Made by a program: the position numbers and the translations under genes. Source: Luzula sylvatica (taxonomy: Eukaryota > Streptophyta > Magnoliopsida > Poales > Juncaceae). From it: a stretch of 64,000 nucleotides of DNA. The number at the start of each line of letters is the position of its first letter. The first letter of the stretch is position 1. This document shows, in pieces, positions 1 through 64,000 of this stretch. The notes below the pieces were generated by a model. It made no database searches and was not told where the DNA came from. It was given only the letters and a program-made list of their open reading frames with translations. The stretch covers positions 23,025,914 to 23,089,913 of the forward strand of contig OX326958.1 of assembly GCA_946800325.1 (NCBI GenBank), read 5' to 3'.

Positions 1-742
1 AGATGCTCTTCCATGCATAAAAGAGCTAACTATTAGGGGATCTAACGAAGTTACGCTGTTCACGGGAGCAGATAATGAGATTTCGGGAAACCTCCTCGCA
101 TCACTCGAATGTCTAACTCTGAAAGATTGTGTTAATCTTCAGTTGGTGGACCTGCCTAGTCTAAATTTTCTTAAAACGATTAATGTTCTTGGTTGTCCCC
201 AGCTCAAGTCAATATTAGACAAAGGGCTTCCCTCTTTACAAACTCTTGTTAACGATGGAACCGATAGCTCCGTGTTACAGGAATTCTGGGAAAGGTATAT
301 CTCGTTGATTCTTTCTACTATTAAAATTAATTATGCAAGCACGGTACCATTATTTTTTTAGAAATTACTTTCTTTTATATGCTCAACCAACGCATGTATT
401 TCATTCTATATTGCTTCAACAATTTTTTGTCATGATTCTGTCAATGTGGTTTCGTTTAACATATGCATGCACATCTACGTGCTTGTCAAATTAAGCCTCT
501 ATTGATGAATAAAAAAATTTGTACTTCTGGGAAATGATATTTCATTCATCACTATATATTCTATTCTTAATTATTACATTAGTTGAGTTGGAATAGCTTG
601 AACTATGTTTGATTGCTTCAGTTATATTCGATGAACTCATTAATTTTCTCACTAAATACTGCAAATAGTTGCACAACTAATGCTTGTTTATATTCACCTG
701 TTCTTTAGGATCGATAGGGAACGCAATAATCGAAGGCCCTGA
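1..742 (+). CDS. 3' end of a CC-NBS-LRR (CNL) resistance protein, left tandem copy (partial)
   Basis: The gene enters from the left edge, so only its last leucine-rich repeats are visible. Reading in frame from base 2 gives DALPCIKELT then VTLFTGADN, matching the end of the complete receptor at 6113-15885 almost residue for residue. The main exon ends at 294 (GGGAAAG before GTATATC, a donor in phase 2). A second acceptor TTCTTTAG ends at 708, and 709-742 then adds a short tail ending in TGA. Reading through the donor instead gives a stop at 359-361. Positions 1-2535 correspond to 15134-17705, so this is the left copy of a tandem duplication. The LRR carries ligand or effector specificity in this family. 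The short last exon is inferred because it is conserved in both copies; transcript data would settle it. Confidence 0.8.
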
Positions 743-1204
743 TATGCTGCAAGATATTTTCTAAGATCCAGCACCATAAACTTTGCTAGAGGCATGCATT
801 TTGTTTTCTGTTAAAAACTACGATTATCTGAGATTGTGTATCTAATTGAGAGTTTGTTTGGCTTGAACTTTGCTAAACGACGATGCCTTTTCTTTTCTTT
901 TTTTCTTTTTTTGATAGTGATTTGCTTAGAAAAATAATTTGGAAATTGTAATTGTGTTATGTTATGTGCCATAAGATGCTTTTATATAGATACTTCGTAT
1001 TTAAAGATTTTTGAAATCACTCATTCGATGAAAAATGAGTACGAGTCACTATGTATTTATTACTATCATCGTATTTGAAACACAAAATCATTTTAACTCT
1101 CTCTAGGAATTACTCGACCAGCTCCATCATTTATTTACCTGTCGCAAAAAAGGTGCAAAAATTCAAAATTCAAAATCCATTAAAATCACACTCTTTTCCA
1201 ATTA

Positions 1205-2309
1205 CTATATTAATCGAATGTTATACTTACCATAATTTTGGTGCTTCTTTGAAAAATCATATATGGCTTTCACCGTAGCACTATATTTCATCGTTTTCAG
1301 CGGGCCCATATGCCTAAAACACCGAATAAAAAGTTTGTAATAAAGCATAAAATTAATATGTTATGAATAAATTAACTTACACAATTTCGGTATATCTTAA
1401 TCTCCAAGCTGGAAAACCTAAATGGCATCGCGCAGGTCCATAGACAAGAAGCAATTCTGGCTCGGGTCCACCATGCCCTAATAAAAACAACAAAATAATT
1501 TTTCAGGGGGCCTTTTTGCAAATATCAACAATGTAGAGTTTTTTGCAATTTAGGCAAAATACAGGGGCTTAATTGTAAATTTAGGGAAGTACAAGGAGAG
1601 GTAATTCACCTATGGATTTCAAAGCATTTGAAAGGTCAGCTTCGGTGAAATTTAGGGTTTCGATTTCGTCTTTATTTGAATTCGAAGAATTTGAATAGAG
1701 ATAATTAGTTGCTTTAACAATGGCCTCTTTTCCGTCACTGTAAGAAATAATCTCTATTTTGAGTCCATGTAGATCCAAATTTGAAGGCACATTTCTATCA
1801 TCAAACTCCTACAAAATCAAATTAAGTTAATTTAATTTTGTTTATTGATTCTATTAAATAAGGATTTGTTGATTGAATTACCAAGGATTTCATTTCAATA
1901 GATTTTTTTAAAGTTTTTTCATCGGCTATGTTTGATTTCTTCAGCACACCTAGATATCATCATAAACATTAAAAAATAATTAACTAAATTAAACAGTGAA
2001 TAAATTGGTAGAATTATTACCTTCAATATCGTAAAGAATGACATATTTAATGCCAATATTCGATAACCATAATAAAAGTTGGTTAATTTGTCTTTTATTC
2101 TTTGCCTCTTCACTGTCGATCACAATTGCCAAGTACTTGAGTTTCTCCAAATTCAAATTTTGGTATTTGGAGAGAAATCCAGATGAGATTATTAGAAATT
2201 GTATTTGTCGAGCCAAATACGACCACAAATGCACAAGTGTTACTACCAGATGGAGCAAACACCAGAAGAATCCAAGAATTGGATACAGAATTATATATCC
2301 CTTGACCAT
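1205..2309 (-). CDS. LEW1/NUS1-like subunit of cis-prenyltransferase (dehydrodolichyl diphosphate synthase complex), left copy
   Basis: Five coding exons on the minus strand: 2309-2021, 1949-1882, 1808-1610, 1477-1381 and 1313-1205. All junctions are GT-AG, and the phases (1, 0, 1, 2) add up to 253 residues, close to the usual plant length. The N-terminus has a hydrophobic, membrane-type stretch. It is followed by the family block LKYLAIVIDSEEA, then GIKYVILYDIEGVL, then GPEPELLLVYGP, CHLGFPAWRLRYTEIVHMGP and a QNYG tail. Proteins of this family lack catalytic residues; they pair with a cis-prenyltransferase at the ER to make dolichol for protein glycosylation. It differs from the right copy at about four residues (Ala/Ser, Arg/Leu and Leu/Phe in exon 1, Tyr/Cys near the end). 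A shared upstream untranslated exon is at 2512-2461. Homology ends just beyond that, so the native promoter seems absent here. Confidence 0.88.
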
Positions 2310-2535
2310 CTGCAAAGAAAAGAAATAAAAAATAGAGAAAATTTTCTGTGAGGAATTTCATCAAACACTTTGTGGGCAATAATTATTTCATAATTAGATC
2401 AGAAACACCTCTAGATATCATGGTTGCATAATTAAAACATGCAATTATTGTTTCACTTACATTAAAAGGCGAGATCAGGATCCAGAATGTCTCATTAACC
2501 AAACAACAAAATCTGCAAAACAACAATCGAGGTAT

Positions 2536-4508
2536 ATCCACTAGCCAAGTCAAATTCAGCTTAAAATATAAAAAAAACTCTGTTATTTAAATTCAAAGGT
2601 TCTGAACTCAAAATTTCCAAAATACTGCTTCTTCAAGAGGAAGTAAAACAAACAAATTATTCCCTTCTATGATGATCGCATTACCACAAAGTGGAATTTA
2701 AGATCGTGTCAGTTTATATAAAGTTCAATATCATATAAATTAAGTTACAAAAATGACGCCTGCAACTTATTTGATGAAATGCATATAAGAAATTATATTA
2801 AAATTAATATGATTTTGTACTGAGATTCATGGGAAAATGATTGGTTGTCTGTCCATGTATACCCTGTGTGTGTTTATTGTGTGTGTGTGTGCGTGTGTGT
2901 GCGTGTGTGTGTTAAGACTAATATTTGCAATTTGATTCACATCGTTATCTGAAATTTTTGAATTTATAATTTCACATAACTTCAAAATTCTTACTGATTT
3001 TTTCTCTCTCTTTTACATAGCTTCAGCCGCATAATACATCGAGACTGCAGTGGACAATTCGAAATTAATTGAAGAAATGGCATTCTTGAAGACGTAGAAG
3101 TTGTGGTGATTCAACCAAATAACCTTCCAGAGTCTCGACGCATAGGAAAAAAATGTTAAAAACTACTCTCTGAAAACAAAGTTAAAACACAATGAAAGTG
3201 TGACCAATTAACTGCCTACTTGTATGGAAAATGATGTTTTATTGCCCTTCTAAAATATTTGACATTTCGAGTTGGTCTGAGAATTGTGGCCAATTAGTTT
3301 GTATGATGCGTCTTTGATGTTGTGTTAGGAAATTGTATTATGACTTATATTCGATGTATATTTGTATTATCAATTATGTATGATGTTTAATTGTTTTATG
3401 AATTACAAGGTCATTTTATATGTCAGTTGAAATGTAAGGCTAATTTCAACCATTTTATACATCATTCATAAAAGATCCATTATACATTTCTTTTACACAA
3501 ATAGCAAATAAATTCAGATTCAGTTTTTTCCTAATCCATGCACCAAAATTTGAAGGTTGCCGAGAAATACACAAGTTGGCCATTTCATAATCATATGCCT
3601 ATCTTCTCAAGCCTGCAATAAAACTTAAAAGTGAGAAAAAAATGTGCACTTCTAGTTACTAACAATTACTATGTTACGAAAAAAAAAATCTGATCAAGCA
3701 TGTCTCGACATTACAATCCTGGTCTTATTCGATCATTGTAATTACATCCTAATTGTCGATCTTAAAAATTGTTGCTGACCCAATTTGAACAAATTTACTG
3801 ATTTTGGTGGTCAGTGGTGTAATCATAGTGCAGAGATTGATCCTAATTTTCACTGATTAAAATCAAAGAAAACTTCAGATTCCTTCAAGTAGTGATATCA
3901 ATTGATAGCTAACGCGAAATTAACAATATATCCATGCTAATACAAGCAATTTATAATCTGATTGCAGCAAGAAATCAGCCATAAAGACATTCAAGACCTA
4001 AAAACAACCTCTTCAAGTAGTGATAGATTAAAGAGCATCTTCGGAAGTGATTTCAGCGGCAACGATTAATGTGTTACTTGTTAGGGTTCAGTTCAGCTCA
4101 GTTCGACCATTAAAAGAGGGGACTGAAAGAGAGAGAAGAGGGTTTCGACATACACTGCTCAGAGGCGAGTCTCTAGGCGAGCGAGCGAGCGAGCGAGCGC
4201 GCGAGAGAGAGAGAGAGAGAGAGATAGATAGATAGAGAGATAGATAGAGCGAGTGGATCCCGTGTACCGTGAGTGACTTCATCGCCTTGAAAGAGCGGAT
4301 TCACGAGAGGCAGGGCATAGAGGATTCATGGCCATGGCCACGAGAGAGGTAGGCCATGGAGAACAAAACTGAACATTGATGTAGAGAAACGTGATGGGGA
4401 GCACCCCCTCTTGATGGGACTATTAATTACCTCGCACAAATCTTGATGGGACAGTAAAAAGCGAGAGCACCCTCTCTTATACTATTAATTCTTTTTAAAT
4501 TAATTTAA
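2536..4508. other. Intergenic spacer, no gene recognised
   Basis: AT-rich spacer between the left LEW1 copy and the right CNL gene. It contains a TG/GTGC microsatellite at about 2870-2911 and a purine-rich tract at 4120-4256 with (GAGC)n followed by (GA)n and (GATA)-like units. Reading frames at 4047-4235 and 4088-4282 are products of that low complexity. On the minus strand the motif ACCCTAAC near 4085 resembles a telo-box and could belong to a promoter, but I cannot link it to a transcript. Confidence 0.6.
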
Positions 4509-4540
4509 CTAGCAATAGCCCGCGCAACAATTGCGCGGGA
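4509..4540 (-). mobile_element. Helitron-like 3' terminus (hairpin plus CTAG)
   Basis: Read on the minus strand, a perfect 9-bp stem with a 3-nt loop (CCCGCGCAA / TTGCGCGGG, bases 4519-4539) is followed 10 nt later by a terminal CTAG and a host T. This is the textbook 3' end of a Helitron. The element would extend to the right on the plus strand. I could not fix its 5' TC end, so only the terminus is listed. Confidence 0.65.
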
Positions 4541-5792
4541 CTTCATACTTTTTTTTACATGTTTGTGTATAATTTGTTTAAATAGAATTGACGTGGATAT
4601 ATTTAAACTCAATTTATATAATCATGATGTGTTTGCAAATATATTAACGTCAATAAATACATTATAATTAATAAATGTTCATTTAATTTGTCTATCATTG
4701 ATATGTGAATTATAATTAATAAGGCTCCATCAAATCGATCAATCATTATAAATCAACACGAAATAAATAAAATATAATATGTTATAATTCAAACAAAATT
4801 AAAGTTTCAAAACACATAAAAGAAAATCATAAACAATACAAATAAAACCGAAATATATATTTAAAATGTCATACATGAACATAAAAAATATCAATTTTTT
4901 CTAAAAAAAAAAAACACAATTGTAAATCATACCATACGAAATTAACAATCGAGTCATAGTTTTAATGCGGTGATTATATATGGATCCCAATAACACAAAA
5001 TAACATCCTTCATGAGGCGGTAAGAGATGATTAAGTATGTTGATTAGTATTGTTGATTGACTCAATTAACGATTTAATTGACCGTTTAATTGAATTGACA
5101 CTTCAATTAACATTTACTAATATTAACATATTAAAAATTATTGATGTATTAATTAAACGTGTCAATTAACATTTAATTAAGTCAATTATAAATGTTAATA
5201 AATTTACTTTGTAACTTCATCAAAATTATTGTGATGAGTTTGGGGACCAATTATATTTTTTTTATATATGGATATAATTTGGGTTGCAATAGAAACAAAA
5301 CTAAAAAAAAAAAAAAAAACACGTGTCCATATTGTATCATATGTTTGGGATTAGATCTATTGATAGAATTTAATGCATATGTATGTTTGTGGGCACGAGT
5401 TTGGTGTGCTCCATTATCTTTCAATTTTTTTTTTTAAGTTGGAAATATACCCCCGCTTGGTTCGGTAAGCTTGTTAAAAGATTTCCTGATCGTCTGTCGG
5501 TAGGAGAGTCTAAGCTAAAAGTGTTGATTACGTTGATATGAAAAATTAATATTTTAAATCATAAATTATGATGTTAAAACATATATTTATGTATTAATTT
5601 TTAAATTATAACATTATAATTACGTTATCAAAATTCTGAAAAAAAAACTATCGGGAGACGTACATCACTCCTTTTTTTTTAATTAATCCAATAAAGTTGG
5701 GTTGGCCATTGGTTGACGATAAGATCGAGAGGTCCCCATTAGTGATCTTTAGAAATTTCTGTGAACTTGCCTGCAGCGCCACTCACTCTCTA
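4541..5792. other. AT-rich intergenic DNA, probable Helitron body and an old MITE
   Basis: No coding signal. Bases about 5500-5680 resemble the foldback MITE near 34.1-34.4 kb: the edge near 5655-5670 (GGGAGACGTACATCACTCC) matches, in reverse complement, the left arm near 34132-34152. The remainder has TTAAT-rich simple sequence. Confidence 0.4.
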
Positions 5793-6005
5793 TCCTAAGT
5801 TGAGGAAATCTCCTCTGTACTTTCCTACTCTCTCTCTCTCTCTCTCTCCTAAGTTGAGAAACCTTCTTTGTATTTTCCTACTACTCTCTTTCTCCCTCTC
5901 CTAAGTTTAGTAGTCTCTTTCCTTTGTACTTTCCTACTCTCCCTCTCTCTCCTAAGTTGCGGAACCTCCTCTGTACCTTCCTACTATTTTCCTATTCCCT
6001 GTCCG
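5793..6005 (+). repeat. 53-55 bp tandem repeat in the 5' leader of the CNL gene
   Basis: Four diverged units, each starting CCTAAGTTGAG or a near variant, begin at about 5793, 5848, 5901 and 5951. Each continues into a TCTGTACTTTCCTACTCTC-like stretch. CT-dinucleotide runs lie inside and after the array (5829-5848, 6051-6078). It sits 110-320 bp upstream of the CNL start codon, so it is promoter or 5' UTR sequence. Confidence 0.8.
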
Positions 6006-6048
6006 GTCGCTCTTTCTACCCCTATCGTTCAGAAATCTTCTCTTTCTC

Positions 6049-6082
<34 letters not shown>

Positions 6083-6112
6083 AAATTTTGTGGCTTGTGG
6101 GTTGGGGGGGGA

Positions 6113-9100
6113 ATGGATTGGATAATAAATGAAGGATTATCGCAAGTGACTTCAAGCTTCACAGATGCAAGGAACGTTGATGGAGATGTAGAAAAACTGC
6201 GCAAAACCCTACCGATCACCAACATACTGATGGATAAGGCTGAGTGGTATCGATTCAAGGACAAAAATGTCGACCAGCTTCTTGCTGAGCTCATGGATGC
6301 GAAACATGAGGCAGAGGATCTTCTTTTAGATTTTGATTATCAGGTACTTGTTCTAATTTATTTTTGTTCTTCTAGTTTTCTTAGCAGTCAGCCCAGTATA
6401 TTAGCAAAAAGAGTAGTTCTGCACTTAAATCAGTTTATAAATGTCATGTGTTCGTGACAAATATATAATTCATTTTACATTTGTAAACATATGAAAGTGG
6501 AGAATTTTTAAGCGGAAAGATATTTCACCGAAACATCCACTATATCCTATTAATACTTGATTAAAAGGGGAAATTTCCAAAAAACCCATCATTTTTTTTG
6601 AGATTTATAAAAAATCCCTAAGTTTTAGATTACTTCCAACTCTTCTGGAAATTAAATTTATTTTTTATCCGTTATAAAAGTTAATGTTAACATTCCATCC
6701 ATTTTCTTTTGGACAAATACCCTTATTTATTTTCTTTTCTAAAGTTTTTTTTATTAAATATAAAGTAATAAATAAATACATAAATAAACAAAATATTTCA
6801 TAATTAAATATTTCACATTATTATATTTAAAAATGATTTATGATAATATTTTTCAACTTGCTATTTTATTTAACTATTTATAATATATATAAAGTATTAT
6901 TTTATTGAATAAATACTATTTCATGTTACATTTCTAATTATATAGAATAAATTATAAATATCATAGTATAATATTATGAAATATTATTTACTTATTAGTT
7001 TATAGAATAAATTCAATATAAAATAGTTGTGAGGGTATTTTGGTCCAAAAAAATAATAATTTGGATGAAGAGTTAAAGATAACACTAATAGGGGGTAAAA
7101 AAATTAAACTCAACTTTTAGGAGGGTTTGAAGTAATCTAAAAGCTAGGGAATTTTTGATAAATACCAAAAAGATTAGTATCCACTTGGATTAATAATACT
7201 ACCTAATTAATTAACAGGTAATTAATATCCACTTGGATTAATAATTTCAAACTAATATCAATATGCGTCCCTTGATGATTATCATGTTAATTCACATGAT
7301 AATTAACAAATGATTATGTCATCATGATTTAATCAAGAAAGTGCTGGTCGGGCAAAATATAATTCTCCTAACTTTAATTGTGTGTTATAATTTTTCCAAT
7401 TGAGTGCTCTAATTTTTAAGGCTTTATTTGGCAAAAGATGAAATTATGGAATATTGAAAAATTAAAATGAAAACGTTTATTCCATCTTATTCCAGTAATG
7501 TTCGCAAGATAATAGAACAAGAAGTTGATTTTAAAAGAAATATAAATAATCATTAGTGCCCAAAATATCCTTTGCTTATTGTTGATTTATTAACTTTGAT
7601 TGTGACTTATTTTTCAATTTAATAGAAGATAAAAATAATTTATATTAAATAAAATAAATGACATGGAAACAAAATAAAAAATCCAATTAAAACACAATAA
7701 TACAAAAATGAAAGTTCGCACCAATTGTCATGCTAGCATTTAAAAGAAAAATAAGCTTATTCAACTCATCCAAAATAGCCATATTGGCTACAAAACAATA
7801 AAAATAAAAAAATGAATAGTAACACGTATATTTTTTTTAAGAGAAACCATATGCTAAATTTTAAAACTACTAGAACATAATCAAGTTGACGCTAAAATGT
7901 AAACTAACATCATTACAAAATTACTCAACAAAAACTAATAAATATATCAATTGTCGTGTCATGAACAATCTAAAATACGCATAACACAAAAAAACTAATT
8001 ATCATCACACGAAAAAGCTAAATACTCATACTATAAAATATCAAGGGTGGCGTTATTGCAAGAGCTGACATGACTAAATTGAGAGCGATTTCAATTTTGT
8101 TTTATCAAATGACCGTTATATCGTGTTAATGATGAATTGATGATTGATATTTCTTACATTTATCTATTAGTTTATTATTTTTCATAAATCATGCAAATAA
8201 AATCTTTCATATATAAAAAAAAAAATTTATTCTTACTTTTTTTCATCATAAAAAAATAATTAATTGTAACATGTCATATATATTTAAATATTTTTCATAA
8301 TATTACGAAAAATATTTTTGCATTATTCATGAAAGATATAAATAATAGTATATATAAGTATAATAAATATCAATCACCATAAATATTATATAAATATTTA
8401 AAAATAAAATCGCTCTCAATTTAGCCATGTTAGCTCTTGTAATAACGTCACCCAATATCAATTGCCAAGTAGGAAACAAAATGTAATAAAAGAAAGTATA
8501 TTTGTCCTAAATTTTACTCCATTTTATGGTTTAGAAATATTTCATACTTTTCTTGGAAGAGTAAAATTCCACTAATTCACTATTTCATCTATTTAATTTC
8601 ATGCTTGTTCAGTTAGAATAAATTAGTTATTTAATTATTTCAATCTTCTTCCACCCTACCAACACCTACTAAAATAAAATAAAATAAAATATCAGAGTGC
8701 AGGGATGAGAAAAGAGTTGATGGTTTTTAATATCTTAAGATGTAAACTTCCGGATCTCCAACATAGTTTTTGACTTCCTATTTGTTTTCAAGTGTGTTAG
8801 TTCATATCTGGATTTTGTTTAACCTCGTTTTTGAGTTTTTTGTTACAAGTTATATTTTTTGTGAGATATTTGGTCTAATTGAATTGTTTTAGGGGAATTA
8901 AATTTACTTCTCCTATATATCGTTTTGTAAATTCATTTTGAATGAATGAAACATGCAAGTAGGGCATTTAAGCCTACTCGTATTTTTTTTTTAAAAGAAA
9001 AGATTCTAAGAAAAGAAGGGATGATTTCTACACATCATTCTCTTAGGAATTTTATAATTAATATAGTGGTAATTTTTTTAAATCATAATAGATACTTTTT

Positions 9101-12100
9101 TATCGTTTTAACCATATAGATCATGCGGATTTCAGTTCTACGTAATTACGTTATTCTATTTTTTGTTTTGTCCAAATTAAGTCATTCTGTTAGGATTTCA
9201 ATTTAACTCTTCTTATTGACATATTCAACTCAACACTTGAACATTACTAAGTTAAGGAGACTAGGAAGATACAACATTATTATAGTTTAATAACATGTGG
9301 AGGTAAGATATTAAAGTTCAATGATTTACATAGATGGAATTAAGTGTAGTGATCTTACATGGCATATTTAAGTTCAGTGATCTTACATGATATTAATGTT
9401 GACATAATTTAGAAGAATATTTGTGAGACCACGTTAGAGCATAGTTAGTTCGCGAATAATACACATATAATTTACGAATAATTACGTATTACGAATAATA
9501 AACGTATTGACGTTCCCGTACTCAACCTAATCAATAATTCACATATTTTACAATAATTTTTAAAAAACACGAATAATACACGTATTTCCGTATAATATGT
9601 TTTTTTAGAAGAAAAAAATATAATTTTTTTTTAAATAAATTAAAAAAAACATAAATTTCCAAAAATGATTAAGAAAATCAAAATATCAATAATAATACAT
9701 AAACTTATGATTTTGAACTAAAATGAATATTGTGTCATAAAATTATTATAATTTTGAATTATTTAAGGGTAAAGTAATGTACATTTATATATTTTTATAT
9801 ACCGAATTATTGCATTCGTATTATGTAAAATAAACATAACTAGAGACGAATAATCGAAATGACGAATTATTAGCGTATTGCGTTTTATTTGACCGACTTG
9901 AAAAACGTTTGATCCGAATTATACACGAACGTAATACATACTGTATTATTCGCGTATCACGAATGACTAACTATGCGTTAGAGTTGACATGGACAAATCG
10001 TCAATATATGAATGAAATAAAAACAATATAGTCTAATTTGAACAATTTAAAATTGTAATGGTTCATGTGGGACATTTAAAATTTGTGTAATATATTTGAT
10101 TAAAAAACAAATTTTAACGATCTATAATGAACTATGTTGCACGGATACATATACGAATATCGTATCCGACAAGATAAGGATACGGCGATACGGTAATTTT
10201 CAAAAATATATAGGATACGATACAACCATTATATATAATATTTTATTAATTGTAATTTATATATTTAATATTTTTATATATCATATATTTGACATAAAAT
10301 ATTTCAAAAGTTCATTTTTACATAAATAACTTCTTATTAAGTAAATGTTTATTTTATTTAGTAATTTATTTATATGTATTACTCATTTATTTCGATTTCA
10401 AATTTTTATTTTTATTTTTCAAGTACATTTTTGTTTACGTTAGAAGTATCCGGCAAGTATCCGGAAGTATCCAAAGAGTATCCGCTATTATTTTGAATTA
10501 AAATATTCGGATACGCCACCTGAAGTATCCTACACGTATCCGACGAGTATCGGTATCAGTATTCGATACGATACGGCTTCATTTTTGAAGTATCCACGCA
10601 ACATAGACAATGAAATCTATCCAATTATACATGAATCAATTCGTCAAATATAGTTTGATAAATATAATAAATGCAATTTCAAGACGGAACTTGGATATTT
10701 TAAATTATTGTTTCTAATGTACATCTAAATTACTCGCATTGAAATTTCTTAAAATATAAATTTTATATGAATCAAAATGATATTGTCATATCTGAAGGAA
10801 ATACAGTTTTGGATCATCGCTAAAATGGTACGTAGGACAAACGAACGTACGCGTTCGTGGGTATACGAAACAGATTAGTAAAACTGGTATAACTTTCAGT
10901 AGGAAACTCCGATTTGAATGGTTCAAATTGTGTTAGTTAGATAATGAGATCATCTAGAACTTTCATGTTGTAATATAATTCATTTGAGCGAAGTATCAAT
11001 ATCGTTCTAATGAAATACCGAAAGGTTGCGACAGTTTGACATACAGTCAGTAAAACGGCCGTAACTTTCGGGTCCGAACTCCAAGTGGGCTGGGCCAAAT
11101 TGGGTTGGAAAGATAATTAGATTATCTACAACTTTCGTAAATGTTCAAAGTCGGTTGGAACGATTTAATATTTTCGTTCTGACAGATTACTGAAAGGGTG
11201 TATGCAGTTTTCTGTTTGAAAATGTGTATAGAAGATATATATACCTTTTGGCCCATCCTTATCCTATGGAGTATATATAGGATGTTTCTCTCTCTCTCAT
11301 CAGTCCAATCTAAGTTGAATAATTAGATTAGTTCAACCAGAAAATTAATGGAGTTAATTCAGAATTAATCAAGAAATTAAGAGACTCTAATCACTTGATG
11401 AAAGAGTGCGAAGAGATTGAGAGAGAAGGAGAAAAGAGTTTTCTCCGTCTAGAGAATCGAAACGCAATCATGCAAGTTCGCCGGTGCATCGTCTAGGCAG
11501 GTGCATCCGCGACCGAGGTGCTACGACTCACGGTGGATACGGGTAGAGGAGCGACACATGTGGCTCTTCGTTGTGATCAAACCGGAGAAGTAATCGAGTA
11601 ACGGGCTGTGGAAGCATGCGGGCATGGAACGCACGAAGACAACCCGAGGCGTGTCGAAACGGTGGGAGACGTGCGGTATGGGACGTACGGACTAGTCACC
11701 AACGTGACACCGAAAGAAATAGAAGGCGGCGATCATCCCTTCGTGTGCCATCAATTTGGCACTGGTATAGATCTATCCTTCTAATTGCATCGTACCCTCG
11801 AAGTCGTGGCGTGATCTCGGGAATCGGGGAATCGGACCGGGCCTTCATTCCGCTGCGCGGGCCCGGGTCGAGGATATTCCCCTTCAATATCTGGACAAGC
11901 TGGCTGAGAGTTTATGCCCCAAACTAGGGCGAAAATGCGATCTAGATCATACTCAAATGAATGAGTCTAATCTCCATGAGAAGAAGGAAGAAGTGCTCAA
12001 TTACATGAGACAGAACCATATATATAGTGAGGCTTGCTTTCGATGATGTCGATCCAACCAATCCAATTACAGTTGCTTAAAACATAGTGCCTTCTATCTA

Positions 12101-15100
12101 TTGAACGGGGACTCCAGACGGTTGCTTTGACTTAAAAAAAGCTTCATTCCATTCAGTCTTCTTGCCCATCTTGCTGCATCCAAATCCAATGTCCTCAGTG
12201 TCGGAGTTCCTATCGACTTTGTTGCTCGTAGCTCACAGAGGAAAAGTCGGAACTACATTTACGCATACATGGGCTCCCACATGAAAACTTCAAATGTGAT
12301 TGTGACCCGATATAATATTGAAAATTTTGTTATGCACGTACAATTGGTTTGATAAAATTATTAATTGTAACTATTTTCAGATTCGACGACAGAAGGCTCA
12401 AAATGGAGAGGGCAGCAGCAGAGCAAATCAAATCCTGAGCTCAATCTATAATTCAGTAAAAGGTGTAATAAACCGCATACGTAGCGAAGTCAAAGATGTT
12501 CAGGATAAGCTCGACCACGCTACTTCTAGTTTGCAGCATGCAATTGGCATCTTAGGTTCGAAGGGTGAATTTTATCATGGGAAATCAATTAGTCGAGAAA
12601 CAAGCTCTTTAATCAGCGAGCTGGAGGTGTTTGGTCGAGATGAAGAAAGAGATGAAGTGATTGCGATTTTGTTGAAGTCCTCTCGATTGAATAATAACAA
12701 TAAAGGTGACAATGTGGCTGAGTGCTCTTCTAAGAGAAGAAAGAAAGATACATTATCGGTTTTACCAATTGTTGGAATGGGAGGGATTGGGAAGACCACC
12801 CTGGCTCAGCTTGTGTACAATGACGAGAGAGTGAAAAATCATTTTGATATTACTTGTTGGGTAAGTGTATCACAAAATTTCGATGAAAAAAGGTTGATCA
12901 ATGGTATTTTGGAGTCTATTCGTGGAGGGGAACAATTGAATCTTACCAGCTTGAATGCTCTTCATGAGAATCTAAGATTGGGTTTGATGTCAAAAACATT
13001 CTTGATTGTTCTCGATGACATGTGGAACGAGAACAGAAGGGATTGGGATAGTCTATGTGCACCATTGAGGGATGGCCGTGAAGGGAGCATGGTCATTGTA
13101 ACTACACGTTCTCGTGAGGTAGCCGAGATAACTGGTACCGTAACACCCATTTTTCTTGAGGGTTTGTCGCATGATATCTTTTGGGAATTTTTAAAAAAAT
13201 GTGCTTTTAGATCCTCGTATAACCACCCCGAATTGGAAGTGATTGGTAAGAAAATTGTTGCGAAGTTGGAGGGATCACCGTTGGCTGCAAAAACAATTGG
13301 GGGTTTGTTGAATATAGAGCTGGATAGTGAACATTGGAATACTATCTTGGGGAGCCAAATGTGGAAGTTGAAACAAGAGGAGTGTGATATTCTTCCGGCA
13401 CTTCAGCTAAGCTACTTATATTTACCGGCACACCTAAAGAGATGTTTCGATTTTTGTTCAATGTTTCCGAAGAATTATTGGTTTGATCAAAATATATTGG
13501 TCTGTATGTGGGTTGTACATGGATTGGTTTCTCCTCAAGAAGGTATGTTATTGGAGGAAATAGGGGATAGTTATCGGAATGAACTCGTAAAGAGATCTTT
13601 CTTACAACCAATTTTTCCAGGTCATTACGAGGTTGTGTTGTTACATGATTTGATGCATGACCTAGCACAATTTGTTTCACGCAATAATTGTTTATGTATT
13701 CAACCGGGTGATCAGATAGGGGAAATTCCCAAAACTCTTCGGCATTTATCAGTTTCCGGATCGAGTGAGTCGTTGGAGATAAGGAATCGGACAAGATTGC
13801 ATTCACTGAGATTTTTCCAAGAAATGGGAATAACAGATCTCATTGTTGGTTCCTTGTTAAGTAAAATGCCACATCTCCACATGTTGATCCTAGAAGCGTG
13901 TGGCATCAAGGAACTACCTGAGAGTATCGGTAATTTGAAGCATCTCAGGTTTCTTGATATGGAGTCGAACCCAATAAGTGAACTACCGGAATCACTTTTT
14001 CAAATCGATGGCCTACAATATTTATATGTTCGGGGTTGCCCATTACGCAATCTTCCTGAAAGCTTCTCTAAACTAGAAAACTTGAAAATATTTGAAGCAA
14101 ACTACGAAGTTCTAGCAATGATTCCAAATATTGGAAAGCTAACTTCTCTCCAGAGTTTAGAGGTGTTTAAGGTTTCAAAGGAGAATGGACATAAAATTGT
14201 TGAGTTGAGAGATCTAAATCAGTTGAGAGGGAATTTATTTGTCAATAATCTTGAGAACGTGGAGGGTGAAGAAAGTGCTGCCCAAGCTAGTCTTATTAAT
14301 AAGAAGTACATTTCTCATTTATCTCTTGAATGGTCTTCAAATAGAAATACCTCACATAATAATCATAATGCTTGTCGTGAGGATGAAAAAGTGCTCGCCG
14401 GTCTTCGGCCACATAAAAATCTGAAAAAAATGAGCTTATGTTCCTACCTCGGAGGGAAATGTCCGATTTGGTTGCGGAGAGAATGTTTACCTTTCTTAAA
14501 CAAACTACTAATTATTAATTGTTCTGCTCTTGAAGAGTTAACTGTTATCTCTTCCTCCCTCCATGAGCTACACATTTCGGAGTGCAAAACCCTGAAAAGT
14601 ATACAAGATTGTTTGTCACCGAATAATTTACCATTCATAAGGATAATATCAATTGATAATTGTGACAACCTAGTGTCGCTTCCGATTGAGAATTTCGGTG
14701 GATTCGGCTCTTTGGAGGAGTTAACCATATCATTTTGTCCCAATTTGATATGCCCGAAAAAGCTCTTGTTACCTTCCTCCCTAAAAACTCTCGTGCTAAA
14801 AGCATGTTGCGGTATTGACTCCGCACTACCCGACTGCCTATTCTTCCTACCTTCTCTCTCCAAATTGGAGATAACACATTGTCCCCACATAACATTACTG
14901 GAGTTACATCAGCTCAGGAAACTCGGTGAATTAATAGTTTCAGACTGTCAAGAGTTAGTGTGTTTGGGGACACTAGGAGATTCTTCATCCTTGAAGAGAT
15001 TGGAAATTGTTAAGTGCCCTAAATTGCGAGTTTCTAGGATCTTAATGCCCGATTCAGGGAGAAATGGGACATTTATGCTACAACTTTATGAATTGGTTAT

Positions 15101-15885
15101 TAGTGATATTTCTTTTCTCAGGTCTCGAATTTTAGATGCTCTTCCATGCATAAAAATGGTTACTGTGTGTGGATCTTATGAAGTTACGCTGTTCACGGGA
15201 GCAGATAATGTGATTTCGGGAAACCTCCTCGCATCACTAGAAAGTCTAACTCTGATAGATTGTGTTAATCTTCAGTTGGTGGACCTGCCTAGTCTAAATT
15301 TTCTTAAAGAGATTAATGTTCATGGTTGTCCCCAGCTCAAGTCAATATTACACAAAGGGCTTCCCTCTTTAAAAGATGTTAGTTATGATAGAAACGGATG
15401 CCCCGTGTTACAGGAACTCTGGGAAAGGTATATCTCGTTGATTCTTTCTACTTTTCTACTATTAAAATTAATTATGCAAGCACGTTACCATTTTTTTTTT
15501 TTAGAAATTACTTTCTTTTATATGCTCAACCAACGCATGTATTTCATTCTATATTGCATCAACAATTTTTTGTCATGATTCTGTCAATGTGATTTCGTTT
15601 AACATATGCATGCACATCTACGTGGTAGTCAAATTAAGCCTCTATTGATGAATACAATTTTTTGTACTTCTGGGAAATGATATTTCATTCATCACTATAT
15701 ATTCTATTCTTAATTATTACATTAGTTGAGTTGGAATAGCTTGAACTATGTTTAATTGCTTCAGTTATATTTGATGAACTCATTAATTTTCTCACTAAAT
15801 ACTGCAAATAGTTGCACATCTAATGCTTGTTTATATTCACCTGTTCTTTAGGACCAAGAGGGAACGCAATAATGGAAGGCCCTGA
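6113..15885 (+). CDS. CC-NBS-LRR (CNL) disease resistance protein, complete
   Basis: Three exons, 6113-6343, 12381-15427 and 15852-15885, give about 1103 residues. Exon 1 (77 aa) is an Rx-type coiled-coil start ending in the EDVID-like block AEDLLLDFDY. Exon 2 adds the rest of the coiled coil and a full NB-ARC domain: P-loop GMGGIGKTTLAQ near residue 209, RNBS-A HFDITCWVSVSQ, kinase-2 FLIVLDDMW near 284, RNBS-B VIVTTRS, a GLPL motif altered to GSPLAA near 374, and LHDLMHDLA (MHD) near 500. Leucine-rich repeats follow to the end. Such proteins are intracellular sensors of pathogen effectors and work as nucleotide switches. Start: ATG at 6113 is the first in-frame ATG that opens on the family's coiled coil; the longer frame from 5924 runs through CT repeats. 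Both splice phases fit (0 and 2). The C-terminal mini-exon is less certain; without it the frame runs to 15578. Intron 1 is 6037 bp and full of transposable elements. Confidence 0.92.
6566..7166. mobile_element. Foldback MITE in CNL intron 1
   Basis: Long imperfect terminal inverted repeats: the left arm contains AAAAAATCCCTAAGTTTTAG then ATTACTTC (about 6608-6638). The right arm carries the complement (about 7118-7160, GAAGTAATCTAAAAGCTAGG). The inner part is AT-rich and non-coding. I could not find a convincing target-site duplication, so the ends are approximate. Confidence 0.6.
8045..8453. mobile_element. hAT-type MITE, 409 bp, in CNL intron 1
   Basis: The ends are inverted repeats of about 47 bp. 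The left begins GGGTGGCGTTATTGCAAGAG; the right, read in complement, begins GGGTGACGTTATTACAAGAG. They are flanked by a perfect 8-bp target duplication AATATCAA at 8037-8044 and 8454-8461. Eight-base duplications point to hAT elements. No coding capacity. Confidence 0.85.
9440..9975. mobile_element. hAT-type MITE, 536 bp, in CNL intron 1
   Basis: Terminal inverted repeats start CATAGTTAGT at both ends and share CGCGAATAATAC slightly inside. Both sides carry the 8-bp duplication CGTTAGAG (9432-9439 and 9976-9983). The interior is rich in ACGAATAAT and CGTATT motifs and does not code. Confidence 0.85.
10132..10606. mobile_element. hAT-type MITE rich in GATACG motifs, in CNL intron 1
   Basis: Ends are CTATGTTGCACGGATAC and, in complement, CTATGTTGCGTGGATAC. 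Flanking 8-mers ATAATGAA (10124-10131) and ACAATGAA (10607-10614) differ at one base, fitting an old insertion. Inside, GTATCCG/CGGATAC motifs repeat many times. A shorter relative is at 22798-22925. Confidence 0.75.
10793..11886 (+). mobile_element. Solo LTR of a Copia element, in CNL intron 1
   Basis: A 1094-bp sequence starting TGAAGGAAATACAG and ending ATATTCCCCTTCA is flanked by a perfect 5-bp duplication ATATC (10788-10792, 11887-11891). It is the diverged, reverse-complement relative of the LTRs of the Copia element at 39372-47703. For example, both share the block with GGGAATCGG then GGACCGGGCCTTCATTCC. No internal region is present, so this is a solo LTR left by recombination between the two LTRs. 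Reading frames at 11616-11927 and 11696-11887 are LTR sequence, not genes. Confidence 0.9.
11892..12380 (+). other. Remainder of CNL intron 1
   Basis: Non-coding intron sequence between the solo LTR and exon 2. It ends with the acceptor CTATTTTCAG at 12371-12380. No element recognised. Confidence 0.6.
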
Positions 15886-17705
15886 TATACTGCAAGATAT
15901 TTTATAAGATCCAGCACCATAAACTTTGCTAGAGGCATGCATTTTGTTTTTTGTTAAAAATTACGATTATCTGAGATTGTGATATCTCATTGAGAATTTG
16001 TTTGGCTTGAACTTCGCTAAACACAACGATTGCCTTTTCTTTTCTTTTTTTCTTTTTTTGATAATGATTTGCTTAGAAAAATAATTTGGAAATTGTAATT
16101 GTGTTATGTTATGTGCCATAAGAAGCTTTTAAATAGATACTTCGTGTTTAAAGATTTTAGTACAACCCCTCACTCATTCGATGAAAACTGAGCATGACTA
16201 TAAGAAACAAAATCCAACAAAAGGAAAATGAATCATTATGTATTTATTACTGTCATCATATTTTAACTCTCTCTAGGAATTACGCAACCAGCACCATCAT
16301 TTATTTACCTGTCGCAAAAAAGGTGCAAAAATTCAAAATTCAAAATCCATTAAAATCACTCTTTTCCAATTACTATATTAATCGAATGTTACACTTACCA
16401 TAATTTTGGTGCTTCTTTGAAAAATCATATATGGCTTTCACCGTAGCACTATATTTCATCGTTTTCAGCGGGCCCATATGCCTAAAACACCGAATAAAAA
16501 GTTTGTAATAAAGCATAAAATTAATATGTTATGAATAAATTAACTTACACAATTTCGGTATATCTTAATCTCCAAGCTGGAAAACCTAAATGGCATCGCG
16601 CAGGTCCATAGACAAGAAGCAATTCTGGCTCGGGTCCACCATGCCCTAATAAAAACAACAAAATAATTTTTCAGGGGGCCTTTTTGCAAATATCAACAAT
16701 GTAGAGTTTTTTGCAATTTAGGCAAAATACAGGGGCTTAATTGTAAATTTAGGGAAGTACAAGGAGAGGTAATTCACCTATGGATTTCAAAGCATTTGAA
16801 AGGTCAGCTTCGGTGAAATTTAGGGTTTCGATTTCGTCTTTATTTGAATTCGAAGAATTTGAATAGAGATAATTAGTTGCTTTAACAATGGCCTCTTTTC
16901 CGTCACTGTAAGAAATAATCTCTATTTTGAGTCCATGTAGATCCAAATTTGAAGGCACATTTCTATCATCGAACTCCTACAAAATCAAATTAAGTTAATT
17001 TAATTTTGTTTATTGATTCTATTAAATAAGGATTTGTTGATTGAATTACCAAGGATTTCATTTCAATAGATTTTTTTAAAGTTTTTTCATCGGCTATGTT
17101 TGATTTCTTCAGCACACCTAGATATCATCATAAACATTAAAAAATAATTAACTAAATTAAACAGTGAATAAATTGGTAGAATTATTACCTTCAATATCGT
17201 AAAGAATGACATATTTAATGCCAATATTCGATAACCATAATAAAAGCTGGTTAATTTGTCTTTTATTCTTCGCCTCTTCACTGTCGATCACAATTGCCAA
17301 GTACTTGAGTTTCTCCAAATTCAAATTTTGGTATTTGGAGAAAAATCCAGATGAGATTATTAGAAATTGGATTTGTAGAGACAAATACGACCATAAATGC
17401 ACAAGTGTTACTACCAGATGGAGCAAACACCAGAAAAATCCAAGAATAGGGTACAGAATTATATATCCCTTTACCATCTGCAAAGAAAAGAAATAAAAAA
17501 TAGATCAAATTTTCTGTGAGGAATTTCAACAAACACTTTATGGGCAATCATTATCTCATAATTAGATCAGCAACACCTCTAGATATCATGGTTGCATAAT
17601 TAAAACATGCAATTATTGTTTCACTTACATTAAAAGGCGAGATTAGGATCCGGAATGTCTCATTAACCAAACAACAAAATCTGCAAAACAAGAATCGAGT
17701 ATCCA
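15134..17705. repeat. Right copy of the CNL-LEW1 tandem duplication
   Basis: Matches 1-2535 nearly base for base, including CNL exon ends, the spacer and all LEW1 exons. After 17705 the sequence continues into what looks like the native LEW1 promoter and first untranslated exon. The left copy lacks these, so this end of the unit marks the duplication junction. Confidence 0.9.
16373..17477 (-). CDS. LEW1/NUS1-like cis-prenyltransferase subunit, right copy, complete with promoter
   Basis: Minus-strand exons 17477-17189, 17117-17050, 16976-16778, 16645-16549 and 16481-16373 give 253 residues with consistent phases. The start ATG lies directly after an acceptor (TTCTTTGCAG), so upstream exons are untranslated. 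One is at 17680-17629; another ends at about 17771 before the donor GTACGT. Motifs: a membrane-type N-terminus, LKYLAIVIDSEEA, ILYDIEGVLKKS, GPEPELLLVYGP, LGFPAWRLRYTEIVHMGP and QNYGK near the end. The family partners a cis-prenyltransferase at the ER in dolichol synthesis; the Arabidopsis relative is LEW1 and the human one NUS1/NgBR. It converges on the CNL gene with about 490 bp between stop codons. The last exon contains ATG|GTAAGTG, a strong donor; if used, the final nine residues would change. Confidence 0.9.
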
Positions 17706-17770
17706 TAATTTCTCACTCAATACCCAAACGAGAAAGAGGAAAAGTAGAAAAGCTGTAAGTGTAACGTACC

Positions 17771-17880
17771 GAGATCGCTGGAGATCGTTAATGGTGGAGA
17801 GATTTGGGCGAGCAGCGAGGTCAGCGAGGTCGGCATGAGAGAGAAGAGAGCTTGGTGCGTGGGTGCTCGATATATACGAG
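17771..17880 (-). promoter_or_regulatory. Promoter and first untranslated exon of the right LEW1 copy
   Basis: On the minus strand a TATA-like TATATAT lies near 17868-17876. About 30 bp downstream begins a CT-rich leader, which ends at the donor CTCG|GTACGT (exon end near 17771). It is spliced to the untranslated exon 17680-17629. None of this block occurs next to the left copy. The start site is inferred from TATA spacing. Confidence 0.55.
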
Positions 17881-17969
17881 TACCGAGATCTTTTTTGGTT
17901 TGTTTAGTGATTTGGTTGAGAACTACGTGATTGGTATCTGTGTATTTGATTTGAGTACTTTAACTTTAA

Positions 17970-18629
17970 GGGAGATTTACATATTTATCCTTTGTTAAAC
18001 TTAAAATTACATATTTACCCATCTTAAAATTAAAATATCATATTTATCCTTTCATAAATCTAAAATATCATATTTGTCCAAAAATTAAAAACCATCCAAT
18101 TTCTCCGTTAAACTTAACGGTAAACATTTAAAATTACTATTTCATCCTTTGCATATTTGCTTCTAAAAATCCAAAATATCATATTTACCTCTTTACAAAT
18201 AAAAATATCATATTTAATAATATTTTTAGTTATGGTTATATTTTTGTCAATAAGCTATATTTTTTTAGATTTTTGTTTTTGACATTTGAAATTGGTAGAT
18301 TGATAATCTTATGGAATTTTTTTGATGTATTTTTTGCATTTATAGTGTTATCTATAAAATTACATTGTTATATTTTTTGGGTGAAGATGATATTTTTATT
18401 GTTAAAAGGGTAAATATGATATTTTGGAGTTTTAGAAGGGTAAATATGTAAAGGGTAAAATAGTAATTTTAAATGTTAATCGTTAATTTAACTGAAAAAT
18501 TGGATGGTTTTTAATTTTTGGGTAAATATGATATTTTAGATTTATGAAAGGGTAAATATGATATTTTAATTTTAGGAAGGGTAAATATGTAATTTTAAGT
18601 TTAAGAAAGGGTAAATATATAAATCCCCC
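17970..18629. mobile_element. Mutator-type foldback MITE, 660 bp
   Basis: Arms of about 200 bp are complementary to each other and made of ATCATATTTACCC / GGGTAAATATGAT repeats. The left end starts GGGAGATTTACATATTTA; the right end in complement starts GGGGGATTTATATATTTA. The perfect 9-bp duplication TAACTTTAA flanks it (17961-17969, 18630-18638), which is the Mutator signature. Non-coding. Confidence 0.85.
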
Positions 18630-18670
18630 TAACTTTAACGACCAGGTGGAGGGCGTAGGGCTGGCAATTA

Positions 18671-18673
<3 letters not shown>

Positions 18674-18729
<56 letters not shown>
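18674..18729. repeat. (GA)28 microsatellite
   Basis: An uninterrupted GA run inside the hAT MITE. It would be a polymorphic marker. Confidence 0.95.
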
Positions 18730-18731
<2 letters not shown>

Positions 18732-18797
18732 GGATTCCAAAATGGGATGAGAGGGATAGGGACCAGTAGGTAAAGTTTTTGGGTTGGACCATAAATT

Positions 18798-19018
18798 AAG
18801 GATGTATGTGTAATTTTTTAAGGATATATGTGATTAAATTATTTTTTAAGGATGTATGTGTAATTTTTTAAGGATATATGTGATTAAATTATTTTTTAAG
18901 GATGTATGTGTAATTTTTTAAGGATATATGTGATTAAATTATTTTTTAAGGATGTATGTGTAATTTTTTAAGGATATATGTGATTAAATTATTTTTTAAG
19001 GATATATGTGTAATTTTT
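18798..19018. repeat. 50-bp tandem repeat, about 4.4 copies
   Basis: Units starting AAGGATGTATGTGTAATT begin at 18798, 18848, 18898 and 18948, and a variant begins at 18998. The first four are nearly identical, so the array expanded recently. Confidence 0.95.
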
Positions 19019-19354
19019 TCGAACTCGAGCTGGCTCGCGAGCCGAACATCACCCGGCTCGAGCTCGGCTCGAAGTTGGCTCGAGCTGGCTCGGCTCGACT
19101 CGAGTTGGTTCGAGCTAATTTTCGAACGAGCTATTTTCGAACGATCTTCGAGCCGAACTCGAACGAACGTCGAGCTCGAACTTTTTTTGCCAGCCCTAGG
19201 AGGGCGGATCGTCGTTCGTTACCACAGGTCATAAAGTACATGGAGCCAATGACACGTTCAAAGTTGAATATCAATATATATTAATATATGTTTGATTTTA
19301 AATCTTGACTTACTTATTTGTTTTTGCAAAAAATTCAAAAATTTAAGCTAAAAC

Positions 19355-19735
19355 ACATATCAAACACTAAAATTTAACGTTTTTCTTGATATATGAAAAA
19401 ATTATATGGAGATCAAACACCAAAATTTAACGTTTTTCTTGATATATGAAAAAATTATATGCAGATCAAACACCAAAATTCAACGTTTTTCTTGATATAT
19501 AAAAAAAATTATATGCAGATCAAACACCAAAATTTAACGTTTTTCTTGATATATGAAAGAAATTATATGCAGATCAAACACTAAAATTTAACGTTTTTCT
19601 TCATATATGAAACAATTATATGCAGATCAAACACTAAAATTTAACGTTTTTCTTGATATATGAAAAAATTATATGCAAATCAAACACTAAAATTTAATGT
19701 TTTTTTTGGTATATGAAAACATTATATGGATGGGA
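19355..19735. repeat. 53-54 bp tandem repeat, about 7 copies
   Basis: Units contain GATCAAACACCAAAATTTAA then CGTTTTTCTTGATATATG. Copies begin at 19411, 19464, 19518, 19572, 19625 and 19677, plus an earlier variant near 19358. Confidence 0.93.
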
Positions 19736-20310
19736 GATATTAAGTTCTCTCCATATTCCTCAAAAAATAAAATTTAACGTTTTTCACTCAAACTCGAAAA
19801 TTAACGGCTATGTGTGAAATACACAGATTTTAAAATTTTCGCAAAAAAAAACAGATTTAACGTTTTTCTTGATATATGGAAGGGGGATACTAAGTCCTCT
19901 CCATATTCCCTCAAAAAAATAAAATTTAAAGTTTTTCACTCAAACTCGAAAATTAACGGCTATGTGTGAAATACACAGATTTTAAAATTTTCGCAAAAAA
20001 AAACAGATTTAACGTTTTTCTTGATATATGGAAGGGGGGATACTAAGTCCTCTCCATATTCCCTCAAAAAAATAAAATTTAAAGTTTTTCACTCAAACTC
20101 GAAAATTAACGGCTATGTGTGCACGGATTTCAAAATTTTCGCAAAAAAGCAGATTTAACGTTTTTCTTGATATATGAAAAAATTATATGGAAGGGAGATA
20201 TTAACCCCTCTCCCTATTCCCTCAAAAAATAAAATTTAACGTTTCTCACTCAAACTCGAAAATTAACGGCTGTGTGTAAAATACACAGATTTTAAAAATT
20301 TTGCAAAAAA
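19736..20310. repeat. About 152-bp higher-order tandem repeat, 3.5-4 copies
   Basis: The marker AACGGCTATGTGTG (last copy AACGGCTGTGTGTA) recurs near 19804, 19955, 20109 and 20265. Each unit carries the CGTTTTTCTTGATATATG box of the shorter array, so the larger unit was built from it. Confidence 0.9.
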
Positions 20311-21626
20311 AGCAGAGATTAAAAGCATAATGAGAAGTAATAAGCAATTAATATTCAATTTTTTTCTTGAAAATCCCAAATTAGAAGCTAATGCATGCAA
20401 TTAGTGAAAAGTTAACGCATGCAAAATAATCGAGTTATATATTAATTTTTCAGAAAAAAAAATAAAGGCGAAAACACGTGAAAATACTAAAAAAAAAAAA
20501 AAAAATCAAAAACTACGAAATTGCATGCTATTAGATACAAATTATCCATATTATAAATTTTTTATCGAAAAAGAACTGAAAATGAAGTTTATGTTATACA
20601 TACAAAATATTCAATTTGCATCTTTTCTCAAAAATAAATCAGAAAATGAAGGTTAATACATGAGAAATGTTAAATTTTCTTTAAAACTCAGAAAATTTAG
20701 GCTAGTACACCCACATTGTGAAATTTGAATTTGTTTTTCTCAAAAACCCCGAACTTAAAAGGTTAACATATGTTAATACTCGAATTTTGATGTTTTTTTT
20801 TTATCAAATCCTAATCGAAGACTAATATACATAAAAAAATATTCAATATTCAAGCTTTTATAAAAAACACTTTGGAATTAAAATATCAAAGTTTTCGGAA
20901 AAAACTTCAAAATTCAGAACTAATATATTAAAATTATTAAGCTCGAGACTTTTTCATTTAACTTTCGAAAAAACTAATACACCTGAAGTTGATAATTATT
21001 TTTTCTAAAAAAACTCCGGTATGACAACTAATACAAGGATATACTCAACTTTAATATTTTTTTAAAAAAATCTGAAATTGAAAATCAATTCAAGCGAAAT
21101 ATTTAAATTATATCGAGGCCATCACCTGAGATACAAGGTGGGTAATTTCAGTGATTTATCGATTAATTAGCCATCCAAATTAGTAACAATTTATCATATG
21201 TAATATTACATGTCCTAAATTCTAATAATTAAAACATGGGAAATTCTTAATTAATTATATCATGTTATTTGCCTAGCATTAATTAACAACTGTATATTTG
21301 ACAATAATGATAGGCATCTAAATTTCGTACCTAGATTTCATCTAAAAGCATACGTGCTAAATCATAGTGCAACAACATCAAATTTTTAAATGAAAATAAA
21401 ATTTTAAAAATTCTAAATTTGATTGCCGCGTGTATTTTTAGGTACCTATGATTATTACATATTTGAGTTTTACACAAAAATTAATAGTTGACAAATATTA
21501 AAATACTCTTTAGAAAAACATATCATAAGAAAATTGACATATCATAAAATGCTCTTAAAACAAACAAATAGTCTAACATCTTTTAAAAACAACCAATCAT
21601 GAGCAAAAAAGACATAGCATAGAACT
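20311..21626. other. AT-rich intergenic DNA without a recognisable gene
   Basis: Low-complexity, A/T-dominated sequence with no reading frame of note. Repeated phrases such as CTCAAAAA and GAAATT suggest an old, decayed continuation of the neighbouring arrays. Confidence 0.5.
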
Positions 21627-22797
21627 AGGGCAGGCAACAACGAGCCGAGCCGAACATAGGTCATCTCGAGCTCGGCTCGAACCATCTCGGCTTGAATCTA
21701 GTTCGAACCATCCCGGCTCGAGTCTGGCTCGAACCGGCTCGTCTCGACTCGGAACAAAGGTTCGAGCTACACATCTCAGGTCGAGCTCGGCTCGAAAAAA
21801 GCTCGAATCAGTTCGGATCGGCTCGCATATTAGTTTGAAAAAAAATCACAAAATTCATAAAAATTCATAAAAACCACAAAAATCACAAAAACATCACAAA
21901 CATATAATAAACATAATTCATACTACCAAATAAACAAATATAGTTCATGAATGTAAGTAAATAAAATAGTCCAACAAATATATACCATTAACGAATTCAA
22001 ATAAAACATATACCATTCTCATCCCCAGATCCCAGCCTTCCTTTCTCCCCAAATCATATACAAACAAAATTTTAGAAAAAAGTTGATTAAAATTATAAAT
22101 TAAATAATTAAATGAGGAATAAATTATACAAAAGGAAATTTAAAAATTTGGTTTCAGATTACTTACTCGAATTTAGAATTCACCATGTCCATAACTGGAT
22201 TTATATGGTTACCTGCAAATTATTGGCACAAACTCAGTCTCCTTAATTAAGACATTGTTTCTAAATCAAACTATCTCGTTGCAACAATAAAACAATACCC
22301 CAAACTAAATTAATTACAACCAATTTTTCATAAGAGGTACTGTTTTGACTTGTAGTTAGAAAACAGGTTTGTTCCGTGATAAAGTGTGTACTCGAAACAA
22401 CAGAAAAACAAAACAGGTCACTTGAATCAATTTTTTATAATGCATTCATTTTGCGGTTGCGATTTCAGGAATTTATCTTAAAACACAACATTATATTTTT
22501 TTTCAAAATACTACTAATCATAGTTAAAATTTCAAGATCGAGTTAAACATGAACACCTTAATTCAATTTTCAAAGTGCACGAAATCGAAATTAGTTCTGA
22601 TTCGAGTTTTGGATAATAATTCTGTATTTTGAGTTTTGCGTCAAGTTGAGTATAAATAAAAAACTAAATCATACAGACTCAATGAAAACCAGTTAATTTT
22701 TTTAAACAGAAATTGATAATCGAATCAGTTAACCACCGATTACTGATTAATTGGTGATTAATTCAAATTTTTACAATATTGCCTGGCGCCGAGAAAC
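21627..22797. other. Spacer beginning with a possible hAT end and a GAGCTCGGCTCGAA-rich tract
   Basis: TAGGGCAGGCAA at 21627 resembles the end of the hAT MITE at 18656. It is followed by the same kind of GAGCTCGGCTCGAA-rich tract (to about 21830). No matching right end or target duplication was found. The rest is AT-rich and non-coding. Confidence 0.4.
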
Positions 22798-22925
22798 CTG
22801 TGTTGCACAGATATGACGATATGTATTGGATACGGAAATACGATATTTTAATATATGATTTATGATACGATACGGATACGACGATACGGATAAATTCGAT
22901 TTTTTGAAGTATCCACGCAACATAG
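22798..22925. mobile_element. Short GATACG-rich MITE upstream of RPS10
   Basis: Ends CTGTGTTGCAC and, in complement, CTATGTTGCGTGGATAC match the element at 10132-10606. The body has the same GATACGATACGGATACG repeats. It lies about 50 bp upstream of the first promoter motif of the plastid RPS10 gene. Confidence 0.65.
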
Positions 22926-22976
22926 CAATAAACAAGTTGGTTAGGCCAATTGGGTTTTTTTTTTCCCCTCAACAAT

Positions 22977-23001
22977 AGCCCAATATCTCCTCCCCAGCCC
23001 A
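22977..23001 (+). promoter_or_regulatory. Two site II-type elements in the RPS10 promoter
   Basis: AGCCCA occurs at 22977-22982 and 22996-23001 (TGGGCT on the other strand). TGGGCY site II motifs are typical of nuclear genes for ribosomal and organelle proteins. They lie about 115-140 bp upstream of the start codon, in a pyrimidine-rich leader without a clear TATA box. Confidence 0.5.
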
Positions 23002-23114
23002 ATTCACCCCAACGGACTACCTTATCCCCTTCCTCCTCCCCCCAACAGGATAAACTCTCAAACAAGCTTGTATCTTCATCACTCTCTCGCCATCGATTCT
23101 CTACTGCCGTTGCA

Positions 23115-25068
23115 ATGGCCGTAGCTTCTTCGCTCGCTTCAACCCTCTCTCTACTCCCTCTCCGCCAATCCGCGGCGTTTTCTACTTCCAAACCCTCATT
23201 TCTCTCTTTCTCCATTCCTGCCAGGGCCGTACCTTCCCTTTCCATCCTGCTCTCTAACCGGCGCCTCTTCGCCTCCAAGGACGATTCCGTCAGTTCCGAA
23301 GACGAATTTGTAGAGGACGATGAAGAGGAGGTGGAGGGATCTGAGGTTGAGGAGACTTCCGACGAAGTAGAAGAGGAAGATCCGGATTCTGTTTGGAACG
23401 AGGAAGAGGATGAAGCTGGTTGGGTTGGCGACGAGGATGAATTTGACGAGATTGAAGCATCTGAAAGTGCAATTGAGGTATGTCATTTTATACTTTGAAT
23501 TCCTTCACCGAGTTTAATTTTGTGCACATTTCTTCGTGTTATATGTTAATAGAAATTTCACAATTGAGATAATTCAAATTTTGAATTTGCATCCGAAATT
23601 GAACCTCAGGTCGCAGCAGTTGAAGAAGCTCCCAAGAAGTCTGCTTCAGTTAAAGTCACCAAACCAAAGGTACATTAATCTATACACCTCATTTTTTTTC
23701 ATATTATGAATTAAATTATGATTTTTTTTTCTTGTTTCTACTAATTGTAGTTAGAATTTCTTCGAATCCAGTCTTTCTTGTTTTGTTTTGATATATACAC
23801 ACTTTAATTTTAACTTAATTTCAATCTAACTAGCAAAATCAATGGACCAACAATAACTAATTCGCCAGTAAACTAAATCAATGGATCTCTCCATTTAACT
23901 TCTTCCTTCTCAAACCTTCCACTTTCTCTATTTTCCAACAGAAAATTACGCTAAAAAACAAAAACGGTGAAAATATTGTCGGAATATTCCAAGAATCTAA
24001 TTCTGGCGAGATCGTGGTTTTGTGTCATGGATTTCGATCATCGAAAGAAAGCAAAACCATTTCGTACTTATCCGAAACCCTAAATTCTCACGGAATTTCA
24101 AATTTCAAATTTGATTTTTCTGGAAACGGTGAAAGCGAGGGCCAATTTGAGTACGGAAATTATTTCAAAGAAGTCGAGGATTTAAAATCGGTAGTGGAAT
24201 ATTTTAGAGAGAGAAATAGGGATATAAATACTATTACTGGACATAGTAAAGGGGGCAATGTGGTGATTTTATACGCTTCATTGTATAATGACGTTTATAA
24301 TGTCGTGAGTTTATCTGGAAGATTTGATTTAAATGAAGGAATTAAAGAGAGACTAGGAGAGGATTATATGGAAAATATCAAGAAAAATGGATTTATTGAT
24401 GTGAGAGATAAATTAGGGAAATTTATGTATCGAGTGAGCGAATCGAGCTTAATGGATCGATTGGGGATAAATATGAAGGAAAAATGCGTGTTAATTGATC
24501 CAAAAATTAGGGTTTTGACTATTCACGGTTCTAACGATGATACCGTGCCCCTAAACGGTGCTATTGAATTTGATAAGATTATAAAAAATCATAAATTAGA
24601 AATTATTAACGGCGCGGATCATAGATTTTCGAAGAATTTATTCGAGTTATCTAATTTTGTTGTTGATTTTGTTAAAAAGAACTAATGAAAATAATCAACA
24701 AAACTAAATTATAATTATAATTATTATTATTTTTTAATTTTTAATTTTTTATTTAGAAACCAAACAAGTACCAAATCAGAATAAAGCTAAAATCATACTA
24801 CGTACCGCTACTCGAGGACACGTGCAAGCAAATACTCGAGGCGGCACGGACCACGAACGCCAAAACAAACGGGCCGATATTCTTACCGACAAAAAAGCGA
24901 ATTTATTGTGTGTTGACTTCGCCGCACAAGTACAAGGACGCGAGAGACCATTTCGAGATTCGGACTCATAGAAGATTGATCGATATTATGCAGCCCACTG
25001 CCGAGACGGTCGAGTCGCTCATGCAACTCAATTTCCCTGCCGGTGTCGATGTTAAACTTAAAATTTAA
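23115..25068 (+). CDS. RPS10: Plastid 30S ribosomal protein S10 (uS10c), nuclear gene
   Basis: Exons 23115-23477, 23610-23669 and 24757-25068, all phase 0 with GT-AG introns, encode 244 residues. The start is ATGGCC in a good plant context. Residues 1-55 are Ser/Ala-rich and basic, like a chloroplast transit peptide. Residues about 56-121 are strikingly acidic (EDEFVEDDEEEVEGSEVEE). Exon 2 (20 aa) is Lys/Val/Ala-rich. Exon 3 is the S10 domain: YQIRIKLKSYYVPLLEDTCK, TNAKTNGPIFLPTKKRIYCV, RDHFEIRTHRRLIDIMQPTA and the end AGVDVKLKI, all plastid-type S10 blocks. S10 sits in the small-subunit head. Intron 2 (23670-24756) contains a complete hydrolase reading frame, listed separately. Confidence 0.93.
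23942..24685 (+). CDS. Alpha/beta-hydrolase (S33-like) frame inside RPS10 intron 2, probable alternative terminal exon
   Basis: An uninterrupted 247-codon frame with the full fold: oxyanion block VLCHGFRSSKESK, DFSGNGESEGQFEYGNY, nucleophile elbow GHSKGGN (Ser102 of this exon), Asp199 in HGSNDDTVP and His227 in GADHRFS. It belongs to plant serine hydrolases of unknown substrate. Homology to relatives starts at the first codons (KNGENIVGIFQ). These directly follow a pyrimidine-rich acceptor TTTTCCAACAG ending at 23941. There is no in-frame ATG before the middle of the protein; the only early start is a GTG at 24014. The acceptor is phase 0, matching RPS10 exons 1 and 2, so splicing would join 141 transit-peptide and acidic-region residues to the hydrolase, giving about 388 aa. 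No donor is evident before the stop, so it would be a last exon with its own poly(A) site. This is inference from frame and splice logic. Confidence 0.8.
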   Translation, partial: KITLKNKNGENIVGIFQESNSGEIVVLCHGFRSSKESKTISYLSETLNSHGISNFKFDFSGNGESEGQFEYGNYFKEVEDLKSVVEYFRERNRDINTITGHSKGGNVVILYASLYNDVYNVVSLSGRFDLNEGIKERLGEDYMENIKKNGFIDVRDKLGKFMYRVSESSLMDRLGINMKEKCVLIDPKIRVLTIHGSNDDTVPLNGAIEFDKIIKNHKLEIINGADHRFSKNLFELSNFVVDFVKKN

Positions 25069-25383
25069 TTTTTTTGTTTTTAATGTTTTTAATGTTTTTG
25101 TTTTTGTTTTTGTAAGGAAGAGTTGGATTATTGAATTTATGATTTTGTGAATGAGAAAGGGTAGTTATGTCTTTTCATAATTTGGAGAAACGTGCTTCGG
25201 AAATTTAATGGATAGAAAGACTAAAAGTGAATTAATGGAATAATTGAATAATTGATGGGTCACAGACTCACAAATGAACTAAAATGTTCGTGAGTAAAAT
25301 GGAATAGCTTTTCCATCAAGTGAAAGGCTAAATTGAGGCTTTTTTCTTTATTCATACGAGTCAACAAAATAATGTTAGTTTTT
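25069..25383. other. RPS10 3' flank and start of a local duplication
   Basis: A T-rich 3' UTR-like stretch (TTTTTGTTTTTAATG repeats, 25069-25115) is followed by spacer. From about 25310 the sequence matches 28005 onward. Confidence 0.6.
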
Positions 25384-25888
25384 GGACAGTGATATTGACA
25401 GGAAAAATAAATACTAGATACAAGAAATTTTATTCAAATTTGGAATGAATTAAAAGTAAAATTACCATTTCAAGTTAAAATTTTCTGTTCCCAGTAATTT
25501 TATTTCCTGTCAATATCATTACCCTAGTTTTTTCAAGCTATAATTAAATTAAGTCAATTAAATTCTCTTGCTATATTATCAGTTATGACGCCATTTATCC
25601 TGCCCCACCACATTGGTTAATTATATGTTTCTTGTTAATTGACAAGTTAATTATTGGAATAAATAGAGAATGTTTTTTGTCTTTCATTTATTGATGTTGA
25701 TAAAATTTGAGAAAATATAATATGTTTTTCAATCTCACTTAAAGATATTTAATGCGTCAATCGAGGATGATTAAATGGATTGATTAAACTCTAAATTAAT
25801 GGTTAAATTGATTGATTTAATTAAGAAGTCTAATCAATCTATTTAAACACTCTCGATTGACGCATCAAAAGTATTTAAACGAGATTGG
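25310..25888. repeat. Left copy of a local duplication flanking the hAT element
   Basis: Shares GGCTAAATTGAGGCTT, AAGTCAATTAAATT, CTTGCTATATTAT and GTTTTTTGTCTTTCATT in order with 28005-28420. It is interrupted by a 141-bp MITE absent from the right copy. Confidence 0.85.
25384..25524. mobile_element. hAT-type MITE, 141 bp
   Basis: Ends GGACAGTGATATTGACAGG and, in complement, GGGTAATGATATTGACAGG. The 8-bp duplication TAGTTTTT lies at 25376-25383 and 25525-25532. The paralogous sequence at about 28055-28070 reads straight through (GTTAGTTCTTCCAAGC) and serves as an empty site. Confidence 0.88.
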
Positions 25889-26115
25889 GGAGCACCTAGG
25901 CCCGGTCCTGAAATTTTGGAGGCCTGTGACGTAGTGTTAAGATAATCCAAAATTACGAAATCATATCATATAATAATTAAAAAAAAAATTAAATTTAGAA
26001 CTAAATAAATATCCATAAAATTAAAGTCAAAATATTACAAAACATATAAATTTAGAACTAAATAAATATCCACAAAATTAAAGTCAAAATATTACAAAAC
26101 ACATAACTAACATAT

Positions 26116-27061
26116 TCATTTAAATATCCCTCTTCTCGCATTTTTGGAGGCAAATATATCAATTACATTTGCATAATCTAATTCTTGTGCGAAATCATTT
26201 TCAATTGATAATATAGCTAATCCATTTAATCTTTCTTGTGGCATGGTTGATCGAAGATAATTTTTTATTAATTTCAACTTCGAAAAACTCCTTTCTCCCG
26301 ACGCAACTGTGACCGGGATGGTCAAAAGTATTCGATACGCAATCCACGAATTTGGATAACAAAGTTTCATTGTTTCCAAAAGTATTCGATACGCAATCCA
26401 ACGACTCGGCATATATGAGCCAATTTCTATCCATCGTTTCTCCATTTGCTAAATGTCGAACATAATAAATGGGAGAAAAATGCCTACCATTACCATCTTT
26501 AGGAAAATTAACACGATTCATATCTCTTTTAATGGGACCTCTTTTTACTAATAAATCTCGAAATTGTTGGCTAATATCCCTCCAATTAACCGGATCATCG
26601 ATATTAACCAAGTTTCCATTTTCACTAATCAAATTATTGTTAACCAAATTATCATTTTCCTCCTCGTTAACCAAATTATCATTTTTCTCTTCGTTAACCA
26701 AATTATCGTTTCCCTCCTCGTCAACCAAATTATCATTTTCCTCCTCGTTAACCAAATTATCATTTTCCTCTTCGTTAACCAAATTATCGTTTCCCTCCTC
26801 GTTAACCAAATTATCATTTTTCTCCTCGTTAACCAAATTTTCATTTTCTTCCTCGTTAATCAAATTATCATTTCCCTCTTCGTTAACCAAATTATCGTTT
26901 CCTTCCGTCGAAGTATTAATCATAATAAACCTATCCATGGCACCTCTTTGAGATTGAATAAAAGATTCTCGTCTTTGTTTGTTTTTTCTTTTTTCATTTC
27001 CCGACATAAAAATCCTTTTATTTCTCATAATTGTACCTACAATTATAAAAAAATTATACAA
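26116..27061 (-). pseudogene. Deleted hAT (TTF-type/ZMYM-like) transposase
   Basis: Minus strand. The frame from 27061 to about 26440 has a basic start ([13 protein letters not shown]), a nine-residue repeat ENDNLVNEE about nine times, and then [35 protein letters not shown] and [12 protein letters not shown]. These are the N-terminal block of TTF-type hAT proteins. The C-terminal dimerisation block ([50 protein letters not shown]) is in another frame, 26445-26116. WIAYRILL is duplicated at the join. The central catalytic part is missing, so the product cannot be an active transposase. Confidence 0.88.
26640..26895 (-). repeat. 27-bp in-frame tandem repeat, about 9 copies
   Basis: Units of TCGTTAACCAAATTATC plus a CCTC-rich linker alternate between two variants (CATTTTCCTCC and GTTTCCCTCC). 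They encode ENDNLVNEE on the minus strand. The repeat keeps frame in the transposase remnant and opens long frames on the plus strand that are not genes. Confidence 0.93.
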
Positions 27062-28004
27062 AGATGACTTATATATTATATTATAAAGAGAAATTCAGTC
27101 ACAGAGAAATTATAAAGAGATTGAATTATAAAATCCTTTTATCTCGGCAAAATTGGGCGAAATTGGGCCACATTCACAGAGATGACTTATTATACAAAGA
27201 TGACTTATTATACGAAATTATAAAATTCACAGAGATGACTTATTATAAAATTCAGTCACAGAGATTGTACAAAGATGACTTATAAAATTCACAGCAATGA
27301 TAAAATTGGGCGAAATTATACAAAGATGACTTATTATAAAATTCAGTCACAGAGAAAATTCACAGAGATTGAATTTACACGAAATTGGGCGAAATTGGGC
27401 CACATTCACAGAGATTGAATTTACACAGAGATTGAATTCACAGACCAATTCAGCCACATTCACAAAAATTGGGCGAAATTGGGCGAAATTACACGAAATT
27501 ACATTCACAGTGGACAGTGGGCGAAATTACACGAAATTGCAAGATAAATTGACGACAATTAAAGAAAAATTACACGAAATTGAAGAGCAATTCAAAGAGG
27601 AGAGTGCCCCACACAGAGAAGATTGACGAAATTACACGAAATTGATGAAAAACCCGACGAAAATCGTTGCCGCAGCGAAAAAAATGACCAAGAAGCGAAG
27701 AGGAGCCAAAGCGGCGTGTGAACTCGAAGAGGGAAGTTGTCTCCTGGGCTCCTGACGCTCCTGTCATGGTGGCCTCGCGTGCGTGGAGGTTGCTTGCTTC
27801 AGTCGCGTCTCGCGTGGAGGTTGCTTCAGTCGCGTTGCCGCATGTCGCTTCACTCTTCAGTCGCCGTGCATCATGCCGATGCGTGATGTGTTTGCGTGAT
27901 GGGTTTGCTCCGTTAAATAAATGGAGGCCTCCCAAATATGGAGGCCTGTGACATTTGCCAAGTGGGCCATACGTCAGGGCCGGGCCTGGGAGCACCATAT
28001 CAAA

Positions 28005-28420
28005 CAAGTGAGGCTAAATTGAGGCTTCTTCCTTCATTTATTTAGTCAACAAAAAATGTTAGTTCTTCCAAGCTATAATTATTCTAAGTCAATTAAATTA
28101 TCTTGCTATATTATTGTTATGATGCCATTTACCATGCCTTCAAATTTCACCATCACATCTTTAATTGTCCGTTCTTTGTTAATTATTAGAATAAATAGAT
28201 AATGTTTTTTGTCTTTCATTTTTCATTCATTGATACCAATGAAATTTGAAAAAGTATAATATTTTCCTCAATCTTACTTAAACACATTTGATATGTCAAT
28301 CGAGAGTGTTTAAATAAATTGATTAGACTCTAAATTGATGATTAAATTTATTGATTCAATTAAGAATTGATTAATTCAATTAAGATGTCTAATCAATCGA
28401 TTTAAACCCCATAAGATTTG
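28005..28420. repeat. Right copy of the local duplication
   Basis: Parallels 25310-25888 without the 141-bp MITE. The hAT element lies exactly between the copies, so its right target duplication joins directly to this block. Confidence 0.8.
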
Positions 28421-29439
28421 AACCCACAAACATAATTCTTGTTTGATCACAAGTCTTTCCCGAGAGAACTCTTTTGCAAGAAACTCACGAGGAGGGAAGT
28501 TTCTCTTGGACCACCAATACGATCCTAGTCAGTTCTATTGTTTACTTGAATAAAAGTTCAAGAAGACAAGATCCTTAGTCAAAGAGACTCGTTACACAGA
28601 ATGCTCTACCGAAAACAAGCATATTTTATTGGTGTCATCCATGAACTCAGCTAACACTGGACCTGTCCGGTGATTGAGTTGAGTTTCTTCAATGTCACCA
28701 TGACCTTGGTCAAAAAAATCTTCAAGGTTTACTAATTGGTATCGAACTTCACAGACAAGTCACGATTTTATTTGTTTATTGGGCATGTGTGATTATTTCT
28801 CAAGGCACGTCACTCCTAACGTCACATTAATCCTAGCTTAGATTCTCTATTGCCTTTTCTCTGAGCCTTCTCTTGTTGTCTCTTGAGAAATATTTGGAAT
28901 TTGGAATTTTAAAACCTAATTTTCAGAAATGTAATTCTCTTGTTGTCTTCTATCTGGCGTTCATCGGTTTTATATATTTATTTGTAAATTAGATTTTTAA
29001 TATGTTATTGTTATTATTATTATTATTATTTTTTGAGCATCTATAAATATATAATATTTATATGTTCTTATATATTTTTCAATTTTCAATTTTCAATTCT
29101 CTTATATTAAGAAGATCGTTTTGAATATATTTTTACATTTTTCACTTTTTAAAAATTTATATGTTCTCGCATCAAATAATATATCTTTTGCACATATAAA
29201 TTGACTATTTACTCCTTCATGCTTTTTAAACAAACTGGTGTTTCTTATAATTTTAATTGATTATACTCACATAAACATACAAATACATTTAACAATTAAT
29301 CTCGTTATGGTCAACCTTTCTAATATAAATTGGTCTTATACATGTTATTTATCGAAACATACTCATTCAAAAAAAATATAATAAAATTATGAACATTTTT
29401 TAATGCATCACATCATGGAACAAAATTTGAAAATGAACC
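28421..29439. other. Intergenic DNA, nothing recognised
   Basis: The first 450 bp are less AT-rich and contain phrases such as CAATGTCACCATGACCTTGG, but no frame longer than about 60 codons. It may be an old retroelement fragment. The remainder is AT-rich. Confidence 0.4.
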
Positions 29440-30560
29440 CAATCTTCATAAATATTCGACCCAAACCAGACTTTTAAAAGTCGGGTAGGTTAATTTGGTT
29501 AAAAATGTACATTTGACGGTTTAACGAAATTAACAAAAACAACCGGATTTGTAAAGTGCGGTGGATTATTTTTAAAAGTCATCTAGTTTAGCTAGTTAAT
29601 TTTGGTTAATTGAAAACATTAGTTTTGTTAATTTTGGTTAATTTGTAAAGTGTGGTAGGTTAATTAGAAACATTAGTTAATTTTTACAAGTATGGTCAAT
29701 ATTTTGTCTGTTAAAGTTCAGTTATTTGGTCTATTTAATTCTAGTTATGTGTTCTACATATAAAAATCCAAATAAATATATATATGGACCAAAGTTGGAA
29801 ATTCCAAGCGAATTTGCAATGTTGAGAATTTATACAACTTCGCAGTAATTTACCTTATCTCTATACAAGTTCCTAACAAAGTTCGAAGTTATCTACGAAA
29901 AAAGAGTTTGGTCCATTACACGTTAAGATTTGGTCTATTACACATTAAGATTTCTACAAGATCCAAGTAAATATATATATTGATCGAATTTGAAAATGGA
30001 AAATTTATACAAGTTTCGAGCGAATTTGTAAAGTTGAAAATTTATAGAAGTATCGAGCAAATTTGTTAAGTTGAAAATTTATACAAGTTCAAAGTAAGTT
30101 TTTCTTATTTTTATACAAGTTCCAAACAAGATTAGAAATTGTCTTCGGAAGCAAAAAAAATTTGGTCCATTACAAATTAAAATTTTGTCCACTGCACTTT
30201 CGGAAAAAGAAATTATCTTATCTATAATATAAAACTGATGTCTTAATTATAACCTCTTGCTAAAATCAACGCGTGCATTTTACTTAAGAGACATTATATA
30301 CATTGTTTAATTAATTGTTTAATCGAATTTTAGGTAGACCTAGTAATGACTGAAGTTTTAAAATCATGCAATTATTTTTCTTAATTAACCAACTAAACTA
30401 CTAGGCTTTTAAAAGTAACATGCCGAACTTTAAAAGTCTGATTGTATTTGTTAATTTTGTTTAAACCGTCAAATGTATATTTTTTAACCAAATTAATCAC
30501 CACACTTTTAAATACCGGTTTGGGTTAGTATTCGAATAATTTTGAAAAGTGAATTATTTT
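29440..30560. mobile_element. Decayed foldback element, about 1.1 kb
   Basis: The left arm (ATTCGACCCAAACC then GGTTAATTTGGTTAAAAATG and ACATTTGACGGTTTAAC, 29450-29530) is matched in reverse complement by 30455-30540 (GTTTAAACCGTCAAATGTAT, TTTTAACCAAATTAATCACC, GGTTTGGGTTAGTATTCGAA). Between the arms GTTAATTTTGGTTAATT and ACAAGTTC motifs repeat. Ends approximate. Confidence 0.6.
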
Positions 30561-32182
30561 TTTAGTTCTTTTCACATATTAGAATACATACATAACTTAT
30601 TCATAAAATTATGATGTGCAAATGATTTCAATGAAAATTAGTTATATTTATGACATTCTCGAGAATTTTGTCGATTCAATTTTTTTTATATTATTATTAA
30701 TAGTATAATTTTTTATCACGCCCTTGCAAAATATTTTCTCGAAATTCACCACTATAATTTTGAATCTCTTATTCACGAAGGAACATATGGCATATCATTG
30801 CTAGTGCAATATAATCCATGGTATCAAAGGATCCATATGGCCTCTAGCTCCGATTTATGACCCAATTGTTTCTTTAGCCATCGATGGGTCCCCCGAAGCA
30901 ACACTAACCAACTGTTAATGGATAATTTGAGCCTTCAAAGGGTAATATTGACTTTACTAGTTTATAGTTATTCTTCCTAAATTTATTTTATAATAATGTC
31001 TGGAAACTACGGACACACTAATTCGAGTGATAATTCAAATTTATTTTAACAATGTGTGATAAATTAGGCGGTGATTAGATGTCTAGACACCATTTTGCGA
31101 AAAAACAATAATGAATTATATATAAACAAAACATTATATCGAACATTTGAATGCTTTTCCTGATTATTTGAAAATAAAATTACATGGTTCTTGCTCAATG
31201 ATTTTATTAGTGTAATACGTATTTTTTGTTTGATATTATAATTATTAAATTTGTTAGTACATGATGAAAAAATATGTATCGAATAAGTAGCAATAATCAT
31301 TTTTTTTTTTCATAAGTTTTATCTTGTGTTTTATATTTTCAAATTGTAAAACAGTAATTCTCATGTTTTTTGAAAATTTAACATTATTTTATTTGAATTT
31401 ATACTAACATATTGTGAAACATAATTAGAGTAAAAGAAGTCATAAGATGGACCAGAAATTCGGTACTTATGCATTAAATAATATATTGCATACGTTAAAT
31501 ATTGATAGCACTTAAGTTGTTCTCACAATGTTAACTTATTTTTTATTTTAAATTAATATTATTTCCAATATCACATTATATGATTTTGTTATGCAATATA
31601 TAATCTTAATCTTATAAGTCATTCATTAAAAAAAAAGCTATTCAACATACTACTTGTTAAAGTAAAGGAGACCTCAAGCATAATTATTTTTTTGGATATA
31701 AGAAAAAACTAAAACTTCTTATTTTAATTCGAAGTAAAAGCAACAAAAAAAATTTACAAAGTAAATGCAACATTAGTGAAATAAACAATTTGTATATTAT
31801 GATTACTTAATATTCTAATAAACAGACCATTTTATTTTATATATCTAATTTATTAAAAATAAATTAATTCAACGGTGGAATATTCCAATGTTAACAAACA
31901 AAAAATGAGAATGATTCAAATTCTCATTTAATTTACAAAATCTCAATGTTGAAAATTCTTATGCGGTTAGAGTGAAGTTTTAATTTTGTACGTGCTAGGA
32001 AATCCTAAAATTACCAGTTCATTCCGTACGTGTTAAAACGGTCATCTTAAATGTAAAAAACCTAGCTTTCGATAAATATAGTTAGTTTTCTTCTGTTGGA
32101 GTGCTCTAACAATTCTCCTATAAAAATAATAATCAACTTGTTCTCCGAAACACCCATCTCTCTTCTTCTCTCTTCCATTACC
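30561..32182. other. AT-rich intergenic DNA upstream of the SAT gene
   Basis: No gene recognised. The frame at 31064-31300 is AT-rich chance sequence. Confidence 0.5.
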
Positions 32183-32190
32183 TATATAAA
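32183..32190 (+). promoter_or_regulatory. TATA box of the serine acetyltransferase gene
   Basis: TATATAAA in CCTATATAAACCC lies about 100 bp upstream of the chosen ATG at 32285. The predicted transcription start near 32215-32225 rules out the longer in-frame start at 32096. Confidence 0.7.
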
Positions 32191-32284
32191 CCCAACTTCC
32201 TCTCTCAAAGCTCAAAACTCGCAACTCTCGCTCTATCAATCTATCATCCATAAACAAACACAAATACACAGGTTTCTCTTCACC

Positions 32285-33151
32285 ATGGGTGCATGCAGCG
32301 TAGATAAATACACAAAATCCCTTTTATACCCTTTGTACTCTCCCCCTTCTTCTTACCCGACAAAAGACCGAGAAGCGATGGACGAAATTTGGTACCGAAT
32401 CAAAGAAGAAGCACGATCCGACACGATAAACGAACCAATCCTCCGCAATTACTACTGCCAAATCATCCTCGGCCACGCCTCTCTCGAATCCTCCCTAGCT
32501 ACTCACTTGGCATCGAAGCTCCAAATTCCCAATACGATCCATCAAGACACTCTCGAGAAAATATTCTGCGAAATCTTAAATTCAGACCCTGAAATTCGCT
32601 CTGAAATCCGCGCGGACTTGCTCGCAGTTTCCGAACGGGATCCGGCATGCACGAAAATGGTGCATTGCTTTCTTTACTACAAAGGATTTCTCGCGATACA
32701 AGTCTACCGAATAGCACACCGTTTGTTATTACAGGGTCGATTTGCATTGGCTTATTTGTTACAAAGTCGTTGCTCCGAAGTATTTTCCGTGGATATTCAT
32801 CCCGGAGCGAGAATCGGGAAAGGAATCTTGTTGGACCATGCCACCGGAGTCGTCATCGGAGAAACGGCCGTTGTTGGCGATGACGTGACAATTTTACACG
32901 GTGTCACTCTAGGTGGTACGGGGAAAGAAGCGGGTACCGACAGGCATCCCAAAGTAGGGGATGGTGTTTTGATCGGGGCGGGAGCGAGCGTGCTTGGAAA
33001 TATAAGAATTGGAGACGGAGCCAAAATTGGGGCTGGAGCGGTGGTGGTTAAGGAGGTGAAGGCAGGAGCGACGGCAGTTGGAGCTCCGGCGAAGGTGCTG
33101 GAGATGAAGAAGATGGACTCGCCGGTGGTGCATATGGATCATGGATTTTAG
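32285..33151 (+). CDS. Serine O-acetyltransferase (cytosolic type, C-terminal tail shortened)
   Basis: A single-exon gene of 288 residues. It transfers acetyl from acetyl-CoA to L-serine, giving O-acetylserine for cysteine synthesis. An N-terminal SAT helical domain (IWYRIKEEARSDTINEP, HASLESSLATHLASKL) precedes the left-handed beta-helix of hexapeptide repeats. Active-site residues are present: Asp119 in RDPAC, the Asp-His pair in VDIHP (His172) and His205 in ILHGVTLGGTGK. GKEAGTDRHPK has one residue more than the usual GKxxGDRHPK. There is no transit peptide (MGACSVDKYTKSLL), suggesting a cytosolic enzyme. The start follows TATA spacing and a CACCATGG context. The protein stops at MDHGF, where plant SATs usually continue about ten more residues to a terminal Ile that docks into O-acetylserine (thiol) lyase. 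Confidence 0.93.
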   Translation: MGACSVDKYTKSLLYPLYSPPSSYPTKDREAMDEIWYRIKEEARSDTINEPILRNYYCQIILGHASLESSLATHLASKLQIPNTIHQDTLEKIFCEILNSDPEIRSEIRADLLAVSERDPACTKMVHCFLYYKGFLAIQVYRIAHRLLLQGRFALAYLLQSRCSEVFSVDIHPGARIGKGILLDHATGVVIGETAVVGDDVTILHGVTLGGTGKEAGTDRHPKVGDGVLIGAGASVLGNIRIGDGAKIGAGAVVVKEVKAGATAVGAPAKVLEMKKMDSPVVHMDHGF

Positions 33152-33902
33152 TGGAACTTCTTACAAGTGTTAGAAACTTAGAACGCGTTTTAGATATCGA
33201 TAAGGTTGAAATTAGTTGTGAATGATGCGTTCACGACGAGTAATTGGGACGATCAACGCAATCTTTTTTTTTTTGTTTAGAAAAACGAGCAACACAATTA
33301 TTGTTGGTTGCCTTGTAGATTTGATAATTACATGAGATATGTTCTTTTTATGTTGCAATAAAAGATTGGAAGGATGGAATGAGCAATCTTTTTGACTAAA
33401 GTTTTATATTAGGGGAAGATACATGATGCCCCAAAAATCACTTCAACATTCGTATATTAATATTAGTTAAATTGATTAATATTTTTAACTGACAAAATTA
33501 AAAGTTTTGTAATTTACGTACCGATTCATTTTAATATGTTAATATTAACATTAGTACATGCTAATTGACTTAATTGAATTAATTAAAAATGATAATTAGT
33601 TTACGGTTGAACAATGATATTGATGTCACTAATTTACATCGTCACTATTTTTTCACATCAAGTGAACACCATATCAAATCAAATCTCTTGTATAATCTTG
33701 TTTAAAAGTAAATATTTGAAAATATTAAATTTCTTATTAGTAAGGCATCAAGCAGTCTTCTTTTTTATATGAGTACAAAATTATTGGCTCAGAAAGAAAA
33801 GTAAACTACTTCTTTTTTATATTTTTGAGAAAAATAATAGGCTGATATTTGATATTTGGTATTAGTTTAATTTCCCGCCGGCATCATCAGACTCATAAAA
33901 AT

Positions 33903-33996
<94 letters not shown>

Positions 33997-34109
33997 ATGA
34001 ATATTTTAGATATTAAAAAAGAAATGAGTAAAAAATATAGAGCTGAGGCCCGAGTCTATGATCCGATAAAAAAATTCGTTGTGAAAATTTTGTTATACGA
34101 TTAAGTATG
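33152..34109. other. SAT 3' flank and spacer with a CT/TA microsatellite
   Basis: Contains a probable poly(A) signal (CAATAAAAG near 33355) and then AT-rich DNA. A (CT)35 run at 33907-33976 is followed directly by (TA)10 to about 33997. Confidence 0.7.
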
Positions 34110-34405
34110 AAGAAAAGAGTGTAATATACAATAGAGTAGTGATGTACATCTCCCAGTACTCTCTCTCAAAAGACTTGACGACATGAATATGATTTAACAT
34201 CTTAAAAAATAACACATAAATATATGATTTAACATCTTAATGTATAGTTTTATTATCTTAATTTATAATTAAACATCCAATTAAAATGTTAAATCATGAA
34301 TTAATGTGTTAATTTTTAAAGTGTTAAGTCTTATTCACGTCATCAAGATTTTTAATGGAGAGTTGGGGGTATGTCCAACATTTTTCTATACAACAACGCG
34401 TGAAA
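34110..34405. mobile_element. Foldback MITE, about 0.3 kb
   Basis: The left arm (GTGATGTACATCTCCCAG, then GACTTGACGACATGAATATG and ATTTAACATC) pairs with the right arm (GTTAAGTCTTATTCACGTCA, then TCAAG and GAGAGTTGGGGGTATGTCC). Arms are roughly 100 bp with mismatches. A relative is near 5500-5680. Confidence 0.6.
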
Positions 34406-34719
34406 TACTTTGGAGAAGAAGAATAATTTGGGATTGAGGGATGTGAGATTTTTTGAGAAATTAAATATGTGGCATTTGGTGTTTTTATTATTTTAATAAT
34501 TGGGATAAAAAAATAACAAAATGTGATACTTACATAATCATAGAAAATCAGAAGTAGAAGATCGTTTGTTTTCATTTCTAAATATAATTATGACAATATT
34601 TTTTTTATCATTGCCCCACAATTCTCCGTCACATTTTCTATATTCTAAGTAACACGCTTAATTAATATGATAATTAACAAGAAACACACAATTAACATTT
34701 AATTAATATTGAAAAAAAA

Positions 34720-35180
34720 TTTGACGAAAATTTGACTATGCCTCAAAAGCCTGTTGTCCAACATCCTTGTCTGGCACATGTTCAAGTGACGAAAATCTGA
34801 AGAATGTGGTACTATTCTTGAAGAATAAGCATGTCGTAGTTTCAGACGTTGATGAAAATGATTTGTACCCGGAATCGAAATGTTTGAAATATTTGTTGTC
34901 AAAAAAATAATTATCAATTGAAATGCTTATTTATTTGAAACACACAAAATCTTGTTATCCAAACATATGTAATGTTTATAAAATGTTTTTGACAATACCA
35001 GACACGGTTGTTTCGGAGATAGAAGATTTTCAAAGCTAAAGTTGATTAAGAATTATTTTCGGTCAACAATGTCGCAAGAGAGATTAAATGACATGATTTT
35101 ATTATCGATAAAAAAAATGATTTATTAGAAAAAATAGATTATACACACGTGATTGATACTTTTGTTTCAAAAATATAAGA
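34720..35180 (+). pseudogene. Dead hAT transposase, C-terminal fragment
   Basis: With frameshifts, the plus strand reads DENDLYPESKCLKYLL, then [38 protein letters not shown], then a DYTHVIDTFVSK-like end. This is the same hAT dimerisation block as in the element at 26 kb, on the opposite strand and with several stops and shifts. No element ends found. Confidence 0.75.
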
Positions 35181-35652
35181 AGGATAATATTTAAGTGATA
35201 ATTCTAAAATTTGTAATTCTAAGATATTAAAAAACCACTCTTTCGAGATCATTTTTTTTATTGTCTTACAAGCTGAACCACAGTGTGTTTTGTTTTGTAT
35301 TGTATTCGGCCAGATTGAAAAGAAAAATATTGTTAACAATTCAATAAATTTTGTTATTATAAAATTATTTTTCTCATGCTCCCTCTTTTTTTTTTCTTCT
35401 CATGGCCCTTGCCAAAATACTTTCTTCTTTCCTCGAAATTTTTGTATGCATTCTCTTTGAACTGTCTATTTGTTTTAAAGTTTCATATTGATACGGTTCG
35501 GACTTAATTGTTTTCTTCTTATCGACTATGTGAAAATATTTGATGAAAAAGAATATCGAAAATATTGAAAATATTAAATATAATTTATACAAGGAGAAAT
35601 TTTCTAAGATTTTAGTTCAAACCTTCTCTTTGTGTAAAACGAATTCAATCTT
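35181..35652. other. Spacer upstream of the PPR gene
   Basis: AT-rich and without a recognisable gene; the small frames at 35139-35339 and 35374-35592 have no family features. Confidence 0.5.
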
Positions 35653-35664
35653 GGCCCATGGGCT
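35653..35664. promoter_or_regulatory. Double site II palindrome GGCCCATGGGCT
   Basis: Overlapping TGGGCC (minus) and TGGGCT (plus) motifs lie about 65-75 bp upstream of the PPR start codon. Site II motifs are common in promoters of organelle-related nuclear genes, in keeping with a PPR gene. Confidence 0.5.
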
Positions 35665-35728
35665 TCTCCTTCAAAAAGAAAATAAACGTTACACTTCATT
35701 CCGTCCATAGTTTGGTAGCACTCTCCGA

Positions 35729-37273
35729 ATGAAACCCATTCTCCTCCATCTCCGGCGATTCTCCTCTTCCTCCTCCACCTTCAACTCTCTTCCCATCCCA
35801 CACCGCCAGATTCCACCAGCTGCCGGACAGGATTTCGCGTTTGTCACCCTCTTTCACTCCCATCTTCTCCAATCTCCCCATCCAAACGGTAATCCTAACC
35901 TTATTCCTCTCGCCGCATCTCTCACTCCATTTCGTCTTCTTCATCTCTTCCTCCTTCTCCGCCGAAACCCATCTCTCTCTGTTTCTCTTTACACTTTTAC
36001 CCTTCTCCACTCCCCATCCTCTGTATCTCTCCCCTCTTTTTCCATCCTGCTTCACACCCTCTCCCAATCCCAGCGCCTCAAGTCCGCTCAGTCCGTCCTC
36101 TCCGCTTCCCTCTTCCCCAAATCCCACATTACCAGTTCAGCTCTGTTCGACTCTTTGCTCCACACTTATCGCGATTGTGAGTCCGCACCTGAGGTGTTCG
36201 ATCTTGTGTTCTCTGTATATGCAAGAAACAAGAAGATACGAGATGCATTTGATACCTTTCTTAGGATGCGGGATTATGGATTTCTACCAAAGATTCATTC
36301 TTGCAATACTTTTCTGAGTTCTTTGTTGAGTCTGCAAAGAAAAGACATTGCTTTGAGGTTCTACAGAGAGATGAATCGAAGCAAGATCTCCCCCGATATA
36401 TACACACTCAACATGATTTTGAGATTGTATTGTGATTCAGGCAAAATGGAGAAGGCAATGGAGATCTTCAGTAAAATGGAGACTCTAGGGTTAAGTCCAA
36501 CCATTGTTTCGTTTAATACTATAATCGATGCTTATTGCAAGAAGGGACTTTTGAATAACGCTCTCAAGTTAAAGAATTCAATGGGGAGAAAAGGTTTGGA
36601 GCCTAATGCTATCACATATAATACTTTAATCAATGGGTTTTGCAAAGAAGGCAAATTAAACGAGGCAAATAAGATTTTCAACGAGATGAATATTCAAGGT
36701 GTAATTCCAAACACAGTTACATTGAACACATTGATTAAAGGGTATTGTGAAATGAATAATAACGAGATGGCTTCTAGGGTTTTTGAAGAAATGGTTAAAA
36801 ATGGCGTAGAGGCCGATATAATGACATATAATTTGCTTATCTTAGGTTTATGTAACGAAGGGAAAATGAAAAAAGCGTCCTTATTAGTAAAAGAACTCGA
36901 AAATTCTAATATTGTACCAAATGGCTTCACATTTAATGCATTAATTATTGGGCAATGCAAGAGAAATAATTCTGAAAGGGCATTTCAAGTTTTTAAAGCC
37001 ATGAAGAAAAGTGGATTCGAGCCTAATAGAGAAATATATGAGATGATTGTATCTACGTTTTGCAAAAATGGAGATCTCGAAGGAGCCATTGAAGTTTTGA
37101 AGGAATTATTAGGAAAATGCATTGCCCCGAGCGAGGCTTTGCTTGATGAGTTGTTTGAGGGGATTTATCAGAGGGGTAATATTGGAATTATAGATAAATT
37201 GAGATTAGAGGTTGCTAATGTGAGACTAATTCCTGAAGTTTATTTTAGTAGAGATGTTAGGAAAAAAGAATAG
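35729..37273 (+). CDS. P-class pentatricopeptide repeat (PPR) protein, probably organellar
   Basis: An intronless 514-residue frame, as is usual for plant PPR genes. The N-terminus MKPILLHLRRFSSSSSTF is basic and Ser-rich like a mitochondrial or plastid presequence. From about residue 155 there are nine to ten 35-residue P-type motifs, for example TYNTLINGFCKEGKLNEA, TLNTLIKGYCEMNNNEMA and TFNALIIGQCKRNNSERA. No E or DYW domain follows, so it is not an editing-type PLS protein. P-class PPRs bind specific organelle RNAs for stability, splicing or translation; the target cannot be told from the sequence alone. The reverse-strand frame at 35696-36127 is a shadow of the C-rich 5' end. Confidence 0.95.
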   Translation: MKPILLHLRRFSSSSSTFNSLPIPHRQIPPAAGQDFAFVTLFHSHLLQSPHPNGNPNLIPLAASLTPFRLLHLFLLLRRNPSLSVSLYTFTLLHSPSSVSLPSFSILLHTLSQSQRLKSAQSVLSASLFPKSHITSSALFDSLLHTYRDCESAPEVFDLVFSVYARNKKIRDAFDTFLRMRDYGFLPKIHSCNTFLSSLLSLQRKDIALRFYREMNRSKISPDIYTLNMILRLYCDSGKMEKAMEIFSKMETLGLSPTIVSFNTIIDAYCKKGLLNNALKLKNSMGRKGLEPNAITYNTLINGFCKEGKLNEANKIFNEMNIQGVIPNTVTLNTLIKGYCEMNNNEMASRVFEEMVKNGVEADIMTYNLLILGLCNEGKMKKASLLVKELENSNIVPNGFTFNALIIGQCKRNNSERAFQVFKAMKKSGFEPNREIYEMIVSTFCKNGDLEGAIEVLKELLGKCIAPSEALLDELFEGIYQRGNIGIIDKLRLEVANVRLIPEVYFSRDVRKKE

Positions 37274-37589
37274 TAGATTCATAGCGAGTATTTCATGTTG
37301 ATTTTATGGGAGCTATAATTTTTTGGCCCGGCATCGAATTTTGAAGTAAATGTTGTATAATGAATCAGTTTCTATAGTTCACAATTTAAACTTTTTCGTC
37401 ATTATAATATTATATAAAAAATTGTCATATAGTTTTCAGTATTACGATTACACACATGTTAAGAGTATGATCTGATATTTTTTTTGTTTATTATGTGTGC
37501 TATGCATATATGAACAGATTGAACCATTTGAACTCCAATTTCATACTAAAATTTCGAACCGTATGAACACATATTAAGCATCACTGATA

Positions 37590-37875
37590 CTAACTTTAAT
37601 TTCCTTCAATATCTCAATATATATTGATCCTTTACTTATCTTCGTAGTGCAGATTAACTTAACCATAAATCGTATACTTCGTAATGAAGTCTCGGTAAAT
37701 CGTAAGCTCTCCTTTTATACAACAAGAAAGAGTATAAATGCCGATTGCGTGAATTGGATATTTAACTGACATGTACCAACAACCTTACAACAATAAAGAT
37801 AGAGATAGGTTTTGAAAGTTATAACGATCGATTTCATGCTTTTAGTTTCGCAACGAAGAAAGTGTGAGAAACATA
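37590..37875. repeat. Dispersed repeat, copy A
   Basis: About 280 bp shared with 49795-50075 in the same orientation: TTTCCTTCAATATCTCAA, GATTAACTTAAC, AAAGAGTATAAATGCC-like, GACATGTACCAAC-like, TTTTGAAAGTT and GCAACGAAGAAAGTG in the same order. Non-coding. Identity is moderate, so the duplication is old. Confidence 0.75.
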
Positions 37876-38449
37876 TAATGTAGATTGACAACTATCATTA
37901 CTTATCAAGCTAATCTAATATTTTAGACCCTCTGTTACAAACAAACTAGTAGAATATTCACGTATTATTTATTTATTTATTTATTTATTTTTACCATATT
38001 ACAAACAAACTAGTAGAATCTAATCTCCCCATTCGCCACCATGTTCTGAGTCTCCATTTAGCAAATGAGACCTTAGCCCCTTTTTCCTATTTTTATTTTT
38101 AAAACTCTCATTTTAATATAAGAGATAGTATAAATGATAGTTAAGTAGTGGGCGTGTGAATCATTAAACAACAAAACATAACAAAAAGAACAAAAGAATA
38201 GTCCATTTTATAAAATGCATTTAGACAATTACAGCCAACATGAATTGCATAATTAGGAACTAGCAAAGAAAAAGGTAAAATAAATTCCCAAATCAACCAC
38301 ATCATAATATCATATCACAGCTATGATTTTTTTTAATGAATAAACATCAATTTTAATCCAATACAACCCAACAAGAATCCTCTAAGTCGCCCGATGTACA
38401 CAATAACGACTATCTAGCTTTGAATTTCAACCAATTTAGCTGAATATTT
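37876..38449. other. Intergenic spacer, nothing recognised
   Basis: AT-rich with a (TTTA)n run at about 37967-37990 and a direct repeat of ACAAACAAACTAGTAGAAT (37940 and 38004). Confidence 0.5.
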
Positions 38450-38815
38450 TTGATATATAACCTCGGTTTTATGAAATTTGCAAAAACAGCATTTTTGTCA
38501 TCTCAGGTGGCGAAACTTGATTTTTTTTATTCATATGAAAATAAGAAAAATCTAAAAAAATGTTGTTTCGTTGTTGCGCCAAAATAGCAAAAAGAAAAAA
38601 ATTGGTTTGCCAACTCAGTTGGCGAAAAAACAGATATTTTTACCCCAAAACAAAGGAACATATTTTTTTCTTATTTCCAGATCGGTAATAATTTCCAAAA
38701 AAAAATAAATAATCCACTTTCACCAACTGAGTTGACGAAAAATGTTATGGTTATAAATTTCATCATACTATTGTTATTTTTTGCAAATTTCTTCAAAACT
38801 GAGGTTGTACCTACA
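38450..38815. mobile_element. Foldback MITE, about 0.37 kb
   Basis: Left arm AACCTCGGTTTTATGAAATT then TGCAAAAA, and right arm TTTTTTGCAAATTTCTTC then AAAACTGAGGTTGTACC, are inverted repeats. The interior repeats CTCAG(G/T)TGGCGAAA in both orientations. Non-coding; ends approximate. Confidence 0.6.
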
Positions 38816-39371
38816 AAACTCAATTTATATTTTGTTCGTAACGGACGATTTGAGTGGAGACAAACAATATGATTTTTTTGATAATAAATGGAGAATGATC
38901 ATATATCCTCCATTCATTGATTCTAACGGAGATCAAACCCAAAATCTCTCAATATATGGGTCCATTGACACAAATAATATGTTGTATGAGAAGAGAACAA
39001 TTTCCAAAGAAGGCCACATCATCATCATCTTTGCTTGATTGAATTTTAGCCCTTGGATTTGCTTTAATTTAAAAAAAAATCCTAAAATTTCGTATCATAT
39101 AATAATTTTAAAAAAATAATAATAATTATCACATCATCACTTTAAAAGTTACACGAACCTTGGTCCATCGTGGACCAAGTTCATTCATATTTTTTGTTTC
39201 AATTAAATATGGAAAATTTTCAAAAGACATCTTAAATTTTTGGATATTGTAAAAAATCCTTAAATTCACACATGTAGTAATTGAAAAAATTATTATTTTT
39301 TATTAATTTTAAAAAAAATTAATTTTTTTGCAGCATATAATAATTAAAAAATAATATTTATTATATGTTAT
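38816..39371. other. AT-rich flank left of the Copia element
   Basis: No gene. The 5-bp GTTAT at 39367-39371 is the left target duplication of the Copia insertion. Confidence 0.7.
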
Positions 39372-40413
39372 TGTAGGAGAATATCCTCGACCCCGGGCCC
39401 GCGCAGCGGAATGAAGGCCCGGTCCGATTCTCCGATTCCCGAGATCACGCCATGACTTCGAGGGTACGATGCGAATAGAAGGATAGATCTATACCAGCGT
39501 GAAATTGATCACGCACGAAGGGTTGATCACCGCCTTCTATCTCCTGTCACGTTGGTGACAATCCGCGCGTCCCATACCACGCGTCCTTCACCGCTCGTTA
39601 ACTACGCCGGTTCACTCGACTTCGTCTTCGTGCGTCCAAGCGTTTCCACCGTCTTTCTTACTCGAGTCGATCACAATCGAAGAACCACAAACGTCGTTCC
39701 TCTACTTGTATCCACGTTGATTCGTAAGACGTCGGTCGTGGATGCACCTGCCTAGACGATGCACCGGCGAACTTGCTTGATCTAATCGATTCTCTATATC
39801 TCGAGAAACTCCTTTCTCGATTTCTCTCTCTTCGCACCTTTTCACTCACGAAAGATCAAATCTGAATTTGCTCTTTTCTTGTGTATTGGGCAGAATAATC
39901 AATTGCTTAGAAATGATTCAACTAACTGATGAGAGAGAAAATATCCTATTTATACCTAATAGGATCAGGATTAGCCAAAAGGCATGTATATTCAATATAC
40001 ACCCTCTCACACAGAAAACTGCATGAATCTGGTCAGTATTCTGTTATTTCGAAATTGGTAAATTTCTCAGACAGAAAATCACCCAACATGAAAGATGTAG
40101 ATAATCTCATTATCTATACGACCCAATTTGGCCCAGCCAAATTGGAGTTCGTATGAAAAAGTTATGACTGTTTTACTAACTGTATGTCATACTGTTGCAC
40201 CCTTTCGGTATTTCACATAAACGACACTGATACTTCGTTTATATGAAATATATTTCTTCATGAAGGTTGTAGATAATCTTATTATCTATCTAACCCAATT
40301 TGAACCATTCAAATCGGATTTTCCCACTGACAGTTATGGCCACGAACGTACTCCTACATTCGTTTATCCTTGTGTACACTTTTATGGTTGATCCTGAAAC
40401 TGTATTTCCTTCA
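39372..40413 (-). repeat. Copia 3' LTR (left on the plus strand)
   Basis: On plus it runs from TGTAGGAGAATATCCTC to GTATTTCCTTCA. Same length as the other LTR, with 11 substitutions between them. The solo LTR at 10793-11886 is an older relative. Confidence 0.95.
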
Positions 40414-42659
40414 GTCTCCCACTCAATTTCAGATCTACCTAAAAGGTACTCATGCATATCCAATACGCACGATTTTAGAGAATATAGCTCGCGTATCAAA
40501 TACCAAGCTATGCACATCCAATGTGCCGATTTTATGATCAAGCCCGACTTAGTACGACTCGTTGTGTGACCATGTAGGTTCGACTTAACGATGGCAGTAG
40601 GTTGTTTCCAATGCCTACAAGCTCATGAGCGGGATCTAGTCACTCCATCATAGCTACCCATGTTAAACGAATAATGATTGTGATCATTGTGCCTATCTCG
40701 AATAGCGGTTATTAGTTCTCTTGTTTGCGATATCCGTTAATCAAAAGGCATGGTAATAGTCATCCTTATAATTTGATTAACTACACTTATTCCCCGATTC
40801 CGAGTTGAGTTAACAAATTTCAATCGATATTAACCATTAATACCATTGACCGTGGCCACGGTTTTCGTTAATCAACTCATCGAGCGGCGCCTAAGAGATA
40901 TCTCTTCCTTTCGGAATAAACAATTCCTATCTTGGAGACTCATATTGAATTCCGTGTTTCGGACAATACCCAATGATGACCCTTTTAACTCCCTGTTACG
41001 GTGAGCGTAAGATCATATCAAAGCATTGTGTTACGCACGTAACGCAATCAATGATCTCCTCAAGTTTGAAGAACCTAAAACCCTACTCGTCGCGAGTTCA
41101 TCCATAATGACTAAACCATGTCATGATCTCGCGGCTTCGGTCATATCCAATACATGTAACCTAACATATATCTACGTTCCCGATTCGACAAGCACCTTGT
41201 CCCATGATTAGCAAAACATAATCATCTCCTCGGCTAACGTACTAGTGTACGCGTTCAGTCTATTCCCTTGTAATAGTAATGCTTCTCTCTTAAGCAAACT
41301 GACCCGCGACTAGGGATGTTTAGAAATGACACTTTAAGTGTGACGGTTTCGCTGCACATGGTCCTCAACCATGTCGACGTCCACACAAGTTCAAATCAAG
41401 GTTCATGTAATCATATTACACAACCCAGCACACAGTTTTCATATAAGGTGAATGCATGAAAATTTAAGTAAACAAAATTTTTAAAAGGGATACATTCATA
41501 TGGACTAAGTATTTGGGTGATACAACGTTTACCTATGGGTATCTCCATACCCACAACCTGCGAGGACTATCGTATTAGATAACTACACTCTACTCTCTTC
41601 TTCCTCCTCTAGGTATCTCCATACCCATAGTCATCGCATGACAGTCACGCGCGACTAGAGAGAGCGATTTTGTAAACGGGTCCGCACGTTCCCGCTAGTG
41701 TTAATCTTCAGCAGGATTGGAACATTTCCAATACCTACGATCACATCTTTTCACAAAATTTCATGGATCAAATGAAATTTTCTGAGTATTGGCTAGAAGT
41801 GGTTGTGACCTCGGCATTTTTGGCTTGTACTATTGCGTTTCACGCAATAAACAACCATAAATCCGATAACTCGTGGCTACGAGAGTTTGGTCATGTTTCC
41901 TTGATCCATACCACTTCCTTTTGCGATTAATAACCGCAATATACTCGCCTCCGTACATAGAATCATAAACTATTGGTCTTGTGGAACCATTCCACATAAC
42001 CGTGTTTTCATTTAAGCAAAACATGTACACACTCTGTGATCGAAAGTCGTGCTACATATTTGGACGTGCTTAATCTTTGGAAACTGTTGTTGTTATAACT
42101 CTTTATAACCAACACGTCCTCCACACCATTATAGATAAAAATCCTGAATTCTTTCGCAAAGTATTCAAGGATAACATTCACCGCTATAAATACAGATTCC
42201 AATGGGTTTAAATATACATAACCATTATGTATATAAATGTATAACAATTATACATTCACAAGAGTTAGTCTTATGTAATAGAATTACATTCAAACTCATG
42301 TGATTCCCATGAATTTATTGACGGTAAATTAGACGACTTATGTGTACGACGTATAGCCACATACATATCATGACAGATATAATAGATCCTAACATCAAAT
42401 GTAAGGCATCATATTATTACTTTTCGCGCTGCTTGATGTCTCACATCGAGCCTTTGAAAATTTCTGTCATTCGACATTTTGATTTAACTCCTCCAAGGAG
42501 TTATATGTTGAAAACCATTTTCAACAATATGTCGATATATGTGCCATAACATAGAACGAGGAACTTCTTAGATCTATCCTATAGATCTTCACGCTTATTC
42601 ATAAGCGGTCTCGTCTAAATCCTTTGTCGTTACAAGAAATATAACGCAGCTCCCACTAA

Positions 42660-43900
42660 CCTTCATGTGTACACAAAGTTTTCATTCGTTCCGACAATGT
42701 TATAACTGTTTATAACTTTGTCAAAACGAATATTCCAATTCCGAGAAGCATTCTTTAATCCATCATATGGATCGTTAAAGCATGCATATCCTATTCCAAT
42801 TCTTATGAATCGGCAAAACCGTAAGGTTGTGTCAAGTACATATCCTTTAATAAAATTTCTGTTAAGAAATTCGGTTTTGACATCCATCTTGCCACATCAC
42901 ATAGTCATAATACGCGATTATGGCAAGCATAATTTCGAGAATAGGAAAGCATGGCAACATGCGAAAACTTTTCTTCATAGTCCGACTATGAATTGCATGA
43001 AACTCTTCGCAAAAAGCCTCGCTTTATATATATGCGTATTCCTATCCATGTAGGTTCTTCATCTTGAAAAACATACTCACATTTCACGAGTCTAACCCAG
43101 AAAGTGATGAAATCAAGTTCTGAACTTGATAATTTACATGGATCGAATCTCAGATTTCATGACACCATGTCATGTGGAATCAACTTTTCATAACATCCTT
43201 GTAGGATATCGAATCATCATATGATTTCGATCTATCATCATTAGCCACGATAAATCCGTATTTACCGGCTTATGATATAGCCTACTTGATCTACGAAAAA
43301 TTCCTTTGTTTGTTCGACTTGCGTTCATCAATTTTTGATGAAGCCATGTCAACTTTCATCGGTACAATGTTCATTTTCAGATCTCGAACTCTTTCGAGAT
43401 TTATTCTACTCCCACTAGCCCGCATAGAGATAAATGACACCAAGTTCCAAACATGTGCGCATCTAGTCCTCCTCCAAGAAGACATCTCTTCGAGCCACGA
43501 AAATCTCATTTTCATAGGGACGTTAGAACTAATACCCTTTAGTTTCCTTAAGGATAAACGAACAATTTCTAGATTTGGGATTGAGTTTAACCGAAACAAA
43601 TTTCGAAATATACTCACATCCTCAAATATGTACAAATGACAACTTCGGAACCATTCCGATCCATATCTCATATGGCATTTTTGTACCGATTAGAAGGTTT
43701 ATGGTCCATATCTTATATGCAACCATTCATTAGTGCCGCTGTCTCAAGGGCGTATCCCCAAAATATTTTTGGGAGATCATATTGGCTTATCATTTATCGA
43801 ACCATGTCCAACATGCGTTCATTTCCACTTTTCGGACACATCTCAATGTTCCAAATGAAGACAATCGTGAAACGATTCCACAATCATAAATGATCATCAA
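42660..43900 (-). pseudogene. Copia pol remnants: end of integrase and reverse transcriptase
   Basis: Reading the minus strand in shifting frames shows WGYALETAALMN (about 43760-43725), the conserved stretch at the end of the Copia integrase region. Further on come IMLAIIAYYDYVMWQ (about 42945-42895), MDVKTEFLNRNF (42887 down) and GLKNASRNWNIRFDKVI, in the order expected for Copia RT. Frameshifts and stops separate the pieces, so no working polyprotein can be made. Confidence 0.8.
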
Positions 43901-45379
43901 TATTCATAACTCAAATATCGCCTCTTCGATCCTATCGAAAGGTCTAGCTCAAATACTCGCCTTCTCGATCCTATCGAAAAGCTTTGATTTTCTTGCTTAG
44001 TTGATTTCGTATTTCGTTTTGAAACTCTATGAACCTTTCAAAAGTCTCCGTTTCGGTACGCATTAAATAGATATTTTCATATCTACTTTAACCGTCCATA
44101 AACGTAACAAAATATCGATAGCCTCCTCTTGTCTCGGAACTTATCGGAACATTTACATTTAAATGTAATTTCCAATAATTCGTTGGATCTTTCTCCAACC
44201 TTTGGAGAATGATGCCCTTTGTCGTCTTTCCTAATAAATAAGTATCGCATTAATCAATCGAATCTAATTCGAATGATTCTAGCAATCCATCATATGGAAT
44301 CTAGATACGCGAATCTCGTTTATATGGCCAAGACGGCAATGCCAAAAGAAGCAATCAACCTCTTGGTTTAATCCTCCTCGGATTTCACCATTCTTTGAGT
44401 CATTAGTTTGAACAACTCCTTGTCCGAACTTTCTGTTTTGGAAAACATTTTCCCAAAATACCCTTAGACATACATTTCTTTCGATCCCTCCTTTGAATTA
44501 CAATGACATCCACGCATCTATATACATTGGATTCCTCGGATACACCGAGCATCTCCAATTCAATTTAAAATCGCATCTCATGCAATTCAGGGATCGACTT
44601 ATCTATCGAATGCATATGATATTCGGTCACGAAGATCAAATCTCGTACCATCAACACACGAGTGTTAATCAAAGACCCATAAGGCGTCTCAAAATTAACC
44701 TACTCTTTGAGCCGCATTGAGCCATTCAACGCGCTATAGCTCTTGAAACTATTTCATGAGCGTTGTGTTTTACTTTCATATACATCCGAATTCTCAAAAC
44801 AATTTTGAGAAATATGCGTTTATACATGCCACCACAAGGCACGTAATATCGTTCGATTTCTTCTTAAAGTGTATCGAACCCGGCTTACTCTAAAGCCAAT
44901 GCCTCGAGCCCCGAATCTACCATTTCCGTGTCCAACACGTTCCTTTAAGTCTAAGAACTATTCTTTGACTATCAAGGTTAATAACGATAATTCCAGCCCA
45001 AAAGCCATCTATCATATCGATATCATCGATATATTTGGTGTTGCTTGAAAACATAATTCTAAACGGATGATGAAGATTAAGCTCCTAACCGTGCGTACTT
45101 AATCTATATGCTTATATGATAATTATATGATAGTGTTATTTTATCGAATCGATAACCCTCATACCGATACGGGACTCCAAGTCCATAACACTCAAGACCC
45201 ATATATCACGATCCTCCCACAAGTTGCTTTGGCAGACGAATGGGATCTCGCTATTTAGGTAGGATTATATCCAATCGTATCCAATGCGACTCTTGAACCT
45301 TTATAGGATTTCGGTGATGGATCGTATCCAATACAATCCCAGTTCCGTGTGTGCATCCTATCTATGCCCCGAACTTCCA

Positions 45380-45560
45380 ATCAAGTCGGCTTTGGCCTCA
45401 ACCCTTACTGGCTTGAACGGTTAAGTCACAACCATACTCAGCGTATCGTTCAAATAAACTACTAATAAGTCGGCTTTGGCCTTAACCCTTATCAGTCCCT
45501 ATTTAACGCTTGCCACCCCGTCGATGACTACAATAACCCATGTCGGCTTTGGCCTTAACC
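45380..45560. repeat. Threefold GTCGGCTTTGGCC repeat in the Copia interior
   Basis: GTCGGCTTTGGCCTCAACCC and close variants occur near 45388, 45470 and 45541, in the region between leader and gag. Meaning unknown. Confidence 0.75.
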
Positions 45561-45854
45561 TATGTGAGACGTAGTACCGATCATAGTGGTTGTGAATATG
45601 GAAGGCATTTCCATGACTTAAATATTATGAGGGATCATGTCATTGCACGTTTAATAATTCGTGACATAATCATATTATATCACTATCACAAGATTTTCTA
45701 AATGCATATGATTTAATTAGGTAAATTAATTATTCTAAATAATTACTTGTCCTATATGCTAGTATGTTTGATGCCGATCAAATCGATATAAAGAACTCAA
45801 AATTCCAAGTTTTGTAGCCAAAGTTATCACGAAAACAAAATCAGCAACCAGAAA

Positions 45855-46400
45855 CCAGTCCGTTGTAACGCACCATAGTCCGTTACAACGGACATCCAAT
45901 TTCCTTGGCACTCCGTTGCAACGGAATTACATTCCGTTACAACGCTATTTATTCCGGAGTTTGGCCAAAATTGCCAGAAACATGTCCGTTATAACGCAAC
46001 CTAGGTCCGTTACAACGCTATTTTCTGCAAACCATTGTCCAAATTTCCAGAGATCAGTCCGTTATAACGCAACATTAAGTCCGTTACAAAGGACCAACTG
46101 CGTAGAGCTCCGTTACAACGGACCCAGTCCGTTGCAACGGACTCCAATAGACACCACTGGCATCCCCGCATCCTCGTATCTGATACAAGGTCCGTTACAA
46201 CGGACTCCAAGTCCGTTACAACGTTATATGCATTTATTCACAGTCCTCCTCACACCCCCGCATCCTATACAGGGTCCGTTACAACGGATTCCAAGTCCGT
46301 TATAACGGAATATGTGTTTTTCGCAGAAATTCCCAATTTCCTGTATCTGCTACAGTGTCCGTTGCAACGACTATGCGATTTTTGTGTTTTTCGCATAAAT
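45855..46400. repeat. Array of palindromes CCGTT-NN-AACGG in the Copia leader
   Basis: More than a dozen copies of GTCCGTTACAACGGAC-like palindromes, whole or half (also GTAACG, ATAACG and GCAACG variants), lie in the leader just after the primer-binding site on the minus strand. Spacing is irregular, so this is not a simple tandem repeat. The core AACGG/CCGTT resembles plant MYB sites (MSA-type core AACGG); whether it is bound is unknown. Confidence 0.85.
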
Positions 46401-46661
46401 AACGGACTATGCGATTTTTGCGCTCCTGTTTTCGCTCGTTTCCAAAATGATCAATCATGAAACCTTTTCATGATTATTCCTAGATACTCTCAATCAACTA
46501 TTGATCGATCTCTAGCGAATTTCACTTGTGATTTTAATGGAATTTGACATTCTAAATATGTAACATCATGCAAACGGGTACGAACTTTGATAACCCGTGC
46601 GTATATCTAATATACGACTATGATTCGACCCTCGAATCGATGGCGATCGCTCTGATACCAC

Positions 46662-47703
46662 TGTAGGAGAATATCCTCGACCCCGGGCCCGCGCAGCGGA
46701 ATGAAGGCCCGGTCCGATTCTCCGATTCCCGAGATCACGCCATGACTTCGAGGGTACGATGCGAATAGAAGGATAGATCTATACCAGCGTGAAATTGATC
46801 ACGCACGAAGGGTTGATCGCCGCCTTCTATCTCCTGTCACGTTGGTGACAATCCGCGCGTCCCATACCACGCGTCCTTCACCGCTCGTTAACTACGCCGG
46901 TTCACTCGACTTCGTCTTCGTGTGTCCAAGCGTTTCCACCGTCTTTCTTACTCGAGTCGATCACAATCGAAGAACCACAAACGTCGTTCCTCTACTTGTA
47001 TCCACGTTGATTCGTAAGACGTCGGTCGTGGATGCACCTGCCTAGACGATGCACCGGCGAACTTGCTTGATCTAATCGATTCTCTATACCTCGAGAAACT
47101 CCTTTCTCGATTTCTCTCTCTTCGCACCTTTTCACTCACGAAAGATCAAATCTGAATTTGCTCTTTTCTTGTGTATTGGGCAGAATAATCAATTGCTTAG
47201 AAATGATTCAACTAACTGATGAGAGAGAAAATATCCTATTTATACCTAATAGGATCAGGATTAGCCAAAAGGCATGTATATCCAATATACACCCTCTCAC
47301 ACAGAAAACTGCATGAATCTGGTCAGTATTCTGTCATTTCGAAATTGGTAACTTTCTCAGACAGAAAATCACCCAACATGAAAGTTGTAGATAATCTCAT
47401 TATCTACACGACCCAATTTGGCCCAGCCCAATTGGAGTTCGTATGAAAAAGTTATGACTGTGTTACTAACTGTATGTCATACTGTTGCACCCTTTCGGTA
47501 TTTCACATAAACGACACTGATACTTCGTTTATATGAAATATATTTCTTCATGAAAGTTGTAGATAATCTTATTATCTATCTAACCCAATTTGAACCATTC
47601 AAATCGGATTTTCCCACTGACAGTTATGGCCACGAACGTACTCCTACATTCGTTTATCCTTGTGTACACTTTTATGGTTGATCCTGAAACTGTATTTCCT
47701 TCA
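46662..47703 (-). repeat. Copia 5' LTR (right on the plus strand)
   Basis: 1042 bp, with the same terminal sequences as the left LTR. The primer-binding site lies one base inside it. The minus-strand promoter of the element should lie here. Confidence 0.95.
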
Positions 47704-47708
47704 GTTAT

Positions 47709-49794
47709 ATTTATATAATTTTAATATTTCATACATTATATATATTTGACTTTTACATTTTTTCCCTAAATATATATTAAAAAACAAAAAATATATTAGA
47801 TGAACAATATAATAATTAGATGAACAACAATATAAAAACAATATTTAAAATATATTAGAAAAAAATATTAGATGAACAACAATACTAAAAAACACCTTGC
47901 AAATATTTAAAAAACAAAAAATCATGAAACTATTAAAAAATAAAAGGAGAACGAAAATAAAAAACTTGATGTTTAAATATATATTCTTCTATAAATATAT
48001 TTTCAATGTGTTTATTATTATTGTTTATTTTATTATTATCTCATGTTAGTTTTTCATGAATTATAATAAATGAAATATTAAAATTATATAACCACAATAC
48101 GTAATAATTTCATTTTTTTAAATCACTACATGTTATGAAATGTTTATGAATTTTTTTAAAATTAATAAGAAATAAAAAAAATTAATCATTAAGTATGAAA
48201 GTTGAAGGGTATTTTGGTCAATTTTTATTTTGATATCATCCGTATGGGGTATTTGGAAATAAAAGTTTGCTAGATGATTTTTTTGGAGTTTACAAAAAGA
48301 TAGGAATTTTGTATCTAGCGATTTGTTAGATAATACGACCCATAACAATAAATAGTGAATATTTCATGTCATTGTAACTTTTGGAAACGAAATAGTGTAT
48401 ACAGACCATATTTATATAATTGAAGTGTAAAATATATACAAGCCATGCCATTCTGACTATAATATGTAATGATTTTTTTTTTCTATCATAGTTTTTCTAT
48501 TTATATTTTGGTATTAATATTTCGATTCGGTATATTTAATTTCTATGTATAATATTATACAAAACGAGATTGCCGTTATGGTGATTGTCCGTTAGATCGA
48601 ACGTGTTTCGTGCCGCATCACTTCCGCACCGCGATCCACCGGGCCATTTCTGTTTGTATTGCGTATGATCCTATTTTTGCCGCACGCAAAATCGCTTATT
48701 TCGTCGATCCACTTAGTCTGGGGTTAGGATTTTGAATCGTGCGGCCAAATCTTCCGGAGAGAGAGAGGAGAGAGGATGACAAGCGTATATGTGGTTTTAG
48801 GGCGAACAAATTGAATAAACTTGGTTCATGTTGATCCAAGTTCTCATGTTTCATTATTGTATTATGATGTAGGAAGATCGGGTCCGTATTGGAAATGAAC
48901 GGCTCATATGCAAATTGTCCGAAATACACCAGATCGGGCGGCTCAGAATTGACAAACGACATGGCAAAACGGGGAATGAAGAAATGTAGCGTTATATTAA
49001 TTAAAATATGGTATACAAATTTTGTCATTTAACAAGTGTTCAAGATACGATACATTGCATATATGCCAATTGGTTAAAAGTGAGATTGTCATTTATTTTC
49101 ATATAGATATATATATAAGGTGAAAATTTTGCAAGAGATATTATGACTTAATTAAGAACAATTTAATACAAATACAAATAAAAGACTATTTTACGTTATT
49201 TATTGTTTTATACCCAAACAATATTATGATTCCAAAATAAAAAATAAAATATTACAAATATATAAACATAAATAAATAAATTTAATCATATTTTCCCTTC
49301 CAGTAATGAATATTATAACACAAAATAAAACAAAATATGCCCAAAGAATGATATCCGATCTTCGTATTTGAAAGAAAAAAATATCCAATTTCAAATTTGA
49401 AAATAATATTATTTCTAGTATATTTTATTCAATAAGAATCGCATGTTGTTTTGTAAAGATTGTGATCATTCACAATTGAAGGGATTATGATTTTCTATAG
49501 ATGAAAGATTATTTTTGCACAATTTATCTAAGATAATAATATTAATAAACAAACGCACTAAATAACATTAAATGAGGAAAAAATAGTCATTTCTTCGCTT
49601 TATTTCAAAATTGTTCCGAGTTAAGTCATGTAATTTTTTGAAATAGCCCTACCCTTTATATATAAAAATTTAATGACCTCACAAAATAGTATGGTAAATT
49701 GAAGCCAAGTATCTTTCAGTCTTTCTCAAATCCACCGTAGCCTAATTGAAGTGAAATTCGAACCATATGTTACCCTTGAAGTCACCGTCCATAC
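47709..49794. other. AT-rich flank with a small GC-richer island
   Basis: Mostly AT-rich and non-coding. Bases about 48560-48800 are richer in GC and contain GCATCACTTCCGCACCGCG and a GAGA run. The minus-strand frame 48696-49028 (110 aa) overlaps it but shows no family motif. It could be a decayed gene start; I make no functional call. Confidence 0.4.
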
Positions 49795-50075
49795 TAATTA
49801 GTTTCCTTCAATATCTCAACATATAATGATTCCTTTTATCTATTTTTGTATTTCCGATTAACTTAACAATAAATTATATGAAATCTCGATAAATTGTAAG
49901 GGCCCTTTTTATCTTTTTATACAAACGAAAGAGTGTAAGTGCATGCTATGAAGTGTTTATTGCATGAATTCGATATCTAGTTTGGCATGTACCAACTGCC
50001 TTACTAACAATAAAGAGATTGGTTTTGAAAGTTCATACATTTTGTTTCTGCAACGAAGAAAGTGCGAGAAATCTT
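49795..50075. repeat. Dispersed repeat, copy B
   Basis: Counterpart of 37590-37875 in the same orientation and order of shared blocks, with scattered indels. Confidence 0.75.
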
Positions 50076-50455
50076 AGAAGCCATTTCTTATTTGAGCGCC
50101 TATATGCGTCGTTATATGAAATATCGACACTTTGCCTTGTTGCTACTTGTTGTCCGTTCGAACTTCATTTTAATCAAAAAGGCACAATTTTTATCGTTGT
50201 TTTCTTTCATCTTTTTTTTTTTTTTGTAAAAAAATTACAAGCACAATTCGATCTGCTCTGTTTGAAACAGAAGGTGAAAAAAAATTACATTCCAAATCAA
50301 TGTATAAACAAATTTCTTATGTCTCGTATGATTAATTTATTTTTCGCTGCAGCCAAATAATATCTTTGTTTCCCTTGTTAATTATCTGAACTTATCTTTT
50401 TCTTTCTTAATCCGTTAATCAACGTATAATCCTTTGTTAATTACATTAGCATCAG

Positions 50456-50460
50456 GCGGG

Positions 50461-50503
<43 letters not shown>

Positions 50504-50528
50504 GCGTGTTCGATCCACGCTCACCGCA
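50456..50528 (+). tRNA. tRNA-Phe (GAA)
   Basis: 73 bases with a full cloverleaf: acceptor GCGGGGA, D-arm GCTCAGTTGGGAGAGC, anticodon loop ACTGAAGAT with GAA at 50489-50491, and T-arm GCGTGTTCGATCCACGC. The sequence is the cytosolic plant type, not the plastid or mitochondrial one. A CAA motif lies upstream, and a pol III terminator-like TTTT follows within about 12 bp. Confidence 0.98.
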
Positions 50529-50600
50529 TTTCTTTATTTTCCATCTATTTTATCAGAAATACTAAGAATCAATATGGATATAACATTTGAAATTCAGCAA

Positions 50601-50673
50601 GCCCGTCTAGCTCAGTTGGTAGAGCGCAAGGCTCTTAACCTTGTGGTCGTGGGTTCGAGCCCCACGGTGGGCG
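50601..50673 (+). tRNA. tRNA-Lys (CTT)
   Basis: 73 bases, acceptor GCCCGTC / GGTGGGC, CTT anticodon at 50634-50636, T-arm GTGGGTTCGAGCCCCAC. Cytosolic plant type. It starts 72 bp after the tRNA-Phe on the same strand. TTTT at 50675-50678 can end transcription. Confidence 0.98.
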
Positions 50674-51779
50674 ATTTTGACAGTATGTTATTTTTACCAT
50701 TCTAAGTTGTTAGGCTCCCAAAATTTTGGAGGAGACATAATTGGTCGAATTATTTTTGCATGAATGTACAAATTATTATATATGTACTTTGTAAACAATC
50801 ATTGTGAAATTTTGAAACTATCGAAAGTGATATGTGTTATTTTGCAAGTATAACTATATTAAAATTTTAATATGAAATAATGTTAATTGTGATGACAATA
50901 ATATCACAACACATAACGATATCAAAATATATTTATAACATAACAAAAAATATTATATCATAAGTAATCACTATAATTCAAAAATATCAAATATAATAAA
51001 AGTAAAACTATCGAAAGTTGACTAACCAAAAACATAATTATAAATTATTTCATATTTTCAAATTTATAGATTTAAACATAAAAATAATATTTTATAGATG
51101 TATTATAAATTTAAGAAGTTGTGTTAGTGCTTTGATTGGCGAAGTTTCTATTTTATTTTTATTGATTTAAAAAACAAATAAAATATCAATTTTGAAAACA
51201 AAAATACTATGATAACATACTTAGTATTAGGTAGCATTCTAAAATTACAATTTTATAAATAATAAGAATACATAACAACCAATTGCAGCTAACGATCCCA
51301 TGCTTAGCACAATATACCTACCATAAGTCCTAGTTCGAATCTTGTTGATATTATAAATAAAAATATGAAATCAAATATATCCACGATTCGTGAACTAGCT
51401 TTCTCTCCACAAAAAAAAATCAATTGCTCCGTTTTTATTGTATATCCTTACAAAAATATCATCGCAAATTAAAGCTGAATGACAAAATTATGTGAAAACT
51501 ATGTTAATATGAGTGCCAAGAAAATAAAATAATAATTCAAACGAACTATTTGATGAATTTATAAGCAAAAGACAAATACTATTTGTTGAATGTTTTATAA
51601 AATTACATATTGGTTTATCAATGTTTGACATATGTTCGTCATCTTTTACTTAATTTCATAATTACTTAATCCGATTTTTTTTTAATAAAACTAGTCCAAC
51701 TCGTTATTCTGCGTAATTAACTGGATATCTAAGGAGTTTATCATCAACACTCTCAAGGTCGTGGCGATTCCATGTCAAG
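50674..51779. other. AT-rich intergenic DNA
   Basis: Nothing recognised beyond simple A/T-rich sequence. GTTCGAATC at about 51333 looks like a tRNA B-box, but no A-box or SINE structure could be established. Confidence 0.5.
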
Positions 51780-51793
51780 CAAGGACGGATCTA

Positions 51794-51828
<35 letters not shown>

Positions 51829-51974
51829 AGTGGGGGCTTAAGCCCCCCCCATAAAATTACCCACTTATGTATATATAGATAAATTATATATGTTATTATA
51901 ATTTGTAGGTTAAAAATTGTATATAATTACTCGTTCTCGGCCCCCCCTATTACTCCGTCCTGGTTCCGTCCCTG
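51780..51974. mobile_element. hAT MITE, 195 bp, with a 33-nt G run
   Basis: Ends CAAGGACGGATCTAGG and, in complement, CAGGGACGGAACCAGG match at 13 of 16 positions. The perfect 8-bp duplication ATGTCAAG lies at 51772-51779 and 51975-51982. Inside are an unbroken run of 33 G (51794-51826), the 16-bp palindrome GGGGGCTTAAGCCCCC, and a C-rich patch near the right end. Confidence 0.9.
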
Positions 51975-51982
51975 ATGTCAAG

Positions 51983-53529
51983 CATGCTATGACGAAATAC
52001 GTCTTAAAACAGTTTTTTTCCCCGATCCGGATAAATAATTTTCAAAACCGGAATAAAAGAAAAACATGTATTAGTTTTCTTCCAATATCTTAACCAGTTA
52101 TTATTAGCATTTAGAATATTCAAATACATAGTTGATAAGATTGCCGATCTCCAATTTGAAGAATATTGTTACTATATATATAAAAAAAAACCAGTGAAAA
52201 GTATGAAATGTGTTTTGCATTAATACAAAAATGTTGGGAATATTTCTTTTTTTATAAATGTTTTTTTGTGTGAAGAGAATATTGATCTTATACAATAATA
52301 AATCTTAAAATACTAAAGACGAAGAGAAATTATAATATGTTTTTTTTTTTAATTTTCGTCTAAATATTAAATTTCTAATTGTTGCTCACACAGGATTATG
52401 AAATGATTTTATCATATTATTTTCAAATATTATTGACATGTCATCAATTTTTGCCACATCGTTTTCTAACTCATTAAAATTTAACTTTCACGTCATCCGT
52501 TAATTAATGGAGAGACAAAAATAAACATTTAAAAAAAAAATGAAGGTGCAAAATGACTAAAAAAATAAATTAGGAGGCAAGATGAACAATAACAATAGAC
52601 GAAGGACCAAAATCATCGGATTTTTTTCAAAACAACTTATTACTTCATTATAAGTGTGAAAACAATTAAAAAATTCGCAATGAAGTCGCGAGAATTTTAC
52701 TAGTACTATAATATTTCGAAAAAAAACATGCATGTTGGGGGCTCTATAGCATGTGAGGTGAGACTCAAAGTCAAAAGGCCAAAAGGGTTTATTTCATGGA
52801 TGTCCCATCCAAATCTTCGAAGGCACAACACAAAGGGACCCAAAATGTGGATCCAATGAGATGATTCCAAACAAACCGCTTCTCTTCTTCTCTGCTCAAT
52901 TATATATCCTCGCTCACGAGACATATAAGACACGTAAAATCGCCTAGTACTCCCCGCCAAGAGGCACCCGTTCAAACATGTAAAACCGATTCCCTCTCTC
53001 CTTCTTTAGCCAAACTGGTTTGAAAAGGAAGACAACTTTTTAGTTCCACAGTTTAGACGTTACTGGTCCTCAATACGTGCTACGCACGTGACTAACCTAA
53101 ATAAGTATCAAATTTTAAGTTTTATTTTGAAAAATTTATAGTCATTTAACAAATAATTTTTGTATTTATACAAATTAAAATATCGGTATTATTACATATC
53201 TAATTCTCCAAATTAATCATTCGATTTGTTTTCAAATTATATAGTTATGTCAAATTGTACTCACACGAATTATAATATAGTTGTCTGCATTAATTATTCA
53301 CGTTTTGTCAATAAAATTTTAATTTACTTCAAATAAATTTACATATAAAAGATATTATTTATTATGAACTTCGATTATTTAAATTTTAATTATATTAATG
53401 TGAGCACTTGATGAACCAATTAAAATCATAGTTATTAAATTGTGTTTAATCAAAATATATCGGTCCCAATTTGTCCAAATTCAAATCTGGACTGATCGAT
53501 AAATGTTGAAAAGTTAATGATCCTAAAAT
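51983..53529. other. Intergenic DNA, no gene recognised
   Basis: The stretch 52730-52990 is less AT-rich and has a promoter-like look (TTATATATCC near 52900), but no frame with family features follows. The frames at 52104-52295 and 52706-52975 are not supported. Confidence 0.4.
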
Positions 53530-54370
53530 AAAATCGAGTCGAAACCGAATTACCTGAACCCGAAACCAAATGACCCGACTCGAAATCGAAACGAAACCGA
53601 ATGATCCGAACTCAAAATCGAATCGAAACGAAATGACCCGAATCCGAAATCGAACCGTAACAGACCTGAAACATGAACAACCCGAAACTCGAAATGATCA
53701 GAGACCAAACTGACCCGAGACGAACTGAACATAAACCCTAATGATACTAAACCCCAATTTTCGAAAACACGTATAACCCGAACTGTATATTATTAAGAAA
53801 CATATATTATATACTATTGTTATAATGTGTCTAATATAGCATGTATATTGGTAATTGAATGTGTGTATTGAGTCTCGACACTATAAAAAACGTACCAGCC
53901 TATTATTTATATTTAATACGAAATACAAACAAAATGTGAGTATAAATCTGAAAGACCAAAATTTTGAATTGATTTGTATATGAATAATTCGAGAATCCAC
54001 AAGACTCGAAAAATAAAGAAACCAGAAAATCAAATATCCTGAACACGCAGGATCCGAAAACAAAACAATCCTGAACCGAACGATTTGAAAACAAAATGAA
54101 TCTGAACCGAACAACCCGAAAACAAAAACGAACAAAACAAACGATCTGAAAACCGTGACGATCCGGAACCGAACAACTCGAAAATCAAAACAACCCGAAA
54201 ATCCAAAGGATGCATATCATAATGACCTAAAAGTCGAAACGATTCGAATATCGGAACGATTCAGAACCGAATAATACATAAACCGGAACGAACCGAAACC
54301 GATTAACCCGCAAAATGAATCTCCCGCTACTTGAATGATCTGCAGACTGCAAATCGTAATGAACCGCAAG
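53530..54370. repeat. Degenerate CCGAA / GACCCGAA repeat tract
   Basis: Motifs GACCCGAA, GAACCGAA, AATCGAAACGAA and AACCCGAAA recur dozens of times with an irregular period, in two blocks (53530-53720 and 54000-54370) split by about 280 bp of AT-rich sequence. The reverse-strand frames rich in F, S and R at 53550-54215 come from this repeat. Confidence 0.85.
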
Positions 54371-57300
54371 CTGAAATGACCTGACTTTTATTTATTTTTG
54401 TGTTTTTTAAATTTTGAATTATCCAAAGTGAGTAATACAGTCAAATTTTGTTAGTCAATTATTTAGATTTGTCACTCTACTTTTATTTATTTCTAAGTTA
54501 TGTGTTAAATCTTCACTCGTAATGTGTAATCATTTTAAAGTGTTAATATTTTCGTGTTATAATTAAAATTTTGAATGATCCAAAATGAATAACTAAGACA
54601 AACTTTATTCTGTGAACATTTAATTGTCTAAGTTTTGTCACTCGACTTTTAATTATTCACGAATTTGTAAATTTTTCACATGTTAATATAATTTATTAGT
54701 TATAGACTATCCAAAATTATATTTAAGCTATTGTAAATTTATTGGTTGAATTTTTTTTTTCTAATTAAATATAAATCAATACATATGTGTATATTTTGTG
54801 TACGCATATTATAATTTATTTAAATAAATATTTAAATTATTAAAATAAATTATGATATTTATTTTAAATAAAATTAGTTTGTCCAATAAATTTGATTGTA
54901 CTGAATTTATATTCACAACTAAGTATTTGTGTTTGAACTAATCAGAAATATTATGTAATATATTTTTGAAAATTATAATCTCAAATTAATAAAATTTATA
55001 AATTATTATATATATATATTTTTTGAAATAATTGATTACTGAAATTAATAAATATAGTGCCATCCATGATTTGTCTATAGTGTTTGGGTTTGATAATTAT
55101 GAACTACAAACTGTGGACCGTGGGCCTAGTGTATTCAACAACTTATTATATTAATTAATTTATTTGCAATTTTGAAGTGAGATTATATGCGTCTAACATT
55201 TGATTGGGTTGTTTGTGTGCATACGAACATAGAGAACCGAGACTCATAAATTTGTGCACGTGTCAAATTTTTAATGGCTAGTTGCTGAAAAAGTTTTTTG
55301 TTTTATACGGCAATTGGCTTTTTTATGTAAGAAAGATATAGATTAAGAAAACTCATAAAATTTTGGATAATTATGTATAATTTCTCATTTTTTCATCATA
55401 TCTTATATATTATTAATTAATTATTAATTGATAATTAGTTAACATGATCATTAACAAAATGACATTCGATTAATAGTTAATTAATGTTAATTAAGAATTG
55501 TTAATATATATGTATTTTAATTATATGTTAATTAACTGTTAATAAAGTGTCACTTTATTAATTATCATACTAACTAATCATTAATAAAAAATATAGATAA
55601 TGTTGTGGAAAAATTGGGGTACATTAGGGCCTCTGAATTTTTCATGCCCGGATTTAACTAGAAAAATGTTTTTTCATTAACAAAAATCGGCCAGGTAAAT
55701 TGGAGTAACGATAGATACACATAAAACAATTATAACAAGAAGGATGTGTATTTAATATTTATCATTACTCATGTAAGCTTCTTATTTTTGGTTATAAATT
55801 TCGTTTTAACTATAATATATATTTTCAAAGAGTAGTGATAGAAATTCCTCCATTCATTCTTCAAATTATATTCATCAGTCACGTGACAAATAAAGACTGA
55901 ATACAATAAAAATTGGATAGAAACATAATTGATATCTGCCTGTCGCGTGATAGGTGAGTATAATTCGAGGAAGAAAAGTGAGGATCGTATCATTAATCAT
56001 TTTCAAACTGTTTTTTTTTGCACAAATTAATTTTTTTTTTATTATTTATTACACAATATTAATCTTGATGCAAATTACAATTATTAAATTTTTTTGAGAA
56101 CAGTACCTTCCATATTCACTCGAACATTTTAACTTTAATTATTCAAATATAGTATATAATTTTTAAAAATGTGTCAGTTACTTTTAAGACGTGTGATATA
56201 CATAGTTTTTACTTGTAATATATCTTTTTTTGCTTTAGTAATATGTCTTTTTAAATTTGTATTATATATTTTTGGATATAAATACACAATTTTTAGAATT
56301 ACTATATTTTTTTTAATTTCTATTATATATTACGGGTATGAGTTTGAAATGAAATTAAGAAGTAAATGTGTAGTATATCTTTTTGAAAATTAATATTTTT
56401 TTCAATGATTTAAACAACGGCATAATAATGTCTCTATGGTGCAAATAATTACAACAAATATTTCTAAAGTGTCATATCGCAATCTACTAAACATCGAAGC
56501 TATAGCGCACAATAATAATAATCACGTGTAAATTGGAGTCCAATCGCTACAAACAGTTATATCACAACTTAAAACATTAATTTTTTTACATGACAATTAT
56601 ATTTTTTTGAAGTATAGTATATTATTATAATAACATTTTTTATTATTAATATAAAATAAATTGTTATTATTTAGACAATATTAAGTTAATTATAATATTT
56701 GTTATTATATTATCAACTAAATTAATTTTTATTATCAATGAAAATTAATTTTTACTATCAATATAAATTAAATTTTTATTATCAATGAAAATCCTCTTTC
56801 ACATAAATATTGATCATTTAGTTATTAGAAATATGATCATATATTTTAGCAATGCACATACGACATACATGTAAATACTCGTTAATTATGTATGCATATA
56901 AATTAGTTTTACTCGTAGATTTTTATTAGGGCCCGTAACAAGCCAAGTTTCAACGATCAAAAGTGAACTTGAGCTCAGCTAGACTACCTCACAAAAGGAA
57001 TTCGAGCCGTGCTTTTCAGCATAAATTAGTTTTTTTAAAAGTCACAAAAATGATAAGAAAAGTTTTAGTAGAAAGCCAGAAAAATGACCAAAAAAAACTC
57101 AAGCCCTTCAATTCGGCACGGGATTAGGATATGATTTTAGTTATTTTTTGGGTTTATAAGTAAAATTGTTCCAACTCGAATCGAGGATGACTTACCTTGA
57201 GTTCGAATCGAGGTTGTTCGAGTCAATTTAAAAAAAATTTTATTATCAAGCCGAGTTCGATCGAACATCTAATTATGAATTTTTCTATCAATCCTAGTTT

Positions 57301-57555
57301 TGATAGCCAACAACCAACTGTTATCAATTATGGGTTCATCGGTGGGTCGCAAGAACTATGGGAAAACTATTTCTTGGACTTCCCTCTGTAATTTTGGGGT
57401 TATGTATGGTGCATCCAAAATTCACCCTGACACCGTTGATGAGACGGAAATAGAGAATTAAAGAATCTGTCTACTATGACATTAATGGTACAGATACATC
57501 GGTGCCGATAAGTTTCCAGTCGTTGGATCCAGTTAAATATGTGCGGATCTGATTA
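54371..57555. other. Long AT-rich stretch without a gene
   Basis: Three kilobases of TTAATTA-rich sequence with no coding signal. Bases 56930-57240 contain GAGTTCGAATCGAGG-like phrases related to the GAGCTCGGCTCGAA tracts at 19.0 and 21.6 kb. Confidence 0.5.
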
Positions 57556-58490
57556 GATGTGATTAACGAAGTTCATAAAACTAAATTGTCCGTTTCCCCT
57601 CCCTCTCCTTATTTTTCTTACTTCTCTCAACCAACGCTCTCTTTCTCTCTCTTTCTCTCTCTCTCGACACCAGAGCACTCTGCCCTCTCCCTCTCTTCTC
57701 TCTCGATCAGACCAGAGCTCTCTCTTCTCTCTCAATCGATAGATGTAGGACTTCGATACCTCTCTCAACCAGATTCGTTTCCCCCCAAAAACTCGGGTTT
57801 GATGGTTGATTCAACGGAAGCTCCAATTCCTCTTCAAAATTAATCAATGCTCTCACCATTAACAAAATCTACTCGCTTGGTTAAAGATCAGATTTGTCTC
57901 CAAAGGACGACGAAGTTCGCATTTTCTGGACAAAGCTCGGGTATTTTGGACAAAACTAAACACTCTTTCCCTAAACATAAATTATTTCAATCAACAAAAC
58001 GAACAACGATTAAGGTCTGATTTGAAACAAGCGACTAATCTTAGGGATAATTAGCTTCTGAATTTGGGACAAATCTCTCCACAACTTTTCAAATTAGAGA
58101 CAATTACACTCTCAACTACATTCAAGTGAAGAGAAAGAGTAGTGGCAGCGGCTACATGATATGGCGGCTTCTCTCCTCGTGTGATCTGGCAGCTAGGACA
58201 AAGGTGAGTGTTCTTGGCTTCTCTGCTGGTGGCCAGTCGCTTCTCCCCATTCTCTTTCTTTGCGGTGCTCTGAATCCCATTTTTCCAGGCCAGACTTTTT
58301 AGTTTGAGAAAAACACCTTCGATTGACACATCAATAGCGTTTGAGTGAGAACGGCGGGCATAATATATTTTCCCTATTCATTAAATCTGCCACTATTCGA
58401 GACCAGTCGATTGTTATACATATACAATTTTTAAATTGTGAAATTATTGATTTTTTTTAAAGTTTCATGAACTTAGCTAAATTATGACAT
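57556..58490. other. Pyrimidine-rich tract and promoter-like remnant
   Basis: 57590-57735 is CT-rich microsatellite-like sequence resembling a plant 5' UTR. The following 600 bp have normal base composition, but no recognisable coding exon follows. It could be the start of a gene cut off by the Helitron and array to the right. Confidence 0.4.
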
Positions 58491-58491
58491 A

Positions 58492-59464
58492 CTAGCTCTA
58501 CTCCCGCGCTATTGCGCGGGTTCGATTTAGTTGACGGCATCGTCATATTTTTTTTGTGTTTTGTGATCGATTTTTTTTTTATGATGTTTGGAGGATTAAA
58601 TAGGAACAGTTAAAAGGTAGTGGCCAAATATTTGCATATATTAATACAAAGCCTCATAATATTTTCTATACACAAATTTGTAGTCAAATAATAGACATCA
58701 AGTTGTGGAATCCATCATTAATAAACATGCTACCCATTCAGAATAAAAATAAAAAAATAAGAAAACATTACATATATGAAAAAATAAATTTCAGGTGCAA
58801 ATTTGTAAATGAACAGAAAAACATGGACGTCATGAATTGAAGGGTAAAATAGTAAATATAAAAAGGACCAAAATGTAAATTAAATTTTTTACAAAGAGGC
58901 CCCTGTACCAAAATGTAATTTTTTAAACTTGAAGGACCAAAATTTGAAAAAAAAGGACCAAAATGTGAATAAAAAAGGACCAAAATGTATTTTTTTATGA
59001 AGACCAAAAGACTAAAAAGGACCAAAATATAAATAAAAAGGACTATAATGTAAATTAAAAAATGTGAAAAAGGACCGACATGTAAATAAAAGAGGATCAA
59101 GATGTAAATATGAAGGACCAAAATGTAAGTTTTTAAACTTAAAAGGGCCCAAATATAAATAAAAAGGACCAAAATATATTTTTTTCAAATAAAAAGGACC
59201 AAAATGTAATTAAAAAGCATCAAAATGTAAAGTAAATTTTTTACAAAGAGGCCCCTGGACCAAAATGTATTTTTTTTAACTTGAAGGACCCAAATGTCAA
59301 AAAAAGGACCAAAATGTGAATAAAAAAGGACCAAATTTTTTTTTTTTAAAAAAAAAAAGGACCAAAATGTAAATTAAAAAAAAAAATTTACAAAGAGGCC
59401 CTGGTGACGTGGCTCAACCAGGAGGCAAGAAAAGTGGTAACTTTAGTATTTTGCTAAGATAAGA
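58492..59464 (-). mobile_element. Helitron-like element, non-autonomous (5' end tentative)
   Basis: On the minus strand a 7-bp stem with 4-nt loop (CCCGCGC / GCGCGGG, 58503-58520) is followed 11 nt later by CTAG and a host T, the standard Helitron 3' end. Near 59459-59464 the minus strand reads TCTTATCTTAGCAAAATACT after an A, a plausible 5' TC terminus. The interior includes the start of the GGACCAAAATG array, which runs on past this point, so the 5' end is uncertain. Confidence 0.55.
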
Positions 59465-61270
59465 TATAAATAAAAAAGGACCGAAATGTAAATAATTTTT
59501 TTTTTAACAAAGAGGCCCCTGGACCAAAATATAAATTTTAAAACTTCGAAGGACCAAAATGGAAATATAAAGGATCAAAATGTAAATATAAAAGGACAAA
59601 AATGTAATTTTAAATGCAATATGGGAAAAAATGACCGAAATGTAAATAAAATTCTTTTTTTTACAAAGAGGCCCCTGGACCGAAATGTAAAATTTAAAAC
59701 TTTGAAGGACCAAAATGCAAATACAAAGGACCAAAATGTGATAAAAAAGGACCAAAATATAATTTGTTTTAAAAAACAGGACCAATTTGAGTCCCCTGGA
59801 TCAAAATGTAAATATTAAAACTTCGAAGGACCAAAATGCAAATATAAAGGACCAAAATGGAAATATTTTTTTAAAAGAAGGACCAATTTATAAATAAAAA
59901 AGGACGAAAATGTGAAAAAATATTTTTTTTTACAAATAGGCCCCTGGTGCATTGAAGGACCAAAATGCAACTATAATGGACCAAAATTAAAAAAAAAGAC
60001 CAAAATGTAAATTTTTTTTAAAAAAATGACCAATTTGTAAATAAAAAAGGACCAAAATATGGAAAAAATATTTTTTTTTACAAATAGGCCCCTGGTGACG
60101 TGGCAGCCGGAAATGCAAGCATTGAAGGACCAAAATGCAAATATAAAGGACCAAAATGTGATAAAAAAGGACCAAAATATAATTATTTTTAAAAAACAGG
60201 ACCAATGTGAGGCCCCTGGACCAAAATGTGAATATTAAAACTTCGAAGGACCAAAATGCAACTATAAAAGACCAAAATGTAAAAAAAAAGGACCAAAATG
60301 TAAAAATTTTTTTATGAAAAGGACCAATTTGTAAATTAAAAAGGACCAAAATGTAAAAAAATATTTCTTTTTACAAATAGGCCCCTGGTGACGTGGCAGC
60401 CGGAAATGCAAGCATTTCTGGCAACACAAATAGGCCCCTGGTGCATTGAAGGACCAAAATGCAAAATATAAAGGACCAAAATGCAAATATAAAGGACCAA
60501 AATTTAAAAAAAAAGGACCAAAATATGAAAAAAAATATTTTTTTTTACAAATAGGCCCCTGGTGACGTTGCAGCCGGAAATGCAAGCATTGAAGGACCAA
60601 AATGCAAATATAAAGGACCAAAATTTGATAAAAAAGGACCAAAATATAATTTTTTTTAAAAAACAGGACCAATTTGAGGCCCCTGGACCAAAATTTGAAT
60701 ATTAAAACTTCGAAGGACCAAAATGTAAATTTGTTTAAAAAAAAAGGATCAATTTGTAAATTAAAAAGGACCAAAATATGAAAAAAATATTTTTTTTACA
60801 AATAGGCCCCTGGTGACGTGGCAGCCGGAAATGCAAGCATTGAAGGACCAAAATGCAAATATAAAGGACCAAAATGTGATAAAAAAGAACCAAAATATAA
60901 TTTTTTTAATATGAAAAAAATATTTTTTTTACAAATAGGCCTCTGGTGACGTGGCAGCCGGAAATGCAAGCATTGAAGGACCAAAATGCAAATATAAAGG
61001 ACCAAAATGTGATAAAAAAGGACCAAAATATAATTTGTTTTAAAAAACAGGACCAATTTGAGGCCCCTGGACCAAAATGTGAATATTAAAACTTCGAAGG
61101 ACCAAAATGCAAATATAAATGACCAAAATGTAAAAACAAAGGACTGAAATGTAAATTTGTTTTTAAAAAAAGGACCAATTTGTAAATTAAAAAGGACCAA
61201 AATGTAAAAAAAAATATTTTTTTTACAAATAGGCCCCTGGTGACGTGGCAGCCGGAAATGCAAGCATTTC
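58850..61270. repeat. GGACCAAAATG-rich array with higher-order units, about 2.4 kb
   Basis: The box AAGGACCAAAATGTAAAT, with small variations, recurs roughly every 20-35 bp. On top of this, a longer block with CAAATAGGCCCCTGGTGACG then TGGCAGCCGGAAATGCAAGC occurs about six times between 60080 and 61270, 130-300 bp apart. All long minus-strand frames here (58768-61263, rich in F, L, H and FWSF) are translations of the repeat. Confidence 0.92.
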
Positions 61271-61498
61271 AGGCTGCATCTTGCATTTCCGGCTGCATTA
61301 GTATGTTTCTTTGATGTCCTTCATAAAGAGATGGAAGAGAGTTATGTGTGGCACACTAGGTTTTTATACCTAGGTTATGATCTTCTCATTCCGGTTCTCA
61401 GTGGGGTTGGGAATTAATTTTTAGGATTTTGAATCCAGATTTTCTAGATTCAGGTGTAAAGTTTGTAGTTCATATGATTCGGTATTGGGGGTATTTAG
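61271..61498. other. Spacer between the array and the LTR element
   Basis: About 230 bp of ordinary composition with no recognisable feature. Confidence 0.5.
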
Positions 61499-62905
61499 TG
61501 TTGGTTAATTCTAACCTAGAGGGGGGTAAATTTGGCAATCTAACTTACACTTAGTTTAGATTTAAACCTAATTTACGGTGCGGAATAAATAATAATTTAG
61601 ATGATAAAGATGATACCGTACAAACACTTTGACACAAGATGTTTGTTTACGAAGTTCGGTAGGTGGTTGCTTTGTAGCTTTAACTCACCCTTTACTCGCT
61701 TAATTGACCGACTCAATTATTTGCGAGTACCTACGTCTCCGGGAATGCCTTGTGCCTCTTTTTGGCTTTCGATTGAATTCCAACTCAACTCGATTACAAG
61801 GATTTGCCTAGATCGATTTACACGCTTCTATCGATCTATAGCTTAGGCTCTTTACAATTTGTTGCACTAGCCTATTACACTTTTTCACTAATCGAGCTAC
61901 AACGTGATCGGTCACGTGAGTGGGATACGATTAGTGGAGAATATCGAAAGTAGATCAACGATCTAAAGAGGTTTCTCAAGCTATCAATGGATATAGATAA
62001 TCACAGCTTAGGGTTTCTCTCTTTTTAGGTTTGAATGTTTGAAAGTGAAGGGTTGAAAGAGAGAGACCCATGAAGGATTCTATTTATACTCTCTATAGAA
62101 ATCCTTCAGAAAACTTGTAGTGCGTTCGAACGCATACAGTCCGTTCAGAACGCACTTGAAGTTTGCACTAGCCGTTTCAAAATAACGTGCAAGTACATCT
62201 TGGGTCCGTTCGAACGGACAATGTCCGTTCGTAACGGACTCAATTATACATAGCATTTTGCGTTCACAGGAACAAGAGTCCGTTCAACGCACTGAAAAGT
62301 GGGTGAACGGATTCCAGGTTGTCCGTTCGAACGCACATGTGTGTTCGTTCGAACGCACACATCCATGTGACATTTTTCCGTTCACAGGAAGGATTGTCCG
62401 TTCAACGCACTCAAAAGGTGGGTGAACGGATTATAATTGTCCGTTCGAACGGACATGATTGTTCGTTCGAACGCACACATCCCTGTGACACGTTTGGTTC
62501 TAATCAAGGTTTAAAGTTTTGATATGTGGCAAGTCCGTTCTGAACGGACTTTGAGTTCGTTCAGAACGCACTTCCTGCTTGACTGAACTCTTTGTTATTT
62601 TGAACATGATTTTACTTGAGTTCTACTAGGTTTGTACCTATGGTTTATTTGTGGCGTATCCCACTCACGGAAGGCTTCAACATCTTGAGTCTTGATGTAT
62701 TCCAATGGCCTTCCTTGTGTTCTTCTTTTCTTGTTTATCTTGAGACTTCATGTCCTGATTCTTGATGTAATCCAATGAAGTCCTCCTTCACAAGTCCTCC
62801 TTCATCTTCGTATCGTACCTATGTTGTCCTGCACTTTTCTGGATGTATACATTAGTAATGACAGTGTTTTGAAATAATCAAACTATCAGGAAATTTGAAC
62901 CAACA
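61499..62905 (-). repeat. Sirevirus-like 3' LTR
   Basis: Bounded by TGTTGGTT...AACCAACA. It contains a cluster of palindromes of the type GTCCGTTCGAACGGAC and GTGCGTTCGAACGCAC at about 62110-62575. Confidence 0.85.
62110..62575. repeat. Array of palindromes (C/G)CGTTCGAACG(C/G) in the LTR
   Basis: About ten sites, whole or with a TCAGAA or TCGTAA centre, for instance near 62113, 62140, 62210, 62230, 62320, 62345, 62440, 62465, 62533 and 62555. One more pair lies at about 63182-63220, outside the LTR. The layout is like the clustered palindromes reported in Sirevirus LTRs, with a different core. Confidence 0.85.
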
Positions 62906-63434
62906 AACTCCTCCTTTTGATTAATTTCAAAACACTGTCGGTTTGGAGAGTTTCACCATTTAGTTGAGAACTTTCCGTACGATCGTTTCTCCCCCATTTT
63001 GAAAGAGATCAAAAGGGCCAAGGAGACGTCATCAACGGAAGGCTCCCCCTAAATGCGAGCTCCCCCTCAAAGAATGAATTGATGAATGTATGAGCTCGTA
63101 AATATGATCAAATTCTTTTGTTTTGAATGATGACAGTCTTTTCAAATTTAGCGGATGAAAATACAACAGTTTTTGTGTGTGCGTTCCGAACGGAAAAAGT
63201 GGTGCGTTCGAACGCACTTGCATCTGGACTGATAGGTTATATAAAATCAAAATGGATGCAACAGTTGATAACACTCAGACTGACACTAAATCAAATCTAT
63301 TCAGTTTAAGGCATGACACATGCCGATACAAACACACACACAACAATAAACAAATCAATTGTTCACAAACAAGAATCACGACATAACACCTAGATTATAA
63401 CACACACACATTAAACTTTTGACATCTCCGGCGA

Positions 63435-63946
63435 TCACATCTCATTGGGGCCGGTGTAAGGGTTCTGTTCGGGTTGGGCGCTCGGATCAGCTGCGAAGAA
63501 GGCATCGGTATTGAATTGTCCCGAGTTGGAGTCCGACGGATGCTCGGTGGTATGATGAGGAGAGGTACGCGGGACTCGGTCTTGGGGTGCCGTGTACGGC
63601 CCGAAGCGATTTCCAAGGTGAACATAGAGATCGGAAAATTGACGACCCACGTTCTCGATCATCCTGGTCTCGGAAGCATGCAGGTCCTCACGAAATGCGT
63701 CTCGCATTATTCGTCCATGTTGTTCAACCCGCTCATCCATCTCCTCGAATAACGCCTTCATATAAGCAAACCTCCTTTCGTCGTGTTCTGAAGGGGTGTT
63801 AGAGCTTTCTGCATGCTCCTTCTTCTTACGTTTTCGATCCGGTGCTTCACCCTCCAGCCATTGGCGGGGTCGGCGTTTTCCTCTTCCTCGGTTTGGGTGT
63901 CACCCTCCAGCCACCGGGTAGGATTGCGAGGAAGGTGGAATGCTTC
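63435..63946 (-). CDS. C-terminal part of an internal ORF of the Sirevirus-like element (partial, frame damaged)
   Basis: On the minus strand an open frame runs to TGA at 63435. Its last 108 residues (MKALFEEMDERVEQHGRI...) contain a short Glu/Arg-rich, coiled-coil-like stretch and then a Pro/Ser/Thr-rich tail ending NPYTGPNEM. The same frame continues upstream to about 63897 through RKRKKKEHAESS. Further right a different frame looks better (FHLPRNPTRWLEGDTQ), which suggests a frameshift. Its place between pol and the polypurine tracts is where Sireviruses may have an extra, sometimes env-like, ORF. Function unknown. Confidence 0.45.
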
Positions 63947-64000
63947 CGCATCTTTGGAGGGACTGATAACCCAACTTTGTACGTTCGATGAATACCGATA

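What the first reader, a model, noticed from the sequence alone, without database searches (positions are those of the whole stretch)
23115..25068. Plastid RPS10 and an alpha/beta-hydrolase appear to share one transit peptide through alternative terminal exons
Seen: RPS10 exons 1 and 2 both end in phase 0. Intron 2 contains a stop-free 247-codon hydrolase frame with Ser, Asp and His in place. That frame starts directly behind a strong acceptor (23941) in the same phase and has no usable ATG. Known: mitochondrial SDHB-RPS14 in cereals is a case of a ribosomal-protein frame sharing another gene's presequence by alternative splicing. Inferred: a hydrolase copy landed in the intron and captured plastid targeting. 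An intact AT-rich frame of this length with a full triad suggests selection. I know of no described RPS10-hydrolase gene.
Basis: partly seen in the sequence, partly recalled or inferred. Interest (0 to 1): 0.93.

Follow-up and report, generated by a model that had tools for sequence, protein, structure and literature searches.

The report
Ribosomal gene lends enzyme chloroplast tag
In this plant, likely a rush or sedge relative, an intact esterase-like gene with no start codon of its own sits inside an intron of the gene for plastid ribosomal protein S10, and the two proteins likely share one chloroplast-targeting peptide through a splice choice, an arrangement whose traces appear in annotated proteins of five monocot orders.

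Summary
RPS10 exons 1 and 2 end in phase 0; intron 2 holds an uninterrupted 247-codon alpha/beta-hydrolase with Ser102, Asp199 and His227, directly behind a strong acceptor, with no in-frame ATG before codon 143. It is not peculiar to this plant: of 36 homologues with N-termini of at least 60 residues, 15 carry an RPS10-type N-terminus (14 named monocots of five orders, one unnamed row); none of 19 named non-monocots does, nor does the monocot Wolffia. Setaria hydrolase and Setaria RPS10 agree at 80 of 80 residues, then split. In this genome the S10 domain matched twice, both times around this hydrolase; the second locus is a decayed duplicate, and between the copies the hydrolase shows dN/dS 0.08. 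Two ordinary paralogue loci share five introns that the nested copy lacks, so it is probably an old retrocopy. Most likely one donor chooses between two acceptors, giving plastid RPS10 or a plastid esterase-like enzyme. Transcripts of this plant could not be checked. The nearest known case is SDH2-RPS14 of grasses; ten library searches found no report of this pair.

The parts
23115..23477 (+). RPS10 exon 1: predicted transit peptide and start of the acidic region; shared by both products
   Evidence: 363 nt, phase 0; full-length relatives Rhynchospora P0122 54% and P0124 52%, JGI P0123 53%
23610..23669 (+). RPS10 exon 2 (60 nt, phase 0), ending in the donor AAG|GTACAT that both products would use
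23670..23941 (+). intron 2, left part, ending in acceptor TTTTCCAACAG|AAAA in front of the hydrolase; no usable ATG
23942..24685 (+). hydrolase exon, intronless, 247 codons plus TAA; Hydrolase_4 (S33), triad Ser102/Asp199/His227
   Evidence: AlphaFold model mean pLDDT 95.5; PDB best match chlorogenic acid esterase 8skm, TM 0.87
24245..24247 (+). nucleophile Ser102 in GHSKG
   Evidence: invariant; position read
24536..24538 (+). triad Asp199
   Evidence: invariant; position read
24620..24622 (+). triad His227
   Evidence: invariant; position read
24686..24756 (+). 71-nt U-rich gap between hydrolase stop and RPS10 exon 3; contains the distal acceptor TTTTTTATTTAG|AAAC
24757..25068 (+). RPS10 exon 3: whole S10 domain; could serve as 3' UTR in the hydrolase mRNA
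   Evidence: PF00338 2.5e-33; NCBIfam rpsJ_bact

Best explanation
An intact alpha/beta-hydrolase exon lies between exons 2 and 3 of the plastid RPS10 gene, and the pre-mRNA is likely spliced from one donor (23669) to either of two acceptors, so that the same transit peptide would carry either S10 (acceptor 24756) or a predicted esterase-like enzyme (acceptor 23941) into the plastid. Shown by sequence: the frames, phases, candidate acceptors, missing start codon, intact triad, missing introns, selection since duplication, and RPS10-type N-termini on the same enzyme in other monocots. Inferred: a spliced hydrolase mRNA in an early monocot was reverse-transcribed into this RPS10 intron and gained promoter, start codon and plastid targeting at once. 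Inferred: the choice of acceptor sets how much enzyme is made per ribosomal protein, and the hydrolase mRNA either ends in the 71-nt gap or runs through exon 3 as 3' UTR. Untested: transcripts in this plant, plastid import of the enzyme, and its substrate.
For: (1) Same N-terminus on two proteins. A search with residues 1-79 of the Aristida hydrolase returned 23 proteins: 15 with the S10 domain only, 7 with the hydrolase only (the query's own protein among them) and one, Eleusine P0241, with both. Setaria viridis hydrolase and S. italica RPS10 agree 80/80 up to GDDGEQ and then split; Lolium 78/81, Urochloa 78/82, Triticum/Aegilops 79/83, Iris 70/87, Colocasia/Anthurium 58/97. (2) Breadth: 15 of 36 hydrolases with N-termini of at least 60 aa match RPS10 N-termini at 47.4-159 bits; the other 21 reach at most 26.2, and 720 shuffles at most 34.7. 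(3) Physical order: Eleusine model P0241 runs RPS10 N-terminus, linker and first part of the hydrolase, S10 domain; P0244 runs RPS10 N-terminus, linker only, S10 domain. (4) In this genome the S10 domain has two matches, both at RPS10-hydrolase loci, and only the window copy has an intact exon 1. (5) Selection: over 239 of 247 codons compared with the duplicate, 19 synonymous and 7 nonsynonymous differences, dN/dS 0.084, Fisher p 3e-9. 60 of 64 family-conserved sites are kept against 23 of 81 variable ones. (6) Retrocopy: paralogue loci on C1 and C6 share five introns that are absent here. (7) The window copy groups with P0002/P0003 (99/90), apart from the ordinary monocot paralogue P0033/P0116/P0113 (97/97). 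(8) The first strand of the model begins at residue 2, so the exon starts at the domain edge.
Against: No RNA or protein data for this plant were available. The duckweed Wolffia has the enzyme with an N-terminus unlike RPS10, and Spirodela P0105 has only a short one, so the link can be lost. The Oryza brachyantha pair showed no shared N-terminus, because its hydrolase model begins just before the linker. The Eleusine mixed models are predictions, the hydrolase match of P0241 is below Pfam's cut-off (25 against 27 bits) and P0244 has none. The RPS10-borne rows do not form one supported clade; deep forks of the tree are weak. The 30-40-residue linker (LLFG...SQ) of other monocots is absent here, and no remnant was found upstream. 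The synonymous divergence of the hydrolase between the copies (0.147) exceeds that of the introns (1.5-4.0%), which I cannot explain; against introns alone the deficit of nonsynonymous change is weak (p 0.048). Only 120 of 832 hydrolase hits were listed and examined.
Confidence: 0.86

Rival explanations
1. An independent nested gene: the hydrolase has its own promoter and a small unseen first exon, and merely sits in the RPS10 intron.
For: The duckweed Wolffia has the enzyme with an N-terminus unlike RPS10, so separate first exons can exist. Any phase-0 exon could be joined to 23942.
Against: The four ATGs in intron 2 upstream of the frame open peptides of 2-8 residues. Grasses, Iris, Colocasia and others carry the RPS10 N-terminus on this enzyme.
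Confidence: 0.07
2. A relic: the hydrolase frame no longer makes protein in this plant and has simply not decayed yet.
For: The duplicate locus has lost both frames. The window copy lacks the linker piece found in relatives and has a long branch, 0.53. It differs at 4 of 64 family-conserved sites, third lowest of 119 rows.
Against: dN/dS 0.084 between the copies. Neutral change of this size would have given about 6-10 stop codons; none is present. Triad complete, model pLDDT 95.5.
Confidence: 0.05
3. A bifunctional fusion: hydrolase and S10 are joined in one protein, as the Eleusine gene model P0241 suggests.
For: P0241 carries parts of both.
Against: The hydrolase frame ends in TAA, 71 nt before exon 3. 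P0241 contains only the first part of the hydrolase, without the triad (sequence), so it looks like a prediction error. Separate hydrolases and RPS10 entries with the same N-terminus exist in grasses.
Confidence: 0.02

Closest known systems
SDH2 (SDHB)-RPS14 of grasses
   Same: A coding unit inside an intron of a host gene, made by alternative splicing onto the host's first exon and its organelle-targeting peptide (PMC1543663, abstract, passages; PMC2631504, passages).
   Different: There the organelle is the mitochondrion, the guest is a ribosomal protein transferred from the mitochondrial genome, and the location is shared by grasses. Here the ribosomal protein is the host, the organelle is the plastid, the guest looks like a retrocopy of a nuclear enzyme gene, and the arrangement shows in proteins of five monocot orders.
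Plant YDL057W-like / YfhR-like S33 hydrolases
   Same: Same family: closest rows P0002 and P0003 are 65% and 64% identical, with triad and conserved motifs.
   Different: The other loci of the family in this genome have five introns in the homologous region and are not linked to RPS10.
Bacterial feruloyl, cinnamoyl and chlorogenic acid esterases (LJ0536, Est1E, 8skm)
   Same: Fold and triad; TM (by query length) 0.79-0.87 for the best 12 rows, phmmer 9e-23.
   Different: 22-27% identity in those rows; the substrate of the plant enzyme is unknown.

Membership tests
Shared-presequence gene pair of the SDH2-RPS14 kind | guest coding unit inside a host intron | tested here: met
   23942-24685 lies in RPS10 intron 2
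Shared-presequence gene pair of the SDH2-RPS14 kind | phase-compatible host exon upstream, no own start codon | tested here: met
   exons 1 and 2 phase 0; first in-frame ATG at codon 143
Shared-presequence gene pair of the SDH2-RPS14 kind | both proteins carry the same N-terminus | tested here: met
   in other monocots: Setaria 80/80, Lolium 78/81 and others; 15 of 36 hydrolases. In this plant it follows only from the predicted splice
Shared-presequence gene pair of the SDH2-RPS14 kind | both spliced mRNAs observed | not testable with these tools
   no RNA data; sources name several entries as isoforms (Triticum X1; Setaria X2, Panicum X2, Brachypodium X2, Lolium X1), but whether both products are filed under one gene was not seen
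Shared-presequence gene pair of the SDH2-RPS14 kind | guest is a gene transferred from the organelle genome | tested here: not met
   guest belongs to a nuclear plant enzyme family with intron-bearing paralogues in this genome
Plastid ribosomal protein uS10c | bacterial-type S10 domain with N-terminal extension | tested here: met
   rpsJ_bact 3.7e-39; plant plastid S10 relatives
S33 / Hydrolase_4 esterases | alpha/beta-hydrolase fold with Ser-Asp-His triad | tested here: met
S33 / Hydrolase_4 esterases | esterase activity | not testable with these tools
   needs a bench assay
Retrogene | lacks introns that the paralogues share | tested here: met
   five introns in C1 and C6 paralogues, none here; intron borders read from sequence, without cDNA
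Retrogene | poly(A) tract or target-site duplication | not tested
   not searched for; would be erased at the inferred age

The most novel reading that the evidence does not exclude
Since early monocot evolution, a plastid esterase-like enzyme has depended for its start codon and plastid address on the gene of the essential ribosomal protein S10. One splice choice per transcript would thus tie the dose of a metabolic enzyme to plastid ribosome production: a two-product gene kept from aroids to grasses, of which ten library searches (listed under Tried and rejected) found no description.
Probability: 0.62. Interest if true: 0.9.

Novelty: new variant of a known kind. Interest (0 to 1): 0.82.

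Why it matters
Few cases are known (recalled) in which two unrelated proteins share one organelle-targeting peptide by alternative splicing; SDH2-RPS14 is the standard one. This case reverses the roles (ribosomal protein as host, enzyme as guest), moves to the plastid, and appears in grasses such as Triticum, Setaria and Lolium, where it could be tested with RNA-seq. It shows how a retrocopy could gain promoter, start codon and plastid address in one step and then stay tied to an essential gene. It warns that knock-outs or expression counts for plastid RPS10 in monocots may mix two products. The plant described here adds a natural test: its genome holds a decayed duplicate of the whole locus.

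Tried and rejected
A remnant of the 30-40-residue linker (LLFG...SQ) in front of the window acceptor was sought and not found: five query segments, shuffled controls at least as good in 89-232 of 300. The codons CAA CAG just before the acceptor match the frequent QQ of the family, which suggests, but does not prove, that the acceptor moved inward. A local origin of the insertion was the starting idea and was dropped. A bifunctional fusion was considered and rejected because of the stop codon and the partial Eleusine models. The first N-terminus comparison had the two mixed Eleusine models in its target set; it was replaced, which excluded P0241, P0244 and the tandem P0121 and used 133 RPS10 N-termini. 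Of 120 listed hydrolases, P0001 was dropped there because it lacks the CHG motif, and 83 because their N-termini were under 60 residues. Twelve protein pairs were aligned; the Oryza brachyantha pair showed no shared N-terminus. The tree used 46 of 120 listed homologues plus the window. The conservation test left out P0001 and P0033. The dN/dS count left out codons 169-176, the broken stretch of the duplicate, and compared later codons in the window's register across a 2-nt insertion. Papers: ten searches (listings seen) showed no report of an RPS10-hydrolase gene in the held open library; most subscription papers are not held, and the 1999 SDHB-RPS14 paper was not held. An oil-palm proteomics table lists a YDL057W-named protein (PMC5886584, one passage), but which gene it comes from is unclear, so it was not used.

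Full report
What is there. RPS10 exons 1 (23115-23477) and 2 (23610-23669) both end in phase 0, and exon 3 (24757-25068) holds the whole S10 domain. Intron 2 is 1087 nt long and contains a 247-codon frame, 23942-24685, that belongs to the plant YDL057W-like S33 hydrolases. The frame is open upstream to 23861 without an ATG; its first in-frame ATG is codon 143. Behind the exon-2 donor there are two good acceptors, 23941 and 24756; on a simple pyrimidine-tract score 63 and 122 of 5797 AG sites do as well or better. The score is rough: the exon-2 acceptor ranks only 1055. Joined to exon 2, both reading frames continue in phase.

It is an intact enzyme. The triad Ser102, Asp199, His227 is invariant over 43 rows. 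The AlphaFold model has mean pLDDT 95.5, with the first strand at residue 2, so the exon begins at the edge of the domain. The best solved relatives are bacterial chlorogenic acid, cinnamoyl and feruloyl esterases (TM up to 0.87; phmmer 9e-23). The substrate is unknown.

It is not peculiar to this plant. The N-termini of many monocot hydrolases proved to be those of RPS10. Searching with residues 1-79 of the Aristida hydrolase alone returned 23 proteins (E up to 10): 15 with the S10 domain only, 7 with the hydrolase only, and one Eleusine model with both. Side by side, Setaria viridis hydrolase and S. italica RPS10 agree at 80 of 80 residues and then split after GDDGEQ; Lolium multiflorum and L. 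perenne agree at 78 of 81, two Urochloa species at 78 of 82, Triticum against Aegilops at 79 of 83, and within Iris pallida 70 of 87 agree. Weaker pairs are Colocasia/Anthurium 58 of 97, Typha/Elaeis 44 of 86, Dioscorea zingiberensis 42 of 78 and Musa/Canna 41 of 83; the Oryza brachyantha pair shows nothing, because its hydrolase model starts just before the linker. Of 36 hydrolases with N-termini of at least 60 residues, 15 match RPS10 N-termini at 47.4 bits or more; the other 21 reach 26.2 at most and 720 shuffles 34.7 at most. The 15 are 14 named monocots (seven grasses, Typha, two Musa, Zingiber, Iris, Dioscorea, Colocasia) and one unnamed row. The 21 are 19 named non-monocots, one unnamed row and the duckweed Wolffia. 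The orders are Poales, Alismatales, Asparagales, Dioscoreales and Zingiberales. Two Eleusine gene models have hydrolase-side sequence between the RPS10 start and the S10 domain: P0241 holds the linker and the first part of the hydrolase, P0244 the linker only. Oryza brachyantha RPS10 (P0255) and hydrolase (P0018) lie on contigs of the same length, 29856040.

The genome. The window lies at C3:23025914-23089913 of a 445-Mb assembly with 37 contigs. The S10 domain has two matches, and the hydrolase has 11 matches at four gene loci. Two of these coincide with RPS10: the window, and a copy of the region 6.1 Mb away, 95% identical over 2.2 kb. In that copy RPS10 exon 1 carries a 10-nt deletion that shifts the frame into a stop, and the hydrolase breaks at codon 169 and has a further stop at codon 212. 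The window is thus the only one of the two loci with both frames intact. Between the copies, over 239 codons, there are 19 synonymous and 7 nonsynonymous differences, dN/dS 0.084, Fisher p 3e-9; the S10 exon has 5 and 0. Nonsynonymous change (7 of 573 sites) is below that of the neighbouring noncoding DNA (69 of 1412, p 4e-5), though against introns alone (14 of 469) the contrast is weak (p 0.048). The synonymous divergence of the hydrolase, 0.147, is higher than that of the introns, 1.5-4.0%, which I cannot explain. The simplest reading is that the frame was under selection for most of the time since the duplication.

Origin. The other two loci, on C1 and C6, have five introns at the same positions of the homologous region (after residues about 35, 63, 104, 160 and 190; borders read from sequence) and no RPS10 match in the 3-kb loci held. 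The nested copy and its duplicate have none of them. A retrocopy is the simplest reading. In the tree the window groups with P0002 and P0003 (99/90), whereas the ordinary monocot paralogue (rice P0033, Zingiber P0116, P0113) sits in another clade (97/97), which suggests that the RPS10-borne enzyme is a separate old line. The deep branches and the root of that tree are weak, and the RPS10-borne rows do not form one supported clade. The duckweeds Wolffia and Spirodela fall beside Colocasia (99/97) but lack an RPS10-type N-terminus, which suggests a loss of the link there.

What differs here. In other monocots a linker of 30-40 residues (LLFG...SQ) stands between the shared part and the hydrolase. 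Here the exon starts at the domain itself; the lost piece left no trace that I could find. The CAA CAG before the acceptor reads QQ, as in many relatives, so the acceptor may have moved inward (inference).

How it most likely works. One donor, two acceptors. The distal choice gives S10; the proximal choice gives transit peptide, acidic region and hydrolase. Because only 71 nt separate the hydrolase stop from exon 3, the hydrolase mRNA could run on through exon 3 as untranslated tail, so no second poly(A) site is needed. Plastid delivery of the enzyme follows from the RPS10 transit peptide by established knowledge, not from a test here.

Known or new. The nearest case is SDH2-RPS14 in grasses (PMC1543663, abstract, passages). 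This is the same kind of device with host and guest reversed, in another organelle, with a guest that belongs to a nuclear enzyme family. Ten searches of the open library (listed under Tried and rejected) found no report of it. Public annotation names several of the products as isoforms; whether both products stand under one gene there was not seen.

Organism. Not given. Among RPS10 relatives that cover the whole query, the highest identities are Rhynchospora at 54% and 52% and a JGI row at 53% (family Cyperaceae), and the assembly size and AT-rich DNA would suit a rush such as Luzula (recalled, untested).

Noticed in passing
L002 (G000:C3:16943980-16947546) against window 22427-28195: A decayed duplicate of the whole RPS10-hydrolase locus, both frames broken.
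   Followed up: yes
window 25896-27988: About 2.1 kb absent from the duplicate; it holds a hAT transposase C-terminal piece on the minus strand (26119-26448, Dimer_Tnp_hAT 1.6e-15), so possibly a hAT-type insertion made after the duplication.
   Followed up: partly
window 26639-26900: 27-bp tandem repeat, 9.7 copies, in frame inside a minus-strand open frame with repeated NDNLVNEE.
   Followed up: no
window 1626-1991 and 16794-17159: Two pairs of short matches at a constant offset of 15168 bases hint at a duplicated block around the resistance-gene region.
   Followed up: no
window 12306-15578: NB-ARC/LRR resistance-type gene, one long open frame; a separate Rx_N piece at 5858-6457.
   Followed up: no
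window 32066-33151 and 35711-37273: Serine O-acetyltransferase and pentatricopeptide-repeat frames downstream.
   Followed up: no
G000:C5:23297313-23297361 and G000:C6:13394924-13394974: Short (about 50 bp) matches to the 3' flank of RPS10 (query 2065-2118 of window 23000-25200).
   Followed up: no
P0121 (Artemisia annua): A plastid RPS10 record with two S10 domains in tandem.
   Followed up: no
P0247 (Setaria italica RPS10 isoform X2): 17 extra residues just before the S10 domain, suggesting a further acceptor upstream of the S10 exon.
   Followed up: no
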